From assembly GCA_005787345.1 (NCBI GenBank), contig SYBH01000008.1:33201-97200 (forward strand): DNA of 64,000 nucleotides, written 5' to 3'. The number at the start of each line of letters is the position of its first letter. Position 1 is the stretch's first letter. Below the pieces are notes generated by a model, which was not told the DNA's origin, ran no database searches, and saw only the letters and a program-made list of their open reading frames with translations. The stretch comes from Actinomycetota bacterium (GTDB lineage: Bacteria > Actinomycetota > Acidimicrobiia > Acidimicrobiales > Acidimicrobilacustridaceae). Both the position numbers and the translations under genes were made by a program. Shown here piece by piece: positions 1-64,000 of this stretch.

Positions 1-63
1 GAGCGAATGCATTGCCGCCATTCGGCGTTGCAATGAGTCAAGAATCAATTCGGTCATGAACGC

Positions 64-933
64 TTACCGTTGGTACAGCGGTGCGGCGCGATTGAGGATG
101 ATTTGGGTGCGCTCGTTGACGGCATCTTCGAAGCGGCCCTCTTCAACCATCCAGAAGCGATTGGCATAAAGGCCTTCGACGACCTGCTCAGCGACTTCTG
201 AAAGTGGGGTTACGGCTACTGGCGTACCTGCGGCTTCCATTGACTCAATCCATCCGGCCATTTTGTGCGTGTGGTCGATGGGCTGATCAGCTTCATAGCC
301 AGCGGGACGCTCTGCAGCTGCCCAAATACCGGTGTTCAGAACTCCCTTGGTCTTGCCAGTGGGGAAGAGAACGGAAACCCCGATTTTTTGGTTGACCTCA
401 TTGAGTTGTCCGTAAAGACATTCACTCAGTGTGACGACCGCTGCCTTACATGTTGCGTAGGTCGGAGACATGGCGATGGGCGAGAAGCCACCGTTGTTTG
501 AAGACGTGTTGACGATGTGGGCTTCTTCGTCCTGTGCCAGCAACGTCGGCACGAAAGCGTTAATGCCGTTAATGACTCCGTAAAGGTGAACGCTAAGAGC
601 GAAACGCCAGTCGTTTATCTCGTGTTCCCACAGTCGACCGTGAGCACCTGAAGCCACACCGGCGTTGTTGCAGACCACGTGGACCTTCCCGAATCGCTCG
701 AGGGTCGCGTCACGTAATGCCTCAACCGAGTCAAGACTCGAAACATCGGCAGTTACGCCAATCACCTCGCGACCGTCACCGCCAAGTTCGTTGACTGCGC
801 CTTCGAGTTGCTCGGACTTGAGGTCGGAAAGAACGACCTTCATGCCCTCGGCCAAGAACCGCTCGCCCATGGCCTTGCCGATACCGCCGGCGCCACCAGT
901 GATGACTGCAACCTTGCCTTTGAGTTCCTTCAT
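64..933 (-). CDS. Short-chain dehydrogenase/reductase (SDR) family oxidoreductase
   Basis: N-terminal TGGAGGIGKA Rossmann motif, NNAG, YATCK active site; GGGGGA box upstream of ATG. Confidence 0.92.
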   Translation of the reverse strand: MKELKGKVAVITGGAGGIGKAMGERFLAEGMKVVLSDLKSEQLEGAVNELGGDGREVIGVTADVSSLDSVEALRDATLERFGKVHVVCNNAGVASGAHGRLWEHEINDWRFALSVHLYGVINGINAFVPTLLAQDEEAHIVNTSSNNGGFSPIAMSPTYATCKAAVVTLSECLYGQLNEVNQKIGVSVLFPTGKTKGVLNTGIWAAAERPAGYEADQPIDHTHKMAGWIESMEAAGTPVAVTPLSEVAEQVVEGLYANRFWMVEEGRFEDAVNERTQIILNRAAPLYQR

Positions 934-1042
934 TGTTCCCCCTTTGAACAGATGGGAACCTTAGTTCTGCTCGCAAGGGTTTGGGTTCTCGATCATCGGT
1001 CGTCGGGGCGAATGTGAGGCGTGAACCTTTAGGGCAGGATTT

Positions 1043-1885
1043 CTAGAGTCGGGCGACGTGACGGAACGAGAGCCGAGTCGCTCGGGTGACGGGAACGTCC
1101 TCAGCCAATTCTTCGGCAAGCGCCAGAGCTTGATCAAGATCTTTCTCTGCCAGTGCACAGAGATGGGTGAGAAGCTCCCGCATGGAACCGGTATCGGTAT
1201 CGGAAAGGGGTGATGGTCCCCCAAGAAGAAATGGCGAGAGTGCCTGTTCGAAGACGCCCGTTTCGGAGATGGTGTGCTGCAGTACATCAAGAGGGACCCC
1301 AGATGCCGATGCGATCTGCATCGCTTCATGAATTGCGGACATGCAGATGTAGCCGGTGGCGTTCCTCGCAAGTTTTAGGGCGAGTCCTGTTCCGAGGTCA
1401 CCGGCATGGATGACCTCCTTTGAGAAGGCCTCAAGCGTTGGCATGGCAAGTCTGACAGCTTCGGTTTCTCCTCCGACCATTGTGAGCAATGTTCCGGCCG
1501 CAGCACCTGGTTCTCCGCCGCTGATTCCGGCATCAATCACATGTACGCCGGTCGCAGACGCTGTCAATGTGAGGGAACGAAGCGTCTCGGGAGCAATTGT
1601 CGAATGAATTGCGATGACTGATCCAGGTTGCAGTGAATGGAGTACCCCATCCCTGCCGGCTAGTACCTCGGTTGTTTGTTCGTCGTTGAATACCACGATG
1701 CAGACCACATCGGCGCCGAGTGCGGCGTCAGATGGGGAGGCCGCTATTCGAGCATTGAGGGTGGAAAAGCTTGATGTGGCCTCATGAGAAACATCAAACA
1801 CCGAAACTTCGAATCCAGCGTTGATCACGTTGATCGCCATCGGCCCGCCCATGCGACCTAGACCGATCATCGCAACGGAAGTCAT
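1043..1885 (-). CDS. NAD(P)-dependent oxidoreductase, 3-hydroxyisobutyrate dehydrogenase/6-phosphogluconate dehydrogenase-like
   Basis: MIGLGRMGGPMAINV N-terminus, DAGISGGEPGAAAGTL motif; 4-bp overlap with upstream gene. Confidence 0.9.
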   Translation of the reverse strand: MTSVAMIGLGRMGGPMAINVINAGFEVSVFDVSHEATSSFSTLNARIAASPSDAALGADVVCIVVFNDEQTTEVLAGRDGVLHSLQPGSVIAIHSTIAPETLRSLTLTASATGVHVIDAGISGGEPGAAAGTLLTMVGGETEAVRLAMPTLEAFSKEVIHAGDLGTGLALKLARNATGYICMSAIHEAMQIASASGVPLDVLQHTISETGVFEQALSPFLLGGPSPLSDTDTGSMRELLTHLCALAEKDLDQALALAEELAEDVPVTRATRLSFRHVARL

Positions 1886-2271
1886 TTGCTCTCCTCGAAC
1901 TTCGAAATCGCAGATTCGGAAACACGAAAGAGTGACCCGCTGCTTGGGTAGCCGACATAGGGAATGAGTTGGATGACGACTTCACGCACTTGTTCGGTAG
2001 TCAGTTCGCCAGTTCGCAGTGCGTTCGAGAACTGAATCCCGAGAGTGTCGAATTCATGCTGAGCGGCCAGCACTCCCATTACCAACAACCGTCGAGTTGG
2101 CACATCAAGTGCCTCGCCGGTCCACACCTCTCCGAAGAGATGTCCGATCATGAGATCGAAGAACTCCGACGATCCGTGTTCGGCGAGAGGTAGGTTCGGC
2201 CCATAGACCTCTCGGTACTTCTCGGCACCGCGTGCGTACCTCTCAGCGTCTGAACGTGCTTCGTTTGACAA
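1882..2271 (-). CDS. Carboxymuconolactone decarboxylase family protein
   Basis: 129 aa, AHExDTLGIQFSNALRTGELTTEQVREVVIQLIPYVGYP; TTG start preceded by GGGGGAACA. Confidence 0.82.
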   Translation of the reverse strand: MSNEARSDAERYARGAEKYREVYGPNLPLAEHGSSEFFDLMIGHLFGEVWTGEALDVPTRRLLVMGVLAAQHEFDTLGIQFSNALRTGELTTEQVREVVIQLIPYVGYPSSGSLFRVSESAISKFEESK

Positions 2272-2464
2272 TGTTCCCCCAGTTGTCCCGGCCGGCGTTT
2301 GCTTCGATCAATGGGCGATCGCCTACGGCTGCCAACTCGAACCAAGCGTGTCACATTGAAACACTCCTGTACCCCGACTCATCCCGGTCGCGTCACCTCT
2401 TGCGGGCAGGGTGACTCCGATTCCGCTACGTTGCCAACCACATTCCGTATTCCAAGGGGGAGCC

Positions 2465-2875
2465 ATGGGTTCAACAGTTGGTCAGTTCTGTATTGCCGTA
2501 AATGATCTCGAAGAGTCGGTGCGCTTTTATACCGAGATCATGGGTCTCGTTGAGCACGGTCGCACAGAGATCCCGAATGTGAACGAGGTCCACCTCGCCG
2601 GAGCCGAAGGCGAACATGGCGGTCGACTGCAGCTTGCCAAGTTCAACCCCACGATGACGCCACAGCCGATTGACCATGGCCGTGCCCTCTGGAAGATCTA
2701 CATTTACGTTGACGACGCCGTGGGCACCTGGGAAAAGGCTGTTGCCGCCGGATATGAGTCGCATATGAAGCCAGAGCGACTTGAGCGCTGGCCAGTCATC
2801 GTGGGCTTCATCTCCGACCCCGACGGCTATCTCATCGAGATCATCCAATCCGAAGGACCGCGCCCGGGGCACTGA
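2465..2875 (+). CDS. VOC family (glyoxalase/bleomycin resistance-like) protein
   Basis: DLEESVRFYTEIMGL and DPDGYLIEIIQ motifs; start chosen at ATG 2465 after AGGGGGAGCC (ORF opens at 2411). Confidence 0.88.
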   Translation: MGSTVGQFCIAVNDLEESVRFYTEIMGLVEHGRTEIPNVNEVHLAGAEGEHGGRLQLAKFNPTMTPQPIDHGRALWKIYIYVDDAVGTWEKAVAAGYESHMKPERLERWPVIVGFISDPDGYLIEIIQSEGPRPGH

Positions 2876-2905
2876 TCCCCACCGTCCACTGCACATGCAC
2901 GACCA

Positions 2906-2941
2906 AAGGGCCAGAGGATTCCCACGGGACCTCTGGCCCTT
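2906..2941 (+). terminator. Strong hairpin between VOC protein and amidohydrolase genes
   Basis: Perfect 12-bp inverted repeat AAGGGCCAGAGG / CCTCTGGCCCTT, 12-nt loop whose centre (CCCacGGG) also pairs; no T-tract follows. Confidence 0.6.
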
Positions 2942-3011
2942 CAGACATGCGTCGCTGGGCCTAGGCTGAGCGAATCGGGGCGAGAGCCTTGGTCCATCGA
3001 GGGGGAATCTG

Positions 3012-4301
3012 ATGAATGCTGACGATCTGATCCTGATCAGTGTCGATGACCACATAGCTGAGCCGGCCAACATGTTCGATGCGCATGTGCCCGCGAAGTA
3101 CAAAGAGTTTGCACCTCGGGTTCTCACCGACGAGAACGGAATCGAACAGTGGTGGTACGGCGACATCAAGGGCCGCAACCTTGGTCTCAATGCTGTGGCC
3201 GGGAAACCCCGTGAGTATTTCAATGTGGATGCTTCTCGTTATGACCAGATGCGTCCGGGCTGCTGGGATGTCAACGAACGAGTTCGCGACATGAATGCCG
3301 GTGGTCAACTTGCTGGATTGAATTTTCCAAACTGGACGGGCTTCTCAGGTCAGGTTCTGAATCTCGGACCGGATCGAGCGATCAACGAAATCATGATCAA
3401 GGCCTACAACGATTGGCACATCGATGAATGGTGTGCCGCCCATCCAGGTCGGTTCATTCCTTGCGGCATTCTCCCGTTGTGGGACGTGGAAGAAGCTGCC
3501 GCTGAAGTACGTCGACTTGCATCCAAGGGTTGTCATGCCGTGACGTTCTCTGAGAACCCCGCCGCGTTGAACATGCCCTCGATTCACTCCGGAGCTTGGG
3601 ACCCGTTGTTCGCTGCGTGTGTCGACACCGACACCGTGATCTGTTGTCATCTGGGTTCTTCTTCGAAGAGCGCGGCTACGTCAGTTGACGCACCCGCCGG
3701 TGTCGCGATGACCCTGTCGTCGGCCGGAACCGTCTACACGCTTGTCGACCTCATCTGGGCGACCTTCTGGGAACGATTCCCCACGCTGAAGTTCTCGCTT
3801 ACTGAAGGCGATATCGGATGGATTCCGTATTTCCTCTGGCGTGCAGAACATGTCAATGATCGCCATGGCGGCTGGATCAACCACGACTTCTCGAAAACTG
3901 GCTCACCCACGCAGATTTTCAATGATCACATTCTCGTGTGTTTCATTAAGGAAACAGTCGGGCCACAACTGTTTAGCCATTTCAATATCGACAATGTTTG
4001 TTGGGAATCGGATTACCCACACTCGGATGGCACATGGCCGAACGCCCCCGAGGAACTCCTTAAGACACTCGAAGGCTTCGATGACGCGACGATCAACAAG
4101 GTTTCGTATGAGAACGCGATGAAGCACTACAACTTCGATCCGTTCAAGCACATTCCAAAAGACCAAGCAACGGCCGGAGCGCTTCGTGCCCTTTCGCCCG
4201 ATGTCGATGTCGTCACGCGCACGGGTCGTCTTGCCGATGAACGTGATTTGGCCCAGTGGAACAGCATCATTTCTGGTGTTGCATCCGCAGCGAAGAGTTG
4301 A
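3012..4301 (+). CDS. Amidohydrolase family (COG2159-like TIM-barrel metal-dependent hydrolase)
   Basis: ISVDDHIAEPANMF N-terminus, DYPHSDGTWP motif; two paralogues in window (47669, 53024). Confidence 0.9.
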   Translation: MNADDLILISVDDHIAEPANMFDAHVPAKYKEFAPRVLTDENGIEQWWYGDIKGRNLGLNAVAGKPREYFNVDASRYDQMRPGCWDVNERVRDMNAGGQLAGLNFPNWTGFSGQVLNLGPDRAINEIMIKAYNDWHIDEWCAAHPGRFIPCGILPLWDVEEAAAEVRRLASKGCHAVTFSENPAALNMPSIHSGAWDPLFAACVDTDTVICCHLGSSSKSAATSVDAPAGVAMTLSSAGTVYTLVDLIWATFWERFPTLKFSLTEGDIGWIPYFLWRAEHVNDRHGGWINHDFSKTGSPTQIFNDHILVCFIKETVGPQLFSHFNIDNVCWESDYPHSDGTWPNAPEELLKTLEGFDDATINKVSYENAMKHYNFDPFKHIPKDQATAGALRALSPDVDVVTRTGRLADERDLAQWNSIISGVASAAKS

Positions 4302-4304
4302 GTC

Positions 4305-6332
4305 TTACTCCGCGGCGCGCAGGTTGATTTCAAAACCGGACTGCAAAACCATCCCCGAGAGCGGATCGATATCCGCATCGGTGCTGGTCAATGCACAAAC
4401 GTTTGCGTCGCGACTCCCATGAGTGAGTGTCACGCATTCGTCTCGAAGATTCGGGTCGGAAACAAGTCGAGCGGTTACTGAACCATTCGCATTTTGTATC
4501 GTGGCAAATTCCGGTGATCCGAGCGAGAGTACGTTTTTTGGCGACGCATGCAGCACAATCTCGTCGACTGTTCCTCCAGGAGCAGCGATCTCGCGGAACT
4601 GAGAGTTCATGAGTCGAAGTTGACGGCTTGGAAGAAGTCGCATTGCCTCGGTCGCTGGCGATCTTGCGTCCGCCAAGTGGAGAGATAGCTGTTCCTCGAT
4701 AGAAGGAGCAGCCAAGCGCCATTTTCCTTCCGGAAGGACATTCGCGCCGACCCATCCGTAGACCGCTCCAGAGTGCACCGTAAGCGTCGAAGCGCGCTCA
4801 AGGGCCCCTGGTTCACGGCTTCGATCAATGAGTGATTGAAACAGCGCACGATCGTTCGTCGTATCGGCGGTTGTTCCGCTGGGGAGCAATGCAAGTCCGA
4901 GTCGGTTCGCGAGATTGGCAAACATCCACCACACTGGTTTTCGTTCAGCGACGGCTGGGACAACAGCGTCGGTGACCTGCGATGCGACCGCGAGTTGAAA
5001 CGAGTCAAGGAGCCAAGTCAGGTCAGCGCGTTCGAGTTGGTCGACTGCTGGAAGAACGTGACTCGCGAGCTCGGTTGTCTCGGTTGGAAAGATGTCGATG
5101 ACAACGAGAGTGCTGAGCGATCGAAGTGCTTTGACAGTACGAGTGCTGTCAGGAAGGGCCGTGACTGGATTACCGCCTACGACGATGAGTGTCGTGATGT
5201 TTCCCGCCTCAATTTCAGGAATGAGGGCCGAACACGGGTACTCGCCAAAGCGGCGGGGGAGATGTGGGCGACTTTTAGGTCCGGCTTCTGGCGATCCATC
5301 TGTGGTGGGCAGAGATCGAGTATCGAGTTGGAGGAGATAGCCCGGGTTAAACCACATTCCACCCGGGCGGTCGTAGGAGTCAGTGACGATGTGAAGCGCC
5401 CAAAGTAAGTACTCGGTGACATTCGCGGTTGCCGACATCGAGACGCCGGTTCCCGTGAGCGCGCTCACTCGGCCCGTGCTCATGATTGCCTCAAGTAGCG
5501 CCTCAAGTGTCTCCAAAGTGAGCTGGCAGCACGTCGCGACAATGTCATCGTCGAACCCGGCAACGTAGCGAACCAGATCATCGACACCAGTGGTTCGCTC
5601 GCCCAGGGTCGATGCTGATGGATGGATGCTCAAGAGACGACGTACAAGCCACCCAAGAACGAGCCAATCTGTCCCCGGCCGCAATTGAAGGTGATAGTTC
5701 GCGAGTGACGCAGTTTCGGTCTTCCTCGGATCGACGACCCAAATTGAACCTCCGCTGCTTTGAAACTCACGGAATCGGCGAACCGGATCGGGAATCGCGT
5801 TCGAATGACCATGAGAGACAACGGGATTACTGCCAAACAGCAGTAACAGTTTTGATGATTCGTGATCCCAAATGGGGGTGAGGCCGGACCAACCGCCGAT
5901 GATCTCGGCCACAAGGGGTTTGCTCGGGGTGTCGATCGTTGTTGCGGTGTACTTCTGATGCGATCCGAGAAGTGTGAGGAATCGGTCTGCAGCGCGCCGG
6001 CCGGCGGTGTCGAAAGCTGAACCGCTGGCGAGGTACATGGCGACGGATTCTGGGCCGTGCTCATTGAGAGTCGTTGCGATGCGATCAGCAATATCGTCGA
6101 GTGCTGAGGGCCAGATCGTTTCTTCAAGCGTTGTGTCCTCTCGGACGAATGGCTTGTTCAGTCGTTGCCCGTCGTGGTGAACCACCCCGAGTGCCCTGCC
6201 TTTTGGGCATGTGTACCCGCGAGAAAGTGCATGTGACTCATCGCCGCGGATTTTCATAATTGCGTCGTTCTCAACCGTTACGACAAGTCCGCACATGGCG
6301 TTGCATACTCGGCAAAACGTCTGAACATCCAC
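4305..6332 (-). CDS. Molybdopterin-dependent oxidoreductase
   Basis: CRVCNAMCGL...GYTCPKGRAL iron-sulfur Cys motif, GGNPVTALP, C-terminal molybdopterin-dinucleotide-binding-like domain. Confidence 0.9.
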   Translation of the reverse strand: MDVQTFCRVCNAMCGLVVTVENDAIMKIRGDESHALSRGYTCPKGRALGVVHHDGQRLNKPFVREDTTLEETIWPSALDDIADRIATTLNEHGPESVAMYLASGSAFDTAGRRAADRFLTLLGSHQKYTATTIDTPSKPLVAEIIGGWSGLTPIWDHESSKLLLLFGSNPVVSHGHSNAIPDPVRRFREFQSSGGSIWVVDPRKTETASLANYHLQLRPGTDWLVLGWLVRRLLSIHPSASTLGERTTGVDDLVRYVAGFDDDIVATCCQLTLETLEALLEAIMSTGRVSALTGTGVSMSATANVTEYLLWALHIVTDSYDRPGGMWFNPGYLLQLDTRSLPTTDGSPEAGPKSRPHLPRRFGEYPCSALIPEIEAGNITTLIVVGGNPVTALPDSTRTVKALRSLSTLVVIDIFPTETTELASHVLPAVDQLERADLTWLLDSFQLAVASQVTDAVVPAVAERKPVWWMFANLANRLGLALLPSGTTADTTNDRALFQSLIDRSREPGALERASTLTVHSGAVYGWVGANVLPEGKWRLAAPSIEEQLSLHLADARSPATEAMRLLPSRQLRLMNSQFREIAAPGGTVDEIVLHASPKNVLSLGSPEFATIQNANGSVTARLVSDPNLRDECVTLTHGSRDANVCALTSTDADIDPLSGMVLQSGFEINLRAAE

Positions 6333-6375
6333 CGCTTGATCCTCTCACGGGCCGTGCGAGCAGTGAAGTTGCTCG

Positions 6376-7005
6376 TCAGCGCTCGAGTCTCGTTGGGTCG
6401 GGATCACGCCACATAAGCCATACCGGAGGGCTTCCCGGAACGCTGATCTCTTTGAGCACTCGAAATCCAAAGCGTTCGTAGAAGGGCAGATTCTCGGGCT
6501 TCTGCGTCTCGAGGTAGGCAGGTTCGATCGCTGTGTCGCATTTCGTCAGCACCGGTTGAAGCAGTGCTTTTCCGAAGCCGTGTCCCTGAAGGCCGGGATC
6601 GACGCCGAGAAGGGCCAGATACCAATGTGGTTCTGAAGGATGCGCATCTTCAACGGCACTGAGAAGTTTTATACCAGTGACGCGATTACGCCCATTGAGA
6701 AGCGCACGGGCGCATGCTGCGTAGATCCTGATCTCTCGCGATCTTGATCGTGGCGTCGCTCCTGGCGGAAGCCACGAAGCGGAACCAACAACCCGTTCAG
6801 TTTCAATGGCTCCCCAGACCTGTCCATGGTGGAAGCAGTCACGCAAGAGTGCGCCGAGGAAGATCGGGAGTAGTCGTAGTTCTTGTTCTGGGCTTTTAGC
6901 GAAAAGGCCAAACAGCGGGTCAGGCCAAAACGCTCGGCTTGTAACGGCAATCGATTCATCGCGCTGTTGGCGCGAGATGAGTTGAATGTTCGACTGCTGA
7001 CTCAT
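6376..7005 (-). CDS. GNAT family N-acetyltransferase
   Basis: LALLGVDPGLQGHGFGKALLQPVL acetyl-CoA-binding motif, LPFYERFGFRVL; start chosen at ATG 7005 (ORF opens at 7086). Confidence 0.87.
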   Translation of the reverse strand: MSQQSNIQLISRQQRDESIAVTSRAFWPDPLFGLFAKSPEQELRLLPIFLGALLRDCFHHGQVWGAIETERVVGSASWLPPGATPRSRSREIRIYAACARALLNGRNRVTGIKLLSAVEDAHPSEPHWYLALLGVDPGLQGHGFGKALLQPVLTKCDTAIEPAYLETQKPENLPFYERFGFRVLKEISVPGSPPVWLMWRDPDPTRLER

Positions 7006-7157
7006 GGGACGAGGGTAGCCAGAACGCCGCGGCAGATGTCCGCAAAGTCGATGGCTGATGGCTAGTCGATGGGACCATCTGTACACTTGGAAAGCAAGTA
7101 TTCCGGGGGGAGTACATCAGGCGGTATGGAGTCGTCTGTTGCGAGGGGGAGAGTGTC

Positions 7158-8003
7158 ATGGCGAAACGTGTAGCTGTTGTGACTGGAGCGAGTCGCGGGA
7201 TCGGTAAGGGAATCGCTCTTGAACTAGGTGCGGCGGGATTCACTGTCTACGTCACTGGCCGCAGTGTTGAGGCTGGTCCAATTCCGGGCACGGTGGGCGA
7301 GACGGCCGCGCAGATTGATGAACTCGGTGGCCAGGGCATTGCGGTTGCATGCGACCACCACGACGACGAGCAGGTGAAGGCCGTGTTCGATCGTGTTCGA
7401 GCTGAACAGGGTCGACTCGATGTTCTGGTGAACAACGTCTATTCCGCTCCCGATTTAGTTCCCTGGCTCGGCAAGAAATTCTGGGAACTTCCGATTGAAG
7501 CGTGGGATCAGGTCATCGACATCGGCACGCGTTCTCATTACGTCTCCAGCGTTTTTGGCGCCCCTCTTATGCTGGAAAACCACAGCGGACTGATTGTTAA
7601 CGTTTCGTCGTCTGGTGCAGTTAGCTACGGGCACAACGTTGTGTATGGAGTTGGAAAAGCCGCAGTCGACAAAATGACTTCGGACATGGCGATCGAACTT
7701 GTTGGAACTGGAGTTTCGATCGTTTCGTTATGGCCCGGCTTGGTTCGCACTGAACTTCTTGACCTTGGCGCACAGACCGACGGTGACGACGTGTTTATTG
7801 AACTCCCTGGCGAAGGTCGTTTTGACCTTTCCGGTGCCGAATCACCGAGGTTCCTTGGCCGCGCGGTGGTCGCCTTGTTGGGATGCGGAGACCTCGCGGA
7901 TCGATCGGGCCGAGCATTCCCATCGGCAGCGTTAGCACGCGAACTTGGATTCACCGATCTCGATGGAACGATTCACGAAGTTCTGCTTCGCCCCGACGCG
8001 TAA
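7158..8003 (+). CDS. SDR family oxidoreductase
   Basis: VVTGASRGIGKGIA, YGVGKAAVDKM; upstream GAGGGGGAGAGTGTCATG. Confidence 0.92.
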   Translation: MAKRVAVVTGASRGIGKGIALELGAAGFTVYVTGRSVEAGPIPGTVGETAAQIDELGGQGIAVACDHHDDEQVKAVFDRVRAEQGRLDVLVNNVYSAPDLVPWLGKKFWELPIEAWDQVIDIGTRSHYVSSVFGAPLMLENHSGLIVNVSSSGAVSYGHNVVYGVGKAAVDKMTSDMAIELVGTGVSIVSLWPGLVRTELLDLGAQTDGDDVFIELPGEGRFDLSGAESPRFLGRAVVALLGCGDLADRSGRAFPSAALARELGFTDLDGTIHEVLLRPDA

Positions 8004-8069
8004 TCGGCGCAGTCGAGTCCGACGGTCGCATCTGGAATCAGTTGGCCTGGCGCAAACAAGGAATGCTTG

Positions 8070-8933
8070 TCACGGCCGTCCGACTCCGCTGATTGCAACA
8101 TCGATGGCCAAGATCACTCCAGTTGGAACTTTGAGGACTTCGTCGCGTTTCCAATCGGCGGCTGCGCAGACATAGAGCGTTCGTCGATCCGGGCCACCCA
8201 AGACACATGCAACCGGTATCAACCCGTCGAATCGGTGCTCATCGGTGGTTTGGCCACCAGGCAGAACTCGGAAGACTCGTGCCCCGATTGGATCAGCCAC
8301 CCAAACAGCCCCTTCGGCGTCGAGGCAGATCCCATCGGGAGGAGCGAACGGCGGTCCGTCGGAAGACGGGCGGAGCGCCGCGTAGACACGACGATTAGCG
8401 AGAGTGCCATCGGGTCGACGATCGAACGCGGTCAACCGTGCACCTGCGCTCTCGGCCACGAGAAGGACGTCTTCGTTGGGCGTGAGGACGTGGCCGTTTG
8501 GTGCTTCCAATTCCTCTGCAGCGACAAACCACGAACCGTCGGATCGAACGGCAATGGTTTGGCCAGGTTGGCGCTCGCCGCCTTCGTGGATGCGGCTCCC
8601 CATGTCTCCGACATATGCCGTGCCGTCCGACGCAACGATCATGTCGTTGAGAGAGCCTCGTGCGATTACAGAGAGGTCAGCGTGCAGGGCAAGTGTCCCG
8701 TCGCGCTCGACCCGACGGAGTTGTTGCGATTCCATTGCAACGACGAGGAGGCGGCCGTCGGGCAGCCAACCGAGGCCTGAAGGCTCGTCATCGGTCATTT
8801 CGATCTCGGTTCGGACATCGCCGGCGAGATCGGTCGAGAGGACTCGATGGCCGTGCATATCGCTGAACCACAAGCGCTCTGCGTGCCACCGAGGGCCCTC
8901 GCCAAACCAGAGACCGTCCAGAACCGTCTGCAT
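8070..8933 (-). CDS. SMP-30/gluconolactonase/LRE family protein
   Basis: GPRWHAERLWFSDMHGHRVL, NDMIVASDGTAYVGDMG, PDGICLDAEGAVWVADP. Confidence 0.9.
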   Translation of the reverse strand: MQTVLDGLWFGEGPRWHAERLWFSDMHGHRVLSTDLAGDVRTEIEMTDDEPSGLGWLPDGRLLVVAMESQQLRRVERDGTLALHADLSVIARGSLNDMIVASDGTAYVGDMGSRIHEGGERQPGQTIAVRSDGSWFVAAEELEAPNGHVLTPNEDVLLVAESAGARLTAFDRRPDGTLANRRVYAALRPSSDGPPFAPPDGICLDAEGAVWVADPIGARVFRVLPGGQTTDEHRFDGLIPVACVLGGPDRRTLYVCAAADWKRDEVLKVPTGVILAIDVAISGVGRP

Positions 8934-9047
8934 CGTGAAGCCCCCTATGGCGAAATCCCCAATGGGATCGTAGCGAGGCTGCGATCGATCATTCGTGGGT
9001 GCGGAGCCACATCGAAACCGGGGTTAATCGATTGTTGAGAATCGCCG

Positions 9048-9211
9048 GGATCGCATCACGCGGGGCGATCCTGGGCACGGGAGGTCCATGGGGTGGGGAA
9101 TCAAGCGTCCGCGTTGCAGGGTTTGGGGTGGTCTGTAAAGATTCTGAAACATGGATTGCGAAGCATCGCCCCAGCGCCGGGGCCCGATCCCTGCCGAGGA
9201 ACTCGGCTTTT
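9048..9211 (+). promoter_or_regulatory. Structured leader upstream of NlpC/P60 gene (three hairpins, last followed by TTTT)
   Basis: GGATCGC/GCGATCC (9048-9071), GCCCC/GGGGC (9168-9183), GCCGAG-GAA-CTCGGC-TTTT (9193-9211). Confidence 0.4.
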
Positions 9212-9255
9212 CCAGCGTTGCTAGGTACGCGCGGGGCGTGTCAAAGGGTGACAAG

Positions 9256-10344
9256 GTGTCATCCGTGAAGCGTTCTCGTTCTCTGCGGCTCAGTGTCCTT
9301 TCTCTCGGTGCTGCAGTCGCTCTTCTTCTCGGTGCCGTCGTCGTTGGGCCAGCGAGCGCCGATCCTCTTTCGGACAAGAAGGCCGAAGCGGCGCGGATTG
9401 GCGAGCAGTTAGCGCAACTTCAGGATCGCCAGCAAGAACTTAACGGCCAGTACGAAAAGGCGAACTACGAACTCCAACAGGCACAAGAGAAGGTAAACGC
9501 TGCGAAGGTACTCGCTGCTCAAACCGCAGCCGAGGCTGACGAGCGCCGTGAGGATCTTCGCCAGTATGCAGTTGCGGCCTATCAGTCGGGCAATGACAGC
9601 CCCGAGTTCGATGCCCTCATCTCGAACGATGCGAGTACGGGCGTGCAGAAGCGTTCCTATCTCCAGTCACTTTCTGGAAGTCGTCAGGATCTTGTCGATG
9701 CACTTAATGCTGCTCGTCAAAAGGCCGAAGAAGATGGAATTCGTCTAAAGGCTGCAGAGGATGCCTCGGCGGCGAAAGCTGCCGAGATTGAGCAACTTAA
9801 GAAGGCTGCTGACGAGGCCACTAACCAACAAGCGGCGATCAACGCGAGGGTTCAGGGAGAACTACGTGTTCTCGTTCAGGCGGAGAATGCGCGAATCGCT
9901 GCCGCAGCCGCAGCCGCCCGTGCCGCAGCGGCAGGTTCCTCTGGTGGTCGTGCCACCGCCGCGCCGAATCCGAATCCAGGGCAAGTGCGGCCCGAGGCTG
10001 CCGGAGCCATCGCGGCAGGACGCACAAAGTTGGGCGCTGGTTATGTTTGGGCTGCTGAAGGTCCAGATGTTTTCGATTGTTCTGGGTTCGTCCGATGGGC
10101 GTTCCTCCAGGTGGGTATTTCGCTGCAGCACTACAGCGGAGCGATGTACAAATCGACCATCCGAATTTCGGAATCGCAGTTGCAACCAGGCGATCTCGTG
10201 TTCTGGGGCGTTGGTGGCTCGGAGCATGTGGCCATCTACATCGGTGGAAACCAGATCCTTCACACTGCCCGTGGGGTAGCGATTACACCGATGAATGGAT
10301 GGTGGACCTACGGTCCGATCATGTCATTCGGTCGCATTCCCTAA
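9256..10344 (+). CDS. Secreted NlpC/P60 family peptidoglycan endopeptidase with N-terminal coiled coil
   Basis: Signal peptide KRSRSLRLSVLSLGAAVALLLGAVVVGPASA, coiled coil, Ala-rich linker, DCSGFVRWAF and GDLVFWGVGGSEHVAIYIG; GTG start 9256 or 9265 preferred over ORF start 9151. Confidence 0.9.
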   Translation: MSSVKRSRSLRLSVLSLGAAVALLLGAVVVGPASADPLSDKKAEAARIGEQLAQLQDRQQELNGQYEKANYELQQAQEKVNAAKVLAAQTAAEADERREDLRQYAVAAYQSGNDSPEFDALISNDASTGVQKRSYLQSLSGSRQDLVDALNAARQKAEEDGIRLKAAEDASAAKAAEIEQLKKAADEATNQQAAINARVQGELRVLVQAENARIAAAAAAARAAAAGSSGGRATAAPNPNPGQVRPEAAGAIAAGRTKLGAGYVWAAEGPDVFDCSGFVRWAFLQVGISLQHYSGAMYKSTIRISESQLQPGDLVFWGVGGSEHVAIYIGGNQILHTARGVAITPMNGWWTYGPIMSFGRIP

Positions 10345-10395
10345 GCAAAACTTTCGAGTGGTACCTGATGCCGAACTCGTTAGTGGCCAAACTCT

Positions 10396-12012
10396 TTATT
10401 GGAATGTGAATCCTCGATAGTTGTCACTGGCGACCCCATCGCAGATCTCGCGATAGGGGCCGACGCCGGCGATATAGGGCATAAACACGCGGGGCTTTCC
10501 CGGAACGTTTGCTCCCAAATACCAAGAGTTGCCCTTGGGGAACAACGTGAAGTTTGCGATCTCATTGACATGATCGACCCACGCATCTTGTGCTTCGAGA
10601 TCGGGCTCAATTTGTTGAACTCCATGCTCGGCCATCCATGCGATGACCTCGGAGCTCCAATCGACGTGTTGTTCGATGCTGACGAGCATGTTTGTCATGA
10701 CCGAGGGACTTCCTGGGGCAGTGATCATGAACATGTTTGGAAAGCCATGGGATGTGAGACCCAGATAGGTTCGTGGTCCTGCGCTCCATGCGTCTCGAAG
10801 TGTTTCTCCGTCCTTGCCGATGATCTCAGGAGCAAGAAGCGGCCCGGTCATTGCGTCGAAACCGGTGGCAAAGACGATTACATCGAACTCATGAAGAGAC
10901 TCGGTTGTCTCAATGCCGTTTGGAATGAGTCGCGTGATTGGGGTGGATCGGAGATCAACGAGTGACACGTTCGGCCGGTTAAATGTCTCGAAATAACCCG
11001 TGTCAAGGCAGAGGCGTTTCGCGCCTACGGGGTAAGAGGTTGGGCACAACAGTTCGGCAGTTGCGGGATCAGACACGATGGAGCGAATTCGGTCGCGGAG
11101 GTAGTCCGAAACGATCGCGTTGGCTGAGGGATCGATCATCACATCGTTGAAACTTCCGAGGAATCCAAAAAGCATTCCTTCTTCCCAGATGGCATCGAAG
11201 CGCATCGTGCGCTCATCGGGCGCAACCTCGTGTGCTGATTGTTCAGGCGATGGACTGACGACACCTCCGTGCGAAACGCGCTGCTCGGCGCGATGCTCGC
11301 GATACCTCTGCTTAAGGGACGCAACCATCTCTGGATCAAGAGGGCCGTTTTGGGCAGGAACAGCAAAGTTTGGCGTGCGCTGGAAGACGGTGAGATGGCG
11401 TGCTTGTTGTGCGATGAGCGGAATGCTCTGGATTCCCGACGATCCAGTTCCTATGACGGCAACGAGCTTGTCCGCAAAGTTAACTCCTTCATGGGGCCAT
11501 TTTGCAGTGTGAACTATCGATCCATTGAACGACGCGATGTCGTCGATCTCAGGCTCTTTTGCTGCTGAGAGTGCGCCAACGGCCATGACGAGAAACCGAG
11601 CAGTCCATTGGTCGCCGTGATCGGTCTCAACCGTCCATTCATTGGCCGAGTCGCTCCAGCGTGCGGAGGTCATGCGAGTCTCAAAACGAATATCGCGACG
11701 GAGATCGAATCGATCGCTGACGTGGTTGACGTAGGAGAGGATCTCGGGCTGCGTGGCGTACTTCTCGCTCCAGTTCCACTCTTGTTCGAGGTCAGCGTCG
11801 AAGGAATAGGAGTAATCAAGCGAACGGATATCGCATCTGGCGCCTGGGTACCTGTTCCACCACCACGTCCCGCCAACGTCACCTGCAGCCTCAATCCCGA
11901 CGGCCATCAGCCCCATCGCTCGCAGGCGGTGATGCATATAGAGGCCCGCGAAACCAGCGCCGACAACGACGACGTCGGTTGAACCGGTCTCGGCCTGAGA
12001 AGTGCGTGTCAT
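10396..12012 (-). CDS. Flavin-containing Baeyer-Villiger-type monooxygenase
   Basis: VVVVGAGFAGLYMHHRLR, GGTWWWNRYPGARCD, BVMO-like fingerprint FNGSIVHTAKWP, GTGSSGIQ. Confidence 0.92.
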   Translation of the reverse strand: MTRTSQAETGSTDVVVVGAGFAGLYMHHRLRAMGLMAVGIEAAGDVGGTWWWNRYPGARCDIRSLDYSYSFDADLEQEWNWSEKYATQPEILSYVNHVSDRFDLRRDIRFETRMTSARWSDSANEWTVETDHGDQWTARFLVMAVGALSAAKEPEIDDIASFNGSIVHTAKWPHEGVNFADKLVAVIGTGSSGIQSIPLIAQQARHLTVFQRTPNFAVPAQNGPLDPEMVASLKQRYREHRAEQRVSHGGVVSPSPEQSAHEVAPDERTMRFDAIWEEGMLFGFLGSFNDVMIDPSANAIVSDYLRDRIRSIVSDPATAELLCPTSYPVGAKRLCLDTGYFETFNRPNVSLVDLRSTPITRLIPNGIETTESLHEFDVIVFATGFDAMTGPLLAPEIIGKDGETLRDAWSAGPRTYLGLTSHGFPNMFMITAPGSPSVMTNMLVSIEQHVDWSSEVIAWMAEHGVQQIEPDLEAQDAWVDHVNEIANFTLFPKGNSWYLGANVPGKPRVFMPYIAGVGPYREICDGVASDNYRGFTFQ

Positions 12013-12178
12013 TGTTCCCTCTAGACGTGCTGCTTAGCGGATCACGGCGCAGCCAAGTCAAGTTGCTGAGTCACCGACAGGCAAGTGCCAGGGCCAGACA
12101 ACTGCGGAAATCGGGCGCAGTGGCTGGCCAGACTGAGCAAGAATTGCGAACGCACGCAAACGACCATGGGGAGGGCGT

Positions 12179-13390
12179 ATGACTGCCACCGAAACTCCGT
12201 ACATCAACCTTCTTGATCCACAGTTCTACGTGGATCCTTGGGCCGCGTACCGGTGGCTGCGCGAGAACGATCCGGTCCACTGGGACCCCGTTCATAAATT
12301 GTGGGGAATCTCTCGATACGAAGACATCGTTGAGGTCGAAAAAAACTGGCAGGACTTCACCTCTGAAGACGGCTCTCGACCAGCGACTGACCAACGTGAC
12401 GATACGTCGATGATCAACCGTGACGACCCAGAACATCAGCAACAGCGAATGCTGGTCGCTCGACAGTTCACCCCGCGTGCGGTTAAGCAGATCGAAGGAA
12501 AGATTCGCTCAATCGTCAATGAACTGATCGACGAGGTTGCTGCAAAGGGAAGTTGTGAAGCGATTGAGTCGCTTGCATCGCCACTTCCCGCAATATTAAT
12601 TGGCGACAAACTCGGATTTCCCCGTGAACTTTGGCCGAAACTTCGAGAGTGGTCAGAGGTGACCATGCACGAATCGGGGCAGAACCCAGCCGATGGTTCG
12701 ACCGCCCCTTTTTCAGAACTCTCGATGAATGCAATCATGGAATTCTCTGGCGCCACGATTGAGTTGATCAACGCCCGTCGTGCCTCTCCGCAGGAAGATC
12801 TCATTTCGATCTGGGCGACGACAGAAGTGGACGGTCGACTCTGGACCGATGCAGAAATCATCTCTGAATGCTTGCTGCTTCTCGACGGGGGAGCGGAAAC
12901 GACTCGGACAGTGATTGGGGCTGTCATTCGCGAACTAGCGCTACGTCCTGACCAACGTTCCATTTTGATAGAGGATCCGATCGTTCTCGGGCAGACCGCA
13001 GTTGAGGAATTCATCCGCTGGGTGACGCCAATTCTCAATATGCGTCGCACGGCAACAAAAGACTTGGTGTTTCGGGGAAAGAACATCAAGAGGGGCGATC
13101 AGCTCCTGTTGATGTACGCCTCGGCGAACCGTGATGAGTCAGTATTTGCAGATCCAGACAATTTCGATGTGAATCGATCGCATAATCATCACGTGGCGTT
13201 TGGCTTCGGCACGCATTTCTGCCTTGGGTCATCGCTCGCAAGAATCGAAATTCGGGTGATGTTCGAAGAGTTGTTGCGGCGTATTCCAGACTGGAGGCTC
13301 GCGCCCGGCGCAGAGCCGAAGATTCTCGGGGCCACCTTCACCCGTGCGTACGACCGGGTGGAGATTGAGTTCACCCCCGAAACAGGCTGA
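12179..13390 (+). CDS. Cytochrome P450
   Basis: Heme-binding FGFGTHFCLGSSLARIE; I-helix LLLDGGAETTRT; ExxR-type region. Confidence 0.95.
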   Translation: MTATETPYINLLDPQFYVDPWAAYRWLRENDPVHWDPVHKLWGISRYEDIVEVEKNWQDFTSEDGSRPATDQRDDTSMINRDDPEHQQQRMLVARQFTPRAVKQIEGKIRSIVNELIDEVAAKGSCEAIESLASPLPAILIGDKLGFPRELWPKLREWSEVTMHESGQNPADGSTAPFSELSMNAIMEFSGATIELINARRASPQEDLISIWATTEVDGRLWTDAEIISECLLLLDGGAETTRTVIGAVIRELALRPDQRSILIEDPIVLGQTAVEEFIRWVTPILNMRRTATKDLVFRGKNIKRGDQLLLMYASANRDESVFADPDNFDVNRSHNHHVAFGFGTHFCLGSSLARIEIRVMFEELLRRIPDWRLAPGAEPKILGATFTRAYDRVEIEFTPETG

Positions 13391-13444
13391 GGCCCGTTCT
13401 GAGAATCCCTGAAAACGAACCTTCTTCGGGGCAGACTCTCTGTC

Positions 13445-14794
13445 ATGACTTCGACGACTTCTGATTCAGAAACTGACGAGACAGTTTCTCCATCGATCCA
13501 TTCAGGACGCCGGCGGCGTATCGGGATCTTCTTGTTGATTCTGCTGGCATCGGTTCTGCTCTTTGGTACCGCCGCAGACGTTTGGGTGAAGCGCCAGATC
13601 CTAAGCACACCGAAATGGGTAGCTGCCAGCGACAAGATTCTCGCTGAACCCAAGGTGCAGGCGGCTTTATCTACCTACATCGTCGATCAGATCTATTCGA
13701 ACGTTGACGTTCAGCGAGAACTATCGGACAAACTCCCCGAAGGTTGGAAGGGAGTGGCCGGTCCATTGGCTGCCGGAATCCGCACTCCGGCCGCAACGGC
13801 TGTCGAGAAGATCTTGTCATCCGACCAGGTGCTGAAGATCTGGCACACAGTCAACGAGAAGGCCCATCAGGCCCTCGTCAATGTTCTCGAGGACAAAACA
13901 AGAGTGGGGTCCACGAAAGACGGCCAGGTCACACTCGATATAGGTGAAATCGTTCGAATCGTCGGAACCGATCTCGGAATCCCCGCCACGGTGATGGACA
14001 AGCTTCCGGCTGATGTTGGTCAAATCACGATCTTTGAATCGAGCTCACTGGCCTCCATTCAGAACGCGGTCAAGATCGTCAACATTTTGGGCCCAATCCT
14101 CTTTGTCCTCATCGTTGCTTTGTACGCATTGGCTGTATGGCTTGCTCGCGGTCGTCGCCGTCTCACGTTGCGCAACGTTGGATGGTCGATCATCGTTGTT
14201 GGTTTACTGCTCACGACCATGCGCAGGCTTACCGGCAACTACATCGATTCGATCATTACCGACCCCCAGTACAGCGTTGCTGGAAAGATCATTTTCGGGA
14301 TCTTGTCGGAGTTGCTTTTCGACACAGCGTGGTTGCTGATTACCTGGGGTGCAATCATCGTTGCGGGAATGCTTATCATCGGCCCGAACCGCATCGCCAC
14401 GTGGGCTCGCCGAACTGCTGCCCCAGTACTCAACGCAGACCGAACCGTGTTTTGGGTGGGTGCTGCAGTTCTGTACCTTCTTGTGCTGCTCATCGTGCCA
14501 TCCCCAGCGCTGCGGCTTTGGTGGTCAGTGATCATTATCGGAGTAGTCGTGGCCCTCGGCCTTGAATACCTCCGCAGTCATTCACTTGCTGAGTTCCCGG
14601 ACGTGCAACTCGATGTCGATGTTGACAGCATGAAAAATTCCGTCGCAAAGACATGGACCAATATCGCGTCTCGGTTCACTAGCGACGATGCAAGTGATCA
14701 TGTCGCCCAACTTCAGAAACTGGGAGACATGCATGCATCTGGAGCACTCACAGATGCGGAATACACGGCTGCAAAAGCCAAGTTGCTCGACTAG
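13445..14794 (+). CDS. Multi-TM membrane protein with C-terminal SHOCT-like domain
   Basis: Several hydrophobic segments; C-terminus LQKLGDMHASGALTDAEYTAAKAKLLD matches SHOCT. Confidence 0.75.
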   Translation: MTSTTSDSETDETVSPSIHSGRRRRIGIFLLILLASVLLFGTAADVWVKRQILSTPKWVAASDKILAEPKVQAALSTYIVDQIYSNVDVQRELSDKLPEGWKGVAGPLAAGIRTPAATAVEKILSSDQVLKIWHTVNEKAHQALVNVLEDKTRVGSTKDGQVTLDIGEIVRIVGTDLGIPATVMDKLPADVGQITIFESSSLASIQNAVKIVNILGPILFVLIVALYALAVWLARGRRRLTLRNVGWSIIVVGLLLTTMRRLTGNYIDSIITDPQYSVAGKIIFGILSELLFDTAWLLITWGAIIVAGMLIIGPNRIATWARRTAAPVLNADRTVFWVGAAVLYLLVLLIVPSPALRLWWSVIIIGVVVALGLEYLRSHSLAEFPDVQLDVDVDSMKNSVAKTWTNIASRFTSDDASDHVAQLQKLGDMHASGALTDAEYTAAKAKLLD

Positions 14795-14816
14795 CCGCTA
14801 CTGCGTTGGTCGTGAG

Positions 14817-15242
14817 TTAGTCGGCGAATTCAAAAATTCGATGAAGCCGCGTCAACCTCAGTGAACTGATCCTCCACCCGTCAGCGGTTCGGATATAGGT
14901 CTCGTGGTAGTAGCCGTATCCGTGCAGATATTTGATGGGTTGGCCTTCGGGCCACCACAGTTCGTCTTCCATCGCCCAGATACCGGTTGCGTGATCGTCA
15001 TCGACGAATGCGATCTCTGGCATGTGGCCGTGGTGAACGGTAATGACATCGCCGATTTGGGAAATCAGGAACGGCAGGTAGTCGTCGACGCCGTCGATAA
15101 CGGTGCCACTGTCTTCAGTTGTATCGATCCGAGCATCGACCGTAAAGACGTCACGAAGCAGATCCCACTGCTTTGTGTCCATTAGACGGAAATAGCGCGC
15201 CTTTAATTGGTGAATCTGGTCGACCTCGGAAGATGTGTTCAT
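14817..15242 (-). CDS. NTF2-like/SnoaL-like family protein
   Basis: ~140 aa, HQLKARYFRLMDTKQWDLLRDVFTVDARID; ATGA overlap with SDR stop. Confidence 0.82.
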   Translation of the reverse strand: MNTSSEVDQIHQLKARYFRLMDTKQWDLLRDVFTVDARIDTTEDSGTVIDGVDDYLPFLISQIGDVITVHHGHMPEIAFVDDDHATGIWAMEDELWWPEGQPIKYLHGYGYYHETYIRTADGWRISSLRLTRLHRIFEFAD

Positions 15243-15952
15243 GACCACAGCGTCCCGTTGTCAACGACGAGGGATGCTCCTGTTGTGGTGCTTGCGGCAT
15301 CTGATGCAAGGTGGGCAAGCGCTTCAGCGATCTTCACCGGTGCCATCATGCCGGGAAGCACACCCATCATTTTGGGGAAGTGGCTGAAGTCGATATCGCC
15401 CTTGATATTCGAAAGGGCGTTGGTGGACATTGCGGAATCGACTCCGCCCGGGCACACAAGATTCACTCTGATTCCGTCGGCAGCAAGTTCAACGGCAAGT
15501 GCCTTCATAAACATGATGAGTCCGGCCTTCGACGCACAATACGACGAGTTGTAGGGCTGTCCCTGAAGGCCCGAGATGGAACCGACCGTCACGATATTGC
15601 CGGTCGAGGCTCGCAGGTAAGGAAGTGCAGCCTGGGTGACAAGCATCGGACCGGTGAGGTTCACCGCGAGGTGACGGTTCCAGAGGTCGAGGGTGATGTC
15701 ATCGATTTTGGAAAACCAGTTGACGCCCGCCACGTTGGCGAGGACATCAAGACCCCCAAGTTCTGCGATGGCAGCGTCCATGGCAGCGGTCACCGATTCA
15801 GGATTGGAGACGTCGCAGTAGCCAACTCCCTCAGCCTCGGCAACGTCCACCCCCACGACCTGGGCGCCTTCCTTGCGGAAAAGTTTGACGGTGGCTTCGC
15901 CGATTCCAGCGGCTGCGCCTGTGACAAAGATTCGTTTCCCTGTAAATCGCAT
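15239..15952 (-). CDS. SDR family oxidoreductase
   Basis: VTGAAAGIGEATVK, NVAG, YCASKAGLIMF. Confidence 0.92.
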   Translation of the reverse strand: MRFTGKRIFVTGAAAGIGEATVKLFRKEGAQVVGVDVAEAEGVGYCDVSNPESVTAAMDAAIAELGGLDVLANVAGVNWFSKIDDITLDLWNRHLAVNLTGPMLVTQAALPYLRASTGNIVTVGSISGLQGQPYNSSYCASKAGLIMFMKALAVELAADGIRVNLVCPGGVDSAMSTNALSNIKGDIDFSHFPKMMGVLPGMMAPVKIAEALAHLASDAASTTTGASLVVDNGTLWS

Positions 15953-16035
15953 GGGCGGACTCTAGTGTCGGGGGACTGCATCTGACTCGGCCTCCTGCTC
16001 TCGGGCAGAGACGGAGTTCTCTATGGGGGATCACT

Positions 16036-16779
16036 ATGGGTTTCACGCCAACACCGGATCAACTGCTTCCAGAATTGACGCTTCGCCAAGAGTTTGTGCT
16101 GTTGGCGAGAGCACTATGGCGAGAGGGATATGCCGACCATTTGGCCGGCCACATCACGGTGAATCTTGGCGATGGCACCTTGCTCTGCAATCCGTGGTTC
16201 ATAACCTGGGACGAACTCCGTCCCTCGCAACTCATCAGGATCGACCTCGACGGAAAAGTCATCGAGGGGGAGTGGCCTGCCCCTTTGGGTATCCCGTTGC
16301 ATCTCGAACTTCATAAGCTCCGAGAAGATGTCGGCGTGGCGATGCACAGTCATCCGCTTTACGGAACGGTATGGGCAGACATGGGAGAGGTTCCTCCCGT
16401 CTACGACCAGAGTTCTGGCCTCGGCGGAGGTGGCGACCTCATCGTCATCGATGAATACGGTGGTGGTGTCGATAACTCAACTGCTGCCCACGACGCCGTT
16501 GTTGCAATGGGCGATGCAAACCTCGCGCTCCTCGCTGGACATGGCGTGTTTGTTCTCGGTTCAACGATTCGCGCAGTTCACCAGCGCGCAGTGGCACTCG
16601 AGCAGCGCTGTCAACGGGCGTGGCATATCCGCGCGGCTGGTGGCCGAACGGAATCAGCAGTTCCTGAATGGTGGCTCGAACGCGGTCGGCAGAGCGATGG
16701 AAATGGCTTTATCGGATTTTGGGAAGCAATGGCTCGGTTAGAACTCCGCGCTGATCCATCGATTCTCGACGAGCGTTGA
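16036..16779 (+). CDS. Class II aldolase/adducin family protein
   Basis: ALWREGYADHLAGHITV, MHSHPLYGTVWA, LLAGHGVFVLG. Confidence 0.9.
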   Translation: MGFTPTPDQLLPELTLRQEFVLLARALWREGYADHLAGHITVNLGDGTLLCNPWFITWDELRPSQLIRIDLDGKVIEGEWPAPLGIPLHLELHKLREDVGVAMHSHPLYGTVWADMGEVPPVYDQSSGLGGGGDLIVIDEYGGGVDNSTAAHDAVVAMGDANLALLAGHGVFVLGSTIRAVHQRAVALEQRCQRAWHIRAAGGRTESAVPEWWLERGRQSDGNGFIGFWEAMARLELRADPSILDER

Positions 16780-16788
16780 TTCTCCTCA

Positions 16789-18783
16789 GTGTCTGAACTT
16801 CTTTCCTTCTGCCGAATTTGTGCTGCAGCCTGCGGCATCGTCGTCTCCGTCGATGAAGGTCAAGTCGTGAAGGTGCGCGGCGATGCCGAGCACCCGATAT
16901 CGCGCGGGTACACATGCGAAAAGGGCAGAGCGCTTCCGCGATGGCACCATTCTCCTAATCGGCTCGATCATCCTCGGCTTCGCGGTACAACTGTCGGATG
17001 GGATGAAGTCCTTGACGATCTCGCGACCATCATTGACGAGAGTAAAAGTATTGACGGAGCAGACTCGATAGGTCTCTATCTCGCCACAGGACTTGCCTAC
17101 GACTCCGCTGGTCAGGTTGCTTGCGGAATGTGGATGGCCTCAGTGGGCAGCACATCGTTTTACACGGCGGCCACAGTCGACAACGCTCCTGTACTTGTTG
17201 CTGCCGAAGCAGTGGCTGGTCATCCGATGCTTAATCCAGTGTGGGAACCGCAGCATTCGCGATTACTGATTCTGCTAGCAACGAATCCCGTGGTGTCTCA
17301 TGGTTACGGAACCACGTTGGCCGATCCTGTGCGTCGACTCCGCGAGAATCAGGCGCTTGGTGGGCAGGTTTGGACAATCGATCCCCGAAGAACTGAATCG
17401 GCAGCCCTCTCCGACAATCATCTACAAGTCCGACCAGGATCAGATGTCATCCTGCTCGCTGCACTCGTGCGTGAACTTTTCGACGATGAGCGGTGTCGCG
17501 ATTCTCTCGCAGCGACGTGTCATGACAGTGACGTTGATCGACTCGCTCAGGCAGTACGTCCGTTTTCGCTCGATGCCGCTGAAATTGCCACAGGATGCAG
17601 CCGCGAACTGATTGATGAACTTGTTGCGCAACTGCGGTCAAACTTTGGTCGCGTTGCGATGTTCTGCGGCACCGGTACCACCATGGCAATCGACGGCATC
17701 CTTGTCGAGTGGCTCCGTTGGGTCCTCTTGGTGATGACGAACTCCCTTGATGTCGTCGGCGGGATGCGCTTCAACGAAGGGGTTGTCAATCGGTTGGCCC
17801 CAGTTCGTCCGGGCACTCCCGCCCTCGATGGTCCGACCTCGCGCCCTGAGCTGGTCCGGATCGCTGGGCAATTGCCCGTTGCTGCGATGGTCGACGAAAT
17901 CGAAGCTGGACGACTCAAGGTCCTGGTCGTGACTGGAGGCAACCCGCTTTCTGCATTTCCTGAACCGGATCGCTTTCGTCAAGCTGCGGCGTTACTCGAT
18001 GCACTCGTCGTTATCGATGTGGCCGATACAGAACTGTGCGATCTGGCCACCCATGTACTCCCGGCCGCCGGGCAACTTGAGCGCGCCGATCTCACCTTGG
18101 CCGAACAGGTGGCATTTCGTTCTGGAATGCAGTTCACGGCACCAGTCGTTGAGCCCGACGCGGACCGGCGCCCCGTATGGTGGATTCTTGGGTCGCTTGC
18201 GGCAAGGTCTGAGCGGCCGATGTTCGGCGCCGCTCCTCTCGATGCCCTTTCCGACGAGGGAATTCTGGCTGGGCTGCTTGGACACGGCCCACTCGATGCA
18301 TCCGATGTGATCAGCGCTGGTTCCCGCGGTGTTGATCTGCCGCCGACCTACGGCTGGGTACGGGAGCGAATGCTTGTCGACAGTCGTTGGCGAATCGCAC
18401 CTGAGGCCTTTGTCGAGCGTCTGGCGCTACACAAGGGTCCTGAGGTTGGTCTCCTGCTCGTACCTCGCCGGGAATCGGCATGGAGCAACTCTGTCCGATT
18501 CGCGGGTTCGGGCGACGAACCAGTGGTTGTCCTTCATCCCGACGATGCATCGGACCGGGGGATTGTCAACGGCGACTGGGTGGCACTGACGACTGATCAC
18601 GGCTCGCTGGTGGCGACTGCAGGGATCGATGAGACCCTCCGCCCTGGGGTTGTTTCTGTAACTCATGGACACCCGGGCTCGCTCACGGGAACCCTGACCA
18701 GTTCTCGCGTCGATGTCGACCCACTGACGGCAATGCCTCGAGCCTCAGGCGTGCCGGTTCGTGTCGACAAACTCGGGATGTAG
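16789..18783 (+). CDS. Molybdopterin-dependent oxidoreductase
   Basis: CRICAAACGIVVSV...GYTCEKGRAL; paralogue of 4305-6332; GTG start 9 bp after aldolase gene. Confidence 0.9.
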   Translation: MSELLSFCRICAAACGIVVSVDEGQVVKVRGDAEHPISRGYTCEKGRALPRWHHSPNRLDHPRLRGTTVGWDEVLDDLATIIDESKSIDGADSIGLYLATGLAYDSAGQVACGMWMASVGSTSFYTAATVDNAPVLVAAEAVAGHPMLNPVWEPQHSRLLILLATNPVVSHGYGTTLADPVRRLRENQALGGQVWTIDPRRTESAALSDNHLQVRPGSDVILLAALVRELFDDERCRDSLAATCHDSDVDRLAQAVRPFSLDAAEIATGCSRELIDELVAQLRSNFGRVAMFCGTGTTMAIDGILVEWLRWVLLVMTNSLDVVGGMRFNEGVVNRLAPVRPGTPALDGPTSRPELVRIAGQLPVAAMVDEIEAGRLKVLVVTGGNPLSAFPEPDRFRQAAALLDALVVIDVADTELCDLATHVLPAAGQLERADLTLAEQVAFRSGMQFTAPVVEPDADRRPVWWILGSLAARSERPMFGAAPLDALSDEGILAGLLGHGPLDASDVISAGSRGVDLPPTYGWVRERMLVDSRWRIAPEAFVERLALHKGPEVGLLLVPRRESAWSNSVRFAGSGDEPVVVLHPDDASDRGIVNGDWVALTTDHGSLVATAGIDETLRPGVVSVTHGHPGSLTGTLTSSRVDVDPLTAMPRASGVPVRVDKLGM

Positions 18784-18831
18784 TTGTGCGATTCGGCTAC
18801 AACTGAGAGCAGACAATCCGCAGGAGGGGAC

Positions 18832-19368
18832 ATGGTTATCGATCAACGAGTCACGTGGGAAAAGGTAGAAGAGCGTCTCAAGGTCGAATCCGACCCGGTT
18901 TTGCGTCGCAATCTCGAATTGCTGTTGCAACATCAACAGGCCGAAGCATCCCTCGACATGGAAAAGCTCATGGCGACAGTTTCAGAGCATGCGCACTACC
19001 ACATGCATTCGATCCCAAACGGCGGCGGAGATCTCATTGGAAAGTCAACAGTGCAAAAGTTCTATGAGGATTTCGCTGCTTCGGGCGCTGAGAAATTGCA
19101 GCTGGATACCGAATGGCTGGTAGTCGACCGGCATTGCATCGTGACCGAGGGAACAATGCGTATGGCGTATCCGGGTGCAACTCTCGCCGCACGCGGAGTA
19201 CCTGTCGACGATGTCGATGCGCACTATCTCTACGAAGCGCGAATGTGTGTGTTGTGGCCTATCGGAGACGACGGGTTGTTCACCGGCGAAGATACCTACA
19301 CCTCGAGTGATGGCTTTCTCGACATCGAAAATCGAAAGCTCTCGCCGACAGACATTGCAGCGATCTGA
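18832..19368 (+). CDS. NTF2-like family protein
   Basis: Domain pattern (HMHSIPNGGGDLIGKSTVQKFYEDFAA, DVDAHYLYEARM); start at ATG after GGAGGGGAC. Confidence 0.65.
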   Translation: MVIDQRVTWEKVEERLKVESDPVLRRNLELLLQHQQAEASLDMEKLMATVSEHAHYHMHSIPNGGGDLIGKSTVQKFYEDFAASGAEKLQLDTEWLVVDRHCIVTEGTMRMAYPGATLAARGVPVDDVDAHYLYEARMCVLWPIGDDGLFTGEDTYTSSDGFLDIENRKLSPTDIAAI

Positions 19369-19373
19369 AAGCT

Positions 19374-19976
19374 GTGACGAAGCGGCACGAGTTCATAGAA
19401 GGTCGCCGACCGACGAAGCAGGAGTTGGCGTCGTTTCACGGGCACACGGTTGATGATGTTCTTCCCAAGAAGATCAGTCTTCTGTTCGTTGGTATCAACC
19501 CGGGACTGTGGACCGCAGCGGTGAATGCCCATTTTGCTCGTCCCGGCAATAGGTTTTGGCCGGCGTTGTATCGCTCAGGCATCACCACTACTGATGTTGA
19601 TGCATCGTGTGGACTGCCACCCGATGTTCGTACTGAATTCGAGCGCAAGGGAATCGGAATCTCAAACATCTGCCCGATAGCCACTGCCAGGGCCGACGAA
19701 TTGTCGAAACAACAACTTCTCGATGGCGGCAACTTGCTTCGCGAACTAGTCCGCATGAGGAAGCCAAAAGTGGTGGCCATTCTCGGCGTCACGGCCTATA
19801 GGCAAGCGTTCGGGAACGCGAAGGTTGTGATTGGACGCGCCGAAGAGATGTTCGAAGGCTCCGAGCTCTGGATTCTTCCGAATCCCAGCGGACTCAATGC
19901 TCACGAGACAGTGGATTCACTTGCGGACTGGTACGGACAGGCAGCAAGTGCCGCCGGTGTCACGCTCAGTCGTTAA
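19374..19976 (+). CDS. mug: Mug-type mismatch-specific uracil/thymine DNA glycosylase
   Basis: LLFVGINPGLWTAAVNAHFARPGNRFWPALYRSGI and LPNPSGLNAH motifs. Confidence 0.9.
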   Translation: MTKRHEFIEGRRPTKQELASFHGHTVDDVLPKKISLLFVGINPGLWTAAVNAHFARPGNRFWPALYRSGITTTDVDASCGLPPDVRTEFERKGIGISNICPIATARADELSKQQLLDGGNLLRELVRMRKPKVVAILGVTAYRQAFGNAKVVIGRAEEMFEGSELWILPNPSGLNAHETVDSLADWYGQAASAAGVTLSR

Positions 19977-19979
19977 CGA

Positions 19980-20411
19980 TTAACCCTGCCCCGGGAGGCG
20001 GCCACCGGCGGCTATCCACTGACCAAAGACGCGTTCGCCTTCAGTGGGGTTATAGACGTCCTCTTGGTAAGAGAACTGGCCATCTCCTGCATATTCAAGG
20101 ATCGTGATGCAGCTGAAGCGGAATGGCTCGCCACCTGCCGGGTGGGGGAGGACCTGCCACGGGTAGTACACAACACGGTTGCCGTCGATAACGACCCACT
20201 CGATCGGGAATTCCATCGTTGATGGAGCCTGGGCCATCACATCGACGATTGCCTTTCGGATCTCTTCGCGGCCTCGGAAGGTTCCGAGGTGATGCTCAAC
20301 CCATAGTCCATCGACAGTGTGAAGATCTGCCCATGCATTCCAGTCGCCACTGTCGCCGACTGCAACAAAGTTGTCGTACGCGGCGCGTACTTCATCGGGA
20401 TGGAAACTCAT
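19980..20411 (-). CDS. NTF2-like/SnoaL-like family protein
   Basis: WNAWADLHTVDGLWVEHHLGTFRGREEIRKAI. Confidence 0.82.
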   Translation of the reverse strand: MSFHPDEVRAAYDNFVAVGDSGDWNAWADLHTVDGLWVEHHLGTFRGREEIRKAIVDVMAQAPSTMEFPIEWVVIDGNRVVYYPWQVLPHPAGGEPFRFSCITILEYAGDGQFSYQEDVYNPTEGERVFGQWIAAGGRLPGQG

Positions 20412-20423
20412 GTGATACGCCTC

Positions 20424-21617
20424 TCAGTTCGAGGAAGTGAATCGGACGGGCATTGATTCTGGTCCGCTGATGAAGTTCGATGCTCGGAACTCAAGCGGTT
20501 CTGATGATGCAAGTTGAATATCAGGGAGCCGACGCAGTAATTCTTCGAACATGACCTTCAACTCAAGTCGGGCAAGTGATGCGCCCAGGCAGAAGTGCGG
20601 CCCAAAGCCAAACGCAAGGTGAGGGTTGGGAGAGCGCCGCACATCGAGTTGGTCCGGGTTCTCGAAAACACGAGAATCACGGTTTGCTGATGGATAGAAC
20701 AGCATCACTTGGTCACCCTCTCGGAGGTGTTCCCCGTGGAGGTTGACCGGCGCTGTGACTGTTCGAGACATGTTCTTGATCGGTGAGACCCAACGTAAGA
20801 GTTCTTCGACGCCTGTCTCGATCAGGTCCGGCTGCTGAGAGAGCAGAGCTCGCTGGTCGGGGAACTCAAGCAGTGCGAGCATTCCACAGGTGATGACATG
20901 ACGACTGGTTTCGTCGCCGCCGATGAGGATGAGCAAGGTTTCGCTCACGATCGATTCATCATCAAGTTTGTGTCCATCGATCTCGGCGTTCACCAATGTG
21001 CTGATGAGATCATCCTGAGGGGGACGGGATCGACGGTCGGCAATGACTCGTAACTGATACTCGCGGAATTCAATGCCTGCGTTAAGAGCTGCGAGTTGCA
21101 CCTCGGGTGTTGGCGTGCCGGTTGTTCCGCGAATCATGTCGTCGGACCATCGCAAGAGGTCGTCGTAGGCGTCTGGCTCAAAGCCAAGCATGTCGGCTAT
21201 CAGAAGAAGGGGAAGTGGGGCGGCGATATCCCATACGAAATCGCATTCGCCCTTGGCCGAAACGTCGTCAATGAGTTTTGAGCAGATCTTTCGAATGGTT
21301 TTCTCGTGTGCTTGCACTCTCTTCGGCGTGAAGCCCCTGTTCACCAGCGAACGTCGACGTTGGTGCTCTGGGTTATCCATGGAGATCATCATTGGAAGAG
21401 CGTCGCCGTGGGGTCGCGGTGATCGCATCGACGAGAAGGTCTTCGCGTCTTTCTCAATTGCGAGCACGTCCTCGTACCGAGTGATGCCCCACACCTGATT
21501 CGGTTCGTCCCAGTACACCGGGGCGTTGTCGCGCATCCACGCCCATTGCTCGTAGGGCTGACGCGCGTACCACTCGCCATCAAGAAGGTCGATATCGCTT
21601 CGTGTCTCGTGTGCCAT
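20424..21617 (-). CDS. Cytochrome P450
   Basis: FGFGPHFCLGASLARLELKVMFEELLRRLP; I-helix ILIGGDETSRH; related to P450 at 12179. Confidence 0.95.
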   Translation of the reverse strand: MAHETRSDIDLLDGEWYARQPYEQWAWMRDNAPVYWDEPNQVWGITRYEDVLAIEKDAKTFSSMRSPRPHGDALPMMISMDNPEHQRRRSLVNRGFTPKRVQAHEKTIRKICSKLIDDVSAKGECDFVWDIAAPLPLLLIADMLGFEPDAYDDLLRWSDDMIRGTTGTPTPEVQLAALNAGIEFREYQLRVIADRRSRPPQDDLISTLVNAEIDGHKLDDESIVSETLLILIGGDETSRHVITCGMLALLEFPDQRALLSQQPDLIETGVEELLRWVSPIKNMSRTVTAPVNLHGEHLREGDQVMLFYPSANRDSRVFENPDQLDVRRSPNPHLAFGFGPHFCLGASLARLELKVMFEELLRRLPDIQLASSEPLEFRASNFISGPESMPVRFTSSN

Positions 21618-21668
21618 TGATCCCCCCGGAACAACTGCGATGGATTCTGCGTCGCTGACGCTATCGGG

Positions 21669-22709
21669 TCACGTAGGGGCGGTGTTGGCTTCGATCGGTT
21701 CTTCGACACGACCATCGGGATGCACCGCAAACCTCTTGCGGTCTGCGGCATGTACGGGGCCATCGACCGGCCATGGCCATCCGCCAAATCCTGTGCGTTG
21801 GTAATCGATGAACGTCTGGCGCAGGCCCGCTTCGTCATTCATCACGAATGGACCCTGCTGCACAACGGGCTCACCAATTGGGCGACCCTGAAGCACGAGG
21901 CAATCAGCACCGCCCGAGGAGTGAAGCGGTGTGGATTCGGTAGAGCGAAGCACCGAACCGGTGTCGCATCCCAAATGCGTATCGCCGATCTGCACGCCGT
22001 CGCCATCGAAAACATAGAGCGATCGAATGGTCTCTGCCGATCGTGTGGGAGGGAGCTCTAGTGACGTTCCTGGATCAAGATGGAGGTGCCAAACGGCGAC
22101 GTCGGCGGAATCCTTTGAGGCCCAGGAATCCGAGGGAGGAGTGAGAGGACCGGTTTCGCCGAAGGCGCCGGCGATGACAACAACTTCAACCAGGCGACCA
22201 TCGGTATCGATGCGACGAATTTTCGGAACGTGTTCGGTCCAGAGCATCGTGAACGAGGGATCGCACATTTTGTCGGCAGCGGGAAGGTTCAACCAGATCT
22301 GAAAAAGTTCAAGTGGATTTGGTTGCGATTGATTTCGCAGCGGCATCATCTCGGAGTGCACGATGCCTGAACCTGCGGTGAGCCACTGCACATCACCTTC
22401 ACCGAATCGGGCGATAGCTCCAAGGGAATCGGAGTGATCGCAGATTCCCACTCGGACATAGGTGATGGTCTCGAAACCACGGTGAGGGTGCTGCGGAAAC
22501 CCGGGGACGACCGACCCGTGGTACATGCGCCATCCGTCAATGCCCTCAAAGTCTGAACCGATGTTGCGGCCCTCTAGTGAAGCGTCCGGACCTAACTGCG
22601 CATTCCCGGCGGGGTAGTGGTCATCGTGATGGGCACAGAAGAGAAACGGATCGATCGTTGGCCAGTGCAGGCCAAGGGGAACGGTTTGGAGGATGACGTC
22701 GTCCGGCAT
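21669..22709 (-). CDS. Pirin family protein
   Basis: PHRGFETITYV, DVQWLTAGSGIVHSEM. Confidence 0.92.
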   Translation of the reverse strand: MPDDVILQTVPLGLHWPTIDPFLFCAHHDDHYPAGNAQLGPDASLEGRNIGSDFEGIDGWRMYHGSVVPGFPQHPHRGFETITYVRVGICDHSDSLGAIARFGEGDVQWLTAGSGIVHSEMMPLRNQSQPNPLELFQIWLNLPAADKMCDPSFTMLWTEHVPKIRRIDTDGRLVEVVVIAGAFGETGPLTPPSDSWASKDSADVAVWHLHLDPGTSLELPPTRSAETIRSLYVFDGDGVQIGDTHLGCDTGSVLRSTESTPLHSSGGADCLVLQGRPIGEPVVQQGPFVMNDEAGLRQTFIDYQRTGFGGWPWPVDGPVHAADRKRFAVHPDGRVEEPIEANTAPT

Positions 22710-22742
22710 GGTGCAAGCGTAGAGGCCTGAGTTTTCAAATCA

Positions 22743-24446
22743 TCAGCGTTCGAAACGCTGAAAACGCTCTCGACGCGGGACAACCTTGCGACCCTTGATG
22801 GTCGTCTTCTTCATCGCCCGAATGATGTCATCTGCTGATTGCTCCGGAACCTCGACGAGCGAGAACTTGTCCGCGATTTCGATGGAGCCAATTTGTTTGC
22901 CGGCGAGGCCAGTTTCGCCGGTGATGGCACCGACGAGGTCTCCCGGACGCACCTGTGCTGAGCGTCCGATGGGGAAGTACAAGCGGGTTGAATCAACACC
23001 GATTGAGCGGTCTTTATTTTTCTTTCCCTTTTTGTCGCGGTCGCCCCGGTCACCACGGTCGCCCCGGTCGTTCTTGCGATCCTTGGCGCGGCGCACCTCA
23101 ACCTCTGGAATTTCAACCTCGTCTTCAGCCCCAGCTGTCGCTTCGTGGGTGAGTTTCACCGCAGCGAGTGCAACTTCGAACAAATCGAACTCATCAGTCA
23201 GCGATTCGACGATCGTCCGGTAACGATCGAGATCGTCGTCAAGCAGCGTTTCGCGAAGTGTTCCGAGTGTGAGTTCCATGCGTCGATTGCGAAGATCGGA
23301 AATCGTCGGAACCTTCTCGATCGCAATCTTGTCACCAGTCACGCGCTGAATATTTTCGAGTAGGCGATGCTCGCGTGGTTCAGCGAGTGTGATGGCAACC
23401 CCTTCACGTCCCGCTCGGCCAACGCGCCCAATACGGTGGACGTAGGACTCAGGCGCAGAAGGCACGTCGTAGTTCACGACATGTGTCAGTAGGTCGATAT
23501 CGAGGCCGCGAGCCGCAACGTCGGTTGCTATAAGGAGATCCGCGTTGCCGCTGCGGACGCGAGCCATGACTCGATCACGTCCCTCTTGATTCATTCCGCC
23601 ATGAAGCGCCTCGGCGCGATAGCCGCGTCCATTCAGAGTCTCTGTGAGTTGGTCAACCTCAACGCGAGTGCGGCAAAAGACGATTGCTGCCGCAGGGGCT
23701 TCGACATCAAGAATGCGACCAAGTGCAGCGGGCTTATGCGACCGTGGCACCATGAACGCGAGTTGACGAACTTTCGGTACATCACCCTTCGCAACAACTG
23801 GTGCCTCAATGCGAATAGTCGTGGGGTTGGAGAGGTGTCGTCGTGCCAGTGATTCGATTCGTTTGGGCATGGTTGCGGAGAACAGAATGGTCTGACGCTC
23901 AGTGGGCAGCGCGCCAAGGATGGCATCGAGATCTTCAGCGAATCCCATGTCGAGCATTTCGTCGGCCTCGTCGAGCACAACCATTGCGATGTTCTTGAGT
24001 GGAATGGTTCCCCGCTTGATGTGGTCGACAGCGCGCCCAGGAGTCGCGACAACGACATCGACGCCCCGGCTTAGTGCTTGGAGTTGCCGACCGATCGGTT
24101 GTCCGCCGTAGATAGGTAGAACTCGAGCGCCCAAGGCACGCCCGTATTTGTGAACAGCTTCAGAAACCTGCATCGCGAGTTCGCGGGTGGGGACGAGGAT
24201 TAAACCGGTTGGGTTCTTTGATCGATTGTCGATTTCGAGATGCTGGAGCATCGGCAATGCGAACGCTGCGGTCTTGCCCGTTCCTGTTGCTGCCTGACCT
24301 AGGAGATCTTGGCCGGCGATCAACGGCGGAATGGATTCACGCTGAATTGGGGTCGGTTCTTCGTAGCCAAGGCTGGACAATGCCTCGACCAATTCAGGTC
24401 GAAGTGCCAGATCGGCGAAGGTGGTGTTCTCGGTCGAATCGTCCAT
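22743..24446 (-). CDS. deaD: DEAD/DEAH-box ATP-dependent RNA helicase with DbpA-like C-terminal RNA-binding domain
   Basis: GYEEPTPIQRESIPPL, ATGTGKTAAF, VLDEADEMLDMGF, SAT, HRIGRVGRAG; C-terminal RLYFPIGRSAQVRPGDLVGAI; start at ATG 24446 (MDDSTEN), not 24503. Confidence 0.92.
   Translation of the reverse strand: MDDSTENTTFADLALRPELVEALSSLGYEEPTPIQRESIPPLIAGQDLLGQAATGTGKTAAFALPMLQHLEIDNRSKNPTGLILVPTRELAMQVSEAVHKYGRALGARVLPIYGGQPIGRQLQALSRGVDVVVATPGRAVDHIKRGTIPLKNIAMVVLDEADEMLDMGFAEDLDAILGALPTERQTILFSATMPKRIESLARRHLSNPTTIRIEAPVVAKGDVPKVRQLAFMVPRSHKPAALGRILDVEAPAAAIVFCRTRVEVDQLTETLNGRGYRAEALHGGMNQEGRDRVMARVRSGNADLLIATDVAARGLDIDLLTHVVNYDVPSAPESYVHRIGRVGRAGREGVAITLAEPREHRLLENIQRVTGDKIAIEKVPTISDLRNRRMELTLGTLRETLLDDDLDRYRTIVESLTDEFDLFEVALAAVKLTHEATAGAEDEVEIPEVEVRRAKDRKNDRGDRGDRGDRDKKGKKNKDRSIGVDSTRLYFPIGRSAQVRPGDLVGAITGETGLAGKQIGSIEIADKFSLVEVPEQSADDIIRAMKKTTIKGRKVVPRRERFQRFER
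23038..23073. repeat. 4 x 9-bp tandem repeat inside helicase gene (encodes (R-G-D)n: NDRGDRGDRGDRDKK)
   Basis: cggtcgccc cggtcacca cggtcgccc cggtcgttc. Confidence 0.8.
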
Positions 24447-24582
24447 CAGTTGCTCTCCTCGACCGCTCCGGTCGGCCTCCACGCTCCCACGCCGTGGGCG
24501 CAAGAACGAATCGACGCTTGTCGCCTCTGGCCTAGGTCAGAGAAACCGCTCCTTCCGGGCAGCCACATGGAATGATCACAGG

Positions 24583-25008
24583 ATGGAACTGAAACCCTTT
24601 GCCACCTTGACCCTTACCGTCGCCTCTGACGGCCTCTACATGCTCGGAGCCACCCCAGCGGGCACCCGCATTGTTCAAGAGATCAATGAGGCCCGTATCG
24701 AGGGTCCTCGGCTCAGCGCCAGCCTTGTAGGTCATGCCGCAGCCGATTGGCTGGCGATCGATGCGCAGGGTGTGGGCACGTTCGATATCCGGATGACGCT
24801 CATGACCGACGATGGCGCACCGATCTACCTTGCCTATAAAGGGCGGGCGGATTGGTCATCAGGTATGGGGAAGGCCCCGGTCTATGTGGGTATGGAGTTT
24901 GAAGCAGGCGACGAGCGCTACCGCTGGCTCAATGCGCTCCACCTCTTCGGGCGCGGTCAGGTTGGCGACGGCGGCAGACTCATCTACGAGATCTACGAGC
25001 CGGTTTGA
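24583..25008 (+). CDS. DUF3237-like small protein
   Basis: ATG 24583; MELKPFATLTLTV...LNALHLFGRGQVGDGGRLIYEIYEPV. Confidence 0.7.
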   Translation: MELKPFATLTLTVASDGLYMLGATPAGTRIVQEINEARIEGPRLSASLVGHAAADWLAIDAQGVGTFDIRMTLMTDDGAPIYLAYKGRADWSSGMGKAPVYVGMEFEAGDERYRWLNALHLFGRGQVGDGGRLIYEIYEPV

Positions 25009-25100
25009 CGCTTCGGCTGGCGCTAGGGCAACTGTTCGCTGCGACACGCGGCGGGTTTGCAGGTTCGCTCGGCTTTTCCAAGTCTGATGGAAGATGAAAC

Positions 25101-26036
25101 ATGTTTGACAACCGCATTACCCGGATGCTCGGGATCGAAATTCCGATAGTGCAGGCGCCGATGGGCTTCATCGCCCGAGCACAACTGGCATCAGCGGTCT
25201 CCAACGCCGGTGCGATGGGAATCATCGAAACATCGTCGGGGGACCTCGCAGCGATCCGAGGTGAGATCGTGAAGATGGCCGATCTGACCGACCGACCATT
25301 TGGCGTCAACATTGCTCAGGCGTTTGTCCGTGATCCTTCGATCGTTGAGTTCGTTGTCGACCAAGGCGTGCGGTTTGTGATCACCTCCGCAGGTGATCCC
25401 CGCACCTACACATCTCAATTGAAAGATGCTGGTCTCACCGTCTTCCACGTTGTTCCTACACTTCGGGCAGCGCTCAAGGCTGTTGATGCTGGCGTCGATG
25501 GCCTCGTCGTCGAGGGTTCAGAGGGTGGGGGATTCAAAAATCCCAGTGACGTCTCAACCATGGTGCTGTTGCCGTTGGTTGCTTCCAAAGTGAATGTTCC
25601 GGTGATCGCAGCAGGGGGATTCGTCGATGGCCGAACGATGGCTGCTGCGCTCGCTTTGGGCGCTGAGGCGATTCAAATGGGTACCCGCATGGTGGCGACT
25701 TTGGAATCCCCAATCCACGACAACTGGAAACAGGCGATTGTTGATGCGGCGGAAACTGACACGGTGCTGCTGAACCGGCATGCGGCTCCATCACTTCGCG
25801 TGCTTCGCACTGACCGAAGTAACGCGCTTGAATTTGATACAAGTACAAACGCGATGGAGCACATGGCACGCCACAGCGAGCTTTACTTCGGGGGCGATAT
25901 GGATGCGGCACTCGCTTTGGGCGGCGCTGTTGCTGGCCGTATCGAATCTATTGAGCCGGTGGCTGATGTCATCAAGAACTGCTCAAGCGAATGTCTTGCA
26001 GTTTTGAGCGACCTGGCCTCGACGTACGTGAAGTGA
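25101..26036 (+). CDS. Nitronate monooxygenase (2-nitropropane dioxygenase-like)
   Basis: IPIVQAPMGFIARAQLASAVSNAGAMGI, GSEGGGF, VIAAGGFVDGRTMAAALALGAEAIQMGTRM. Confidence 0.92.
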   Translation: MFDNRITRMLGIEIPIVQAPMGFIARAQLASAVSNAGAMGIIETSSGDLAAIRGEIVKMADLTDRPFGVNIAQAFVRDPSIVEFVVDQGVRFVITSAGDPRTYTSQLKDAGLTVFHVVPTLRAALKAVDAGVDGLVVEGSEGGGFKNPSDVSTMVLLPLVASKVNVPVIAAGGFVDGRTMAAALALGAEAIQMGTRMVATLESPIHDNWKQAIVDAAETDTVLLNRHAAPSLRVLRTDRSNALEFDTSTNAMEHMARHSELYFGGDMDAALALGGAVAGRIESIEPVADVIKNCSSECLAVLSDLASTYVK

Positions 26037-26037
26037 A

Positions 26038-26316
26038 TTAGTCGATCGGTAAGCGGGCCATGAGGTCGGCCTTGCGCTCTTCGAACTCATCGAAGTCGAT
26101 GACTTTGTCGTCGAGCTGCTTGTGGATCAACTCAATCTGCGCAAGTAATTCTGCTGCAGAAAGGTCGCCTTCAGTTGAGAGTTCTACGAGTTCTTCTTCG
26201 CCGTCGGCACCGATGCGGGGCTCGCCGGTCTGGCGGCGTTCACGCTTCAGGGCTTGTTTGGCCTTTTTGTCGCGATCTCGTTGGAGTTTTTCGAAACTTG
26301 TTCTTTGGGCACCCAT
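26038..26316 (-). CDS. Small SHOCT-like domain protein
   Basis: Charged N-terminus then LSAAELLAQIELIHKQLDDKVIDFDEFEERKADLM; start at ATG 26316 with upstream GGAGG. Confidence 0.65.
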   Translation of the reverse strand: MGAQRTSFEKLQRDRDKKAKQALKRERRQTGEPRIGADGEEELVELSTEGDLSAAELLAQIELIHKQLDDKVIDFDEFEERKADLMARLPID

Positions 26317-26557
26317 TGGGGGCCTCCTTCGCCGGCAAAAGAACGCCGATCTGGTGTTGTCGATCGTTGTAGTCACGCTGTGACGGTGATGCAGGCAGCG
26401 ACTCATTGGGGAGTACAGACACGCCTGAAACCGCAATTGACGCTACCGGTTGGCGGGCTCTGCGCTGTGCACCCTTGACGGGTCATAGGCCACATTGATC
26501 GAAATCTATTGAAAAGTGGTGGCTAAGGTGCCTTCATCGCTGTGCTCTAGAGGGGGA

Positions 26558-27364
26558 ATGATGTCGTTCGTACTGGTAAACAAGCCCATTCCATCGGTCA
26601 CCGTCATCACGTTGAATCGGCCTGAGCGTATGAACGCCATGGCATTCGACGTGATGTTGCCGTTACGTGAGCAGCTGGAACAGGTTGCCCATGACAACGA
26701 CACTCGAGCAGTCATCATCACTGGTGCTGGTGAGGGTTTTTGCTCGGGAGCTGACCAGAAGGTTTCTGGAACGATTCCGCATATTGAAGGATTGACTCCC
26801 ACTGTGATTGCTCAACGAGCGGGAAAGTTGCTCGACGACATCATTCTGGGGATCCAAGACATGCCTCAACCCGTGATCGCCGCGATCAATGGGGCGGCAA
26901 TCGGAGGCGGTCTCTGTCTCGCCGCAGCCTGTGATATTCGTGTCGCGTCGCCCGAAGCGTATTTCCGGGCTGCTGGTATTAACAACGGTCTCACTGCAAC
27001 CGAACTTGGTTTGAGTTTCATCCTCCCGCGGATCATTGGAGCCGGACGGTCAAGCGAACTGATGCTTACAGGACGAGACATGAGAGTCGACGAAGCAGAG
27101 CGCGCTGGGCTTGTCTCCAGAGTTGTTCCTCGCTCGGAACTTCTCACCACCGCAATCGAGATTGCGGAGCAAATCGCTGGTTTGAGTCGGATTGGAATAG
27201 AGCTCACAAAGAAGATGATTCTTGGTGGACTTGAGTCAACGAGTTTTCGATCGCATATGCGCAATGAGATGACGGCACAGTTATACGTACGTCTGACGAC
27301 AAAGAACTGGGATGAATCAGTCGCTGCCCGGGCCGAAGGTCGAAAACCAGTCTTTCGCGATTGA
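26558..27364 (+). CDS. Enoyl-CoA hydratase/isomerase family
   Basis: VITGAGEGFCSGAD, AAINGAAIGGGLCLAAACDIRVAS; start after AGAGGGGGA. Confidence 0.92.
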   Translation: MMSFVLVNKPIPSVTVITLNRPERMNAMAFDVMLPLREQLEQVAHDNDTRAVIITGAGEGFCSGADQKVSGTIPHIEGLTPTVIAQRAGKLLDDIILGIQDMPQPVIAAINGAAIGGGLCLAAACDIRVASPEAYFRAAGINNGLTATELGLSFILPRIIGAGRSSELMLTGRDMRVDEAERAGLVSRVVPRSELLTTAIEIAEQIAGLSRIGIELTKKMILGGLESTSFRSHMRNEMTAQLYVRLTTKNWDESVAARAEGRKPVFRD

Positions 27365-27366
27365 GA

Positions 27367-27798
27367 TTAGGCACCTGCGAGCAGTTCTCGCATCCACGAT
27401 GGAGCCCTAGTTGCGCGACCTGTGGCGTCAACAACGCCGTGCACAGTAGCGGCAAGCGCGCAGACTTCGCCTTCGACGACGAGGAGATAGTTCATCTGGA
27501 ATGTTGCGGCCTTAAACGAAGAAATGCCCGTATGAACTCGCACAACATCGTCGAATTGAGCTGAACGGCGATAGTTTGCAAATAATTCGAGTACTGCGAG
27601 ATCGAAGCCTTGCGCCCGAATCTCGGGGTAGGGGGTTCCGAGTTCACGTAGGAACTCGACTCGGGATGCTTCGAGCCACGCGACGTACGAGGAATGATGA
27701 GCGACGCCCATGGCGTCGGTTTCGGCGAAACGGACGCGGATGTCGAAGAAAAACGCATAGTCGCTTGGGTTCGTCGAAATATCGAGTGAGATCCGCAT
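27367..27798 (-). CDS. Acyl-CoA thioesterase (4HBT/YbgC-like hotdog)
   Basis: DIRVRFAETDAMGVAHHSSYVAWLEASRVEFLRELG. Confidence 0.9.
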   Translation of the reverse strand: MRISLDISTNPSDYAFFFDIRVRFAETDAMGVAHHSSYVAWLEASRVEFLRELGTPYPEIRAQGFDLAVLELFANYRRSAQFDDVVRVHTGISSFKAATFQMNYLLVVEGEVCALAATVHGVVDATGRATRAPSWMRELLAGA

Positions 27799-27807
27799 TG
27801 TCTGTGA

Positions 27808-29013
27808 TTAGTTGCGGGGAACGTCGATCCAGGGGAGTTCCTTATCAACTCGCGGTTCGCCGGGAAGTCCAAGAACGCGTTCACCGAGGATGTTTCGTTG
27901 AATCTCGGAGGTGCCACCTTCGATTGAATTCGCACGAGAACGCAAGAACATCTTTCGTCCAGATCCTGGTGGGCCGATGAGGCCGATGTGGTCGGAGCGC
28001 TTCATCGTGTAGTCATAGTCAATGAGAGCCTTTGCTCCGAGAAGTTCGACGCAGAACTCGTAAATGTCCTTGTTCACTTCTGCGAACTGAAGCTTGGCAA
28101 TCGAACCTTCAGGACCTGGGTTGCCAATGCGTCTGTTCTGTGATGCGCGAATATTCGTGAGGCGAAGAACTTCGGCATTGATCCAGAGTTGCATAAGTCG
28201 ATCACGAGTTACCGCAGTATGGGTCGATTCGTCGCTGGCCCAGAGCCGAAGAGCTTCGGCGATTGCTCCCGAGCCCTGTTGTGGTGTTCCGCCGCCGCCA
28301 CCACCGATGGTGGTGCGCTCGTTCGCAAGAGTTGTCATCGAGACGCGCCAACCTTCGCCGACTTCTCCGATGCGATCGGAGTCGGGTACCCGCACTTCGG
28401 TGAGGTACACCTCGTTGAATTCTGCTTCGCCAGTCATCTGGCGCAGAGGCCGGACTTCGACGCCGGGTGCGTGCATGTCGAGGGCGAAGTACGTAAGTCC
28501 TTTGTGTTTTGGTGTGTTGGGATCGGTGCGAGCGACAAGCATTCCCCGGTTGGCAATGTGGGCCAGGGTGTTCCATACCTTTTGACCGGTAATGACCCAT
28601 TCGTCGCCATCGCGAACTGCTCGACAACCAAGACCAGCGAGGTCGGAACCGGCGCCGGGCTCGGAGAACAACTGACACCACGCGTCCTCGCCGGTGAATA
28701 GTTGTCGAAGCAACGTGGCGCATTGTTCGTCGGTCCCATGTGTTGCGATCGTGGGACCTGCCATAGTGATTCCGAAAAAGAACCGAGTCTCAATAGCCTT
28801 TGCTCCGGCCTCGCGAAGACGGCGGTCGATCTCCTTCTGAAGCGTGGGAGTGAGTCCGAGGCCACCACGCCCGGCGGGGAAGTGAACCCATCCCAAACCG
28901 AGGTCGTACTGGCGTCCCCTAAAGGTGACTTCGTCGGTTGTGGTCGGATCGAACTCGGAGAGCAATGTCGAAATTCGCTCGTCAACAATGGCGGTGGCGT
29001 CGGTGGTGCTCAT
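27808..29013 (-). CDS. Acyl-CoA dehydrogenase
   Basis: CQLFSEPGAGSDLAGL, GQKVWNTLAHIA, EGGTSEIQRNILGERVLGLP. Confidence 0.95.
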   Translation of the reverse strand: MSTTDATAIVDERISTLLSEFDPTTTDEVTFRGRQYDLGLGWVHFPAGRGGLGLTPTLQKEIDRRLREAGAKAIETRFFFGITMAGPTIATHGTDEQCATLLRQLFTGEDAWCQLFSEPGAGSDLAGLGCRAVRDGDEWVITGQKVWNTLAHIANRGMLVARTDPNTPKHKGLTYFALDMHAPGVEVRPLRQMTGEAEFNEVYLTEVRVPDSDRIGEVGEGWRVSMTTLANERTTIGGGGGGTPQQGSGAIAEALRLWASDESTHTAVTRDRLMQLWINAEVLRLTNIRASQNRRIGNPGPEGSIAKLQFAEVNKDIYEFCVELLGAKALIDYDYTMKRSDHIGLIGPPGSGRKMFLRSRANSIEGGTSEIQRNILGERVLGLPGEPRVDKELPWIDVPRN

Positions 29014-29158
29014 CGACGAAAGGTTACCCAGCGGTAATCATTGATGTCGGAGTTCTCGAACAGAAGTCCGGGAGTGGCGAACCCAAGCAGATCTGCCGGT
29101 ACTATCGCCCACCGCAGGCTGGGAGCCCCCGGCATGCACGTGAACGAGAGGGTGGTCC

Positions 29159-29629
29159 ATGGCCGAGGTGCGGTTCGACGACATCGATGCGATTAATGCG
29201 CTTGCGAGCGAGGAGTTCGGCGAGTGGGGTGAATCGATCGAGGTGTCGCAGCAAATGATCAATGATTTCGCGGAACTCACTGGCGATCGTCAGTGGATTC
29301 ATATCGACGTAGAGCGTTCTTTGAAGGAAAGTCCGTTTGGTGGCCCAGTCGCTCACGGTTTTCTCACGCTGAGTCTCATGCCGAAGTTGGCAACGTTTCC
29401 GGTGAAGATTGCTGGAAACGGAAGCGCAGTGAACTACGGCGCTGAAGGACTCCGTTTCCTTTCGCCAGTTCCGGCCGGCGCCAAGGTGCATGCGCGTTCT
29501 CGTCTCGTGAAGGCTGAAGCGAAGCCCAAGGGGACGCTCATCACAACCGAAGCCGAAATTGCGGCCGAAGGTTCCGACCGTCCGGCATTGCTCTACAAGA
29601 TGCAGGTGCTCTACACACCACCGCGCTAA
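29159..29629 (+). CDS. MaoC family dehydratase
   Basis: FAELTGDRQWIHIDVERSLKESPFGGPVAHGFLTLSL. Confidence 0.93.
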   Translation: MAEVRFDDIDAINALASEEFGEWGESIEVSQQMINDFAELTGDRQWIHIDVERSLKESPFGGPVAHGFLTLSLMPKLATFPVKIAGNGSAVNYGAEGLRFLSPVPAGAKVHARSRLVKAEAKPKGTLITTEAEIAAEGSDRPALLYKMQVLYTPPR

Positions 29630-29667
29630 GCGCAAAAAACCCTCTAGCGAGGTTATTTCCCTCTGTT

Positions 29668-29710
29668 GGACTGAGCCTCGTCGTAAGAGCCGACGGGGCT
29701 CAGTCCGTTT
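29668..29710 (+). terminator. Rho-independent terminator downstream of MaoC gene
   Basis: 16-bp stem GGACTGAGCCTCGTCG / CGACGGGGCTCAGTCC with one G-U pair, 7-nt loop, then GTTTT; stop codon of the convergent acyltransferase (29700-29702) lies in the 3' arm. Confidence 0.85.
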
Positions 29711-31802
29711 TCGAGCGCTTAGCGTCGATGAGCTGGGGGGCCAGCCAATCAGCCACCGTCTGCAGTTTGTCTGCGCGAATATGAACACCATCGGCTCGAA
29801 TTGTTTTGTCTTTCGTGCCGCCCCGGGGTCCGAGATAGCTCTGATAATCGATGATTATCGATCTCGGCAGCCCTTCGACCAACGGCAAGACGATTTCATT
29901 CACCCGATCAATGCGGTCAGGGCTGTTGAACTTGCTTGCTCGATCAAGACGCGGAGAGACCAACCAGACAACAGTGGAGTCATGGGCGGACAGAATGCCG
30001 AGAGCTTCGCTGTATTCGGACTCAACAAAAGCGTCGTAGGTAGGGTCGCCGGGGCGAAGCCACTCGTCGCCAAGTTGCGGCACCTTGCGGTCGATCGAAT
30101 CCCATGGGCTCGCGTAGCCCAAGACGACGTCAGGACGGTAGAGGTCGATTGCCGATACCCACGAGACGACGCTGGCATCGGGGACAAGGCGCGGATCAAC
30201 TGGATCGGCCCATGTGGCGCAAATATCACCCATTGATCCCGGACCTTCTTCATAGAGTTTTTCCCCGCCACGGGTAGTGCCACAGCCGAGGTGGGCCTCA
30301 TTAAATACGAGGATCTCGCCTGGGTTCTCGGCGCACCAGTCGGCAAGGGCAAGTCCGATTTGATACATCACCGAATCGCCGACAACGAGAATTCTCGTGG
30401 GATCGCTGCCGGCGGGGGCAACGCATTGCTTGCCTTCGCCAAGCGCGATAGGTGTCGTGCCTTGGCCTTGAATGGCGAGAGGGCTATCGGTCGCCGAGGC
30501 TCCCGGAGCGCGCACCGTGTTGGCGTAGAGCAAAAGGGAAAGCGTGAGGATGACTGCCCCGCCCATACCGGCGGCAAACTTCCAGCCGGGCCAGCGTCCC
30601 TTAAGGAAGGGCTTCTCAATGTATTTGTAACTGAGCCAAGCAAGAAGAAATGTAAGTCCAAAACCGAGCGCAAGGTCGCGGAAGGAATTGAGCCCCGGCT
30701 TATCGGGGGACTTGTCGCTGTCAACGACGATGTACACAAGCCAGTGGTAGAGGTACAAACCAAAACCGAGTCGACCTGCCCACATCAAGAAGCGATTTGT
30801 GTAAAACCAATGCATCCATCCGGTCTTGGTTGTCACGGACCTCGTCATGAATACCGCCAAAAGCGCGACGAGGAAGAAGCCTCCGTATTCGAACATCCAC
30901 GCAGATTTCTCGCTCTCGGTAAAGAGAAATATGACAAACACAATTGAGGAGAGCAGTCCCACCAATTGTGTGAGCCAGTGGCCCCAAGTTGTTCGGGGTG
31001 GACCCCACTTTGAGAACACCGCGGCCATCGCTATACCGAGAAAGAGCGCAAACGCGCGTGTGTCGGTTCCGTAATAGGCACGTGCAAGAGTTGAAGGGTC
31101 GTTCACATCAAAAACGATTGACATCCAAATCGCTGACCCAACCGCACCCGCTATCGAAAGAATCGTGAGCCATTGTCGGCCTATCCAGCGCATGCAAAGA
31201 ATCAGGAAAAAAGGAGCAAAGAGGTAAAATTGTTCTTCGACTGCAAATGACCAAACATGTCGAAACGGCTGTGGGTTCGAGTACTGGTCAGCATCGAAAT
31301 AGTTGTTCTGGGAGAAAATTTCTTTCCAGTTTGCAACCCATCCCATGCCTGCAGTGGTGCCTGAGGTCCACTTTGAAATCTGGCCGGGATGGATGAAGAA
31401 CGCGGTTGCGAATGCCACCACCACGAAACACACCATGAGCGCGGGCATGAGTCGACGCACTCTGCGAGAGGCATAGGCCCCAACCTTGAACCCTCCGGTT
31501 CGATCCCATTCGTTGAGGGCCAGAGAGACGATGAGAAAGCTCGACATGACGAAAAAGAAATCGAGTGAGAACATTCCGCCGGGAATGAACGCTGGAGCGA
31601 AGTGATACAGCATTGGGCCAAGGATGACGAAGAGCCCCCGCATTCCGTCAAGTGCGGGCATATGGTCCAACTTCTTGACCGTGTTGATCGTTGCAGCGTC
31701 GATCGGGCCGTCATCAACGACCGCAGCAGCAATAGCCGCTGCTATGGGATCGGCGCCGGCATCGTCTGCCGGGGTTCCCTTTTCGCCGGTCGTCACTGTC
31801 AT
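29700..31802 (-). CDS. Acyltransferase-3 (OafA/YrhL-like) with C-terminal SGNH domain
   Basis: LDGMRGLFVILGPMLYHFAPAFIPGGMFSLDFFFVMSSFLI; FAVEEQFYLFAPF; RILVVGDSVMYQI. Confidence 0.92.
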   Translation of the reverse strand: MTVTTGEKGTPADDAGADPIAAAIAAAVVDDGPIDAATINTVKKLDHMPALDGMRGLFVILGPMLYHFAPAFIPGGMFSLDFFFVMSSFLIVSLALNEWDRTGGFKVGAYASRRVRRLMPALMVCFVVVAFATAFFIHPGQISKWTSGTTAGMGWVANWKEIFSQNNYFDADQYSNPQPFRHVWSFAVEEQFYLFAPFFLILCMRWIGRQWLTILSIAGAVGSAIWMSIVFDVNDPSTLARAYYGTDTRAFALFLGIAMAAVFSKWGPPRTTWGHWLTQLVGLLSSIVFVIFLFTESEKSAWMFEYGGFFLVALLAVFMTRSVTTKTGWMHWFYTNRFLMWAGRLGFGLYLYHWLVYIVVDSDKSPDKPGLNSFRDLALGFGLTFLLAWLSYKYIEKPFLKGRWPGWKFAAGMGGAVILTLSLLLYANTVRAPGASATDSPLAIQGQGTTPIALGEGKQCVAPAGSDPTRILVVGDSVMYQIGLALADWCAENPGEILVFNEAHLGCGTTRGGEKLYEEGPGSMGDICATWADPVDPRLVPDASVVSWVSAIDLYRPDVVLGYASPWDSIDRKVPQLGDEWLRPGDPTYDAFVESEYSEALGILSAHDSTVVWLVSPRLDRASKFNSPDRIDRVNEIVLPLVEGLPRSIIIDYQSYLGPRGGTKDKTIRADGVHIRADKLQTVADWLAPQLIDAKRSKTD

Positions 31803-31900
31803 CGGTTGCGTATCCCCTTGTTACACAATTTGCTTGAGCCCCTAGTAATTCTGACACAGGAGCGTGACGGCGCCTTGTCGTAGAGGCGCTCTTCAGGGCT

Positions 31901-33907
31901 TTATCGGGTGGGGAAACCTAAACGTGATCGAGCAGTCTCGGGCAAAGCTTCGAGAAGCCACCGAGCGGCAACCTTCGAACCGTCGACAGAAAAATGCACG
32001 CCGTCAGGACGCCACGCTACGCCGTCTCGATTTTGAGTGAATCCGTTGTCGCAAGTAACCGACTGGAGGTCAACGATGGATGCCTGAGTCTGGGGCTCCA
32101 AATCGTTGAATCTGGCGACAGCTTCGCGCTGCAGTTGCGCGATTCTCTGCACACGTTGGATGTCATGTTGCGGTCCGGCACGTTCTCCTGGTCCCGGTTC
32201 AAAGCATGGGGTAGTGAGAACGATGACTTCTGCGCCTTTGGCGGAGAGAACTTTGAGGGTTGCATCGATAGCGACGCTGTAGTTCTGATCAAATTCGCGA
32301 TCTCCGGGGGCTACAGGGCCGTTGCCCCAATCGCGTGAGTAGAGGTCCCATGCACCCACGAGGAGGATGACAACATCTGGGTCCTGTGCCTCGACAAGTT
32401 TCGACCAATAGTCGTCGTGGTCGGGGCATTGTGTGCCGTCTTTTGACCAATTGCCATCGAACGTCATGGCTTTCGGTGAAAGTAACAGGGCGCATCCGAG
32501 TTCAGAGCCACCAACGATGGACACCTTTGGGTCGAACACTTTGCGGATCCCGTTGTCGAGGGTGATTGCTACCGAGTCGCCGACGATGAGGAGAGATGGT
32601 CGTGTGGGATCATTCGGAATTGCCAGTGTGCGTTCGCGGCTGGCGGCTTGATCGCTACCAATGGATGTTGCGATTGTCGAACCTGCGGATGGGGCCGCAA
32701 GAAGGGCGAACCCAACGAGTAACGCCCCTATTCCAAGCCAACCGATTCCGAATCGGGCGACCCCAAGTTGCGAACGTCGAAACCATCGTTCGACGAGTTC
32801 CATTGAAAGCCAGGCCATCGCAAATGTGAGCGCCAAACGAATCGCTATGCCAGCGATTTGCCCAGCAGGAGTGTCAGGGAGGTGCATCCGGACATCGGTA
32901 GCGAACACGCGAATGGGCCAGTGCCAGAGGTAGAGCGCGTAAGAGAGAAACCCAATCTTTCGAAGAATGGGATGTGCCATCGCTTTTGAAACGATCGTGT
33001 TACCGGAGGCCAGAATGATGACGCCGAGTGCAACAAACGCGAAGGCAACGAAGCCGCCTCGATACATCCAGCGGTGGCTGTCGTGAATGAAGAGGAATGC
33101 ACCTGCGAGCGCTACGAGGCCGAGGACCCCGGCGAAGAACGCCTTCCTTCCTGATGGCCGGAGTTGCCAGGCGAAGATGGCTCCAAGTGCTCCGATGAGC
33201 AGGGCGAACATCCTCGTGTCGGTGCCGTAGTAGCTACGTGACGGGTCCCCTTCGCCGAGGAAGAAAGCCATGAGTCCGATACTTACGAGTGTTGCGACAG
33301 CAGTGACTCCGATGAGGAGTTTGCGACTCCTCGAAAGGCACGCGATAACGACGATTGGCCACAGTAAATAGAACTGTTCCTCGATAGCCAGGCTCCATAG
33401 ATGTTGAAGCGGCGAGAGAGAGGTGAACTGATCGAAGTAACTCTTGTGCTGTGCAATCAGATCCCAATTGGAAACGTAAAACACCGCAGAGAGAAGTCCT
33501 CCCGGCAAGTCGCGTCGCTGGTTGACGTCGCCGATCAGGGTCGTCACAACGACTACAGCAAGGAGCATGGCTGCCAGAGCAGGCAGTAGGCGTCGTCCGC
33601 GACGATTCCAAAATGACCGCAGGGAGACTTTCCCTGAGCGCCGGTGTTCGTCAAGCAGAAGCCCAGTAATGAGGAAGCCTGAGAGAACGAAAAACAGATC
33701 AACGCCGAGGAATCCTCCGGCCAACACCAAATTGGGCTCGTGGTAGGCCATGACGCTGAGAACTGCGATGGCACGCAGCCCGTCAAGGCCTGGTCGCCAG
33801 CCCGTTGCTTCCGTGTCAGCGGGGGCGTCGGGCGCAATTTTGGTGTCCTGCAACGCCATCGCTCTCCCGTGGGGTTCAACGTCTCTCCTATCTTGGCATG
33901 AGCTCAA
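31901..33907 (-). CDS. Acyltransferase-3 with C-terminal SGNH domain
   Basis: LDGLRAIAVLSVMAYHEPNLVLAGGFLGVDLFFVLSGFLIT; LAIEEQFYLLWPI; SLLIVGDSVAITL; RPDGVHFS. Confidence 0.94.
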   Translation of the reverse strand: MSSCQDRRDVEPHGRAMALQDTKIAPDAPADTEATGWRPGLDGLRAIAVLSVMAYHEPNLVLAGGFLGVDLFFVLSGFLITGLLLDEHRRSGKVSLRSFWNRRGRRLLPALAAMLLAVVVVTTLIGDVNQRRDLPGGLLSAVFYVSNWDLIAQHKSYFDQFTSLSPLQHLWSLAIEEQFYLLWPIVVIACLSRSRKLLIGVTAVATLVSIGLMAFFLGEGDPSRSYYGTDTRMFALLIGALGAIFAWQLRPSGRKAFFAGVLGLVALAGAFLFIHDSHRWMYRGGFVAFAFVALGVIILASGNTIVSKAMAHPILRKIGFLSYALYLWHWPIRVFATDVRMHLPDTPAGQIAGIAIRLALTFAMAWLSMELVERWFRRSQLGVARFGIGWLGIGALLVGFALLAAPSAGSTIATSIGSDQAASRERTLAIPNDPTRPSLLIVGDSVAITLDNGIRKVFDPKVSIVGGSELGCALLLSPKAMTFDGNWSKDGTQCPDHDDYWSKLVEAQDPDVVILLVGAWDLYSRDWGNGPVAPGDREFDQNYSVAIDATLKVLSAKGAEVIVLTTPCFEPGPGERAGPQHDIQRVQRIAQLQREAVARFNDLEPQTQASIVDLQSVTCDNGFTQNRDGVAWRPDGVHFSVDGSKVAARWLLEALPETARSRLGFPTR

Positions 33908-33962
33908 CGATCAACTCCGGCGGTCTCAATGTCGTGGGGTCCGGTGCCTACACTTGAGGTTT

Positions 33963-34820
33963 ATGGATCGGCCGGTGAGTTTCACTCTCGACTTTGAGGA
34001 CCTTCGAACCGATCCGACCGTTCAGGAAGAGCGGGTCGGAATCGTTACGGACCGGATCCTTGATCGGCTTTGTCAACTCGGCATCAAGGGGACGTTTTTC
34101 TGTGTCGGTGAACTCGCGTCTCGACACCCCGATCTCATCCGTCGTGTCGTAGCCGACGGACACGAACTCGGAGTCCATGGACTGCATCACATCCCAAACG
34201 ACCTGCTCGGCCCGGAACGGTTTCGTTCGGATAATCGTGAGGCGAAAGCAATTCTTTCGGAACTCGCCGGAGCAGAAGTCACGCTGTACCGAGCTCCTCA
34301 GTATTCGCTGATTCCGAGTACTCCGTGGGTTCCCGAACTACTGACCGAACTTGGGTTCATTGCGTCGTCGAGTGTGCTCCCGGCCCGCAGTCCGCTCTAC
34401 GGGTGGCCCGGGGCGCCGGTTACTCCGTTTCGATGGCCATCAGGACTCATCGAACTTCCGAGTCCAGTGATGAAGGTGGGGCCCGCAACGATTCCTTTCC
34501 TTGGGGGCACCTATCTGCGGCTTCTCCCAGCAGCGCTGCGCCGAAGGGGAGTTCGTCGTGCCGATCCCGAGACTGTGTTGTGGACCTACTGCCATCCTTG
34601 GGAATTCGATCCAGACGAGAAGTTTTACGTCTATGAGCACGGTGGTTGGCTCGTGAGCCGTGTCGGGTGGCTCAACCGACGCGGAATGCTGAAGCGGGTG
34701 GAGTCCACACTTCGACCAGTCGCCGGACCTCGACTCGGTGATGTCGTTGCATCGCTCGGTGACCTCCCGACGTTTTTTCCTGTAACTGAGCACGATGACT
34801 GCATCACCGGTACTTCATGA
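33963..34820 (+). CDS. Polysaccharide deacetylase family (NodB-like) protein
   Basis: SFTLDFEDLRTD, GIKGTFFCVGELASRHPDLIRRVVADGHELGVHGLHH; start at ATG 33963 (ORF opens 33750). Confidence 0.9.
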   Translation: MDRPVSFTLDFEDLRTDPTVQEERVGIVTDRILDRLCQLGIKGTFFCVGELASRHPDLIRRVVADGHELGVHGLHHIPNDLLGPERFRSDNREAKAILSELAGAEVTLYRAPQYSLIPSTPWVPELLTELGFIASSSVLPARSPLYGWPGAPVTPFRWPSGLIELPSPVMKVGPATIPFLGGTYLRLLPAALRRRGVRRADPETVLWTYCHPWEFDPDEKFYVYEHGGWLVSRVGWLNRRGMLKRVESTLRPVAGPRLGDVVASLGDLPTFFPVTEHDDCITGTS

Positions 34821-36199
34821 GTCGTCGACTTTCGCGGTTCTGGGTTGCACTCGCACTGATCGTCGTCGTCGGGCTTACTGGTCGCTTTGTGAGCATGAGT
34901 CTTTGGGCACCGAAGACGGGACTTGATCTTGGAGGAGACGCTGTCTACTACCACGAAGCAGCCAACCTCCTCGCTGACGGGAAGGGCTTCATCGATCCAT
35001 ATCGGTACTTGTTTGGGGGCTCCGAACAAGTACGCCTGTCCGACGGTCGGATTATTGAAGTCATCACACCAGTGGGGCACGTGGAACCGACGGCGGGTCA
35101 TCCTCCTGTCTATGTGATGTATCTCGGAGTGTTCTCTAAACTCGGTTTCTCGTCTATCTCCGCGCATCTAATTGCATCGATTTTCCTCGGCGCTGCGTCG
35201 ATTGTGCTTGCGGGATTGCTCGGACGTTCATGGAGGAATGAGAAAGTCGGATTGATCGCGGCATCTCTCACAGCGGTCTACGCAAACATTTGGGTGAACG
35301 ATCTTGTCCTGATGTCCGAAACCGCGGCGATTTTCTTCACCTTTGTGACGACGATCTTCGGACTCCGTTTTGTGCGTCAGCCCTCACGAGGAAACGCTGC
35401 CCTTTTTGCTGTTGCTGCGGCATTAGCGGCGTTGTCTCGAGCTGAACTTCTGTTGTTTCTCCCAATTGTCGCGGCGGTTGCGTTGTGTAGAGCCCCGCTT
35501 CCATGGAGGGAGCGCATTTTCCGATACACGATCGCTGGCGTTGTCTGTTGTTTGGTTCTTGCGCCGTGGGTGATTCGCAACAACATGGTGATGGAGGAAC
35601 CTCTCACGCTGTCTGACGGCACAGGAACGGTCATGGTTCAGGCCAATTGCGACGACACTTACTACGGCAACCATCTCGGTTACTGGAGTCTTCGCTGTGG
35701 GTATCCACAGCCCTACGGTCCGAACGGTGAGCTGCTTGACGAATCTCAGCGAGACGTGGTCGTGCGCGATCGAGCGATGACGTACATCTCGAATCACAAA
35801 ACTCGATTAGTGACGGTCATCGTTCCTGCGCGAATTGCGCGCATGTGGGGTTTTTATCAGCCACTTGAGCAGGTGAGACTCGATATCGGCGAGGGTCGCC
35901 CCTCAATCCCAGCGAAACTCGGTTTCATTCAATACGTGGTCCTCGTTCCACTCGCATTGTTCGGTTTCGTGCTGCAGTGGCGTCGGAAGCAGCCGGTACT
36001 GGTGGTTGGTTTGTGGGTGGTGTTGGCGACCATCACTGCGGCGACGGCATTCGGTACCACCAGATACCGCACGGCAGCCGAGGTCTCAATCGTGATGATC
36101 GCCGCAATCAGTCTGGAGTACCTGTGGGCGGTGGCATCAACGCGGTGGTCAAACCGCAACGCTGTCGTTTCCGGAGTATCTCTCCGTGAGCAGCCATGA
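34817..36199 (+). CDS. GT-C fold (GT39-like) membrane glycosyltransferase
   Basis: Multi-TM, DLGGDAVYYHEAANLLADGKGFIDPYRY; ATGA overlaps at both ends; paralogue at 38722. Confidence 0.82.
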   Translation: MSRRLSRFWVALALIVVVGLTGRFVSMSLWAPKTGLDLGGDAVYYHEAANLLADGKGFIDPYRYLFGGSEQVRLSDGRIIEVITPVGHVEPTAGHPPVYVMYLGVFSKLGFSSISAHLIASIFLGAASIVLAGLLGRSWRNEKVGLIAASLTAVYANIWVNDLVLMSETAAIFFTFVTTIFGLRFVRQPSRGNAALFAVAAALAALSRAELLLFLPIVAAVALCRAPLPWRERIFRYTIAGVVCCLVLAPWVIRNNMVMEEPLTLSDGTGTVMVQANCDDTYYGNHLGYWSLRCGYPQPYGPNGELLDESQRDVVVRDRAMTYISNHKTRLVTVIVPARIARMWGFYQPLEQVRLDIGEGRPSIPAKLGFIQYVVLVPLALFGFVLQWRRKQPVLVVGLWVVLATITAATAFGTTRYRTAAEVSIVMIAAISLEYLWAVASTRWSNRNAVVSGVSLREQP

Positions 36200-37116
36200 C
36201 AGATGATCTCGAACTTCATCGGACAGCGGCACTTCTGAACCAAGTTTTCGATCATCCCAACCCACTCACGCCAGAGTCGTTGCGCTGGTATTACGACGAG
36301 AATCCAGAGGGATCCGCTGCTGTTGGGCGGGTCGAAGAGGACGGAAAGCGCTTGGGTAACTACGCGCTGATACCCAACCGATTCCGATCAATATCTGGAG
36401 AGGAGCGGATCTTGGGGCTCGGAGTCGATTTGGCGGTCGACCCCGATGCTCGTGGATCGGGTGCATTTCGTCGCACGGTTGAAGACTCCTATAAGCGGGG
36501 GGTTGCGCAAGGCTTCGACGGCATTCTCGGCGTTGCGAATGCGAATTCCGCACCACGAATGGTTGCAACATTGGGGTGGCGGTCTCTTGCACCCCTTCCA
36601 GTGACGATGATTCCAGCAATCGGTCGCACATCGGGGTTTCAGTCCACGACCATCACTAAATCGACGGTTGATGTTGTCGACGGGTTAGTCGACGGAGAGT
36701 TTGTAAGAACTTCACGAACAGGGTTCGCGCCGGTGTGGACACCGGCGCTGCTGCATTGGCGTCTTCTACGGCCAAACCACTCCTACAGCATCCATGTCTC
36801 CGATGACCTCGTTGTTGTTTCGACCCGCACCCACGTCTCAAAGATTCCGTTCGGAATCATCCTTGGGGTTCTTCAGCGTCGGTCAAGTCCGCCCCTACCA
36901 GGAGGGCGTGTGGCCGCGGTTGTTGGGCGCCACCACAAGGCCCCGTTTGTGATCCATTGGGGTCGGTCGCCGGCACTGCGGATACGCGGGATACCGCTTC
37001 CACAGAAATTGATGCCATCACCGCTTTCGCTCGTATTGCATTCGTTCGTTCCCGATTTCAACCGCGACACGTTTGAGATCGAAGAGTTTGGGTTCTTGGA
37101 CTTCGACGCGTATTAA
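36196..37116 (+). CDS. GNAT-like acetyltransferase
   Basis: LGLGVDLAVDPDARGSGAFRRTVEDSYKRGVAQGFDGILGVAN. Confidence 0.75.
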   Translation: MTDDLELHRTAALLNQVFDHPNPLTPESLRWYYDENPEGSAAVGRVEEDGKRLGNYALIPNRFRSISGEERILGLGVDLAVDPDARGSGAFRRTVEDSYKRGVAQGFDGILGVANANSAPRMVATLGWRSLAPLPVTMIPAIGRTSGFQSTTITKSTVDVVDGLVDGEFVRTSRTGFAPVWTPALLHWRLLRPNHSYSIHVSDDLVVVSTRTHVSKIPFGIILGVLQRRSSPPLPGGRVAAVVGRHHKAPFVIHWGRSPALRIRGIPLPQKLMPSPLSLVLHSFVPDFNRDTFEIEEFGFLDFDAY

Positions 37117-37124
37117 TCGTCTGA

Positions 37125-38561
37125 TCAGTCGATTCCGGCAAGTTTGCGTGCGTAGGAGATGACGCGACTTGGATCGTAGGAACGAGCGATCATCATCTTT
37201 TCTGCTTCAAGTGAACCTTCGGCGTGAATTGCGAGCACTGCGTGATATCCACCGAACTCTCGCGTCGTGAGATCGCTCACCATGTTCATTGCTCGAATTC
37301 TCTGCTCGCCATCGACACCATCACGACCGCCCAGGAGTGACGAAAGCATCGGACCGATGTCGGGATTCGCGAAATCGGCACCGCCTGGAGCGGTGACGAG
37401 CAAGCCGCCGGCAAGATCCTGAACTTGCTGCAGTGCGTGGTGGTAACCGTGGGCGAAATGTGATTTCGCGATGTTGACAATGAGCGGGTCCGGGACGAAA
37501 ACGCCGGCATCGTCGGGTGCGCCGCGGTGTGCACTTGATTCCACAAGAGCTCGAAGTGTTTCGGCGTACGAAATGAGAGCCGTCAACTTGTCGCGTACGT
37601 GGGCTGCTCGGCTAATGCCGTTCATGTCGGCCATAAGCGCAGCGGATCCAACAAGTGCATCGACAAGCGGGAGCTTGTACGCAATCGCGGTAAAGCGGTG
37701 ATAGTCAACGAATGCCAAGGCGAGCGGACCTGCAAATTCATGCTGGCCGTCGAGGAAGACACGTTCGTTGGGAACGAACACGTCGTCGAAAAGTGTCGTT
37801 GTCTCCATCATCAGGCGTTGTGAGCTGATAGGCGAGTCGAATTCGTTACCAGCGTGAGAGCCGTACGGACTGGCGACGAGTCGGAGGCCAGGGGTGTTCA
37901 CCGGAATGGCGAAGCTGACTGCCCAATCGCTATCGGCGGCACTCATGGCTCGAGTTGGGAGAACGATCAGCTCGTTGGTATTCGGAGTGCAGCTCGTGTG
38001 CACCTTCGCACCGCGAACCACGATGCCATCTGATCGACGCTCAACAATACGAAGGTAGGAGTCGGGGTTTGGTTGTGCCGACGGGCCGAGGCTGCGATCG
38101 CCCTTGACGTCGGTTTGTGCAACAGACATTGCAAGATCGTTGGTTCGGCAGTGATCAAAGAACGCGGAGATTCGCTCGGATCGTTCTGTGTCGCCGCGAG
38201 AGGCGTCAAGTGCTCGTCCGATACGACGCAGAGCAAAGAGGGCGTCGGTACCGATTTCCTTGATGAGTGGGACCAAAGTGTGGCATCGAGAGGTTGCGGT
38301 TTCGATAAGTAGTGCTCGATCGGAAAGGTCGGCAGTGGAGCGGGGCTCAAGGAAATAGCGGCTGTACGGGTCGGGCCCTTCGACAACGGCCAGACCCCTT
38401 ACAGAGGGATCCTCGGCCAGTTCGAAGTCGACAGACGCGTGGCGAATGGCTCGAGCGATGACGGGATGCTCGGTTACGTCTGGGACGAGTTTCCCAGCGA
38501 AGTACACGATTCGGTCGTCACGAAGAGACCGAACGTACTGGTGAGGGCTGCGAAGAGCCAA
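37125..38561 (-). CDS. 4-hydroxyphenylacetate 3-monooxygenase/HpaB-like flavin-dependent hydroxylase
   Basis: GPDPYSRYFLEPRSTADLSDRALLIE, VRGAKVHTSCTPNTNELIVLP, FDDVFVPNERVFLDG; proposed TTG start 38561 with GAGGAGG upstream instead of ORF start 38813. Confidence 0.82.
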   Translation of the reverse strand: MALRSPHQYVRSLRDDRIVYFAGKLVPDVTEHPVIARAIRHASVDFELAEDPSVRGLAVVEGPDPYSRYFLEPRSTADLSDRALLIETATSRCHTLVPLIKEIGTDALFALRRIGRALDASRGDTERSERISAFFDHCRTNDLAMSVAQTDVKGDRSLGPSAQPNPDSYLRIVERRSDGIVVRGAKVHTSCTPNTNELIVLPTRAMSAADSDWAVSFAIPVNTPGLRLVASPYGSHAGNEFDSPISSQRLMMETTTLFDDVFVPNERVFLDGQHEFAGPLALAFVDYHRFTAIAYKLPLVDALVGSAALMADMNGISRAAHVRDKLTALISYAETLRALVESSAHRGAPDDAGVFVPDPLIVNIAKSHFAHGYHHALQQVQDLAGGLLVTAPGGADFANPDIGPMLSSLLGGRDGVDGEQRIRAMNMVSDLTTREFGGYHAVLAIHAEGSLEAEKMMIARSYDPSRVISYARKLAGID

Positions 38562-38721
38562 GGGGTCCTCCTCGAACCGTTCCGCCGAACTCCCCGGCGC
38601 AGTTATGACGGTACCAGCCGGGCCTCGTCGCCTGAGGTATCGGACGCCCGGTCGGCAGCGTCCGGAGGTCCTAAGTTGTGCCTTCGTGATCAGCGAGCGC
38701 CGCGATCGACCGGCAGCGTCG

Positions 38722-40161
38722 ATGTCAACCAAAGCCTTTATTGTTTGGTTGGCTATTGCAGGCGTGTTTGGCTTCGCCGTTCGCTTTGGGACATTCATGT
38801 GGGAAGGTCGCACCGCACCCCTTTCGGGCGACGCCGTCTTCTACCACGAGACAGCGAATCTTCTGGCCGACGGCAAGGGCTACATCAATCCTGTTTTTTT
38901 CTACGCCGGTTATTGCTTCGATGGCGGAGGCAGCGGGAGTTCGACCTATTCGTTTCTACCTGGCTTCGATAATTGCCCGAAGGTGGACGTCGTGCAGCCG
39001 GACGGGACTGTTCGGACTGTTGCTGTGACCCTGCCGCCAGGAACACAGGAACCGACAGCGGCGCACCCGCCATTGTGGTCGTTCATTCTTTCGCTCGCGT
39101 CCCGCATGGGTTTCGACAGCGTGAACCAGCACCGTATGGTTGGCTTACTCTTCGGCTCTCTTGGCGTGATCCTCATTGGTCTCGCCGGTCGGGAACTTTT
39201 TGGGAAACGCGCGGGAGTTGTCGCTGCGTTTATCGCTGCGGGCTACGGGTTTCTTTGGCTCAACGATTGGTCGCTTATGAGTGAATCCCTCGTAACGGCT
39301 TTTGTTCCTTTAATGACTATCGTTGCGGTTCGATGGTGGCGGACTCCCAGTTGGCGTTTTGCTGTCGTCCTCGGAGTGCTTTCTGGGGTGGGAGGCCTTT
39401 TGCGCACAGAATTGCTTGCGTACGGCCCGCTTCTTGTACTGGTCGCCCTCGTTGCACGTCGAGTGCAGTGGAAGCCGCTGCTGCGCGATTTTGCAATCGT
39501 GAGTGCGGTAGGTCTCGCAGTTCTCTCACCATGGCTGATCCGCAACATGACGAGCTTCACTAAGCCCATTTTCCTCTCTCCGACAGGAACACTTCAGGCG
39601 CAGACGAACTGCGATGCCGCCTATTACGGAGAGAAGACTGGCTACTGGGAACGCTATTGCGCCGAACCGGAGCCGGTAGGTGCTGACGGGTCCATGCTTG
39701 ACGAGTCAGAGCGCGATGCCATCAAGCGAAGTTGGGCGACGGAGTACATCTCAAACCACAAGACTCGGCTACTTGTGGTCGCACCACTCCGAACATTACG
39801 CATGTTCAACCTTTACGATCCGATCGGTACAGCGCGATTCGATATTTACGTTGAAAATCGTGAATTTCGGCAATCAATGCTCGCCCTTGTTCAGTACTAC
39901 GTCGTTGCATTGCTGGCACTCGCGGGAGCAGTCATTGCATGGAAGCGCCGGCTTACGCTTCTACCGATTTTGCTATGGCCTGCGATGGTTGCACTAGTGG
40001 CTGCAGTGAGTTTCGGGAACAACCGCTATCGGGTGAGCGTTGAACCGTCTTTGATTTGGTTGGCATCGCTCGCACTCTGCGTTCTCTTTGAACGCGTGCG
40101 AAGGAACCAGCGAATGAGCGTTTCCGCTGCCACTGTGAGCACCGCTACGAGTCCAAGTTGA
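38722..40161 (+). CDS. GT-C fold (GT39-like) membrane glycosyltransferase, paralogue of 34817-36199
   Basis: PLSGDAVFYHETANLLADGKGYINP, NCDAAYYGEKTGYWERYC, ATEYISNHKTRLL shared with paralogue; start at ATG 38722. Confidence 0.82.
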   Translation: MSTKAFIVWLAIAGVFGFAVRFGTFMWEGRTAPLSGDAVFYHETANLLADGKGYINPVFFYAGYCFDGGGSGSSTYSFLPGFDNCPKVDVVQPDGTVRTVAVTLPPGTQEPTAAHPPLWSFILSLASRMGFDSVNQHRMVGLLFGSLGVILIGLAGRELFGKRAGVVAAFIAAGYGFLWLNDWSLMSESLVTAFVPLMTIVAVRWWRTPSWRFAVVLGVLSGVGGLLRTELLAYGPLLVLVALVARRVQWKPLLRDFAIVSAVGLAVLSPWLIRNMTSFTKPIFLSPTGTLQAQTNCDAAYYGEKTGYWERYCAEPEPVGADGSMLDESERDAIKRSWATEYISNHKTRLLVVAPLRTLRMFNLYDPIGTARFDIYVENREFRQSMLALVQYYVVALLALAGAVIAWKRRLTLLPILLWPAMVALVAAVSFGNNRYRVSVEPSLIWLASLALCVLFERVRRNQRMSVSAATVSTATSPS

Positions 40162-43100
40162 TGGGCAAACCAGAATCCCGACGGCCATTCGACCCCGTTA
40201 GGGAACTGGCGTCGATACTGCAGTCCTGTGTAGAGGGCGACGATTCCGCCGATCGAAACAAGAACAACTAACGCTGCGAGAACTGATCGGCGTCGATTCC
40301 AAACCAACAGTGCCGAGACTCCGGCCATGGCGAGTGCGACACCAAGGCCGCCAACGAGGGCTGCGACTGCTGCAACGACGGCAATGAGTCCCAGTCGTTC
40401 GAAGAGTGTCACCGAATACGACGTGCATAGAGCGACAAGCTCGGGACCATTTGCTTCTGGCTCGACAGCCAGCTCTCGGCGACGACGCCTCGTCAATACA
40501 AGTGCCGCTGCACAGAGGCCAATAAGCCAAGGTGCAGAGACAGCGAGACCAGCCCAGACGAATTTCTGCGGAGCCCAAATGATGTCGACGGTGAATGTGG
40601 AACCAGTAATCGCAGGATCAATGAGCCACCCGTTTGCGTAACCATCAATCAACGTGGGTGAACCGAGCGATGGTCCTCCTCGCACAGTCGCGCTCCAACC
40701 CTCCGAAAGCGACTGCCCGAGGACCAGCCAGAACGGAGTAGCGGAATTTTCAATCGTGACGGAATAAGAGTTGGTGCCCGTCTCAGTCGCCAAAGTCACG
40801 GGAACGTCGGTGACCGCATTCGCCGGGATAGCAGGAACCGATCGAAGTTCAACCGAATCGATATCGATGCCTGTGTCAAGACCCTTTGCTGTTTCGAACC
40901 GATGATCGCCTGCATCGAGTCGCGATGTAAAAGCATTTGCACTGCCACAAGGCACAAGAGCGAGTGGGGCACGATCGAGTGCATCTGCGGTGGTGCCTTC
41001 GAGTGTGAATCCCTGAGGTCGTCCATCAAGATTCAGAAGGTCCGATCGGCAAATCGAGGGCAGGGTGGTTGGGATGGCCCCGACCCGGGTTGGAAGTCCG
41101 AATTCAGCGATAGCAATTGGGAGGATGCGCTGCCCACCGCTGAAGTATTCCTTCGTCGTCACCGAGCGTTCGGAGGCGATGGAAATCCGAACGACGCGCG
41201 AAGAAAGTTGACCAGTGGGGACATCAACGGTGGCGACATTGCCTAGTTTCTCGATGGTTGGAATGTCAGGCACCACAACCGTTCGAGTAACTCCATCATC
41301 AAGGGTCAGGTTCAGTGCTGTTGGCACCGAGTGCTCTTGATCATTGATGACCGAGAGTCGCAGTCGATCGAACGACAATGGGGTCGGGTTGGTGACAGTG
41401 GCTGACGCTCGAACCTGATTATCGAATTTCGTCGTCCAAGCGGTCTTCGGATTGTCGTCAAGCGCAGATGATGGTCGAGCCTCAAGCACTCCATTGAGGT
41501 AATCGACGCCACTCACGATCGGGTAGCCATCGGCGAGCCCTGGTCGTCCAACAAGTTCATCGATGAGCGCTCCGTCCACTCCAGCACTGAGTCGGGCTCG
41601 CCCGCCCAACTGAAAGTCAGCAGCAGTGCCTACTCGAAAGATTCGTCGAAGTTGAAGTTCGGTGTCCTGTCGAAAACCTTCAATTGGATTCGATCGCAAA
41701 CGGGAGAAGATGTACGCAACGCTTGTTGCCTCCGGCGCGAGTTCGTCGATACCGGAACTGGGCGTCACGATCCATTCCTGCGCTGAAACCCCCGGCACAG
41801 TCACTTCCCGAAACCCAACGTTCGAAAGTCCTAGCCAGTTGGTCCGGCCAGTGACGTTCGAATCATCGATCCGAACACTCAGTGTTGTAAAAGTGCGCTC
41901 GCCACCGAAATCGACACGCTGACCCGAGCCCACAAACGAACTGTCATTGAGCGTCTCAGTTCGAGAGGGGACCCCATCAAGAAGAATCGTCGCTTTTGTG
42001 ATCCAGCGATTTCCCTCTGTTTGGAGGAGATCAACGTGACTGGAGGTGACGGGCCGTGCGTAGGTGATGGTGAGCCGATCGCCGATCACATCGCTAAAGC
42101 CACCAGTTGTCCAAGCGGTTCGGGGGTCCGAGTCGATGGCATTTATGGGGCGCACCTCGGTGGAGTAGGCAACAATGTTTCCGTAGGTTGAAGCTTGAAT
42201 GTTCGCGACATCGTCGCCGAACCATGCAACCGACTGATCGGATGCGCTTTGACCGGGGAAGAGTTCAAGTCTGGTGTCCTTTGGATCCTCAACAAGAGGA
42301 ATTGACGCTGCGGTCTCTGTCGCACCGTTGTTCTCTTTTGTGGTTCCCCATCGCTGAGCGCGTTTGCGATTGGTATCGGTGATCACGAGATTGGGTTTGG
42401 CAACTCGGATTCCTTCGAAAAGTGTTGGTGAAGCATTCGCGGTTGCGGCATAGAAGAGGGGCCGCTGAGTTGGAAGTTGGTTCCAAATTGCAGCCTCGAC
42501 GATCCCGGAGCCATCGCCGAATAAAACGGTCGGCTGCCTCGTCGTCTCTGATCGCAGCAGCGGCCGAACGTTGTCTACTGGGTAGATCGCAAGCGGGGGA
42601 GTCGCCATTTGACGACTGAGGGCCGCTAGGTGTTGCTCGTCGATCATGGGTTGACGCTGGTCAGGAACATTGACGACAGGAGTCCCAAAGGTGGTGGGAG
42701 AGCCAAGACCATTCGAGGGAGTTGTACCTCCGAGTTGGTTCCATAGCGTCGAAGGAACGGGCCCTCGGTACCGCTCGTATTGACTATCGAGCCGAAGGAG
42801 AACATCTGAGGCGGAAAAAAGGCGGGCAACTCCGGCGATGGCCTGGGGTTCTCCGACTCCCTCTTGGAATGGGCGATCCAGTGCACGTAAGAGATCAACG
42901 CTTGCCGGAGAACCGTAGGCAGTAATTTCTCTTCCGATCCAAGGTCGATCGATAAGCCCGGGCGTTAACGGGTCCTGCGTTTCGCCCCATCGATATGCTC
43001 CGAAATCGGCGCCTGGGAGTTCGAGCACACGAAAGTTCCCATCTTGGGTATCGAGCCACTTTGCAGCGTTGGTCCAATACTCCGGAAGCGTTGATGGAAA

Positions 43101-44456
43101 CTTCAGATCAGATTGAACGAGACCGCCGGTCCACAATGGCGGAAGATTCAAAATGGCAATGCAGATGAGACCGAGCGGTAGCGCAAGCGACAATTTCCGA
43201 GCTACTGGAGCAATGAAACGTCGTCGGAGTGCAGGAATGAGTGCATCAACGAACGCGGCCGACAGGCCGGCGATGGCGATGACAAGAATGGGAATAATTC
43301 GCGGTGAATTCCGCAGAGCAAAGCCGACCTCAAGTGACGTCGTGAACTTAATAAGTGCACCGATAGGTGAAGGGTCGTCGTATGGGTAGGTGCCTACAGC
43401 TAATAGAAGGCTGATGACAATCAACGAAACGAAATATGCACGGTATTTCCAGCGCGTCAGAATTGCACCGAGAAGCCCAAAAAGTGGAAGCGCAAACGTC
43501 AGAGCCAGCATGACGAGTGTGGTGGTGTAGAGCCCACCAGACTCGGTCCACCCTGCAAGTCCGTCTTTTCCATAGAAGTACCAATATCCAAGACCTCGGA
43601 GTACTTCCGGAGCCGTTGACGTCTGCGCAACGGTCTCGACTGTCTCGGTGAGTTGGAGAATGGGGAGTCCGTATTTCCCCTGGATGTAGAGCCCAGAGAG
43701 CCACCACAACTGTGCTGGACCAGTGGCGACTGCTATTCGCAGGAGCGCCTTGGATGCCTCCTTGAGTGAAGTTTCCTTGGTGCTCCAGACCGCGAATGGA
43801 GCAAGCAGGAAGGGGCCGAGCAAAACAAAAACCACAGAGCTTGCGTTTGTGCCCGCCATGACGGTCACGATGAGGGCAAATAGAACTGGAGCACGCCAGG
43901 TGCGTTCCCTGAGTGCGCTGATCATTAACCCGATCAACCACGGGAGCGCGCACCATGGCGTGAGGATGACCGACGTTCGACCCATGTACGCAAGGGCGTA
44001 CGGACTGAGCATGTAGATAAACGCAGCGACGGCAGAGCCTGGTCCCCGAAGGCCGAGTTTCCGAAAGAGCCAAAGCGTTCCTGCTCCGGCGAGGAAGAGG
44101 AGTGTTCCGAACCACAGTCGCTCTGCGATCCAGGTCGGAACTCCAAGAGTGCGGAAGGTCCAATACCAAGGCCCGAGCGGAAATACGTAGCCAATGTTTT
44201 GGTGGGTAACAGTTCCTGCGTTGATATACGCGTCCCACATGTACGGCGCCCGCGACAGCAATTTACCTGGGTCGAGGAGCAGGTACGCCTTCGTATCTGC
44301 TGATACCTGGCCAGGGGAGGTGAGAAGGATGGGGATGTACGCGACGAATGCCAGGGTTGCGTAGGTCCAGCGATCAATTCGACGTGTCGGCGAGTTCGCC
44401 GCAGAATCCGGGGGACGGACAGAGCTGCTCCCGGTGCTGTTCTCAGTCAACATCAT
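40026..44456 (-). CDS. aftD: Alpha-(1->3)-arabinofuranosyltransferase-like protein (AftD/DUF3367 family)
   Basis: 1476 aa; N-terminal GT-C with VSADTKAYLLLDPGKLLSRAPYMWD; long extracytoplasmic region with discoidin-like segments (AIDSDPRTAWTT, ALDDNPKTAWTT); C-terminal TM cluster. Confidence 0.82.
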   Translation of the reverse strand: MMLTENSTGSSSVRPPDSAANSPTRRIDRWTYATLAFVAYIPILLTSPGQVSADTKAYLLLDPGKLLSRAPYMWDAYINAGTVTHQNIGYVFPLGPWYWTFRTLGVPTWIAERLWFGTLLFLAGAGTLWLFRKLGLRGPGSAVAAFIYMLSPYALAYMGRTSVILTPWCALPWLIGLMISALRERTWRAPVLFALIVTVMAGTNASSVVFVLLGPFLLAPFAVWSTKETSLKEASKALLRIAVATGPAQLWWLSGLYIQGKYGLPILQLTETVETVAQTSTAPEVLRGLGYWYFYGKDGLAGWTESGGLYTTTLVMLALTFALPLFGLLGAILTRWKYRAYFVSLIVISLLLAVGTYPYDDPSPIGALIKFTTSLEVGFALRNSPRIIPILVIAIAGLSAAFVDALIPALRRRFIAPVARKLSLALPLGLICIAILNLPPLWTGGLVQSDLKFPSTLPEYWTNAAKWLDTQDGNFRVLELPGADFGAYRWGETQDPLTPGLIDRPWIGREITAYGSPASVDLLRALDRPFQEGVGEPQAIAGVARLFSASDVLLRLDSQYERYRGPVPSTLWNQLGGTTPSNGLGSPTTFGTPVVNVPDQRQPMIDEQHLAALSRQMATPPLAIYPVDNVRPLLRSETTRQPTVLFGDGSGIVEAAIWNQLPTQRPLFYAATANASPTLFEGIRVAKPNLVITDTNRKRAQRWGTTKENNGATETAASIPLVEDPKDTRLELFPGQSASDQSVAWFGDDVANIQASTYGNIVAYSTEVRPINAIDSDPRTAWTTGGFSDVIGDRLTITYARPVTSSHVDLLQTEGNRWITKATILLDGVPSRTETLNDSSFVGSGQRVDFGGERTFTTLSVRIDDSNVTGRTNWLGLSNVGFREVTVPGVSAQEWIVTPSSGIDELAPEATSVAYIFSRLRSNPIEGFRQDTELQLRRIFRVGTAADFQLGGRARLSAGVDGALIDELVGRPGLADGYPIVSGVDYLNGVLEARPSSALDDNPKTAWTTKFDNQVRASATVTNPTPLSFDRLRLSVINDQEHSVPTALNLTLDDGVTRTVVVPDIPTIEKLGNVATVDVPTGQLSSRVVRISIASERSVTTKEYFSGGQRILPIAIAEFGLPTRVGAIPTTLPSICRSDLLNLDGRPQGFTLEGTTADALDRAPLALVPCGSANAFTSRLDAGDHRFETAKGLDTGIDIDSVELRSVPAIPANAVTDVPVTLATETGTNSYSVTIENSATPFWLVLGQSLSEGWSATVRGGPSLGSPTLIDGYANGWLIDPAITGSTFTVDIIWAPQKFVWAGLAVSAPWLIGLCAAALVLTRRRRRELAVEPEANGPELVALCTSYSVTLFERLGLIAVVAAVAALVGGLGVALAMAGVSALLVWNRRRSVLAALVVLVSIGGIVALYTGLQYRRQFPNGVEWPSGFWFAHQLGLVAVLTVAAETLIRWFLRTRSKRTQSASDANQIKDGSTLTR

Positions 44457-46417
44457 TCGATGTCATCGCAAACTCCGCGCGGATCGTCGTATTGCCAAGC
44501 TTGGCGCCAAGAGCCGCCCTTCCAGTCGGAGTTGTTTGGGGCGGGTGCCCATCCAAGCCGCTCCGCGTGGGCAAGGACGTGGTCTGTCAAGTTCGAGGCT
44601 CCCTCTTGGCAGAGGTGCCAGTTATCTTTCTTACGGAGGAGGTGCACCGTGCCATCGTCGCCAACCCAGTAGCGCGGAGTAGACCCATCGGGGGCTGTAA
44701 GCGCGGCGGCAATAGAGGGATTCGAGACCATTTCTGGGTGACGTGCTGCAACATTTGCGAAGACACGATCTACCGCGCTTACATCGATCTGCCCCCCAGG
44801 CATCACGGGAAGAAGCATCACATGGACCCCATTGCTCGTGAGCAACGTGATGGCTTCTTCGACCACCGCTTCATATGCAGTTTCACCCTTTTGTTTGATG
44901 AAGGAGAGGTCCCAGCCTCCGAACAACATGATTGCCAAATTGGGCTTGAACTCGGAAATCGTATTCGGCCATTCTGAACGCCAGTCAATGCCGTTGGTGA
45001 GGCCAAACCCTGGTCTCGCACCCAACACGATTGATGATGCGCCCGTAGCCTCGGCAGCTGCGGCGAGCGCTGGAGATGCGTCCATCGCGCCTGAATCGCC
45101 AAGGATCCACAGTCTCGCTGGGGGAGGCGAATTGGCATCAACTGCGCTCTGGGGGAGGAGCTGCTCCAATCGGCTGTCATTCTGATCAATCCGCATGTTG
45201 GCGTAGGGCACGGTGCTCGCTGGCGTGTGAAGGGTGAAGGCGAAAGCCAAAACAACCACGGTTCCGATTCCTGCAAATGCTGCGGTTCCGGCGCTGCGCG
45301 TTGTTGTTAAGAGTGTTCCTCGTCGAACAGGCATTTCCAGAAGGAAGTATGAGCCCAACGCAATGGCGACGGTCACGATCATTCGAACCAAGAAGAGTGG
45401 AGCGAGAGAAAGCCCGGTGCGCTCTTGACTGAGAACGAGGAAGACGGGCCAGTGGTAAAGGTAAAGCCCATAGGAAAGCAAGCCAGCCCAGCGTAAGGCC
45501 GGGTTGGCGAAGACTCGGGAAAACAGACCGGCCCGGGTTGCGACATAAATCGCTAGGGTCGAAACGAGCGCATAGAGCGGTAGGCCGCCTTTTGCTAAGC
45601 CGGGAGAGGCCTCATTGGTCGTGAACCAGGCGACCAGTACCGCAAGAACTGCTGCGAAGCCGAGAAAGTCAAAAACTGGCTCACGGCTCGTTCGTGTCGT
45701 GATGTTTCGTCGACGCCCCGACCACCACAAAGCGAGCAAAACTCCGAATAACAATTCGGCGACTCTTGTGTCAGTGCCGTAGTACACGCGATCAAAATCG
45801 GATTGCTGCAACCACATGAGTGTGATCGAAACTGCGGCTACCGCTATGCAAGACGCCGCTAGCAGTCGTCGTCCTCCGAAACGCATGAGTACAAGCGCCA
45901 CGATCGGGAAGATCACGTAGAACTGCTCCTCAATCGCGAGCGACCAAAAATGTTGGAATGGGGACGGATCTGAAAAAAGTGAGCCATAACTCACGTCGGA
46001 GGTCCACAAACGCCAATTTGCGACGTATCCAAGCGCCGAGAGCATGTCGCCTCGAAGCGATGCCAGTTGTTCTGCAGAACCAATTCGCCACCAAATCAGT
46101 CCGATGAGTGCGAGAGTCGCTAGCGCCGCAGGCATGAGGCGGCGAAGGCGTCGCGCCCAAAATCTGAGTAAATCAATTGAGTGGGAACCCTCGAATTCGC
46201 GAACGAGAAGATTCGTGATCAGAAACCCTGAAAGCGTAAAGAACGTCGAGACGCCGAGAAAGCCACCCTTTGCCCAAGTGAAGCCGCCATGGAACAACAG
46301 CACACCGATGACGGCCATGCCGCGAATTCCGTCGAGGGCCGGCAAATGGGGGAGGGAGGCCGAGCGATCGGACCTGAGTGTTTCTGGTGAGGGTTGGCTC
46401 GTTGTTCTCTCGTCCAT
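44453..46417 (-). CDS. Acyltransferase-3 with C-terminal SGNH domain
   Basis: LDGIRGMAVIGVLLFHGGFTWAKGGFLGVSTFFTLSGFLIT; LAIEEQFYVIFPI; RLWILGDSGAMDASPAL; stop overlaps aftD start by 4 bp. Confidence 0.93.
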   Translation of the reverse strand: MDERTTSQPSPETLRSDRSASLPHLPALDGIRGMAVIGVLLFHGGFTWAKGGFLGVSTFFTLSGFLITNLLVREFEGSHSIDLLRFWARRLRRLMPAALATLALIGLIWWRIGSAEQLASLRGDMLSALGYVANWRLWTSDVSYGSLFSDPSPFQHFWSLAIEEQFYVIFPIVALVLMRFGGRRLLAASCIAVAAVSITLMWLQQSDFDRVYYGTDTRVAELLFGVLLALWWSGRRRNITTRTSREPVFDFLGFAAVLAVLVAWFTTNEASPGLAKGGLPLYALVSTLAIYVATRAGLFSRVFANPALRWAGLLSYGLYLYHWPVFLVLSQERTGLSLAPLFLVRMIVTVAIALGSYFLLEMPVRRGTLLTTTRSAGTAAFAGIGTVVVLAFAFTLHTPASTVPYANMRIDQNDSRLEQLLPQSAVDANSPPPARLWILGDSGAMDASPALAAAAEATGASSIVLGARPGFGLTNGIDWRSEWPNTISEFKPNLAIMLFGGWDLSFIKQKGETAYEAVVEEAITLLTSNGVHVMLLPVMPGGQIDVSAVDRVFANVAARHPEMVSNPSIAAALTAPDGSTPRYWVGDDGTVHLLRKKDNWHLCQEGASNLTDHVLAHAERLGWAPAPNNSDWKGGSWRQAWQYDDPRGVCDDIE

Positions 46418-46520
46418 AGTGGAGCCACGCTCTCCCCAGGGGCGTAGACCTGCAATCGATCGCCTCAAGGTAGCAGGGGAATCTGGCTGAATATCGGCGG
46501 ATCAGTCAGCCAAGAAAGCG

Positions 46521-47579
46521 TCACACCCGCTCATCGAGGATCATTCGGAGGCAATCGGATGCAGGATTATCCCGCCAAATCAAGCTGTCTGACGGGAGAA
46601 GCCCGCGCTGATCAAGTCGATTCATCACACGCACGACGATGACGCAGTAGCGGGCTGCCGCGAACAATTCATGGGCTGCGGTGTCAATCGGGTCACGGCC
46701 GGCGTGTTTGAAGTACATCTCGCGTTGCACGGTGCGGTTGGGGTCGCCGGGGAGGCGATCGATGCCCGCCAATTCGTGCATGGTCCGGTCGAACATCAGC
46801 CACCAGCCGAGATCGAATTCCGGGGGACCGATACAGGCCGCTTCGAAGTCGGTGAGACACGCCACTTGTGAGCCCTGCCAAATAATGTTGCCTGGGCGTG
46901 GGTCTCCCCAACACAAGCCGATCGACGTATCGGAAGGGAGCTCGTGTTCGATAATCGACCACGCATTTTCAAGGAGCGGATGCGATCTCCCGCGCAACTC
47001 TGACTCGCCAAAATCCTTCCAAAGATGGAGGAGGTGTTTTGAGCCCGGGGTCACGCCATTTGGGGTGAGCCAGTCCAACCCAAGAATTGAGGGGTCGAGC
47101 TTATGGATACGCGTCATATCCAAAAGGCCATTGCTGATGAGTTTGGTCCGCTCCGCCGGAGTGAGTTCGGTAAAGAAGCCTTCAACGCTGTAGGGCGGAC
47201 TCTCTAGAGGGACGACTCCGTCAACGTGGTGCATGACAAAGAACGGTGTACCTAGGACTGCTGGGTCGCTTTCGTAGCCGACAAGGGCGGCAACGGGTAG
47301 AGGGGAGTTTCGACCGATGCTGTCCATGATTCGGAACTGAATCTCGATTTCGGGCATCGGAAGATCAGACTGTGCCGGATAAACGGCGGGTTCGGGTGTT
47401 TCGAGTCGCACCACAAACCGCTGCTTGCCAAAAGAAGACGATTCGGCGGTGAGGAGGATCGTCTCGGCCGAGAATCCGCCGGAGGGACGACCATCAATCT
47501 CGATGTGGAGTCCCGATGTTCCGGTTTTTGATGCAATCCAGCTTCCGAGCGCTTCGGTGTCCAGCACGGTTTCAGCCAT
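46521..47579 (-). CDS. Phosphotransferase (aminoglycoside phosphotransferase-like kinase) family protein
   Basis: GLCWGDPRPGNIIWQGSQVACLTDFEAACIGPPEFDLGW. Confidence 0.9.
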   Translation of the reverse strand: MAETVLDTEALGSWIASKTGTSGLHIEIDGRPSGGFSAETILLTAESSSFGKQRFVVRLETPEPAVYPAQSDLPMPEIEIQFRIMDSIGRNSPLPVAALVGYESDPAVLGTPFFVMHHVDGVVPLESPPYSVEGFFTELTPAERTKLISNGLLDMTRIHKLDPSILGLDWLTPNGVTPGSKHLLHLWKDFGESELRGRSHPLLENAWSIIEHELPSDTSIGLCWGDPRPGNIIWQGSQVACLTDFEAACIGPPEFDLGWWLMFDRTMHELAGIDRLPGDPNRTVQREMYFKHAGRDPIDTAAHELFAAARYCVIVVRVMNRLDQRGLLPSDSLIWRDNPASDCLRMILDERV

Positions 47580-47668
47580 AGTTCCCCCTTTGGGACGAAG
47601 GTAGCAGCGGCTCCGCTCTCACGAAGTCGTCCATCTACACTCTGAATAGTTCAAACTTTGGGGGTCTC

Positions 47669-48859
47669 ATGACTGATCTGGTCGACAATCCGATGTTGCT
47701 TCCTGACCCCGAACCAGCAGAGGTTCGCTACACCATCATTTCTGTCGATGACCATCTCGTAGAGCCTCCCGAGATGTTCGAGGGTCGGTTGCCATCGAGG
47801 TTTCAGAGTCGAGCACCAAAGGTCGTGACAAACGAGCACGGTCACGAGGTGTGGGAATTCGAAGGTCAGCGATTCACGCAGGTCGGTATGAACGCCGTCG
47901 CTGGTCGAAGTAAGAGCATGAAGAATCTGGAGCCAACCAAATTCAGTGACATGCGAAAAGGGTGTTGGGACATCAATGAACGCGTGCGCGACATGGATCT
48001 AAATGGTGTCTGGGCGTCGATGAACTTTCCTTCCATGATTACCGGATTCTGCGGCCGTGTGTTCGCACAAATCGACGACCTTGATCTTGGCTATGCCACA
48101 ACCCAAGCGTGGAATGACTGGTTGTATGAAGAGTGGTGGCAACCGGCGACGGATCGAATCATCCCTCTTGGCCTTACATTCCTCGCTGACCCGGAAAAAG
48201 GTGCAGCGGAGATTCGACGTAACGCCGCTCGCGGTTTCGTTGCTGTGACTCTTCCTGAGCGACCCCAGAACATCGGCTTCCCGTCGTTGTTTTCCGGTTA
48301 CTGGGATCCAATTGTTGAAGCCTGTGCAGAAACCGACACGGTTATTGCTCTCCATGTGGGTTCCTCGGGCGGCTACCCATCACCCGCAGATGCACCTGCA
48401 CTTCAGTTGGGCGCAACGATGTTCGGTCAACTCTCACTGGCGGCATGCGCCGAATGGTTGTGGTCCGGTTACCCGTTGAAGTATCCAAACCTGAAGATCA
48501 CGATGTCCGAGGGCGGCATCGGCTGGGTCGCGATGCTGCTTGATCGGCTCGACAACATCATTGATCGAAGTGGCTACGGACTGGGTTGGGAAACGCGTCC
48601 CGCCGATGTTCTTCAGCGCAACTTCTGGTTCTGCACAATCGATGACCCATCGACGATCACGACCCGTCATCGCATCGGGGTAGAGAACATCATGTTCGAG
48701 ACTGATTACCCGCATGGCGATGGAACCTGGCCTGACACGCAGCAGGTAGTCGCCGACACTTACGGTGATCTTCCTACTGATGAATTGAGGGCGATTCTTT
48801 GCGAAAATGCTGCAGGGGTTTTCCGCCACCCATTGCCGAATGAGGTGTTGCCTCGTTAA
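47669..48859 (+). CDS. Amidohydrolase family (COG2159-like)
   Basis: ISVDDHLVEPPEMFEGRLP, ETDYPHGDGTWP; paralogue of 3012 and 53024. Confidence 0.9.
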   Translation: MTDLVDNPMLLPDPEPAEVRYTIISVDDHLVEPPEMFEGRLPSRFQSRAPKVVTNEHGHEVWEFEGQRFTQVGMNAVAGRSKSMKNLEPTKFSDMRKGCWDINERVRDMDLNGVWASMNFPSMITGFCGRVFAQIDDLDLGYATTQAWNDWLYEEWWQPATDRIIPLGLTFLADPEKGAAEIRRNAARGFVAVTLPERPQNIGFPSLFSGYWDPIVEACAETDTVIALHVGSSGGYPSPADAPALQLGATMFGQLSLAACAEWLWSGYPLKYPNLKITMSEGGIGWVAMLLDRLDNIIDRSGYGLGWETRPADVLQRNFWFCTIDDPSTITTRHRIGVENIMFETDYPHGDGTWPDTQQVVADTYGDLPTDELRAILCENAAGVFRHPLPNEVLPR

Positions 48860-50502
48860 GACGTGGCTGCGATCGCCTTGTCGCGCAGCGCGTATTTCAG
48901 AACTTTGCCGCTGGCATTTAGGGGGAACTCTGCAACGAGGTAAACGTGGCGTGGAACTTTGTAATTGGCCATTGATTCACGGCTCCACTCGATGATGTCA
49001 TCGGCTGTCAGTGCAACATCTGGCTTGGCAATTACGAACGCAACACCGACCTCGCCCAGTCGAGTATCGGGTATTCCGAGAACAGCAACTTGGCTCACGC
49101 CGGGGTGAGTGAGAAGTGCATTCTCGATTTCGGCGGGATAGGCATTGAAACCACCGACGATGAACATGTCCTTCATCCGATCGGTAATGCGCAGGTTGCC
49201 GGCTTCGTCCATCACTCCGATGTCACCCGTATGTAGCCAACCCTCGCTATCAATTGCTTCAGCTGTTGCTTCAGGGTTTCCGATGAAACCCTTCATGACG
49301 TTGTAGCCACGAATCAGTATCTCGCCAGGTTCGCCCGCGGTGAGTGGTTGGCGGTTTTCATCGGCAACGATGACCTCGATATCAGGAATCGCTCGACCAG
49401 CAGTGTTCGCGATGATCTCTGGATCATCGGTGTGGCGGCACATCGTTGCGATACCCGTCGCTTCGGTGAGCCCATACCCGGTGACGATGGTTTTGAACGT
49501 CATTTCTGAGCGCATACGGTGAATCATCTCTACGGGAACTGTTGCAGCGCCGGTAACTGAGAGTCGAAGGCTCGAGAGGTCGAAGTTATGAAGTTCGGGA
49601 TGGTCGAGCATCGTTTGGTAAATGGTCGGTGGCCCGGGAAGCATGGTGATGCGCTCTTCCTCGACGCGTCGCATAACTGAAGGAACGTCGAAGATTGGGT
49701 GTGGAAGGTTGGTCGCGCCCATCAAGATGCAGGCGAGGATGCCAGACTTCAATCCGAAGCCATGAAAGAACGGATTGATGATGAGGTAGCGATCGCCTTT
49801 TGTGAGACCGACAACGGTTGACCAGCTCCAATATGCGCGCACACTCGCGCTGTGCGTCAGCATCGCTCCCTTAGGGAGGCCCGTCGTTCCCGAAGTGAAG
49901 AGGATGTCGCATAAGTCGTCAGGGGCTATTGCCTTCGATCGAACTACGGCCGATTCAGCGGGAACCTGGCTCGACATTTCGATGAATTCCGGCCACGAGA
50001 CGGTGTTAGGCCGCGACGGGCCTCGTAGTAAAACCACGTGCTCGAGTGACGGAACCGTGGAGCGATCGCCAAGAAGTTCGACGTAGTCGGTGCCCAAAAA
50101 GTCCGAGATCGTGAAGAGGAGTTTCACGCCAGCGTTTTCAAGAATATATGTCGCCTCTGAACGCTTGAAGCGTGTGTTTAGCGGAACGAGTACGGCTCCG
50201 CTTCTATGGATCGCGCATGCGGCGATTACCCACTCGGCAATGTTTTGAGCCCAGATCGCAACGCGATCGCCAGGTTTGATGTCTAGTGCGATCAGGGAAC
50301 GGGCGGCCTCATCGACATGCTCGAGAAGTTCGGAATAGTTCAACCGAAGATCTCCGTCGACGAGTGCTTCGAGATCGCCGTACATCACGACAGCGCGTTC
50401 GAGAGCGGCAGCAACGGTCGTCGGGAGCGTGATGCCGGTGGGCTTACTTGATTCGGATGGCAAAGAAGTCTCCAAGAACAGTGGCGAGGGGGTTCGCATC
50501 AT
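48856..50502 (-). CDS. AMP-binding acyl-CoA synthetase/ligase
   Basis: DILFTSGTTGLPKGAMLTHSA, GYGLTEATG, LHTGDIGVMDEAGNLRITDRMKDMFIVGGFNAYPAEIE; start at ATG 50502 or 50499. Confidence 0.94.
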   Translation of the reverse strand: MMRTPSPLFLETSLPSESSKPTGITLPTTVAAALERAVVMYGDLEALVDGDLRLNYSELLEHVDEAARSLIALDIKPGDRVAIWAQNIAEWVIAACAIHRSGAVLVPLNTRFKRSEATYILENAGVKLLFTISDFLGTDYVELLGDRSTVPSLEHVVLLRGPSRPNTVSWPEFIEMSSQVPAESAVVRSKAIAPDDLCDILFTSGTTGLPKGAMLTHSASVRAYWSWSTVVGLTKGDRYLIINPFFHGFGLKSGILACILMGATNLPHPIFDVPSVMRRVEEERITMLPGPPTIYQTMLDHPELHNFDLSSLRLSVTGAATVPVEMIHRMRSEMTFKTIVTGYGLTEATGIATMCRHTDDPEIIANTAGRAIPDIEVIVADENRQPLTAGEPGEILIRGYNVMKGFIGNPEATAEAIDSEGWLHTGDIGVMDEAGNLRITDRMKDMFIVGGFNAYPAEIENALLTHPGVSQVAVLGIPDTRLGEVGVAFVIAKPDVALTADDIIEWSRESMANYKVPRHVYLVAEFPLNASGKVLKYALRDKAIAATS

Positions 50503-50518
50503 TGAATCACGGTTCAAT
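50501..50518. promoter_or_regulatory. Candidate operator: palindrome ATTGAATCACGGTTCAAT in divergent acyl-CoA synthetase promoter region
   Basis: Matches YTGAAYNNNNRTTCAR as do 54388-54403 and 61220-61235. Confidence 0.5.
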
Positions 50519-50602
50519 GTGTAGATGTAAGATTCATCTCTATCTGCGGAGGGTGTTTCAAGCCATGGCGCATGCACCGTTGTCAAGGAAAAGGAACCAC
50601 AG

Positions 50603-52234
50603 ATGAGTTCAGATGTGTGGCGCACTGGATCACAGTCAACGATTCCAGAACTACTTATGCAACGCCTTGAGTCTGACCCGGACAGCCAGTACCTCGACGT
50701 CTGCGGCGATTCGGTCTCTGCGGCCGCGGTCTACGACGTCTGCGCTCGTTTGGCCACATCACTCTGTTCGATGGGTATCAATCCGGGCGATCGAGTAGCG
50801 ACTCTGATCGAAAACTCAATCGAAGCGGTCTATGCATGGTGGGGGATCATCCTTTCGGGGGGCATCGCCGTTCCCATCAATACTGCATATAAAGGGGAGT
50901 ATCTCCGTCACCAACTCGCGGATTCGGGTTCTCGGGTCATCATTGTGGCTGCGGAGTTTCTTGGACGACTTGAAGCTGTTGCACCATCGGTGAAATCTCT
51001 ACAGCACGTCGTGGTGATCGGGGAGACGCGCCCGAAGATCAAAAATACGTCAACCGCTCTTTGGACTGACCTTCTCCAATCAGATGCGACGCCGCCTCAA
51101 TTGAACACGAAGCCCTCCGACCTCGGAACGTTTATCTACACCGGGGGAACAACAGGCCTTTCCAAGGGCTGCATGTTGAGTCACAACTATCACGAAGCCC
51201 TCACGCGGCAGATCGGTATCTGTTGGGAGCGCACGTCCGACGACGTCGTCTGGACGCCATTGCCACTCTTTCACTTCAATGCGATCACCACAGCCGTAAT
51301 GGGCCCACTCGTGTTTGGAGGCCGTTCAGCGATTTACCGTCGTTTTTCCGTTTCGAACTTCTGGCCTGAGATGAATCGTGTGGGCGCAACAATCACATCG
51401 ACGCTTGGAACGATGGCGTACCTCTTGGCTCATGATGTCGATCGTCCCGAGATGCCGAGATCAGGTGCGCCCGAGGCCAATACGTCGCTGCGCCTACTCG
51501 GTGCTGCACCGATGCCGGTTGAAGTTGACGACATCATGAAGAATCGATTCGGACTCACCACGTTTAGTGCCGCCTACGGCGTAACCGAAGCAAGTCTTAT
51601 CTCGTGGCAGCCACCAGGTGGCTATAACAAGCCCAATGCGGCTGGTGTTATCAACGATGAGTATTTCGACGTTCGAATCTTTGATGACGAAGACAACGAA
51701 TTACCACGTGGTTCACGAGGTGAAATCGTGATTCGGCCGAAGCGGCCCGATGTGATGTTCACTGGTTATTGGGGTCGTCCAGACGTGACGGTCGAAACCA
51801 GTAGGAACTGGTGGTATCACACAGGAGACGTTGGCATTATCGACGATGACAACTTCTTGTTCTTCGTTGATCGCAAGGCCGACTATCTCAGACGGCGCGG
51901 CGAAAACATTGCCAGTTTCGAAGTTGAGTCAATCATCATGGGGCAGGGACAAATAGCCGACGTCGCCGTGCACGCTGTTCCAAGTCCGATGTCAGAAGAC
52001 GATCTGAAGATCACTGCAACATTGGTGGACGGAGCGAACCTTACTGAGGAAGAACTGTTTCTTTGGTGTGTTGAGCAGCTTCCATATTTCGCTTTGCCCC
52101 GTTACATCGAATTCCGTAAGGAACTTCCGCGGTCGCCAGTCGGTCGAGTGCTGAAGCGGGAACTGCGCCACGAGGGAGCCACTGCTGCGAGCTGGGACCT
52201 TGAAGATTCAGAAGTGAAGTTCGAAAAACGTTGA
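50603..52234 (+). CDS. AMP-binding acyl-CoA synthetase/ligase
   Basis: FIYTGGTTGLSKGCMLSHNY, AYGVTEASL, HTGDVGIIDDDNFLFFVDRKADYLRRRGENIAS. Confidence 0.94.
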   Translation: MSSDVWRTGSQSTIPELLMQRLESDPDSQYLDVCGDSVSAAAVYDVCARLATSLCSMGINPGDRVATLIENSIEAVYAWWGIILSGGIAVPINTAYKGEYLRHQLADSGSRVIIVAAEFLGRLEAVAPSVKSLQHVVVIGETRPKIKNTSTALWTDLLQSDATPPQLNTKPSDLGTFIYTGGTTGLSKGCMLSHNYHEALTRQIGICWERTSDDVVWTPLPLFHFNAITTAVMGPLVFGGRSAIYRRFSVSNFWPEMNRVGATITSTLGTMAYLLAHDVDRPEMPRSGAPEANTSLRLLGAAPMPVEVDDIMKNRFGLTTFSAAYGVTEASLISWQPPGGYNKPNAAGVINDEYFDVRIFDDEDNELPRGSRGEIVIRPKRPDVMFTGYWGRPDVTVETSRNWWYHTGDVGIIDDDNFLFFVDRKADYLRRRGENIASFEVESIIMGQGQIADVAVHAVPSPMSEDDLKITATLVDGANLTEEELFLWCVEQLPYFALPRYIEFRKELPRSPVGRVLKRELRHEGATAASWDLEDSEVKFEKR

Positions 52235-52235
52235 A

Positions 52236-53027
52236 CTAGTCGTTTGTCCGGTTCGCAAGTTGTTCACGAAGGTTGGCAACTCGCTCGGTAATCCACGGCT
52301 GTTCCATCGACCACTGCTGCTCAACTAACTCAATCTGTGCAGCCTGTTCGTGGTCGAGTCCTACCGTGGCATCGAGGGTGTGTTTGGCACGTTGCATTGC
52401 TTCCGGTGGTCGGGAGGCGGCTCGCTGAGCAAACCTGAGTGCAAGACGGTGGGCTTCGTCGGCTGGAAGGCAGCGCCAGGCCAAGCCAAACTCGGCAGCT
52501 TCGGCCCCTGTGAGCCGATCGCCAAGAAGCGAAAGGGCGACGGCGCCTTGTCGTCCTATCCGCAGAGCGAGGTTTCGGAGTTGGCCGCCGCCAGGGTGGA
52601 CACCGAGATCCAAAAGACGAGGATCGAATGTGGCTTCGGCGGTACAAAGCAAAACGTCGCATGCCAGCACGAGATTGATGCCAGCTCCGATGACAGGACC
52701 ATCTACAACGGCAATCGTTGGCACCGGTGCACTGATGAGGGCATTCGCACCGCGAGCGATGTCGTTGAGTGTTGCTCGAGGCGAAACAAGATCATCAAGG
52801 TCTCCGCCGGAACAGAACACGGGGGGAGTAGCAGCGAGAATGATTGCCCGAACGCCCAGCGAAAGGGCCTCGTTTACAGCTGCCTCTAGATCAAGCGAAA
52901 GCTCGATACGTAGAGCGTTGCGTCGTTTGGCATCGGCCAAAGTGATCCGACCTATAGGACCATCGAAAACCTCAAGGGAGACCAGGGGATGATCGGCTGG
53001 TCTGGAGATTTGATTGAACGTACTCAC
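52236..53027 (-). CDS. Enoyl-CoA hydratase/isomerase family
   Basis: ATPPVFCSGGDLDDL, AVVDGPVIGAGINLVLACDVLLCT. Confidence 0.92.
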   Translation of the reverse strand: MSTFNQISRPADHPLVSLEVFDGPIGRITLADAKRRNALRIELSLDLEAAVNEALSLGVRAIILAATPPVFCSGGDLDDLVSPRATLNDIARGANALISAPVPTIAVVDGPVIGAGINLVLACDVLLCTAEATFDPRLLDLGVHPGGGQLRNLALRIGRQGAVALSLLGDRLTGAEAAEFGLAWRCLPADEAHRLALRFAQRAASRPPEAMQRAKHTLDATVGLDHEQAAQIELVEQQWSMEQPWITERVANLREQLANRTND

Positions 53028-54298
53028 GCTGTAGGAGCGAGCTTGCCGACCTCAATGCCGACATGCTTTTCGCGACGACCAGTGTCGAAGGCACGTTCAC
53101 TGACATCATGACCAGCGGACTTCGCTCGTAATGCTTTGGCAGTTGCTTCGGTTTTCGGAATGTGAACGAAGGGGTCGAAGCTGTACCACCGCATCGCGTT
53201 TTCGTGAGTGATCTTATTGATCTCGTGATCTGGCAGATCTCTCGCCACCTCGGCAAACTCTTCGCCAGCATGGGGCCAGGAAGAATCGGAATGTGGATAG
53301 TCGCATTCCCATGCGATGTTGTCGATGCCTACGTCGTGGCGGAGCTTGATGCCGATTGGGTCGGCAATAAAACAGGTGAGAAAGTGCTCACGGAACACCT
53401 CGCTGGGGGTCTTCTTCCCAAAATCCTGACCTGTCCAAAGATGGTGCATGTCATAGGTGCGATCGAGGCGGTCGAGGAAGTAAGGGATCCAACCGATGCC
53501 ACCTTCAGAAAGGGCGATCTTGATGTTCGGAAACTTCTTGAGGACCCGTGACCAAATGAGATCGGCAGCAACGGCGCAAATATTCATTGGCTGCAAGGTC
53601 ATCATCACATCGATCGGAGCATCGGGAGAAGTGATTGCCAACTTGCCCGATGAGCCGAGATGAATAGAGAGAACGGTGTTGGTATCGCAAAGTGCTTGCC
53701 AGAACGGATCCCAGTACTCGTCATGAAGACTTGGGTATCCCAATGTGTATGGGTTCTCGGTGAAGGTCACCGAGTGGACACCCTTCGCTGAAAGTCGGCG
53801 AACTTCTTCTCCAGCGAGTTGTGCGTCCCAGAGGATTGGGAGACCCATTGGGATGAAACGACCCGGAGCGGCGGCGCACCACTCGTCGACGTGCCAATCG
53901 TTGTAGGCGCGAACGACGTCGAGGGCGAGGTCTTTGTCATCGCATGCGGCGAAGAGTCGTCCGCTAAACCCCGGGAACGAAGGGAAATTCATCGATGACA
54001 AGAGACCGCCACCGTTCATGTCCTTCACGCGTTCATTCACATCCCAACATCCCGGACGAATCTCGTCGAACGACGTTGGCTCGATTCCGTATTCCTCTTT
54101 GGGTCGGCCCGCTACAGCGTTAAGCCCGATATTCGGAATGATGGAACCTTCGAACATCCAGACATCGTCGCCCTTGTCGTTTCGCTCAATCTTCGGGAAT
54201 CGGCCTTTCCATTTGGCCGGGGTGTGATTGTCGAACATTGAAGGAGGCTCAACTAAATGGTCGTCGACACTCACGAGAATTAGGTCGTCACTGTTCAC
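53024..54298 (-). CDS. Amidohydrolase family (COG2159-like)
   Basis: VSVDDHLVEPPSMFDNHTP, ECDYPHSDSSWP; GTG start; ATGA overlap with downstream ECH. Confidence 0.9.
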   Translation of the reverse strand: MNSDDLILVSVDDHLVEPPSMFDNHTPAKWKGRFPKIERNDKGDDVWMFEGSIIPNIGLNAVAGRPKEEYGIEPTSFDEIRPGCWDVNERVKDMNGGGLLSSMNFPSFPGFSGRLFAACDDKDLALDVVRAYNDWHVDEWCAAAPGRFIPMGLPILWDAQLAGEEVRRLSAKGVHSVTFTENPYTLGYPSLHDEYWDPFWQALCDTNTVLSIHLGSSGKLAITSPDAPIDVMMTLQPMNICAVAADLIWSRVLKKFPNIKIALSEGGIGWIPYFLDRLDRTYDMHHLWTGQDFGKKTPSEVFREHFLTCFIADPIGIKLRHDVGIDNIAWECDYPHSDSSWPHAGEEFAEVARDLPDHEINKITHENAMRWYSFDPFVHIPKTEATAKALRAKSAGHDVSERAFDTGRREKHVGIEVGKLAPTA

Positions 54299-54387
54299 TG
54301 TTACCCCAATTGTCTTGACTGCGACCGAAGAGTTCCTGTTGAGGATTGTTCGTCAGCAGCTAGTTCCCTAATTTTGCTTTCAGTATG

Positions 54388-54403
54388 TTGAACTATAGTT
54401 CAA
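54388..54403. promoter_or_regulatory. Candidate operator: perfect 16-bp palindrome TTGAACTATAGTTCAA
   Basis: Perfect inverted repeat in the 158-bp divergent intergenic region; contains TATAGT that could be a -10. Confidence 0.6.
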
Positions 54404-54456
54404 TCATTCGAACGTGATGAGTTACAGCGTCGCTCGCAACGAAAATTGGGGATCTC

Positions 54457-55905
54457 GTGCCAAAAAAGAGGAACGATTCAAAGAAGGAAGAATCGAAGAG
54501 GAATGCGAAGACAAAGGCGGTTCGCACGAACCTCCACGGAGGCGTCGTCGATGCTGCCGCGTCGGATAGCGGCGAACTCCACTTCGCCGAGCGGATGTTC
54601 GCGCCGCCGTTCGATCACGGGATCGCTCAGCCAGACAGAGCTGTCACCAACGTCAAACACGGCACCCGCGCCCACCTCGAAGGGGGTGTCGGCGACTCCA
54701 ACGAGCAGTATTGGTGGCAAGGCGGTGGACCAGCCACCGATGTCGCCGTGCAGAACATCACGATCTATCCGCCGACTCGTGGACAAAAGACTCAGGGCGA
54801 CCCGTTTGAGCCAATTAAAATTGGCATTCTCATCGATATGGATCTCAACCAGTTGCTCGCAGACTGGATCGATCCGACGATTTTAGCGATCGAAGATGCG
54901 ATGAACGAAGGGGTCTGGCGTCGCAGCCCTGTGCAACTTGTGGTTGCAGATGCTCGAGGCCTCCCGCGGGAGAATTACCGCAAGTTGATTAAAGGCTACG
55001 AGTGGCTCGTCGACGAAGGTTGCGTCGTTGTCCTCGGCCCGATGATCTCGGACAACTGTCTTTTACTTCAGGACACCGCCAATCGCCTCGGCGTACCTTG
55101 CATTGGCTGGACTGGTGCGCACAAGTTCGCTTCGGAGTATTGCTTCACTGTCGCCAATGGCGATGTCGCCACTGAGGGCGTTATGTGTGCGCAGTGGTTG
55201 CACGCTCATGGTCATGACAAAGTCGGACTCTTTTGGGAAGCCGGTTCATCGGGTCGCGACTATGCGGACTATTTCCGCGATGCTGCGCTGAACCTGGGTA
55301 TGACGATCATTCGAGAGGTGAAGCTGGAACCCAATCCTGTCGGGTTGAAGGAAGACCTCGAGAGTATGCGTGCGCTTGGCGCGGAAGGTCTCTATTACGG
55401 CGGATACGGCTATGCAACATTCCATTTTGCCGAGGCGTTGAAGAGCATGAGCTGGGACCCAGCACGAGTCATGGGCACGGCATTCATGTTCTATTCAAAT
55501 TCTAATGCGTGGGCCGAGGGCCTCGAAGGCTGGCACGGCGTCGACCAATTGGGCGAAGACGGCGCCAACCCCAACTACAACGCCATGATCGAACGTTTTG
55601 TGAATCGGTTTGGTCGAAAGACAGGCAACGTCGTTGTTGCCCTTGCCTACGACACAGCACGCGCCGCAATTCATGGCATTGCGAATGCAGCAATTCCGAC
55701 ACCAAAGGATGTCAAGGAGGGTCTTGAACGAATTCGCTGGATGCCTTCAACCAACGGTGGCCCGAGTTGCTACGTGCAGTTTGGACCCTACGACCACAAG
55801 GGTTACAAGGGCGACTTCCTGACGATTCGTGAACTTCGCGGTGGGGAACTGCGGTTTGACGGTTACCACCGTCCTGAATGGCCATCGAACTTGTCGGGCC
55901 ATTGA
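54457..55905 (+). CDS. Branched-chain amino-acid/amide ABC-type substrate-binding protein homologue (PBP type I fold) lacking a signal peptide
   Basis: IKIGILIDMDLNQ, VVLGPMISDNCLLLQDTANRLGVPCIGWTGA, KVGLFWEAGSSGRDYADYFRDAA; Lys-rich hydrophilic N-terminus. Confidence 0.82.
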   Translation: MPKKRNDSKKEESKRNAKTKAVRTNLHGGVVDAAASDSGELHFAERMFAPPFDHGIAQPDRAVTNVKHGTRAHLEGGVGDSNEQYWWQGGGPATDVAVQNITIYPPTRGQKTQGDPFEPIKIGILIDMDLNQLLADWIDPTILAIEDAMNEGVWRRSPVQLVVADARGLPRENYRKLIKGYEWLVDEGCVVVLGPMISDNCLLLQDTANRLGVPCIGWTGAHKFASEYCFTVANGDVATEGVMCAQWLHAHGHDKVGLFWEAGSSGRDYADYFRDAALNLGMTIIREVKLEPNPVGLKEDLESMRALGAEGLYYGGYGYATFHFAEALKSMSWDPARVMGTAFMFYSNSNAWAEGLEGWHGVDQLGEDGANPNYNAMIERFVNRFGRKTGNVVVALAYDTARAAIHGIANAAIPTPKDVKEGLERIRWMPSTNGGPSCYVQFGPYDHKGYKGDFLTIRELRGGELRFDGYHRPEWPSNLSGH

Positions 55906-56540
55906 TGACAGTAACGAGAGCAGTGAATCCAAAAGAAGAGCGACGTCAACTCCATCAGGAGCTCAGTCGCACACAACTTCTCGATGCCGCCGAGGAGATC
56001 TTCGGCCAAAAGGGATTTCACGAGACCACGCTGAAGGAAATCGCTGACCGAGCCGACTTCTCTGTCGGATCGGTGTACTCATTCTTTGAAAATAAGGACG
56101 ACCTCTACGTCAACGTATGGTTGCGGCGTGGTGCCGAGTTTCTCCCAGGCTTCGAGCAGGCCGTTGGCAGCGCATCAGATGGTCTCGATGCGATCGAAAA
56201 AATTGTGGACTTCGAAGTTTCGTTCCTGCGTTCCCGCCCGTCGTTCTCGAGTCTCTATTTGCGCTCAACGGCTTCACTTGTGCCAACTTCGGATGAAGCG
56301 GCGTCTGAACGAGTGTTGGAGAATGCGGAACTTGTGCTGAAGATGCAGGCTGAAGTGATCCAACAGGGTCAGTTAGAAGGACTCGTGCGCCATGGTGATC
56401 CAGCAGCACTTTCTCGATTGCTCTCTTCGATGGTGCAAGCGTTTCAGTCCGTCGACCACCAAAATAGCTCTGGACACCGGCCCTCCTTCACCCTTGGAGA
56501 GTTTCAACACATTGTGCGATCTGCATTTGCAGCGGCGTAG
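55905..56540 (+). CDS. TetR/AcrR family transcriptional regulator
   Basis: TQLLDAAEEIFGQKGFHETTLKEIADRADFSVGSVYSFFENKDDLYVNVW HTH; TGATG junction with preceding gene. Confidence 0.94.
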   Translation: MTVTRAVNPKEERRQLHQELSRTQLLDAAEEIFGQKGFHETTLKEIADRADFSVGSVYSFFENKDDLYVNVWLRRGAEFLPGFEQAVGSASDGLDAIEKIVDFEVSFLRSRPSFSSLYLRSTASLVPTSDEAASERVLENAELVLKMQAEVIQQGQLEGLVRHGDPAALSRLLSSMVQAFQSVDHQNSSGHRPSFTLGEFQHIVRSAFAAA

Positions 56541-56577
56541 TCGACGACCAATTCAACTTACGTAGTGGGGGATTGAG

Positions 56578-57333
56578 ATGGAAGATGCAATTAGCGGAAA
56601 GTCAGTACTCGTTGTCGGGGCTTCGGCAGGAATCGGTCGTGAATCAGCAGCAGCTTTCGCTCGCGCTGGTGCCCGAGTGATGGCAGTTGGTCGACGTGAG
56701 GAAAAATTGCGTGAACTGGCTGACGACGTGGAACTCGAGTGGTGTGCTGCGGACATCACTCACCCGGGTGAGCCACAACGATTGGTCAGCGAGACAGTAC
56801 GTGTCTTCGGGGGAATAGACATCCTCCTCAACGTCGCTGCGGCTTCTCCGATGGTCGCGATTGTCGATATTGCAACGGACGACTTTCTTAGTGTTTTTGC
56901 GAGCAATGTTGTTGGTCCTTCCGAAGTCTGTAAGGCCGCCCTGCCCCATCTCAATGAGAATGCCTTCGTCGGATTCGTTTCATCCGAGACTGTCGGCCGA
57001 CCCAGACATGGGCTGGTCCCGTACGGGGTTTCTAAAGCGGCGCTCGAAGAATTAGTAAACGGTTGGCGGGTAGAACACCCGAATATTCGTTTCTCGACAA
57101 TTCGTGTGGGCGCCACAATAGGAACAGATTTCGGACGGGACTTCGACGGAGAGCTCATCGGAAGATTTCTTGATGAATGGATTCGCGGCGGACACCTCTC
57201 TGCGGAAATGATGAATCCCTTATCAGTTGGTGTGGAGATGGCGGAACTGGTTGCTGTTGCCTATCTACAGCCAACAGTTGGTCTCACGGATTTCTCACTA
57301 CGCCCCCCAGGTCCCCTCGCAAGCTTGGGATAG
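56578..57333 (+). CDS. SDR family oxidoreductase
   Basis: SVLVVGASAGIGRESAAAFARAGA, YGVSKAALEEL. Confidence 0.92.
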   Translation: MEDAISGKSVLVVGASAGIGRESAAAFARAGARVMAVGRREEKLRELADDVELEWCAADITHPGEPQRLVSETVRVFGGIDILLNVAAASPMVAIVDIATDDFLSVFASNVVGPSEVCKAALPHLNENAFVGFVSSETVGRPRHGLVPYGVSKAALEELVNGWRVEHPNIRFSTIRVGATIGTDFGRDFDGELIGRFLDEWIRGGHLSAEMMNPLSVGVEMAELVAVAYLQPTVGLTDFSLRPPGPLASLG

Positions 57334-57377
57334 TCCATTTCTCCTGTTGTTCTTTCTCTTCCGACTAGAGGACTCAC

Positions 57378-58157
57378 ATGATGACAACCGATCCATCCGA
57401 ACGCACCGTTCTTATTTCAGGCGGTGCATCTGGACTTGGAGAAGTAACCGCCTTGTGGTTCCTCGGACTCGGCTATCCAGTAGTCGTCCTCGATCTCGAT
57501 GCCGAAAAGTGCGAAGCGATGACAGAGCATCTTGGTGATCGCGGGGCGGTCGTTTGTGGAAACGTTCTCGATGATGCTGATGTGCAGCGTGCGATCGATG
57601 CGGCGCGAACATTTGGGGAACTGCGGTGGGTGATTGCATGTGCTGGTGGCGGCGAGGTGGGAGGCCGCATTGTTGGCAAGGGCGGCGTTCCGCACGATAT
57701 GGGAATCTTTCAACGAACACTTGAACTGAATGTCACCGGTTCGTTCAACACATTAAGGCTGGCGGCCGCTGCTATGTCAGAGAATGATCCCGATCCCGAT
57801 GGCGAACGTGGTGCCGCACTTCTTGTCACCTCCGGTGCTGGTTTCGAGGGTCAGATCGGGCAAATTGCTTACGGTTCAGCGAAGTCAGCTCTTATTGGCA
57901 TGACGTTGATTGCCGCGCGCGATCTGTCCTCAGTTGGAATCCGAGTAAACGCAATTGCGCCTGGAGTCATGAACACCAGCGCGTGGGAGCAAGGCCCTCC
58001 CGAATTGAAAGCTGCGCTTGAGTCGACCGTTCCGTTCCCTAAGAGGCTCGGTGAACCTGAAGAATTCGCTCGGTTGGCTGAACACCTCCTTGCGAACCGC
58101 TACATGAACGGACACGTCGCTCGACTTGATGGTGCTCTTCGATTCGCACCCAAGTAA
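57378..58157 (+). CDS. SDR family oxidoreductase
   Basis: VLISGGASGLGEVTA, YGSAKSALIGMTL; 3-hydroxyacyl-CoA dehydrogenase type 2-like arrangement. Confidence 0.92.
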   Translation: MMTTDPSERTVLISGGASGLGEVTALWFLGLGYPVVVLDLDAEKCEAMTEHLGDRGAVVCGNVLDDADVQRAIDAARTFGELRWVIACAGGGEVGGRIVGKGGVPHDMGIFQRTLELNVTGSFNTLRLAAAAMSENDPDPDGERGAALLVTSGAGFEGQIGQIAYGSAKSALIGMTLIAARDLSSVGIRVNAIAPGVMNTSAWEQGPPELKAALESTVPFPKRLGEPEEFARLAEHLLANRYMNGHVARLDGALRFAPK

Positions 58158-58172
58158 ACGAGCAACGAATGC

Positions 58173-59147
58173 TTAGCGAGTGGCGTAAAGGTCGGCCACA
58201 ACCTCTGCAGCATCATCGATTGAACCGAATTGTGTTTCAAGAATCCAGGCCCGTTTCAGAAAGAGATGGGCATCGACTTCCCAAGTGAACCCCATGCCTC
58301 CGTGCACCTGCACACAAGTCTTTGCGTTTTCAGTTGCGGCCCGTGCGGACGTGAGTCGGGCGCCAGCAACTGCTCTGTCGATAGATCCAACCTCGGGCTC
58401 GTCTACCGTCACGCCCGCTGCCCACACCGACGATCGAGCAACTTCGGTTCGAATCCAAGAATCAGCTAGGAGATGTTTTAGCCCCTGGAAAGAGCCGATT
58501 GGACGGCCGAATTGCTCACGCCCTTTTGCGTACTCGACCGCAAGTGTTGTGCTTCCGGAGGAGTTTCCCGAGAGTTGAGCTGAGGACAAAAGCGATCCGC
58601 GTTGGCGCCAACTTTTCGCGAGTTCAGGGCCACCAATTTTGTCGGCTTTTGGGAGATTCGTAAGAATCGTGACTGGGGTTGTGGGGTCAGTCGGGTGGGC
58701 CACATCTGTCCCCAAGGCGTCTTCACAATTCAAAAGGCCGACTCCTGCATCGTCGACTATCAAAAGCACATCGGATGAGCGGAAGTTCTCAACCGCGAGG
58801 GGACCGTCGGCACCGACGTCGATGATGCACGGAACCACTGAACCTTCAATCACTCCATCGATGACTCCGGATGCGAGGGTGGCAGCAACGAGTGGACCGG
58901 GAACAAGCGCTGCACCAAGAGCTTCGTGGACGAGAACAGCGTCAATAAAGTTGAGTCCCACGCCACCACGGTCTTCGGGTACAGCGATTCCGAATGTACC
59001 GAGGGCGGCGAGTTCCGCCCAGAGTGATCGATCAAACCCCTCGGGTTCACCGAATGACCGAACGGTATCGATTGCGAATCGATGAGCGGCAAACCCCGTA
59101 ATCATTTCGACAAGTGACGCTTGGTCGTCTGTTGGTTGAAGATCCAT
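58173..59147 (-). CDS. Acyl-CoA dehydrogenase family (short subunit-like, 324 aa)
   Basis: GIAVPEDRGGVGLNFIDAVLVHEALGAALVPGPLV, FGRPIGSFQGLKHLLAD, QVHGGMGFTWEVDAHLFLKRA. Confidence 0.92.
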   Translation of the reverse strand: MDLQPTDDQASLVEMITGFAAHRFAIDTVRSFGEPEGFDRSLWAELAALGTFGIAVPEDRGGVGLNFIDAVLVHEALGAALVPGPLVAATLASGVIDGVIEGSVVPCIIDVGADGPLAVENFRSSDVLLIVDDAGVGLLNCEDALGTDVAHPTDPTTPVTILTNLPKADKIGGPELAKSWRQRGSLLSSAQLSGNSSGSTTLAVEYAKGREQFGRPIGSFQGLKHLLADSWIRTEVARSSVWAAGVTVDEPEVGSIDRAVAGARLTSARAATENAKTCVQVHGGMGFTWEVDAHLFLKRAWILETQFGSIDDAAEVVADLYATR

Positions 59148-59149
59148 GA

Positions 59150-60337
59150 TCAGCGCTCCCTGGGAAGTCCGAGCACGCGCTCGGCGATGATGTTCTGCTG
59201 GATTTGGGTGGTCCCTCCGCCCAATGAAATTGCGAAAGCATGCAACTTGCTGTGCACGAGTTCTCCAGTCGGTTGACCGCCAAGATCGTCCAGTGAGAGC
59301 GATGCTCTATCAAGCACTCGAAGAGCAAGGTCGCCGAGGCGATGTTGGGTTGTAGCAAACGCCACCTTGAATCCAGACCCAGAACCCATGACTAAGCCAC
59401 CTCGTGCACCTTGTGAAACGTTTCGCTTGGTGAACGCCCACAATGCATCGAGATCGGCGCCAATGATGCCGACCTCGCGTCGGATGCTGTCGTCGTTCCA
59501 AACCGTGCTGCCATTTCGCATTGTCGATTTCGCCATTTCGATGAGCTCTTGAAAGACGTTGGTTGTGTCGAGTAACTCGCCAACAAAGCCGGTACCCCGC
59601 TCGAAAGAGAGCGTCACGTTGGCAACTCGCCAGCCGTCGTTCTCGGCGCCGACGAGATTCGCAACAGGAACTCGAACCTCGTCGAGAAACAACTCTGCAA
59701 ACTCGCTCGACCCGTGAACCGTGACGAGAGGCCGGACATCGATACCGGGAAGATCCATGGGCATGATGAGCCAACTGATGCCCTTATGTTTCAGTTCGCT
59801 TGGGTCGGTTCGGACCAGCATTTCGCAATAGTCGGCAGCCACGGCGTGCGAGGTCCAAATCTTTTGTCCGTTTACGACGTAGTCATCGCCATCACGAAAG
59901 GCTCGGGTACGAAGAGACGCGAGGTCGCTACCCGATCCGGGCTCGGAAAACCCTTGGCACCAAACATGTTCGCCGGTGAGTATGCCGCGAAGGTGGTGGG
60001 ACTTCTGAGCGTCGGAACCTTCGGCGATGATCGTGGGGCCAGCATGCATCTGGCCAACAAATCCAACCCCGACGTCTGGCGCTTTCGCCGCAGCCGATTC
60101 CTCAAGAAAGATCAGGTGTTCAGTGGGTGTGGCGCCGCGTCCACCATGCTCGGCGGGCCAGTTGATGCCTGCATAGCCGGCTTCGAACAACATTCGCTGC
60201 CACTGAGCATCGTAGGAACGTCGACCTGGCCAATCGTCCGGTAAAGGCGGTGGCGGCATCGAGGCAACTGCGCCGCGAAGCCAGGCGCGAACTTCGGAGC
60301 GGAAACTGGAGTCGCTTTCGGAATCACGTAAATGCAT
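59150..60337 (-). CDS. Acyl-CoA dehydrogenase
   Basis: WCQGFSEPGSGSDLASL, GQKIWTSHAVAADYCEMLVRTD, GGGTTQIQQNIIAERVLGLP; start at ATG 60337. Confidence 0.94.
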   Translation of the reverse strand: MHLRDSESDSSFRSEVRAWLRGAVASMPPPPLPDDWPGRRSYDAQWQRMLFEAGYAGINWPAEHGGRGATPTEHLIFLEESAAAKAPDVGVGFVGQMHAGPTIIAEGSDAQKSHHLRGILTGEHVWCQGFSEPGSGSDLASLRTRAFRDGDDYVVNGQKIWTSHAVAADYCEMLVRTDPSELKHKGISWLIMPMDLPGIDVRPLVTVHGSSEFAELFLDEVRVPVANLVGAENDGWRVANVTLSFERGTGFVGELLDTTNVFQELIEMAKSTMRNGSTVWNDDSIRREVGIIGADLDALWAFTKRNVSQGARGGLVMGSGSGFKVAFATTQHRLGDLALRVLDRASLSLDDLGGQPTGELVHSKLHAFAISLGGGTTQIQQNIIAERVLGLPRER

Positions 60338-60374
60338 CACAAGCCTCGTTGTGTCGGTGTGGGGCGAACCCGAA

Positions 60375-61115
60375 CTATTGCGGTTCGTTCCATTCAATGG
60401 TTCGGTCGGAACGTTCGGGTTGACGCCCGATTTTTAGGGGGGCCAGGGGAGCGTCGCACATTAGGAATCGTTCGTAGTCCTCGGCCGCCCAGAGGACATC
60501 GCGCCACAGCCGAAGACTTGAGTCGGAATCTCGAGCCTTCTCAACTTCGGCCCACTGCTGCCATTCTGGGATCGCCCAAATCACGATGCACTCATCGTCG
60601 CGGCGCATAGAGGTTTTGAGGGCTCCGACAAGTTCCCAACCAAACGGCTGATGAGCACTCACGGCGATGTCGCGGACTTTTGACAAAAATGTCTCGGCTC
60701 CACCCGGTTCGACTCGGATTGTGTCGTGGGCGTAGGCCTTGCCAGAGACTCCTGCGGCGCAAAGCTCCTCGATAGTCCGGGTCCATGGAGCGGGTATGAG
60801 CACACGGTCGTAGCCCCCGGAGCGAAAGTTCGCGGCCTCGTTCCACCAGGCTTCGAGTTTGGCATCCTGCAACGTAGGACGGCCGAGCTCATGGCCAAGG
60901 GCGGTAGCCAGTCCATCGAGACCATCTTCCTCCCACATGTTGACGACCCGAGGCCAGCGGTCGGTTGTGCCGACTACTCCCCACACGCCGTAACAAAGTT
61001 GGCCGCGATCGTCTCGAGCCATCGGACACCAGTTGGCGGTCATGTGGTGCATGTAGTTCGCTCGGTTGGCGCCAATAATGTCGATGAACTCGTGCGTGTA
61101 GACCTTGGTATTCAC
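60375..61115 (-). CDS. Hypothetical protein, NIPSNAP-like/dimeric alpha-beta barrel repeats
   Basis: GVVGTTDRWPRVVNMWEEDGLDGLA...IVIWAIPEWQQWAEVEKARDSD pattern; GTG start with GGGGGAACT upstream. Confidence 0.6.
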   Translation of the reverse strand: MNTKVYTHEFIDIIGANRANYMHHMTANWCPMARDDRGQLCYGVWGVVGTTDRWPRVVNMWEEDGLDGLATALGHELGRPTLQDAKLEAWWNEAANFRSGGYDRVLIPAPWTRTIEELCAAGVSGKAYAHDTIRVEPGGAETFLSKVRDIAVSAHQPFGWELVGALKTSMRRDDECIVIWAIPEWQQWAEVEKARDSDSSLRLWRDVLWAAEDYERFLMCDAPLAPLKIGRQPERSDRTIEWNEPQ

Positions 61116-61201
61116 AGTTCCCCCATGGGTGGCGCTGATGTATCGGTTCGGGATCGCGCATCGAGAGCCGATACCGATTGACTCGGGCTACCTCTAGATT
61201 C

Positions 61202-61235
61202 GATTCAGAGAACGAGTTTCTGAATCCTGATTCAG
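61202..61235. promoter_or_regulatory. Candidate operator: three GATTCAG/CTGAATC half-sites, including palindrome CTGAATCCTGATTCAG (61220-61235)
   Basis: Direct reading of divergent intergenic region 61116-61263; same YTGAAY-N4-RTTCAR layout as two other sites. Confidence 0.55.
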
Positions 61236-61263
61236 TTTGCTGAGCGGGAACTAGGGTAGCGGG

Positions 61264-62076
61264 ATGAGCGAGGGGTATGCGTCACGTCCTGGGCTGCAAT
61301 GTGCCTTTGCCGATGGAGTACTCAGACTCACCTTTGACCGGGCCGACAAGCGAAATGCCCTAACCGATGAGATCGTCGAAGGCGTGATTCAGGCGATTGT
61401 TGCCGCCGGTACTGACGAGGCGGTTCGAGCCGTCGTACTTTCGGGAATTGGCGATCATTTCTGTTCCGGTTTTGACATCGTCGCTCGCAATATTCCGAGC
61501 GGAGGTCGTCCTCGGGTGGGAAGCATCCAACGTCGGCTCCCGGGACAAGCGAATCGACTGATTGCGCTGATGCTTCGTACGCAAGTCCCGATTATTTGCG
61601 TAGTTCGCGGATGGTCTGCGGGTATTGGTCTTGCACTTGCACTTGCTGCTGATTTCACACTTGCCGCGGACGATGCAAAATTTTGGGCACCGTTCCTAGA
61701 TCGGGGTTTCACCCCCGATAGCGGAATCACCTGGATGCTCCCCCGACGCGTTGGTGATGTTCGAGCTCGCGAGATGCTCCTTTTGGGGCGAGTGCTCACC
61801 GGTGTTGAAGCTGCAGAGTGTTCATTGATTCATGGGTCGATTGCATCCCCAGACCTTGATGCCGCCGCTGAATCCCTCATCTCCCAGTTGGCGACGGCGC
61901 CCACGGTTTCGCTGGGGCTGACGAAGTCTCTGCTTGCTGCATCGTCGACTGCGACATTGGAATCACAACTTCAGGACGAGGCGTTCTCGCTGGAACTCTC
62001 GTCACGGAGCGATGACTTCAAAGAGGGACTCCTTGCGTTCAAAGAAAAACGCAACCCTGACTACAAGGGCCGCTGA
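61264..62076 (+). CDS. Enoyl-CoA hydratase/isomerase family
   Basis: LTFDRADKRNALTDEIV, GDHFCSGFDIV, GWSAGIGLALALAADFTLAADDAKF. Confidence 0.92.
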   Translation: MSEGYASRPGLQCAFADGVLRLTFDRADKRNALTDEIVEGVIQAIVAAGTDEAVRAVVLSGIGDHFCSGFDIVARNIPSGGRPRVGSIQRRLPGQANRLIALMLRTQVPIICVVRGWSAGIGLALALAADFTLAADDAKFWAPFLDRGFTPDSGITWMLPRRVGDVRAREMLLLGRVLTGVEAAECSLIHGSIASPDLDAAAESLISQLATAPTVSLGLTKSLLAASSTATLESQLQDEAFSLELSSRSDDFKEGLLAFKEKRNPDYKGR

Positions 62077-62077
62077 T

Positions 62078-63406
62078 GTGAAAGAGATGCCGAGTACAGC
62101 CTTGATTGATGTTCCGGATCTTGCCATCGCGCCTGGAAGCGACCTCAATGCGGCGGTTTCTGCGGTGCGAGATTGGATCAACTCGAACGTTCCCCGAGAT
62201 TGGCGTGACGCTGCGGATCGAGGTGGCGCTGCAGAGATACGTAAAGTCCGGAAGTTCTCAGACTACGAAGCCTGGTACCCAACGTTCGCTCGTTCTGGGT
62301 TAGCGGTTGCGACATGGCCTATTGCGTATGGCGGTCTTGGCCTTTCGTCAACGATTGCTCGCGCTATCGAAGCCGAACTCGCCCCATTCAATTTGGGTCG
62401 ACTCAACCCACTCGGACTCAATTTGGCGGCACCTGCATTGTTTGCTCACGGTACCGAGGAACAACGGTTGCGGTTTCTTCCGCCGATGGTTCGAAACGAA
62501 GAAGTTTGGTGTCAGCTCTTTAGTGAGCCAGGGGCTGGTTCTGATCTTGCGTCACTTGCGACTCGGGCCGAGCGTGACGGCGACGAATGGGTGCTGACCG
62601 GACAGAAAGTCTGGAGTACTTGGGCGCACCTTTCTGATTTCGGCGTTCTTCTTGCTCGTACCGATCCCGACCAACCGAAGAGGCAAGGCATTACGTATTT
62701 CCTCGTTGATCTACGTCAGCCCGGCGTGGAAGTGCGGTCATTGAGGCACATCACCGGCGAAATTGACTTCAATGAAACCTTTCTTGACGAGGTTCGTGTG
62801 CCCGATTTCAATCGGGTGGGAGCAATCGGAGATGGTTGGAATGTCGCCAACTCGACGCTGTCCGGAGAACGCCAGATGGTGTCAGGTTCCGGTTCAGGCG
62901 GCGTTGACCGCATAGGTGGTTCCGGCGCCGAATCACTCATTGCTCTTGCGAAGTCCAACGACGCTGCCAGTCGGGAAAACGGATGGTGCGATCCACTCGT
63001 ACGACAGGCGATCATGAAGGTTCTCAGCGAGGAATGGATTCGGGGCTGGACAAATCGACGAGTGCGGGCTGGCCTCAAGGCTGGCCGTGCGCCAGGCCCG
63101 GAGAGTTCTATTGGCAAAGTCCACCAAGGTTCATTGAATCAGCGCATTCAGTTGCTTGCAACTGACTTACTGGGAAGCGGCGCTCTTGCTTGGGACGCCG
63201 ATCAATCAGATGTCGACGACGTGGCGGCAAGGTACGCACTCACGCTCCCTCGTGAGGTCAAGGGAATGCTTCGAAGTCGAGCGAACACAATCGAAGGCGG
63301 CACAACCGAAGTGAATAAGAACATCGTTGGCGAGCGAGTTCTTGGCCTGCCGCGAGAAGCTGATCCTTGGAGTGGCGTTCCATGGCGAGATGTCCCGCGG
63401 AGTTGA
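62078..63406 (+). CDS. Acyl-CoA dehydrogenase
   Basis: WCQLFSEPGAGSDLASL, GQKVWSTWAHLSDFGVLLARTD, EGGTTEVNKNIVGERVLGLP; GTG 62078 or ATG 62087 start, ORF opens 61934. Confidence 0.94.
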   Translation: MKEMPSTALIDVPDLAIAPGSDLNAAVSAVRDWINSNVPRDWRDAADRGGAAEIRKVRKFSDYEAWYPTFARSGLAVATWPIAYGGLGLSSTIARAIEAELAPFNLGRLNPLGLNLAAPALFAHGTEEQRLRFLPPMVRNEEVWCQLFSEPGAGSDLASLATRAERDGDEWVLTGQKVWSTWAHLSDFGVLLARTDPDQPKRQGITYFLVDLRQPGVEVRSLRHITGEIDFNETFLDEVRVPDFNRVGAIGDGWNVANSTLSGERQMVSGSGSGGVDRIGGSGAESLIALAKSNDAASRENGWCDPLVRQAIMKVLSEEWIRGWTNRRVRAGLKAGRAPGPESSIGKVHQGSLNQRIQLLATDLLGSGALAWDADQSDVDDVAARYALTLPREVKGMLRSRANTIEGGTTEVNKNIVGERVLGLPREADPWSGVPWRDVPRS

Positions 63407-63409
63407 TGG

Positions 63410-64000
63410 ATGTACTCCACACTCGTAGTTGAACGACAGGGTCATGTTGCTTGGCTGATTTTCGACCGTCCTGATGTGGGGAACGCCATGGACTCAGTGA
63501 TGCTCACTGAAATTGAGCAAGCGTGGCAGGAGCTTGAGTCCGACCCTGAGGTGAGGGTAATCATTAACACCGGCAATGGGCGACTGTTCCAAACGGGTCT
63601 TGATGTGGTGCAACTCGCCAAAGACCGCGAAGCATTGAGAGAGCAGTCTCGCCGAACTCGCGACGCAGAACTTCGCTTGACCAGTTGGCATAACTCTGTC
63701 ACCAAGCCAGTGATTTGCGCAGTGAATGGCTTATGCGCAGGAGGTGGTCTGCACTTTGTCGCCGATGCAGACATCGTGATTGCTTCATCGGATGCTGCAT
63801 TTCTTGACCCGCATGTCTCTATCGGCCAAGTCACTTCCTATGAGGCGATTGGGCTTGCTCGGAAGATGCCGTTTGAGGCGGTGATGCGTATGGCGTTGAT
63901 GGGTCGCCATGAGCGGATGTCGGCGCAGCGGGCCTATGAACTCGGGATGATTAGTGAAGTTGTTGATCCTCCAGAGCGTTTGCGTGAGGTTGCCCAGGAG
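63410..64000 (+). CDS. Enoyl-CoA hydratase/isomerase family (truncated by window end)
   Basis: Manual translation MYSTLVVERQGHVAWLIFDRPDVGNAMDSVM...CAVNGLCAGGGLHFVADADIVIAS; open to base 64000. Confidence 0.88.
   Translation, partial: MYSTLVVERQGHVAWLIFDRPDVGNAMDSVMLTEIEQAWQELESDPEVRVIINTGNGRLFQTGLDVVQLAKDREALREQSRRTRDAELRLTSWHNSVTKPVICAVNGLCAGGGLHFVADADIVIASSDAAFLDPHVSIGQVTSYEAIGLARKMPFEAVMRMALMGRHERMSAQRAYELGMISEVVDPPERLREVAQE

Follow-up and report, generated by a model that had tools for sequence, protein, structure and literature searches.

A TetR-family regulator and its candidate operators at four divergent promoters of acyl-CoA genes in uncultured Acidimicrobiia

Described TetR systems and the palindrome of this locus

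Most members of the TetR family are repressors. KstR and KstR2, which serve cholesterol catabolism in mycobacteria, have the motifs TNNAACNNGTTNNA and ANCAAGNNCTTGNT, and in the FadR site of Bacillus subtilis TGAAT and ATTCA are 8 bp apart. BkaR, a mycobacterial regulator of branched-chain keto-acid genes, has the motif GTTA(N)T(N4)A(N)TAAC (PMC3920632). RolR, the TetR-family regulator of resorcinol catabolism in Corynebacterium glutamicum, controls a catabolic operon and itself, and binds the repeat REP1, TGAAC-N4-GTTCA, in rolO (PMC9210681). The RolR operator is 29 bp long and includes a second repeat, TTCAT-N2-ATGAA; RolR occupies it as two dimers and, from this position downstream of the start site, serves as a roadblock (PMC9210681).

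The window, that is the whole 64-kb stretch of DNA analysed here, contains three palindromes of the form YTGAAY-N4-RTTCAR in divergent promoter regions: P1, TTGAATCACGGTTCAA, at 50502-50517 between two acyl-CoA synthetase genes; P2, TTGAACTATAGTTCAA, at 54388-54403 between an amidohydrolase gene and a binding protein-tetR operon; and P3, CTGAATCCTGATTCAG, at 61220-61235 between a NIPSNAP-like gene and an enoyl-CoA hydratase gene. All three are present exactly as the initial annotation had given them, and P2 is the sole perfect 16-bp palindrome of the window. The core of P2, TGAAC-TATA-GTTCA, has the half-site and the spacing of REP1, and the likeness to RolR extends to the proposed regulator, predicted here to be a TetR-family protein that controls a catabolic operon and itself. 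The two systems differ in that single sites are located on promoters here and the genes are of acyl-CoA metabolism. The second overlapping repeat, TTCAT-N2-ATGAA, is not visible in the P1-P3 sequences, and RolR structures were not among the matches listed for the TetR of the window.

Comparison with the acyl-CoA regulators gave a similar mixture of likeness and difference. The locus shares with KstR2 and KstR the TetR fold, an acyl-CoA regulon with several divergent promoters and a FadD3-like ligase, but their motifs have other spacing or half-sites. Neither of them fits, as the initial annotation had judged. Identity with KstR is rejected by the core, which here is AAC-N4-GTT and not AAC-N2-GTT, and by the family model (24.6 bits vs a cut-off of 280). 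BkaR resembles the regulator as proposed here in being an autoregulated TetR repressor of acyl-CoA genes with a conserved 16-bp palindrome, but its motif differs from TGAAY-N4-RTTCA and excludes identity. The acyl-CoA-responsive regulators FadR (Bacillus) and AibR (Myxococcus) have the same overall fold (3whb and 5k7z) and the FadR model gives a partial match, but the identity in structural alignment is 13-17%, and a regulator of the Bacillus FadR type is rejected by NF053878 (46.6 bits vs a cut-off of 200). No description of this regulon was found in the open-access literature searched for the motif with TetR. Of the 'undescribed regulon' of the initial annotation, the regulon can therefore be called new, whereas the operator is a known kind of TetR operator, with REP1 of RolR as precedent (PMC9210681).

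Pattern searches were employed to establish how rare the palindrome is. The window holds three matches to YTGAAYNNNNRTTCAR, all at P1-P3; dinucleotide shuffles of the window average 0.05, and none of 100 reached three. In the genome (2.29 Mb in 174 contigs, 82% complete) YTGAAY-N4-RTTCAR has 5 matches and the reversed control pattern has 0, and the promoter-located exact matches are only the three of the cluster. The remaining two, one within lepA (C8) and one spanning the stop codons of two convergent genes (C35), were dismissed as operators since they are coding. Allowing one mismatch brings the search near background (35 matches vs 30 for the control), and relaxing the outermost letter alone (TGAAYNNNNRTTCA) yields 7 matches. 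One-mismatch scans of the genomes G000 and G005 provided no additional shared site except TTGAAGAAGAGTTCAA, in which the TGAAY half is broken. Another candidate, TGAATCGAGGTTCA in three relatives, was dismissed as coding because it lies inside a conserved long ORF beginning MLDLLIKGGTVIDGTGRDRF.

It is very improbable that the sites are chance palindromes, or RNA hairpins, grouped after the fact. Such a grouping could arise, as 6-4-6 palindromes in the window are above the uniform expectation (38 vs 15.6) and the consensus was fitted post hoc to three sites; the weight rests on independent tests in other genomes and at other promoters. Nevertheless, it is not the symmetry alone but the sequence itself that is common to unlinked promoters and kept across species and genera, the shuffles fall short of three matches, and the P2 site, lying on a possible -10 element, would hardly be transcribed as a hairpin. 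This explanation appears already largely refuted by the cross-genome conservation and the tests on TetR homologues (see below).

Genes of the cluster and their proposed repression

The leftward gene at P1 (48856-50463, minus strand) encodes a FadD3-like acyl-CoA synthetase (NF005801, 724 bits, cut-off 657), and the rightward gene (50603-52234, plus strand) encodes a second acyl-CoA synthetase with a Pfam AMP-binding match. The initial annotation had the P1 site overlapping the start of the leftward synthetase. Judging from orthologues and from a GGAG that precedes it by about 6 nt, this start is near 50463, the GTG at 50625 being a mechanical ORF extension, so the site lies about 40 bp upstream of the start and the overlap is not upheld.

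At P2, the leftward operon (52236-54298, minus strand) consists of overlapping genes for an amidohydrolase (53024-54298, Pfam Amidohydro_2) and an enoyl-CoA hydratase-like protein (52236-53027, Pfam ECH_1). The rightward operon (54457-58157, plus strand), with short or absent gaps, encodes a Peripla_BP_6 binding protein, the TetR-family regulator (55905-56540) and two SDRs, as assigned by Pfam. The ATG of tetR overlaps the stop codon of the preceding gene, so P2 very probably drives tetR too. At P3, the leftward operon (58173-61115, minus strand) contains genes for a NIPSNAP-like protein and two acyl-CoA dehydrogenase subunits. The dehydrogenases have Pfam matches and the operon gives pimC/pimD-like and IpdE2-like NCBIfam scores below the cut-offs; the NIPSNAP-like protein has no Pfam match, and its name is that of the initial annotation. 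The rightward operon (61264-64000, plus strand) encodes an enoyl-CoA hydratase, an acyl-CoA dehydrogenase and another enoyl-CoA hydratase, assigned by Pfam, the last gene being cut by the contig end. The 14 genes under P1-P3, together with three at a fourth promoter, P4 (see below), make up 17 recognised genes.

An APH-family gene (46521) and an amidohydrolase gene (47669), together covering 46521-48859, adjoin the regulon and are syntenic in the genus relatives; the 47-64 kb cluster of the initial annotation includes this amidohydrolase, and no operator-like site was found between the two genes. Other catabolic-looking genes (SDRs, SMP-30/gluconolactonase, class II aldolase, DUF3237, enoyl-CoA hydratase) are present at 6376-8933, 15239-16779 and 24421-27364, and none of the ten proteins checked in these three regions is a regulator.

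The regulator matches the helix-turn-helix domain TetR_N (PF00440) with an E-value of 9.9e-16 and 57.7 bits against a cut-off of 24, and orthologues support the assignment. Its AlphaFold model is all-helical (pLDDT 87.8) and matches TetR structures, among them FadR (3whb), AibR (5k7z) and KstR2 (4w97), at 13-19% identity. The conserved palindrome lies in the promoter of its own operon and upstream of TetR homologues. With good confidence, based on these sequence comparisons, we take P1-P4 to be operators of this TetR, which would repress four divergent promoters including that of its own operon. The dimer would bind TGAAY-N4-RTTCA and thereby overlap or abut the core promoter of each divergent region. 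Binding at P1 would repress both acyl-CoA synthetases; at P2, the amidohydrolase-hydratase operon and the binding protein-tetR-SDR-SDR operon, and since tetR is inside the latter, this would amount to autoregulation; at P3, the NIPSNAP-like-dehydrogenase and the hydratase-dehydrogenase-hydratase operons; and at P4, an aldehyde dehydrogenase and an SDR-P450 operon. A pathway intermediate, most likely an acyl-CoA, as may reasonably be inferred by analogy, would free the promoters of TetR.

The positions of the sites relative to possible promoter elements bear on the sign of the regulation. The P2 site encloses TATAGT, as had been noticed initially, and it does so on both strands. In P1, TAAGAT (50528-50533), a possible -10 element, is 10 bp downstream of the site, and in P4 the site ends 3 bp before TAGTTT. 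The P3 site ends 16 bp before TAGGGT (61252-61257), which in turn ends 6 bp short of the hydratase start codon (ATG, 61264) and is kept in all P3 orthologues; this suggests that the rightward transcript may be leaderless with the site over its -35 region. A sigma-70 consensus scan found no promoter, and these elements were therefore inferred from TANNNT matches and conservation only. As the sites fall at possible -10 or -35 regions, all four could block RNA polymerase. Some proteins of the TetR family are activators, and this one might bind the same sites to activate, or both to activate and to repress; this is improbable, however, as a dimer covering possible -10, -35 or spacer sequences would block the polymerase. 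Repression therefore stays the preferred reading.

Conservation in the genus and a fourth, unlinked promoter

Within the genus, the sites recur at the corresponding promoters of up to 10 genomes, as would be expected of the shared operator that the initial annotation had proposed. In alignments of genus sequences, identity in the site against the remaining promoter was 0.97 vs 0.61 at P1 (8 sequences), 0.95 vs 0.53 at P2 (10 sequences), 0.84 vs 0.60 at P3 (7 sequences) and 1.00 vs 0.65 at P4. Ranked by conservation inside its own promoter, the site window is second at P1, P2 and P4; the P3 window comes only 30th among 135, as the sequence that follows P3 downstream is conserved as well. The spacer bases vary between promoters and are largely constant within each of them. 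Deviations include one mismatch at P3 in G002 and the absence of the P4 site in G013. Two genus genomes without the cluster have scattered TGAAY-N4-RTTCA matches (9 in G001 and 10 in G004), and none of the four promoter types is among the matches listed for them.

One of the two matches added by the relaxed pattern is the P4 site, GTGAATCTCGGTTCAA (TGAAT-N4-GTTCA), at G000:C101:3038-3051 (L016). It is located on another contig, in the divergent promoter between a gene for an Rv0768-like aldehyde dehydrogenase and an SDR gene, which in relatives is followed by a cytochrome P450 gene. After the P4 site, a stretch TAGTTTAC is invariant in nine relatives. The P4 SDR gene is present in 10 of 21 genomes (G000, G002, G005, G006, G007, G009, G013, G014, G018 and G020) and absent from the other 11, and the carriers of the cluster are exactly those ten, with the contigs of G006 and G020 ending before tetR. 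This co-occurrence, in counts from related and thus not independent genomes, links P4 with the pathway without recourse to the motif. The regulon that the initial annotation had confined to the cluster at 47-64 kb is thus supported as regards the three promoters there and has to be extended to a fourth on C101.

TetR homologues beyond the genus and the meaning of the regulon

Homologues were found with a profile of 16 TetRs. Outside the genus, homologues with 28-46% identity to the TetR of the window have the palindrome just upstream of their own gene, at a distance of 33-139 bp from the TetR match in L119, L123, L125, L129, L141 (two copies) and L143. A scan of 250 bp upstream added L151, for a total of seven distant homologues, Deltaproteobacteria included. 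Among TetR homologues 34-60% identical, the palindrome is within 250 bp upstream in 4 of 27 vs 0.0042 expected, and among more distant ones in 3 of 19 vs 0.026 expected. De novo searches upstream of the 34-60% identical TetRs placed TGAA-N6-TTCA first of 3,328 palindrome classes (4 vs 0.017), and in the more distant group ATGA-N8-TCAT came first, a palindrome in the same register but offset outwards by one base. With exact 5-mers, the de novo search in front of the TetRs was so sparse that the motif did not come first. TCGA-N11 and other palindromes that swamped the 1,700-bp upstream searches were set aside as probably codon-driven.

In the deltaproteobacterial homologues L141 (9949-9981) and L151 (1520-1592), of about 29% identity, the palindrome is present twice in front of the TetR gene.

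The orthologous amidohydrolase promoter was searched as well. A position weight matrix from the genus sites (18.7 bits) has its best or a high-ranking match there in most of the Acidimicrobiia and Actinomadura loci examined, and GAA-N6-TTC is present at this promoter in 10 of 13 loci outside the genus vs 0.23 expected. A TGAT-N4-ATCA palindrome at amidohydrolase promoters was rejected, as it probably stems from first codons included in the searched sequence. In same-family genomes with the closest gene order, P2 alone is recognisable, the P1 and P3 sites being unrecognisable. From these comparisons, the P2 operator looks like the core, to which P1, P3 and P4 would be additions in the genus. 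One same-family genome has two operator-like sites in overlapping register in the divergent hydratase/NIPSNAP-like promoter (L079:8230-8267), which suggests that the regulated promoters shift between lineages.

The identity of the regulator may be weighed against the same data. The sites could be operators of another dimeric regulator encoded elsewhere, with the TetR of the cluster controlling something else. Any regulator gained with the cluster would show the same co-occurrence, and several TetR homologues (L115, L116, L134, L135, L137 and L138) have no recognisable site nearby. Nevertheless, this is unlikely, as the palindrome immediately precedes the genes of distant homologues, which lie in other gene neighbourhoods and extend to the Deltaproteobacteria, and Pfam finds no regulator gene in the cluster besides tetR. 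The proposal of the initial annotation that the cluster is under a single dimeric regulator, with the TetR at 55905 as a plausible candidate, is thus supported computationally, the motif following TetR homologues into other genera.

Taken together, the four operators may, tentatively, outline a complete catabolic pathway, as yet undescribed, in aquatic Acidimicrobiia and actinobacteria related to them, with activation by P450 and aldehyde dehydrogenase, two CoA ligases, paired acyl-CoA dehydrogenases, hydratases, an amidohydrolase and an uptake protein. A TetR subfamily would govern this pathway, and the operator code of the subfamily, TGAAY-N4-RTTCA, would be old enough to be common to TetRs of other phyla. 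A recurrent acyl-CoA gene cluster of uncultured Acidimicrobiia thereby gains a proposed regulator, an operator and a gene list. The unlinked P450/aldehyde dehydrogenase locus is tied to the same pathway by independent evidence, which narrows the substrate options and makes guesses testable. Binding of TetR is open to in vitro checks that need no culture of the organism, and the operator offers a means of detecting the same pathway in metagenomes.
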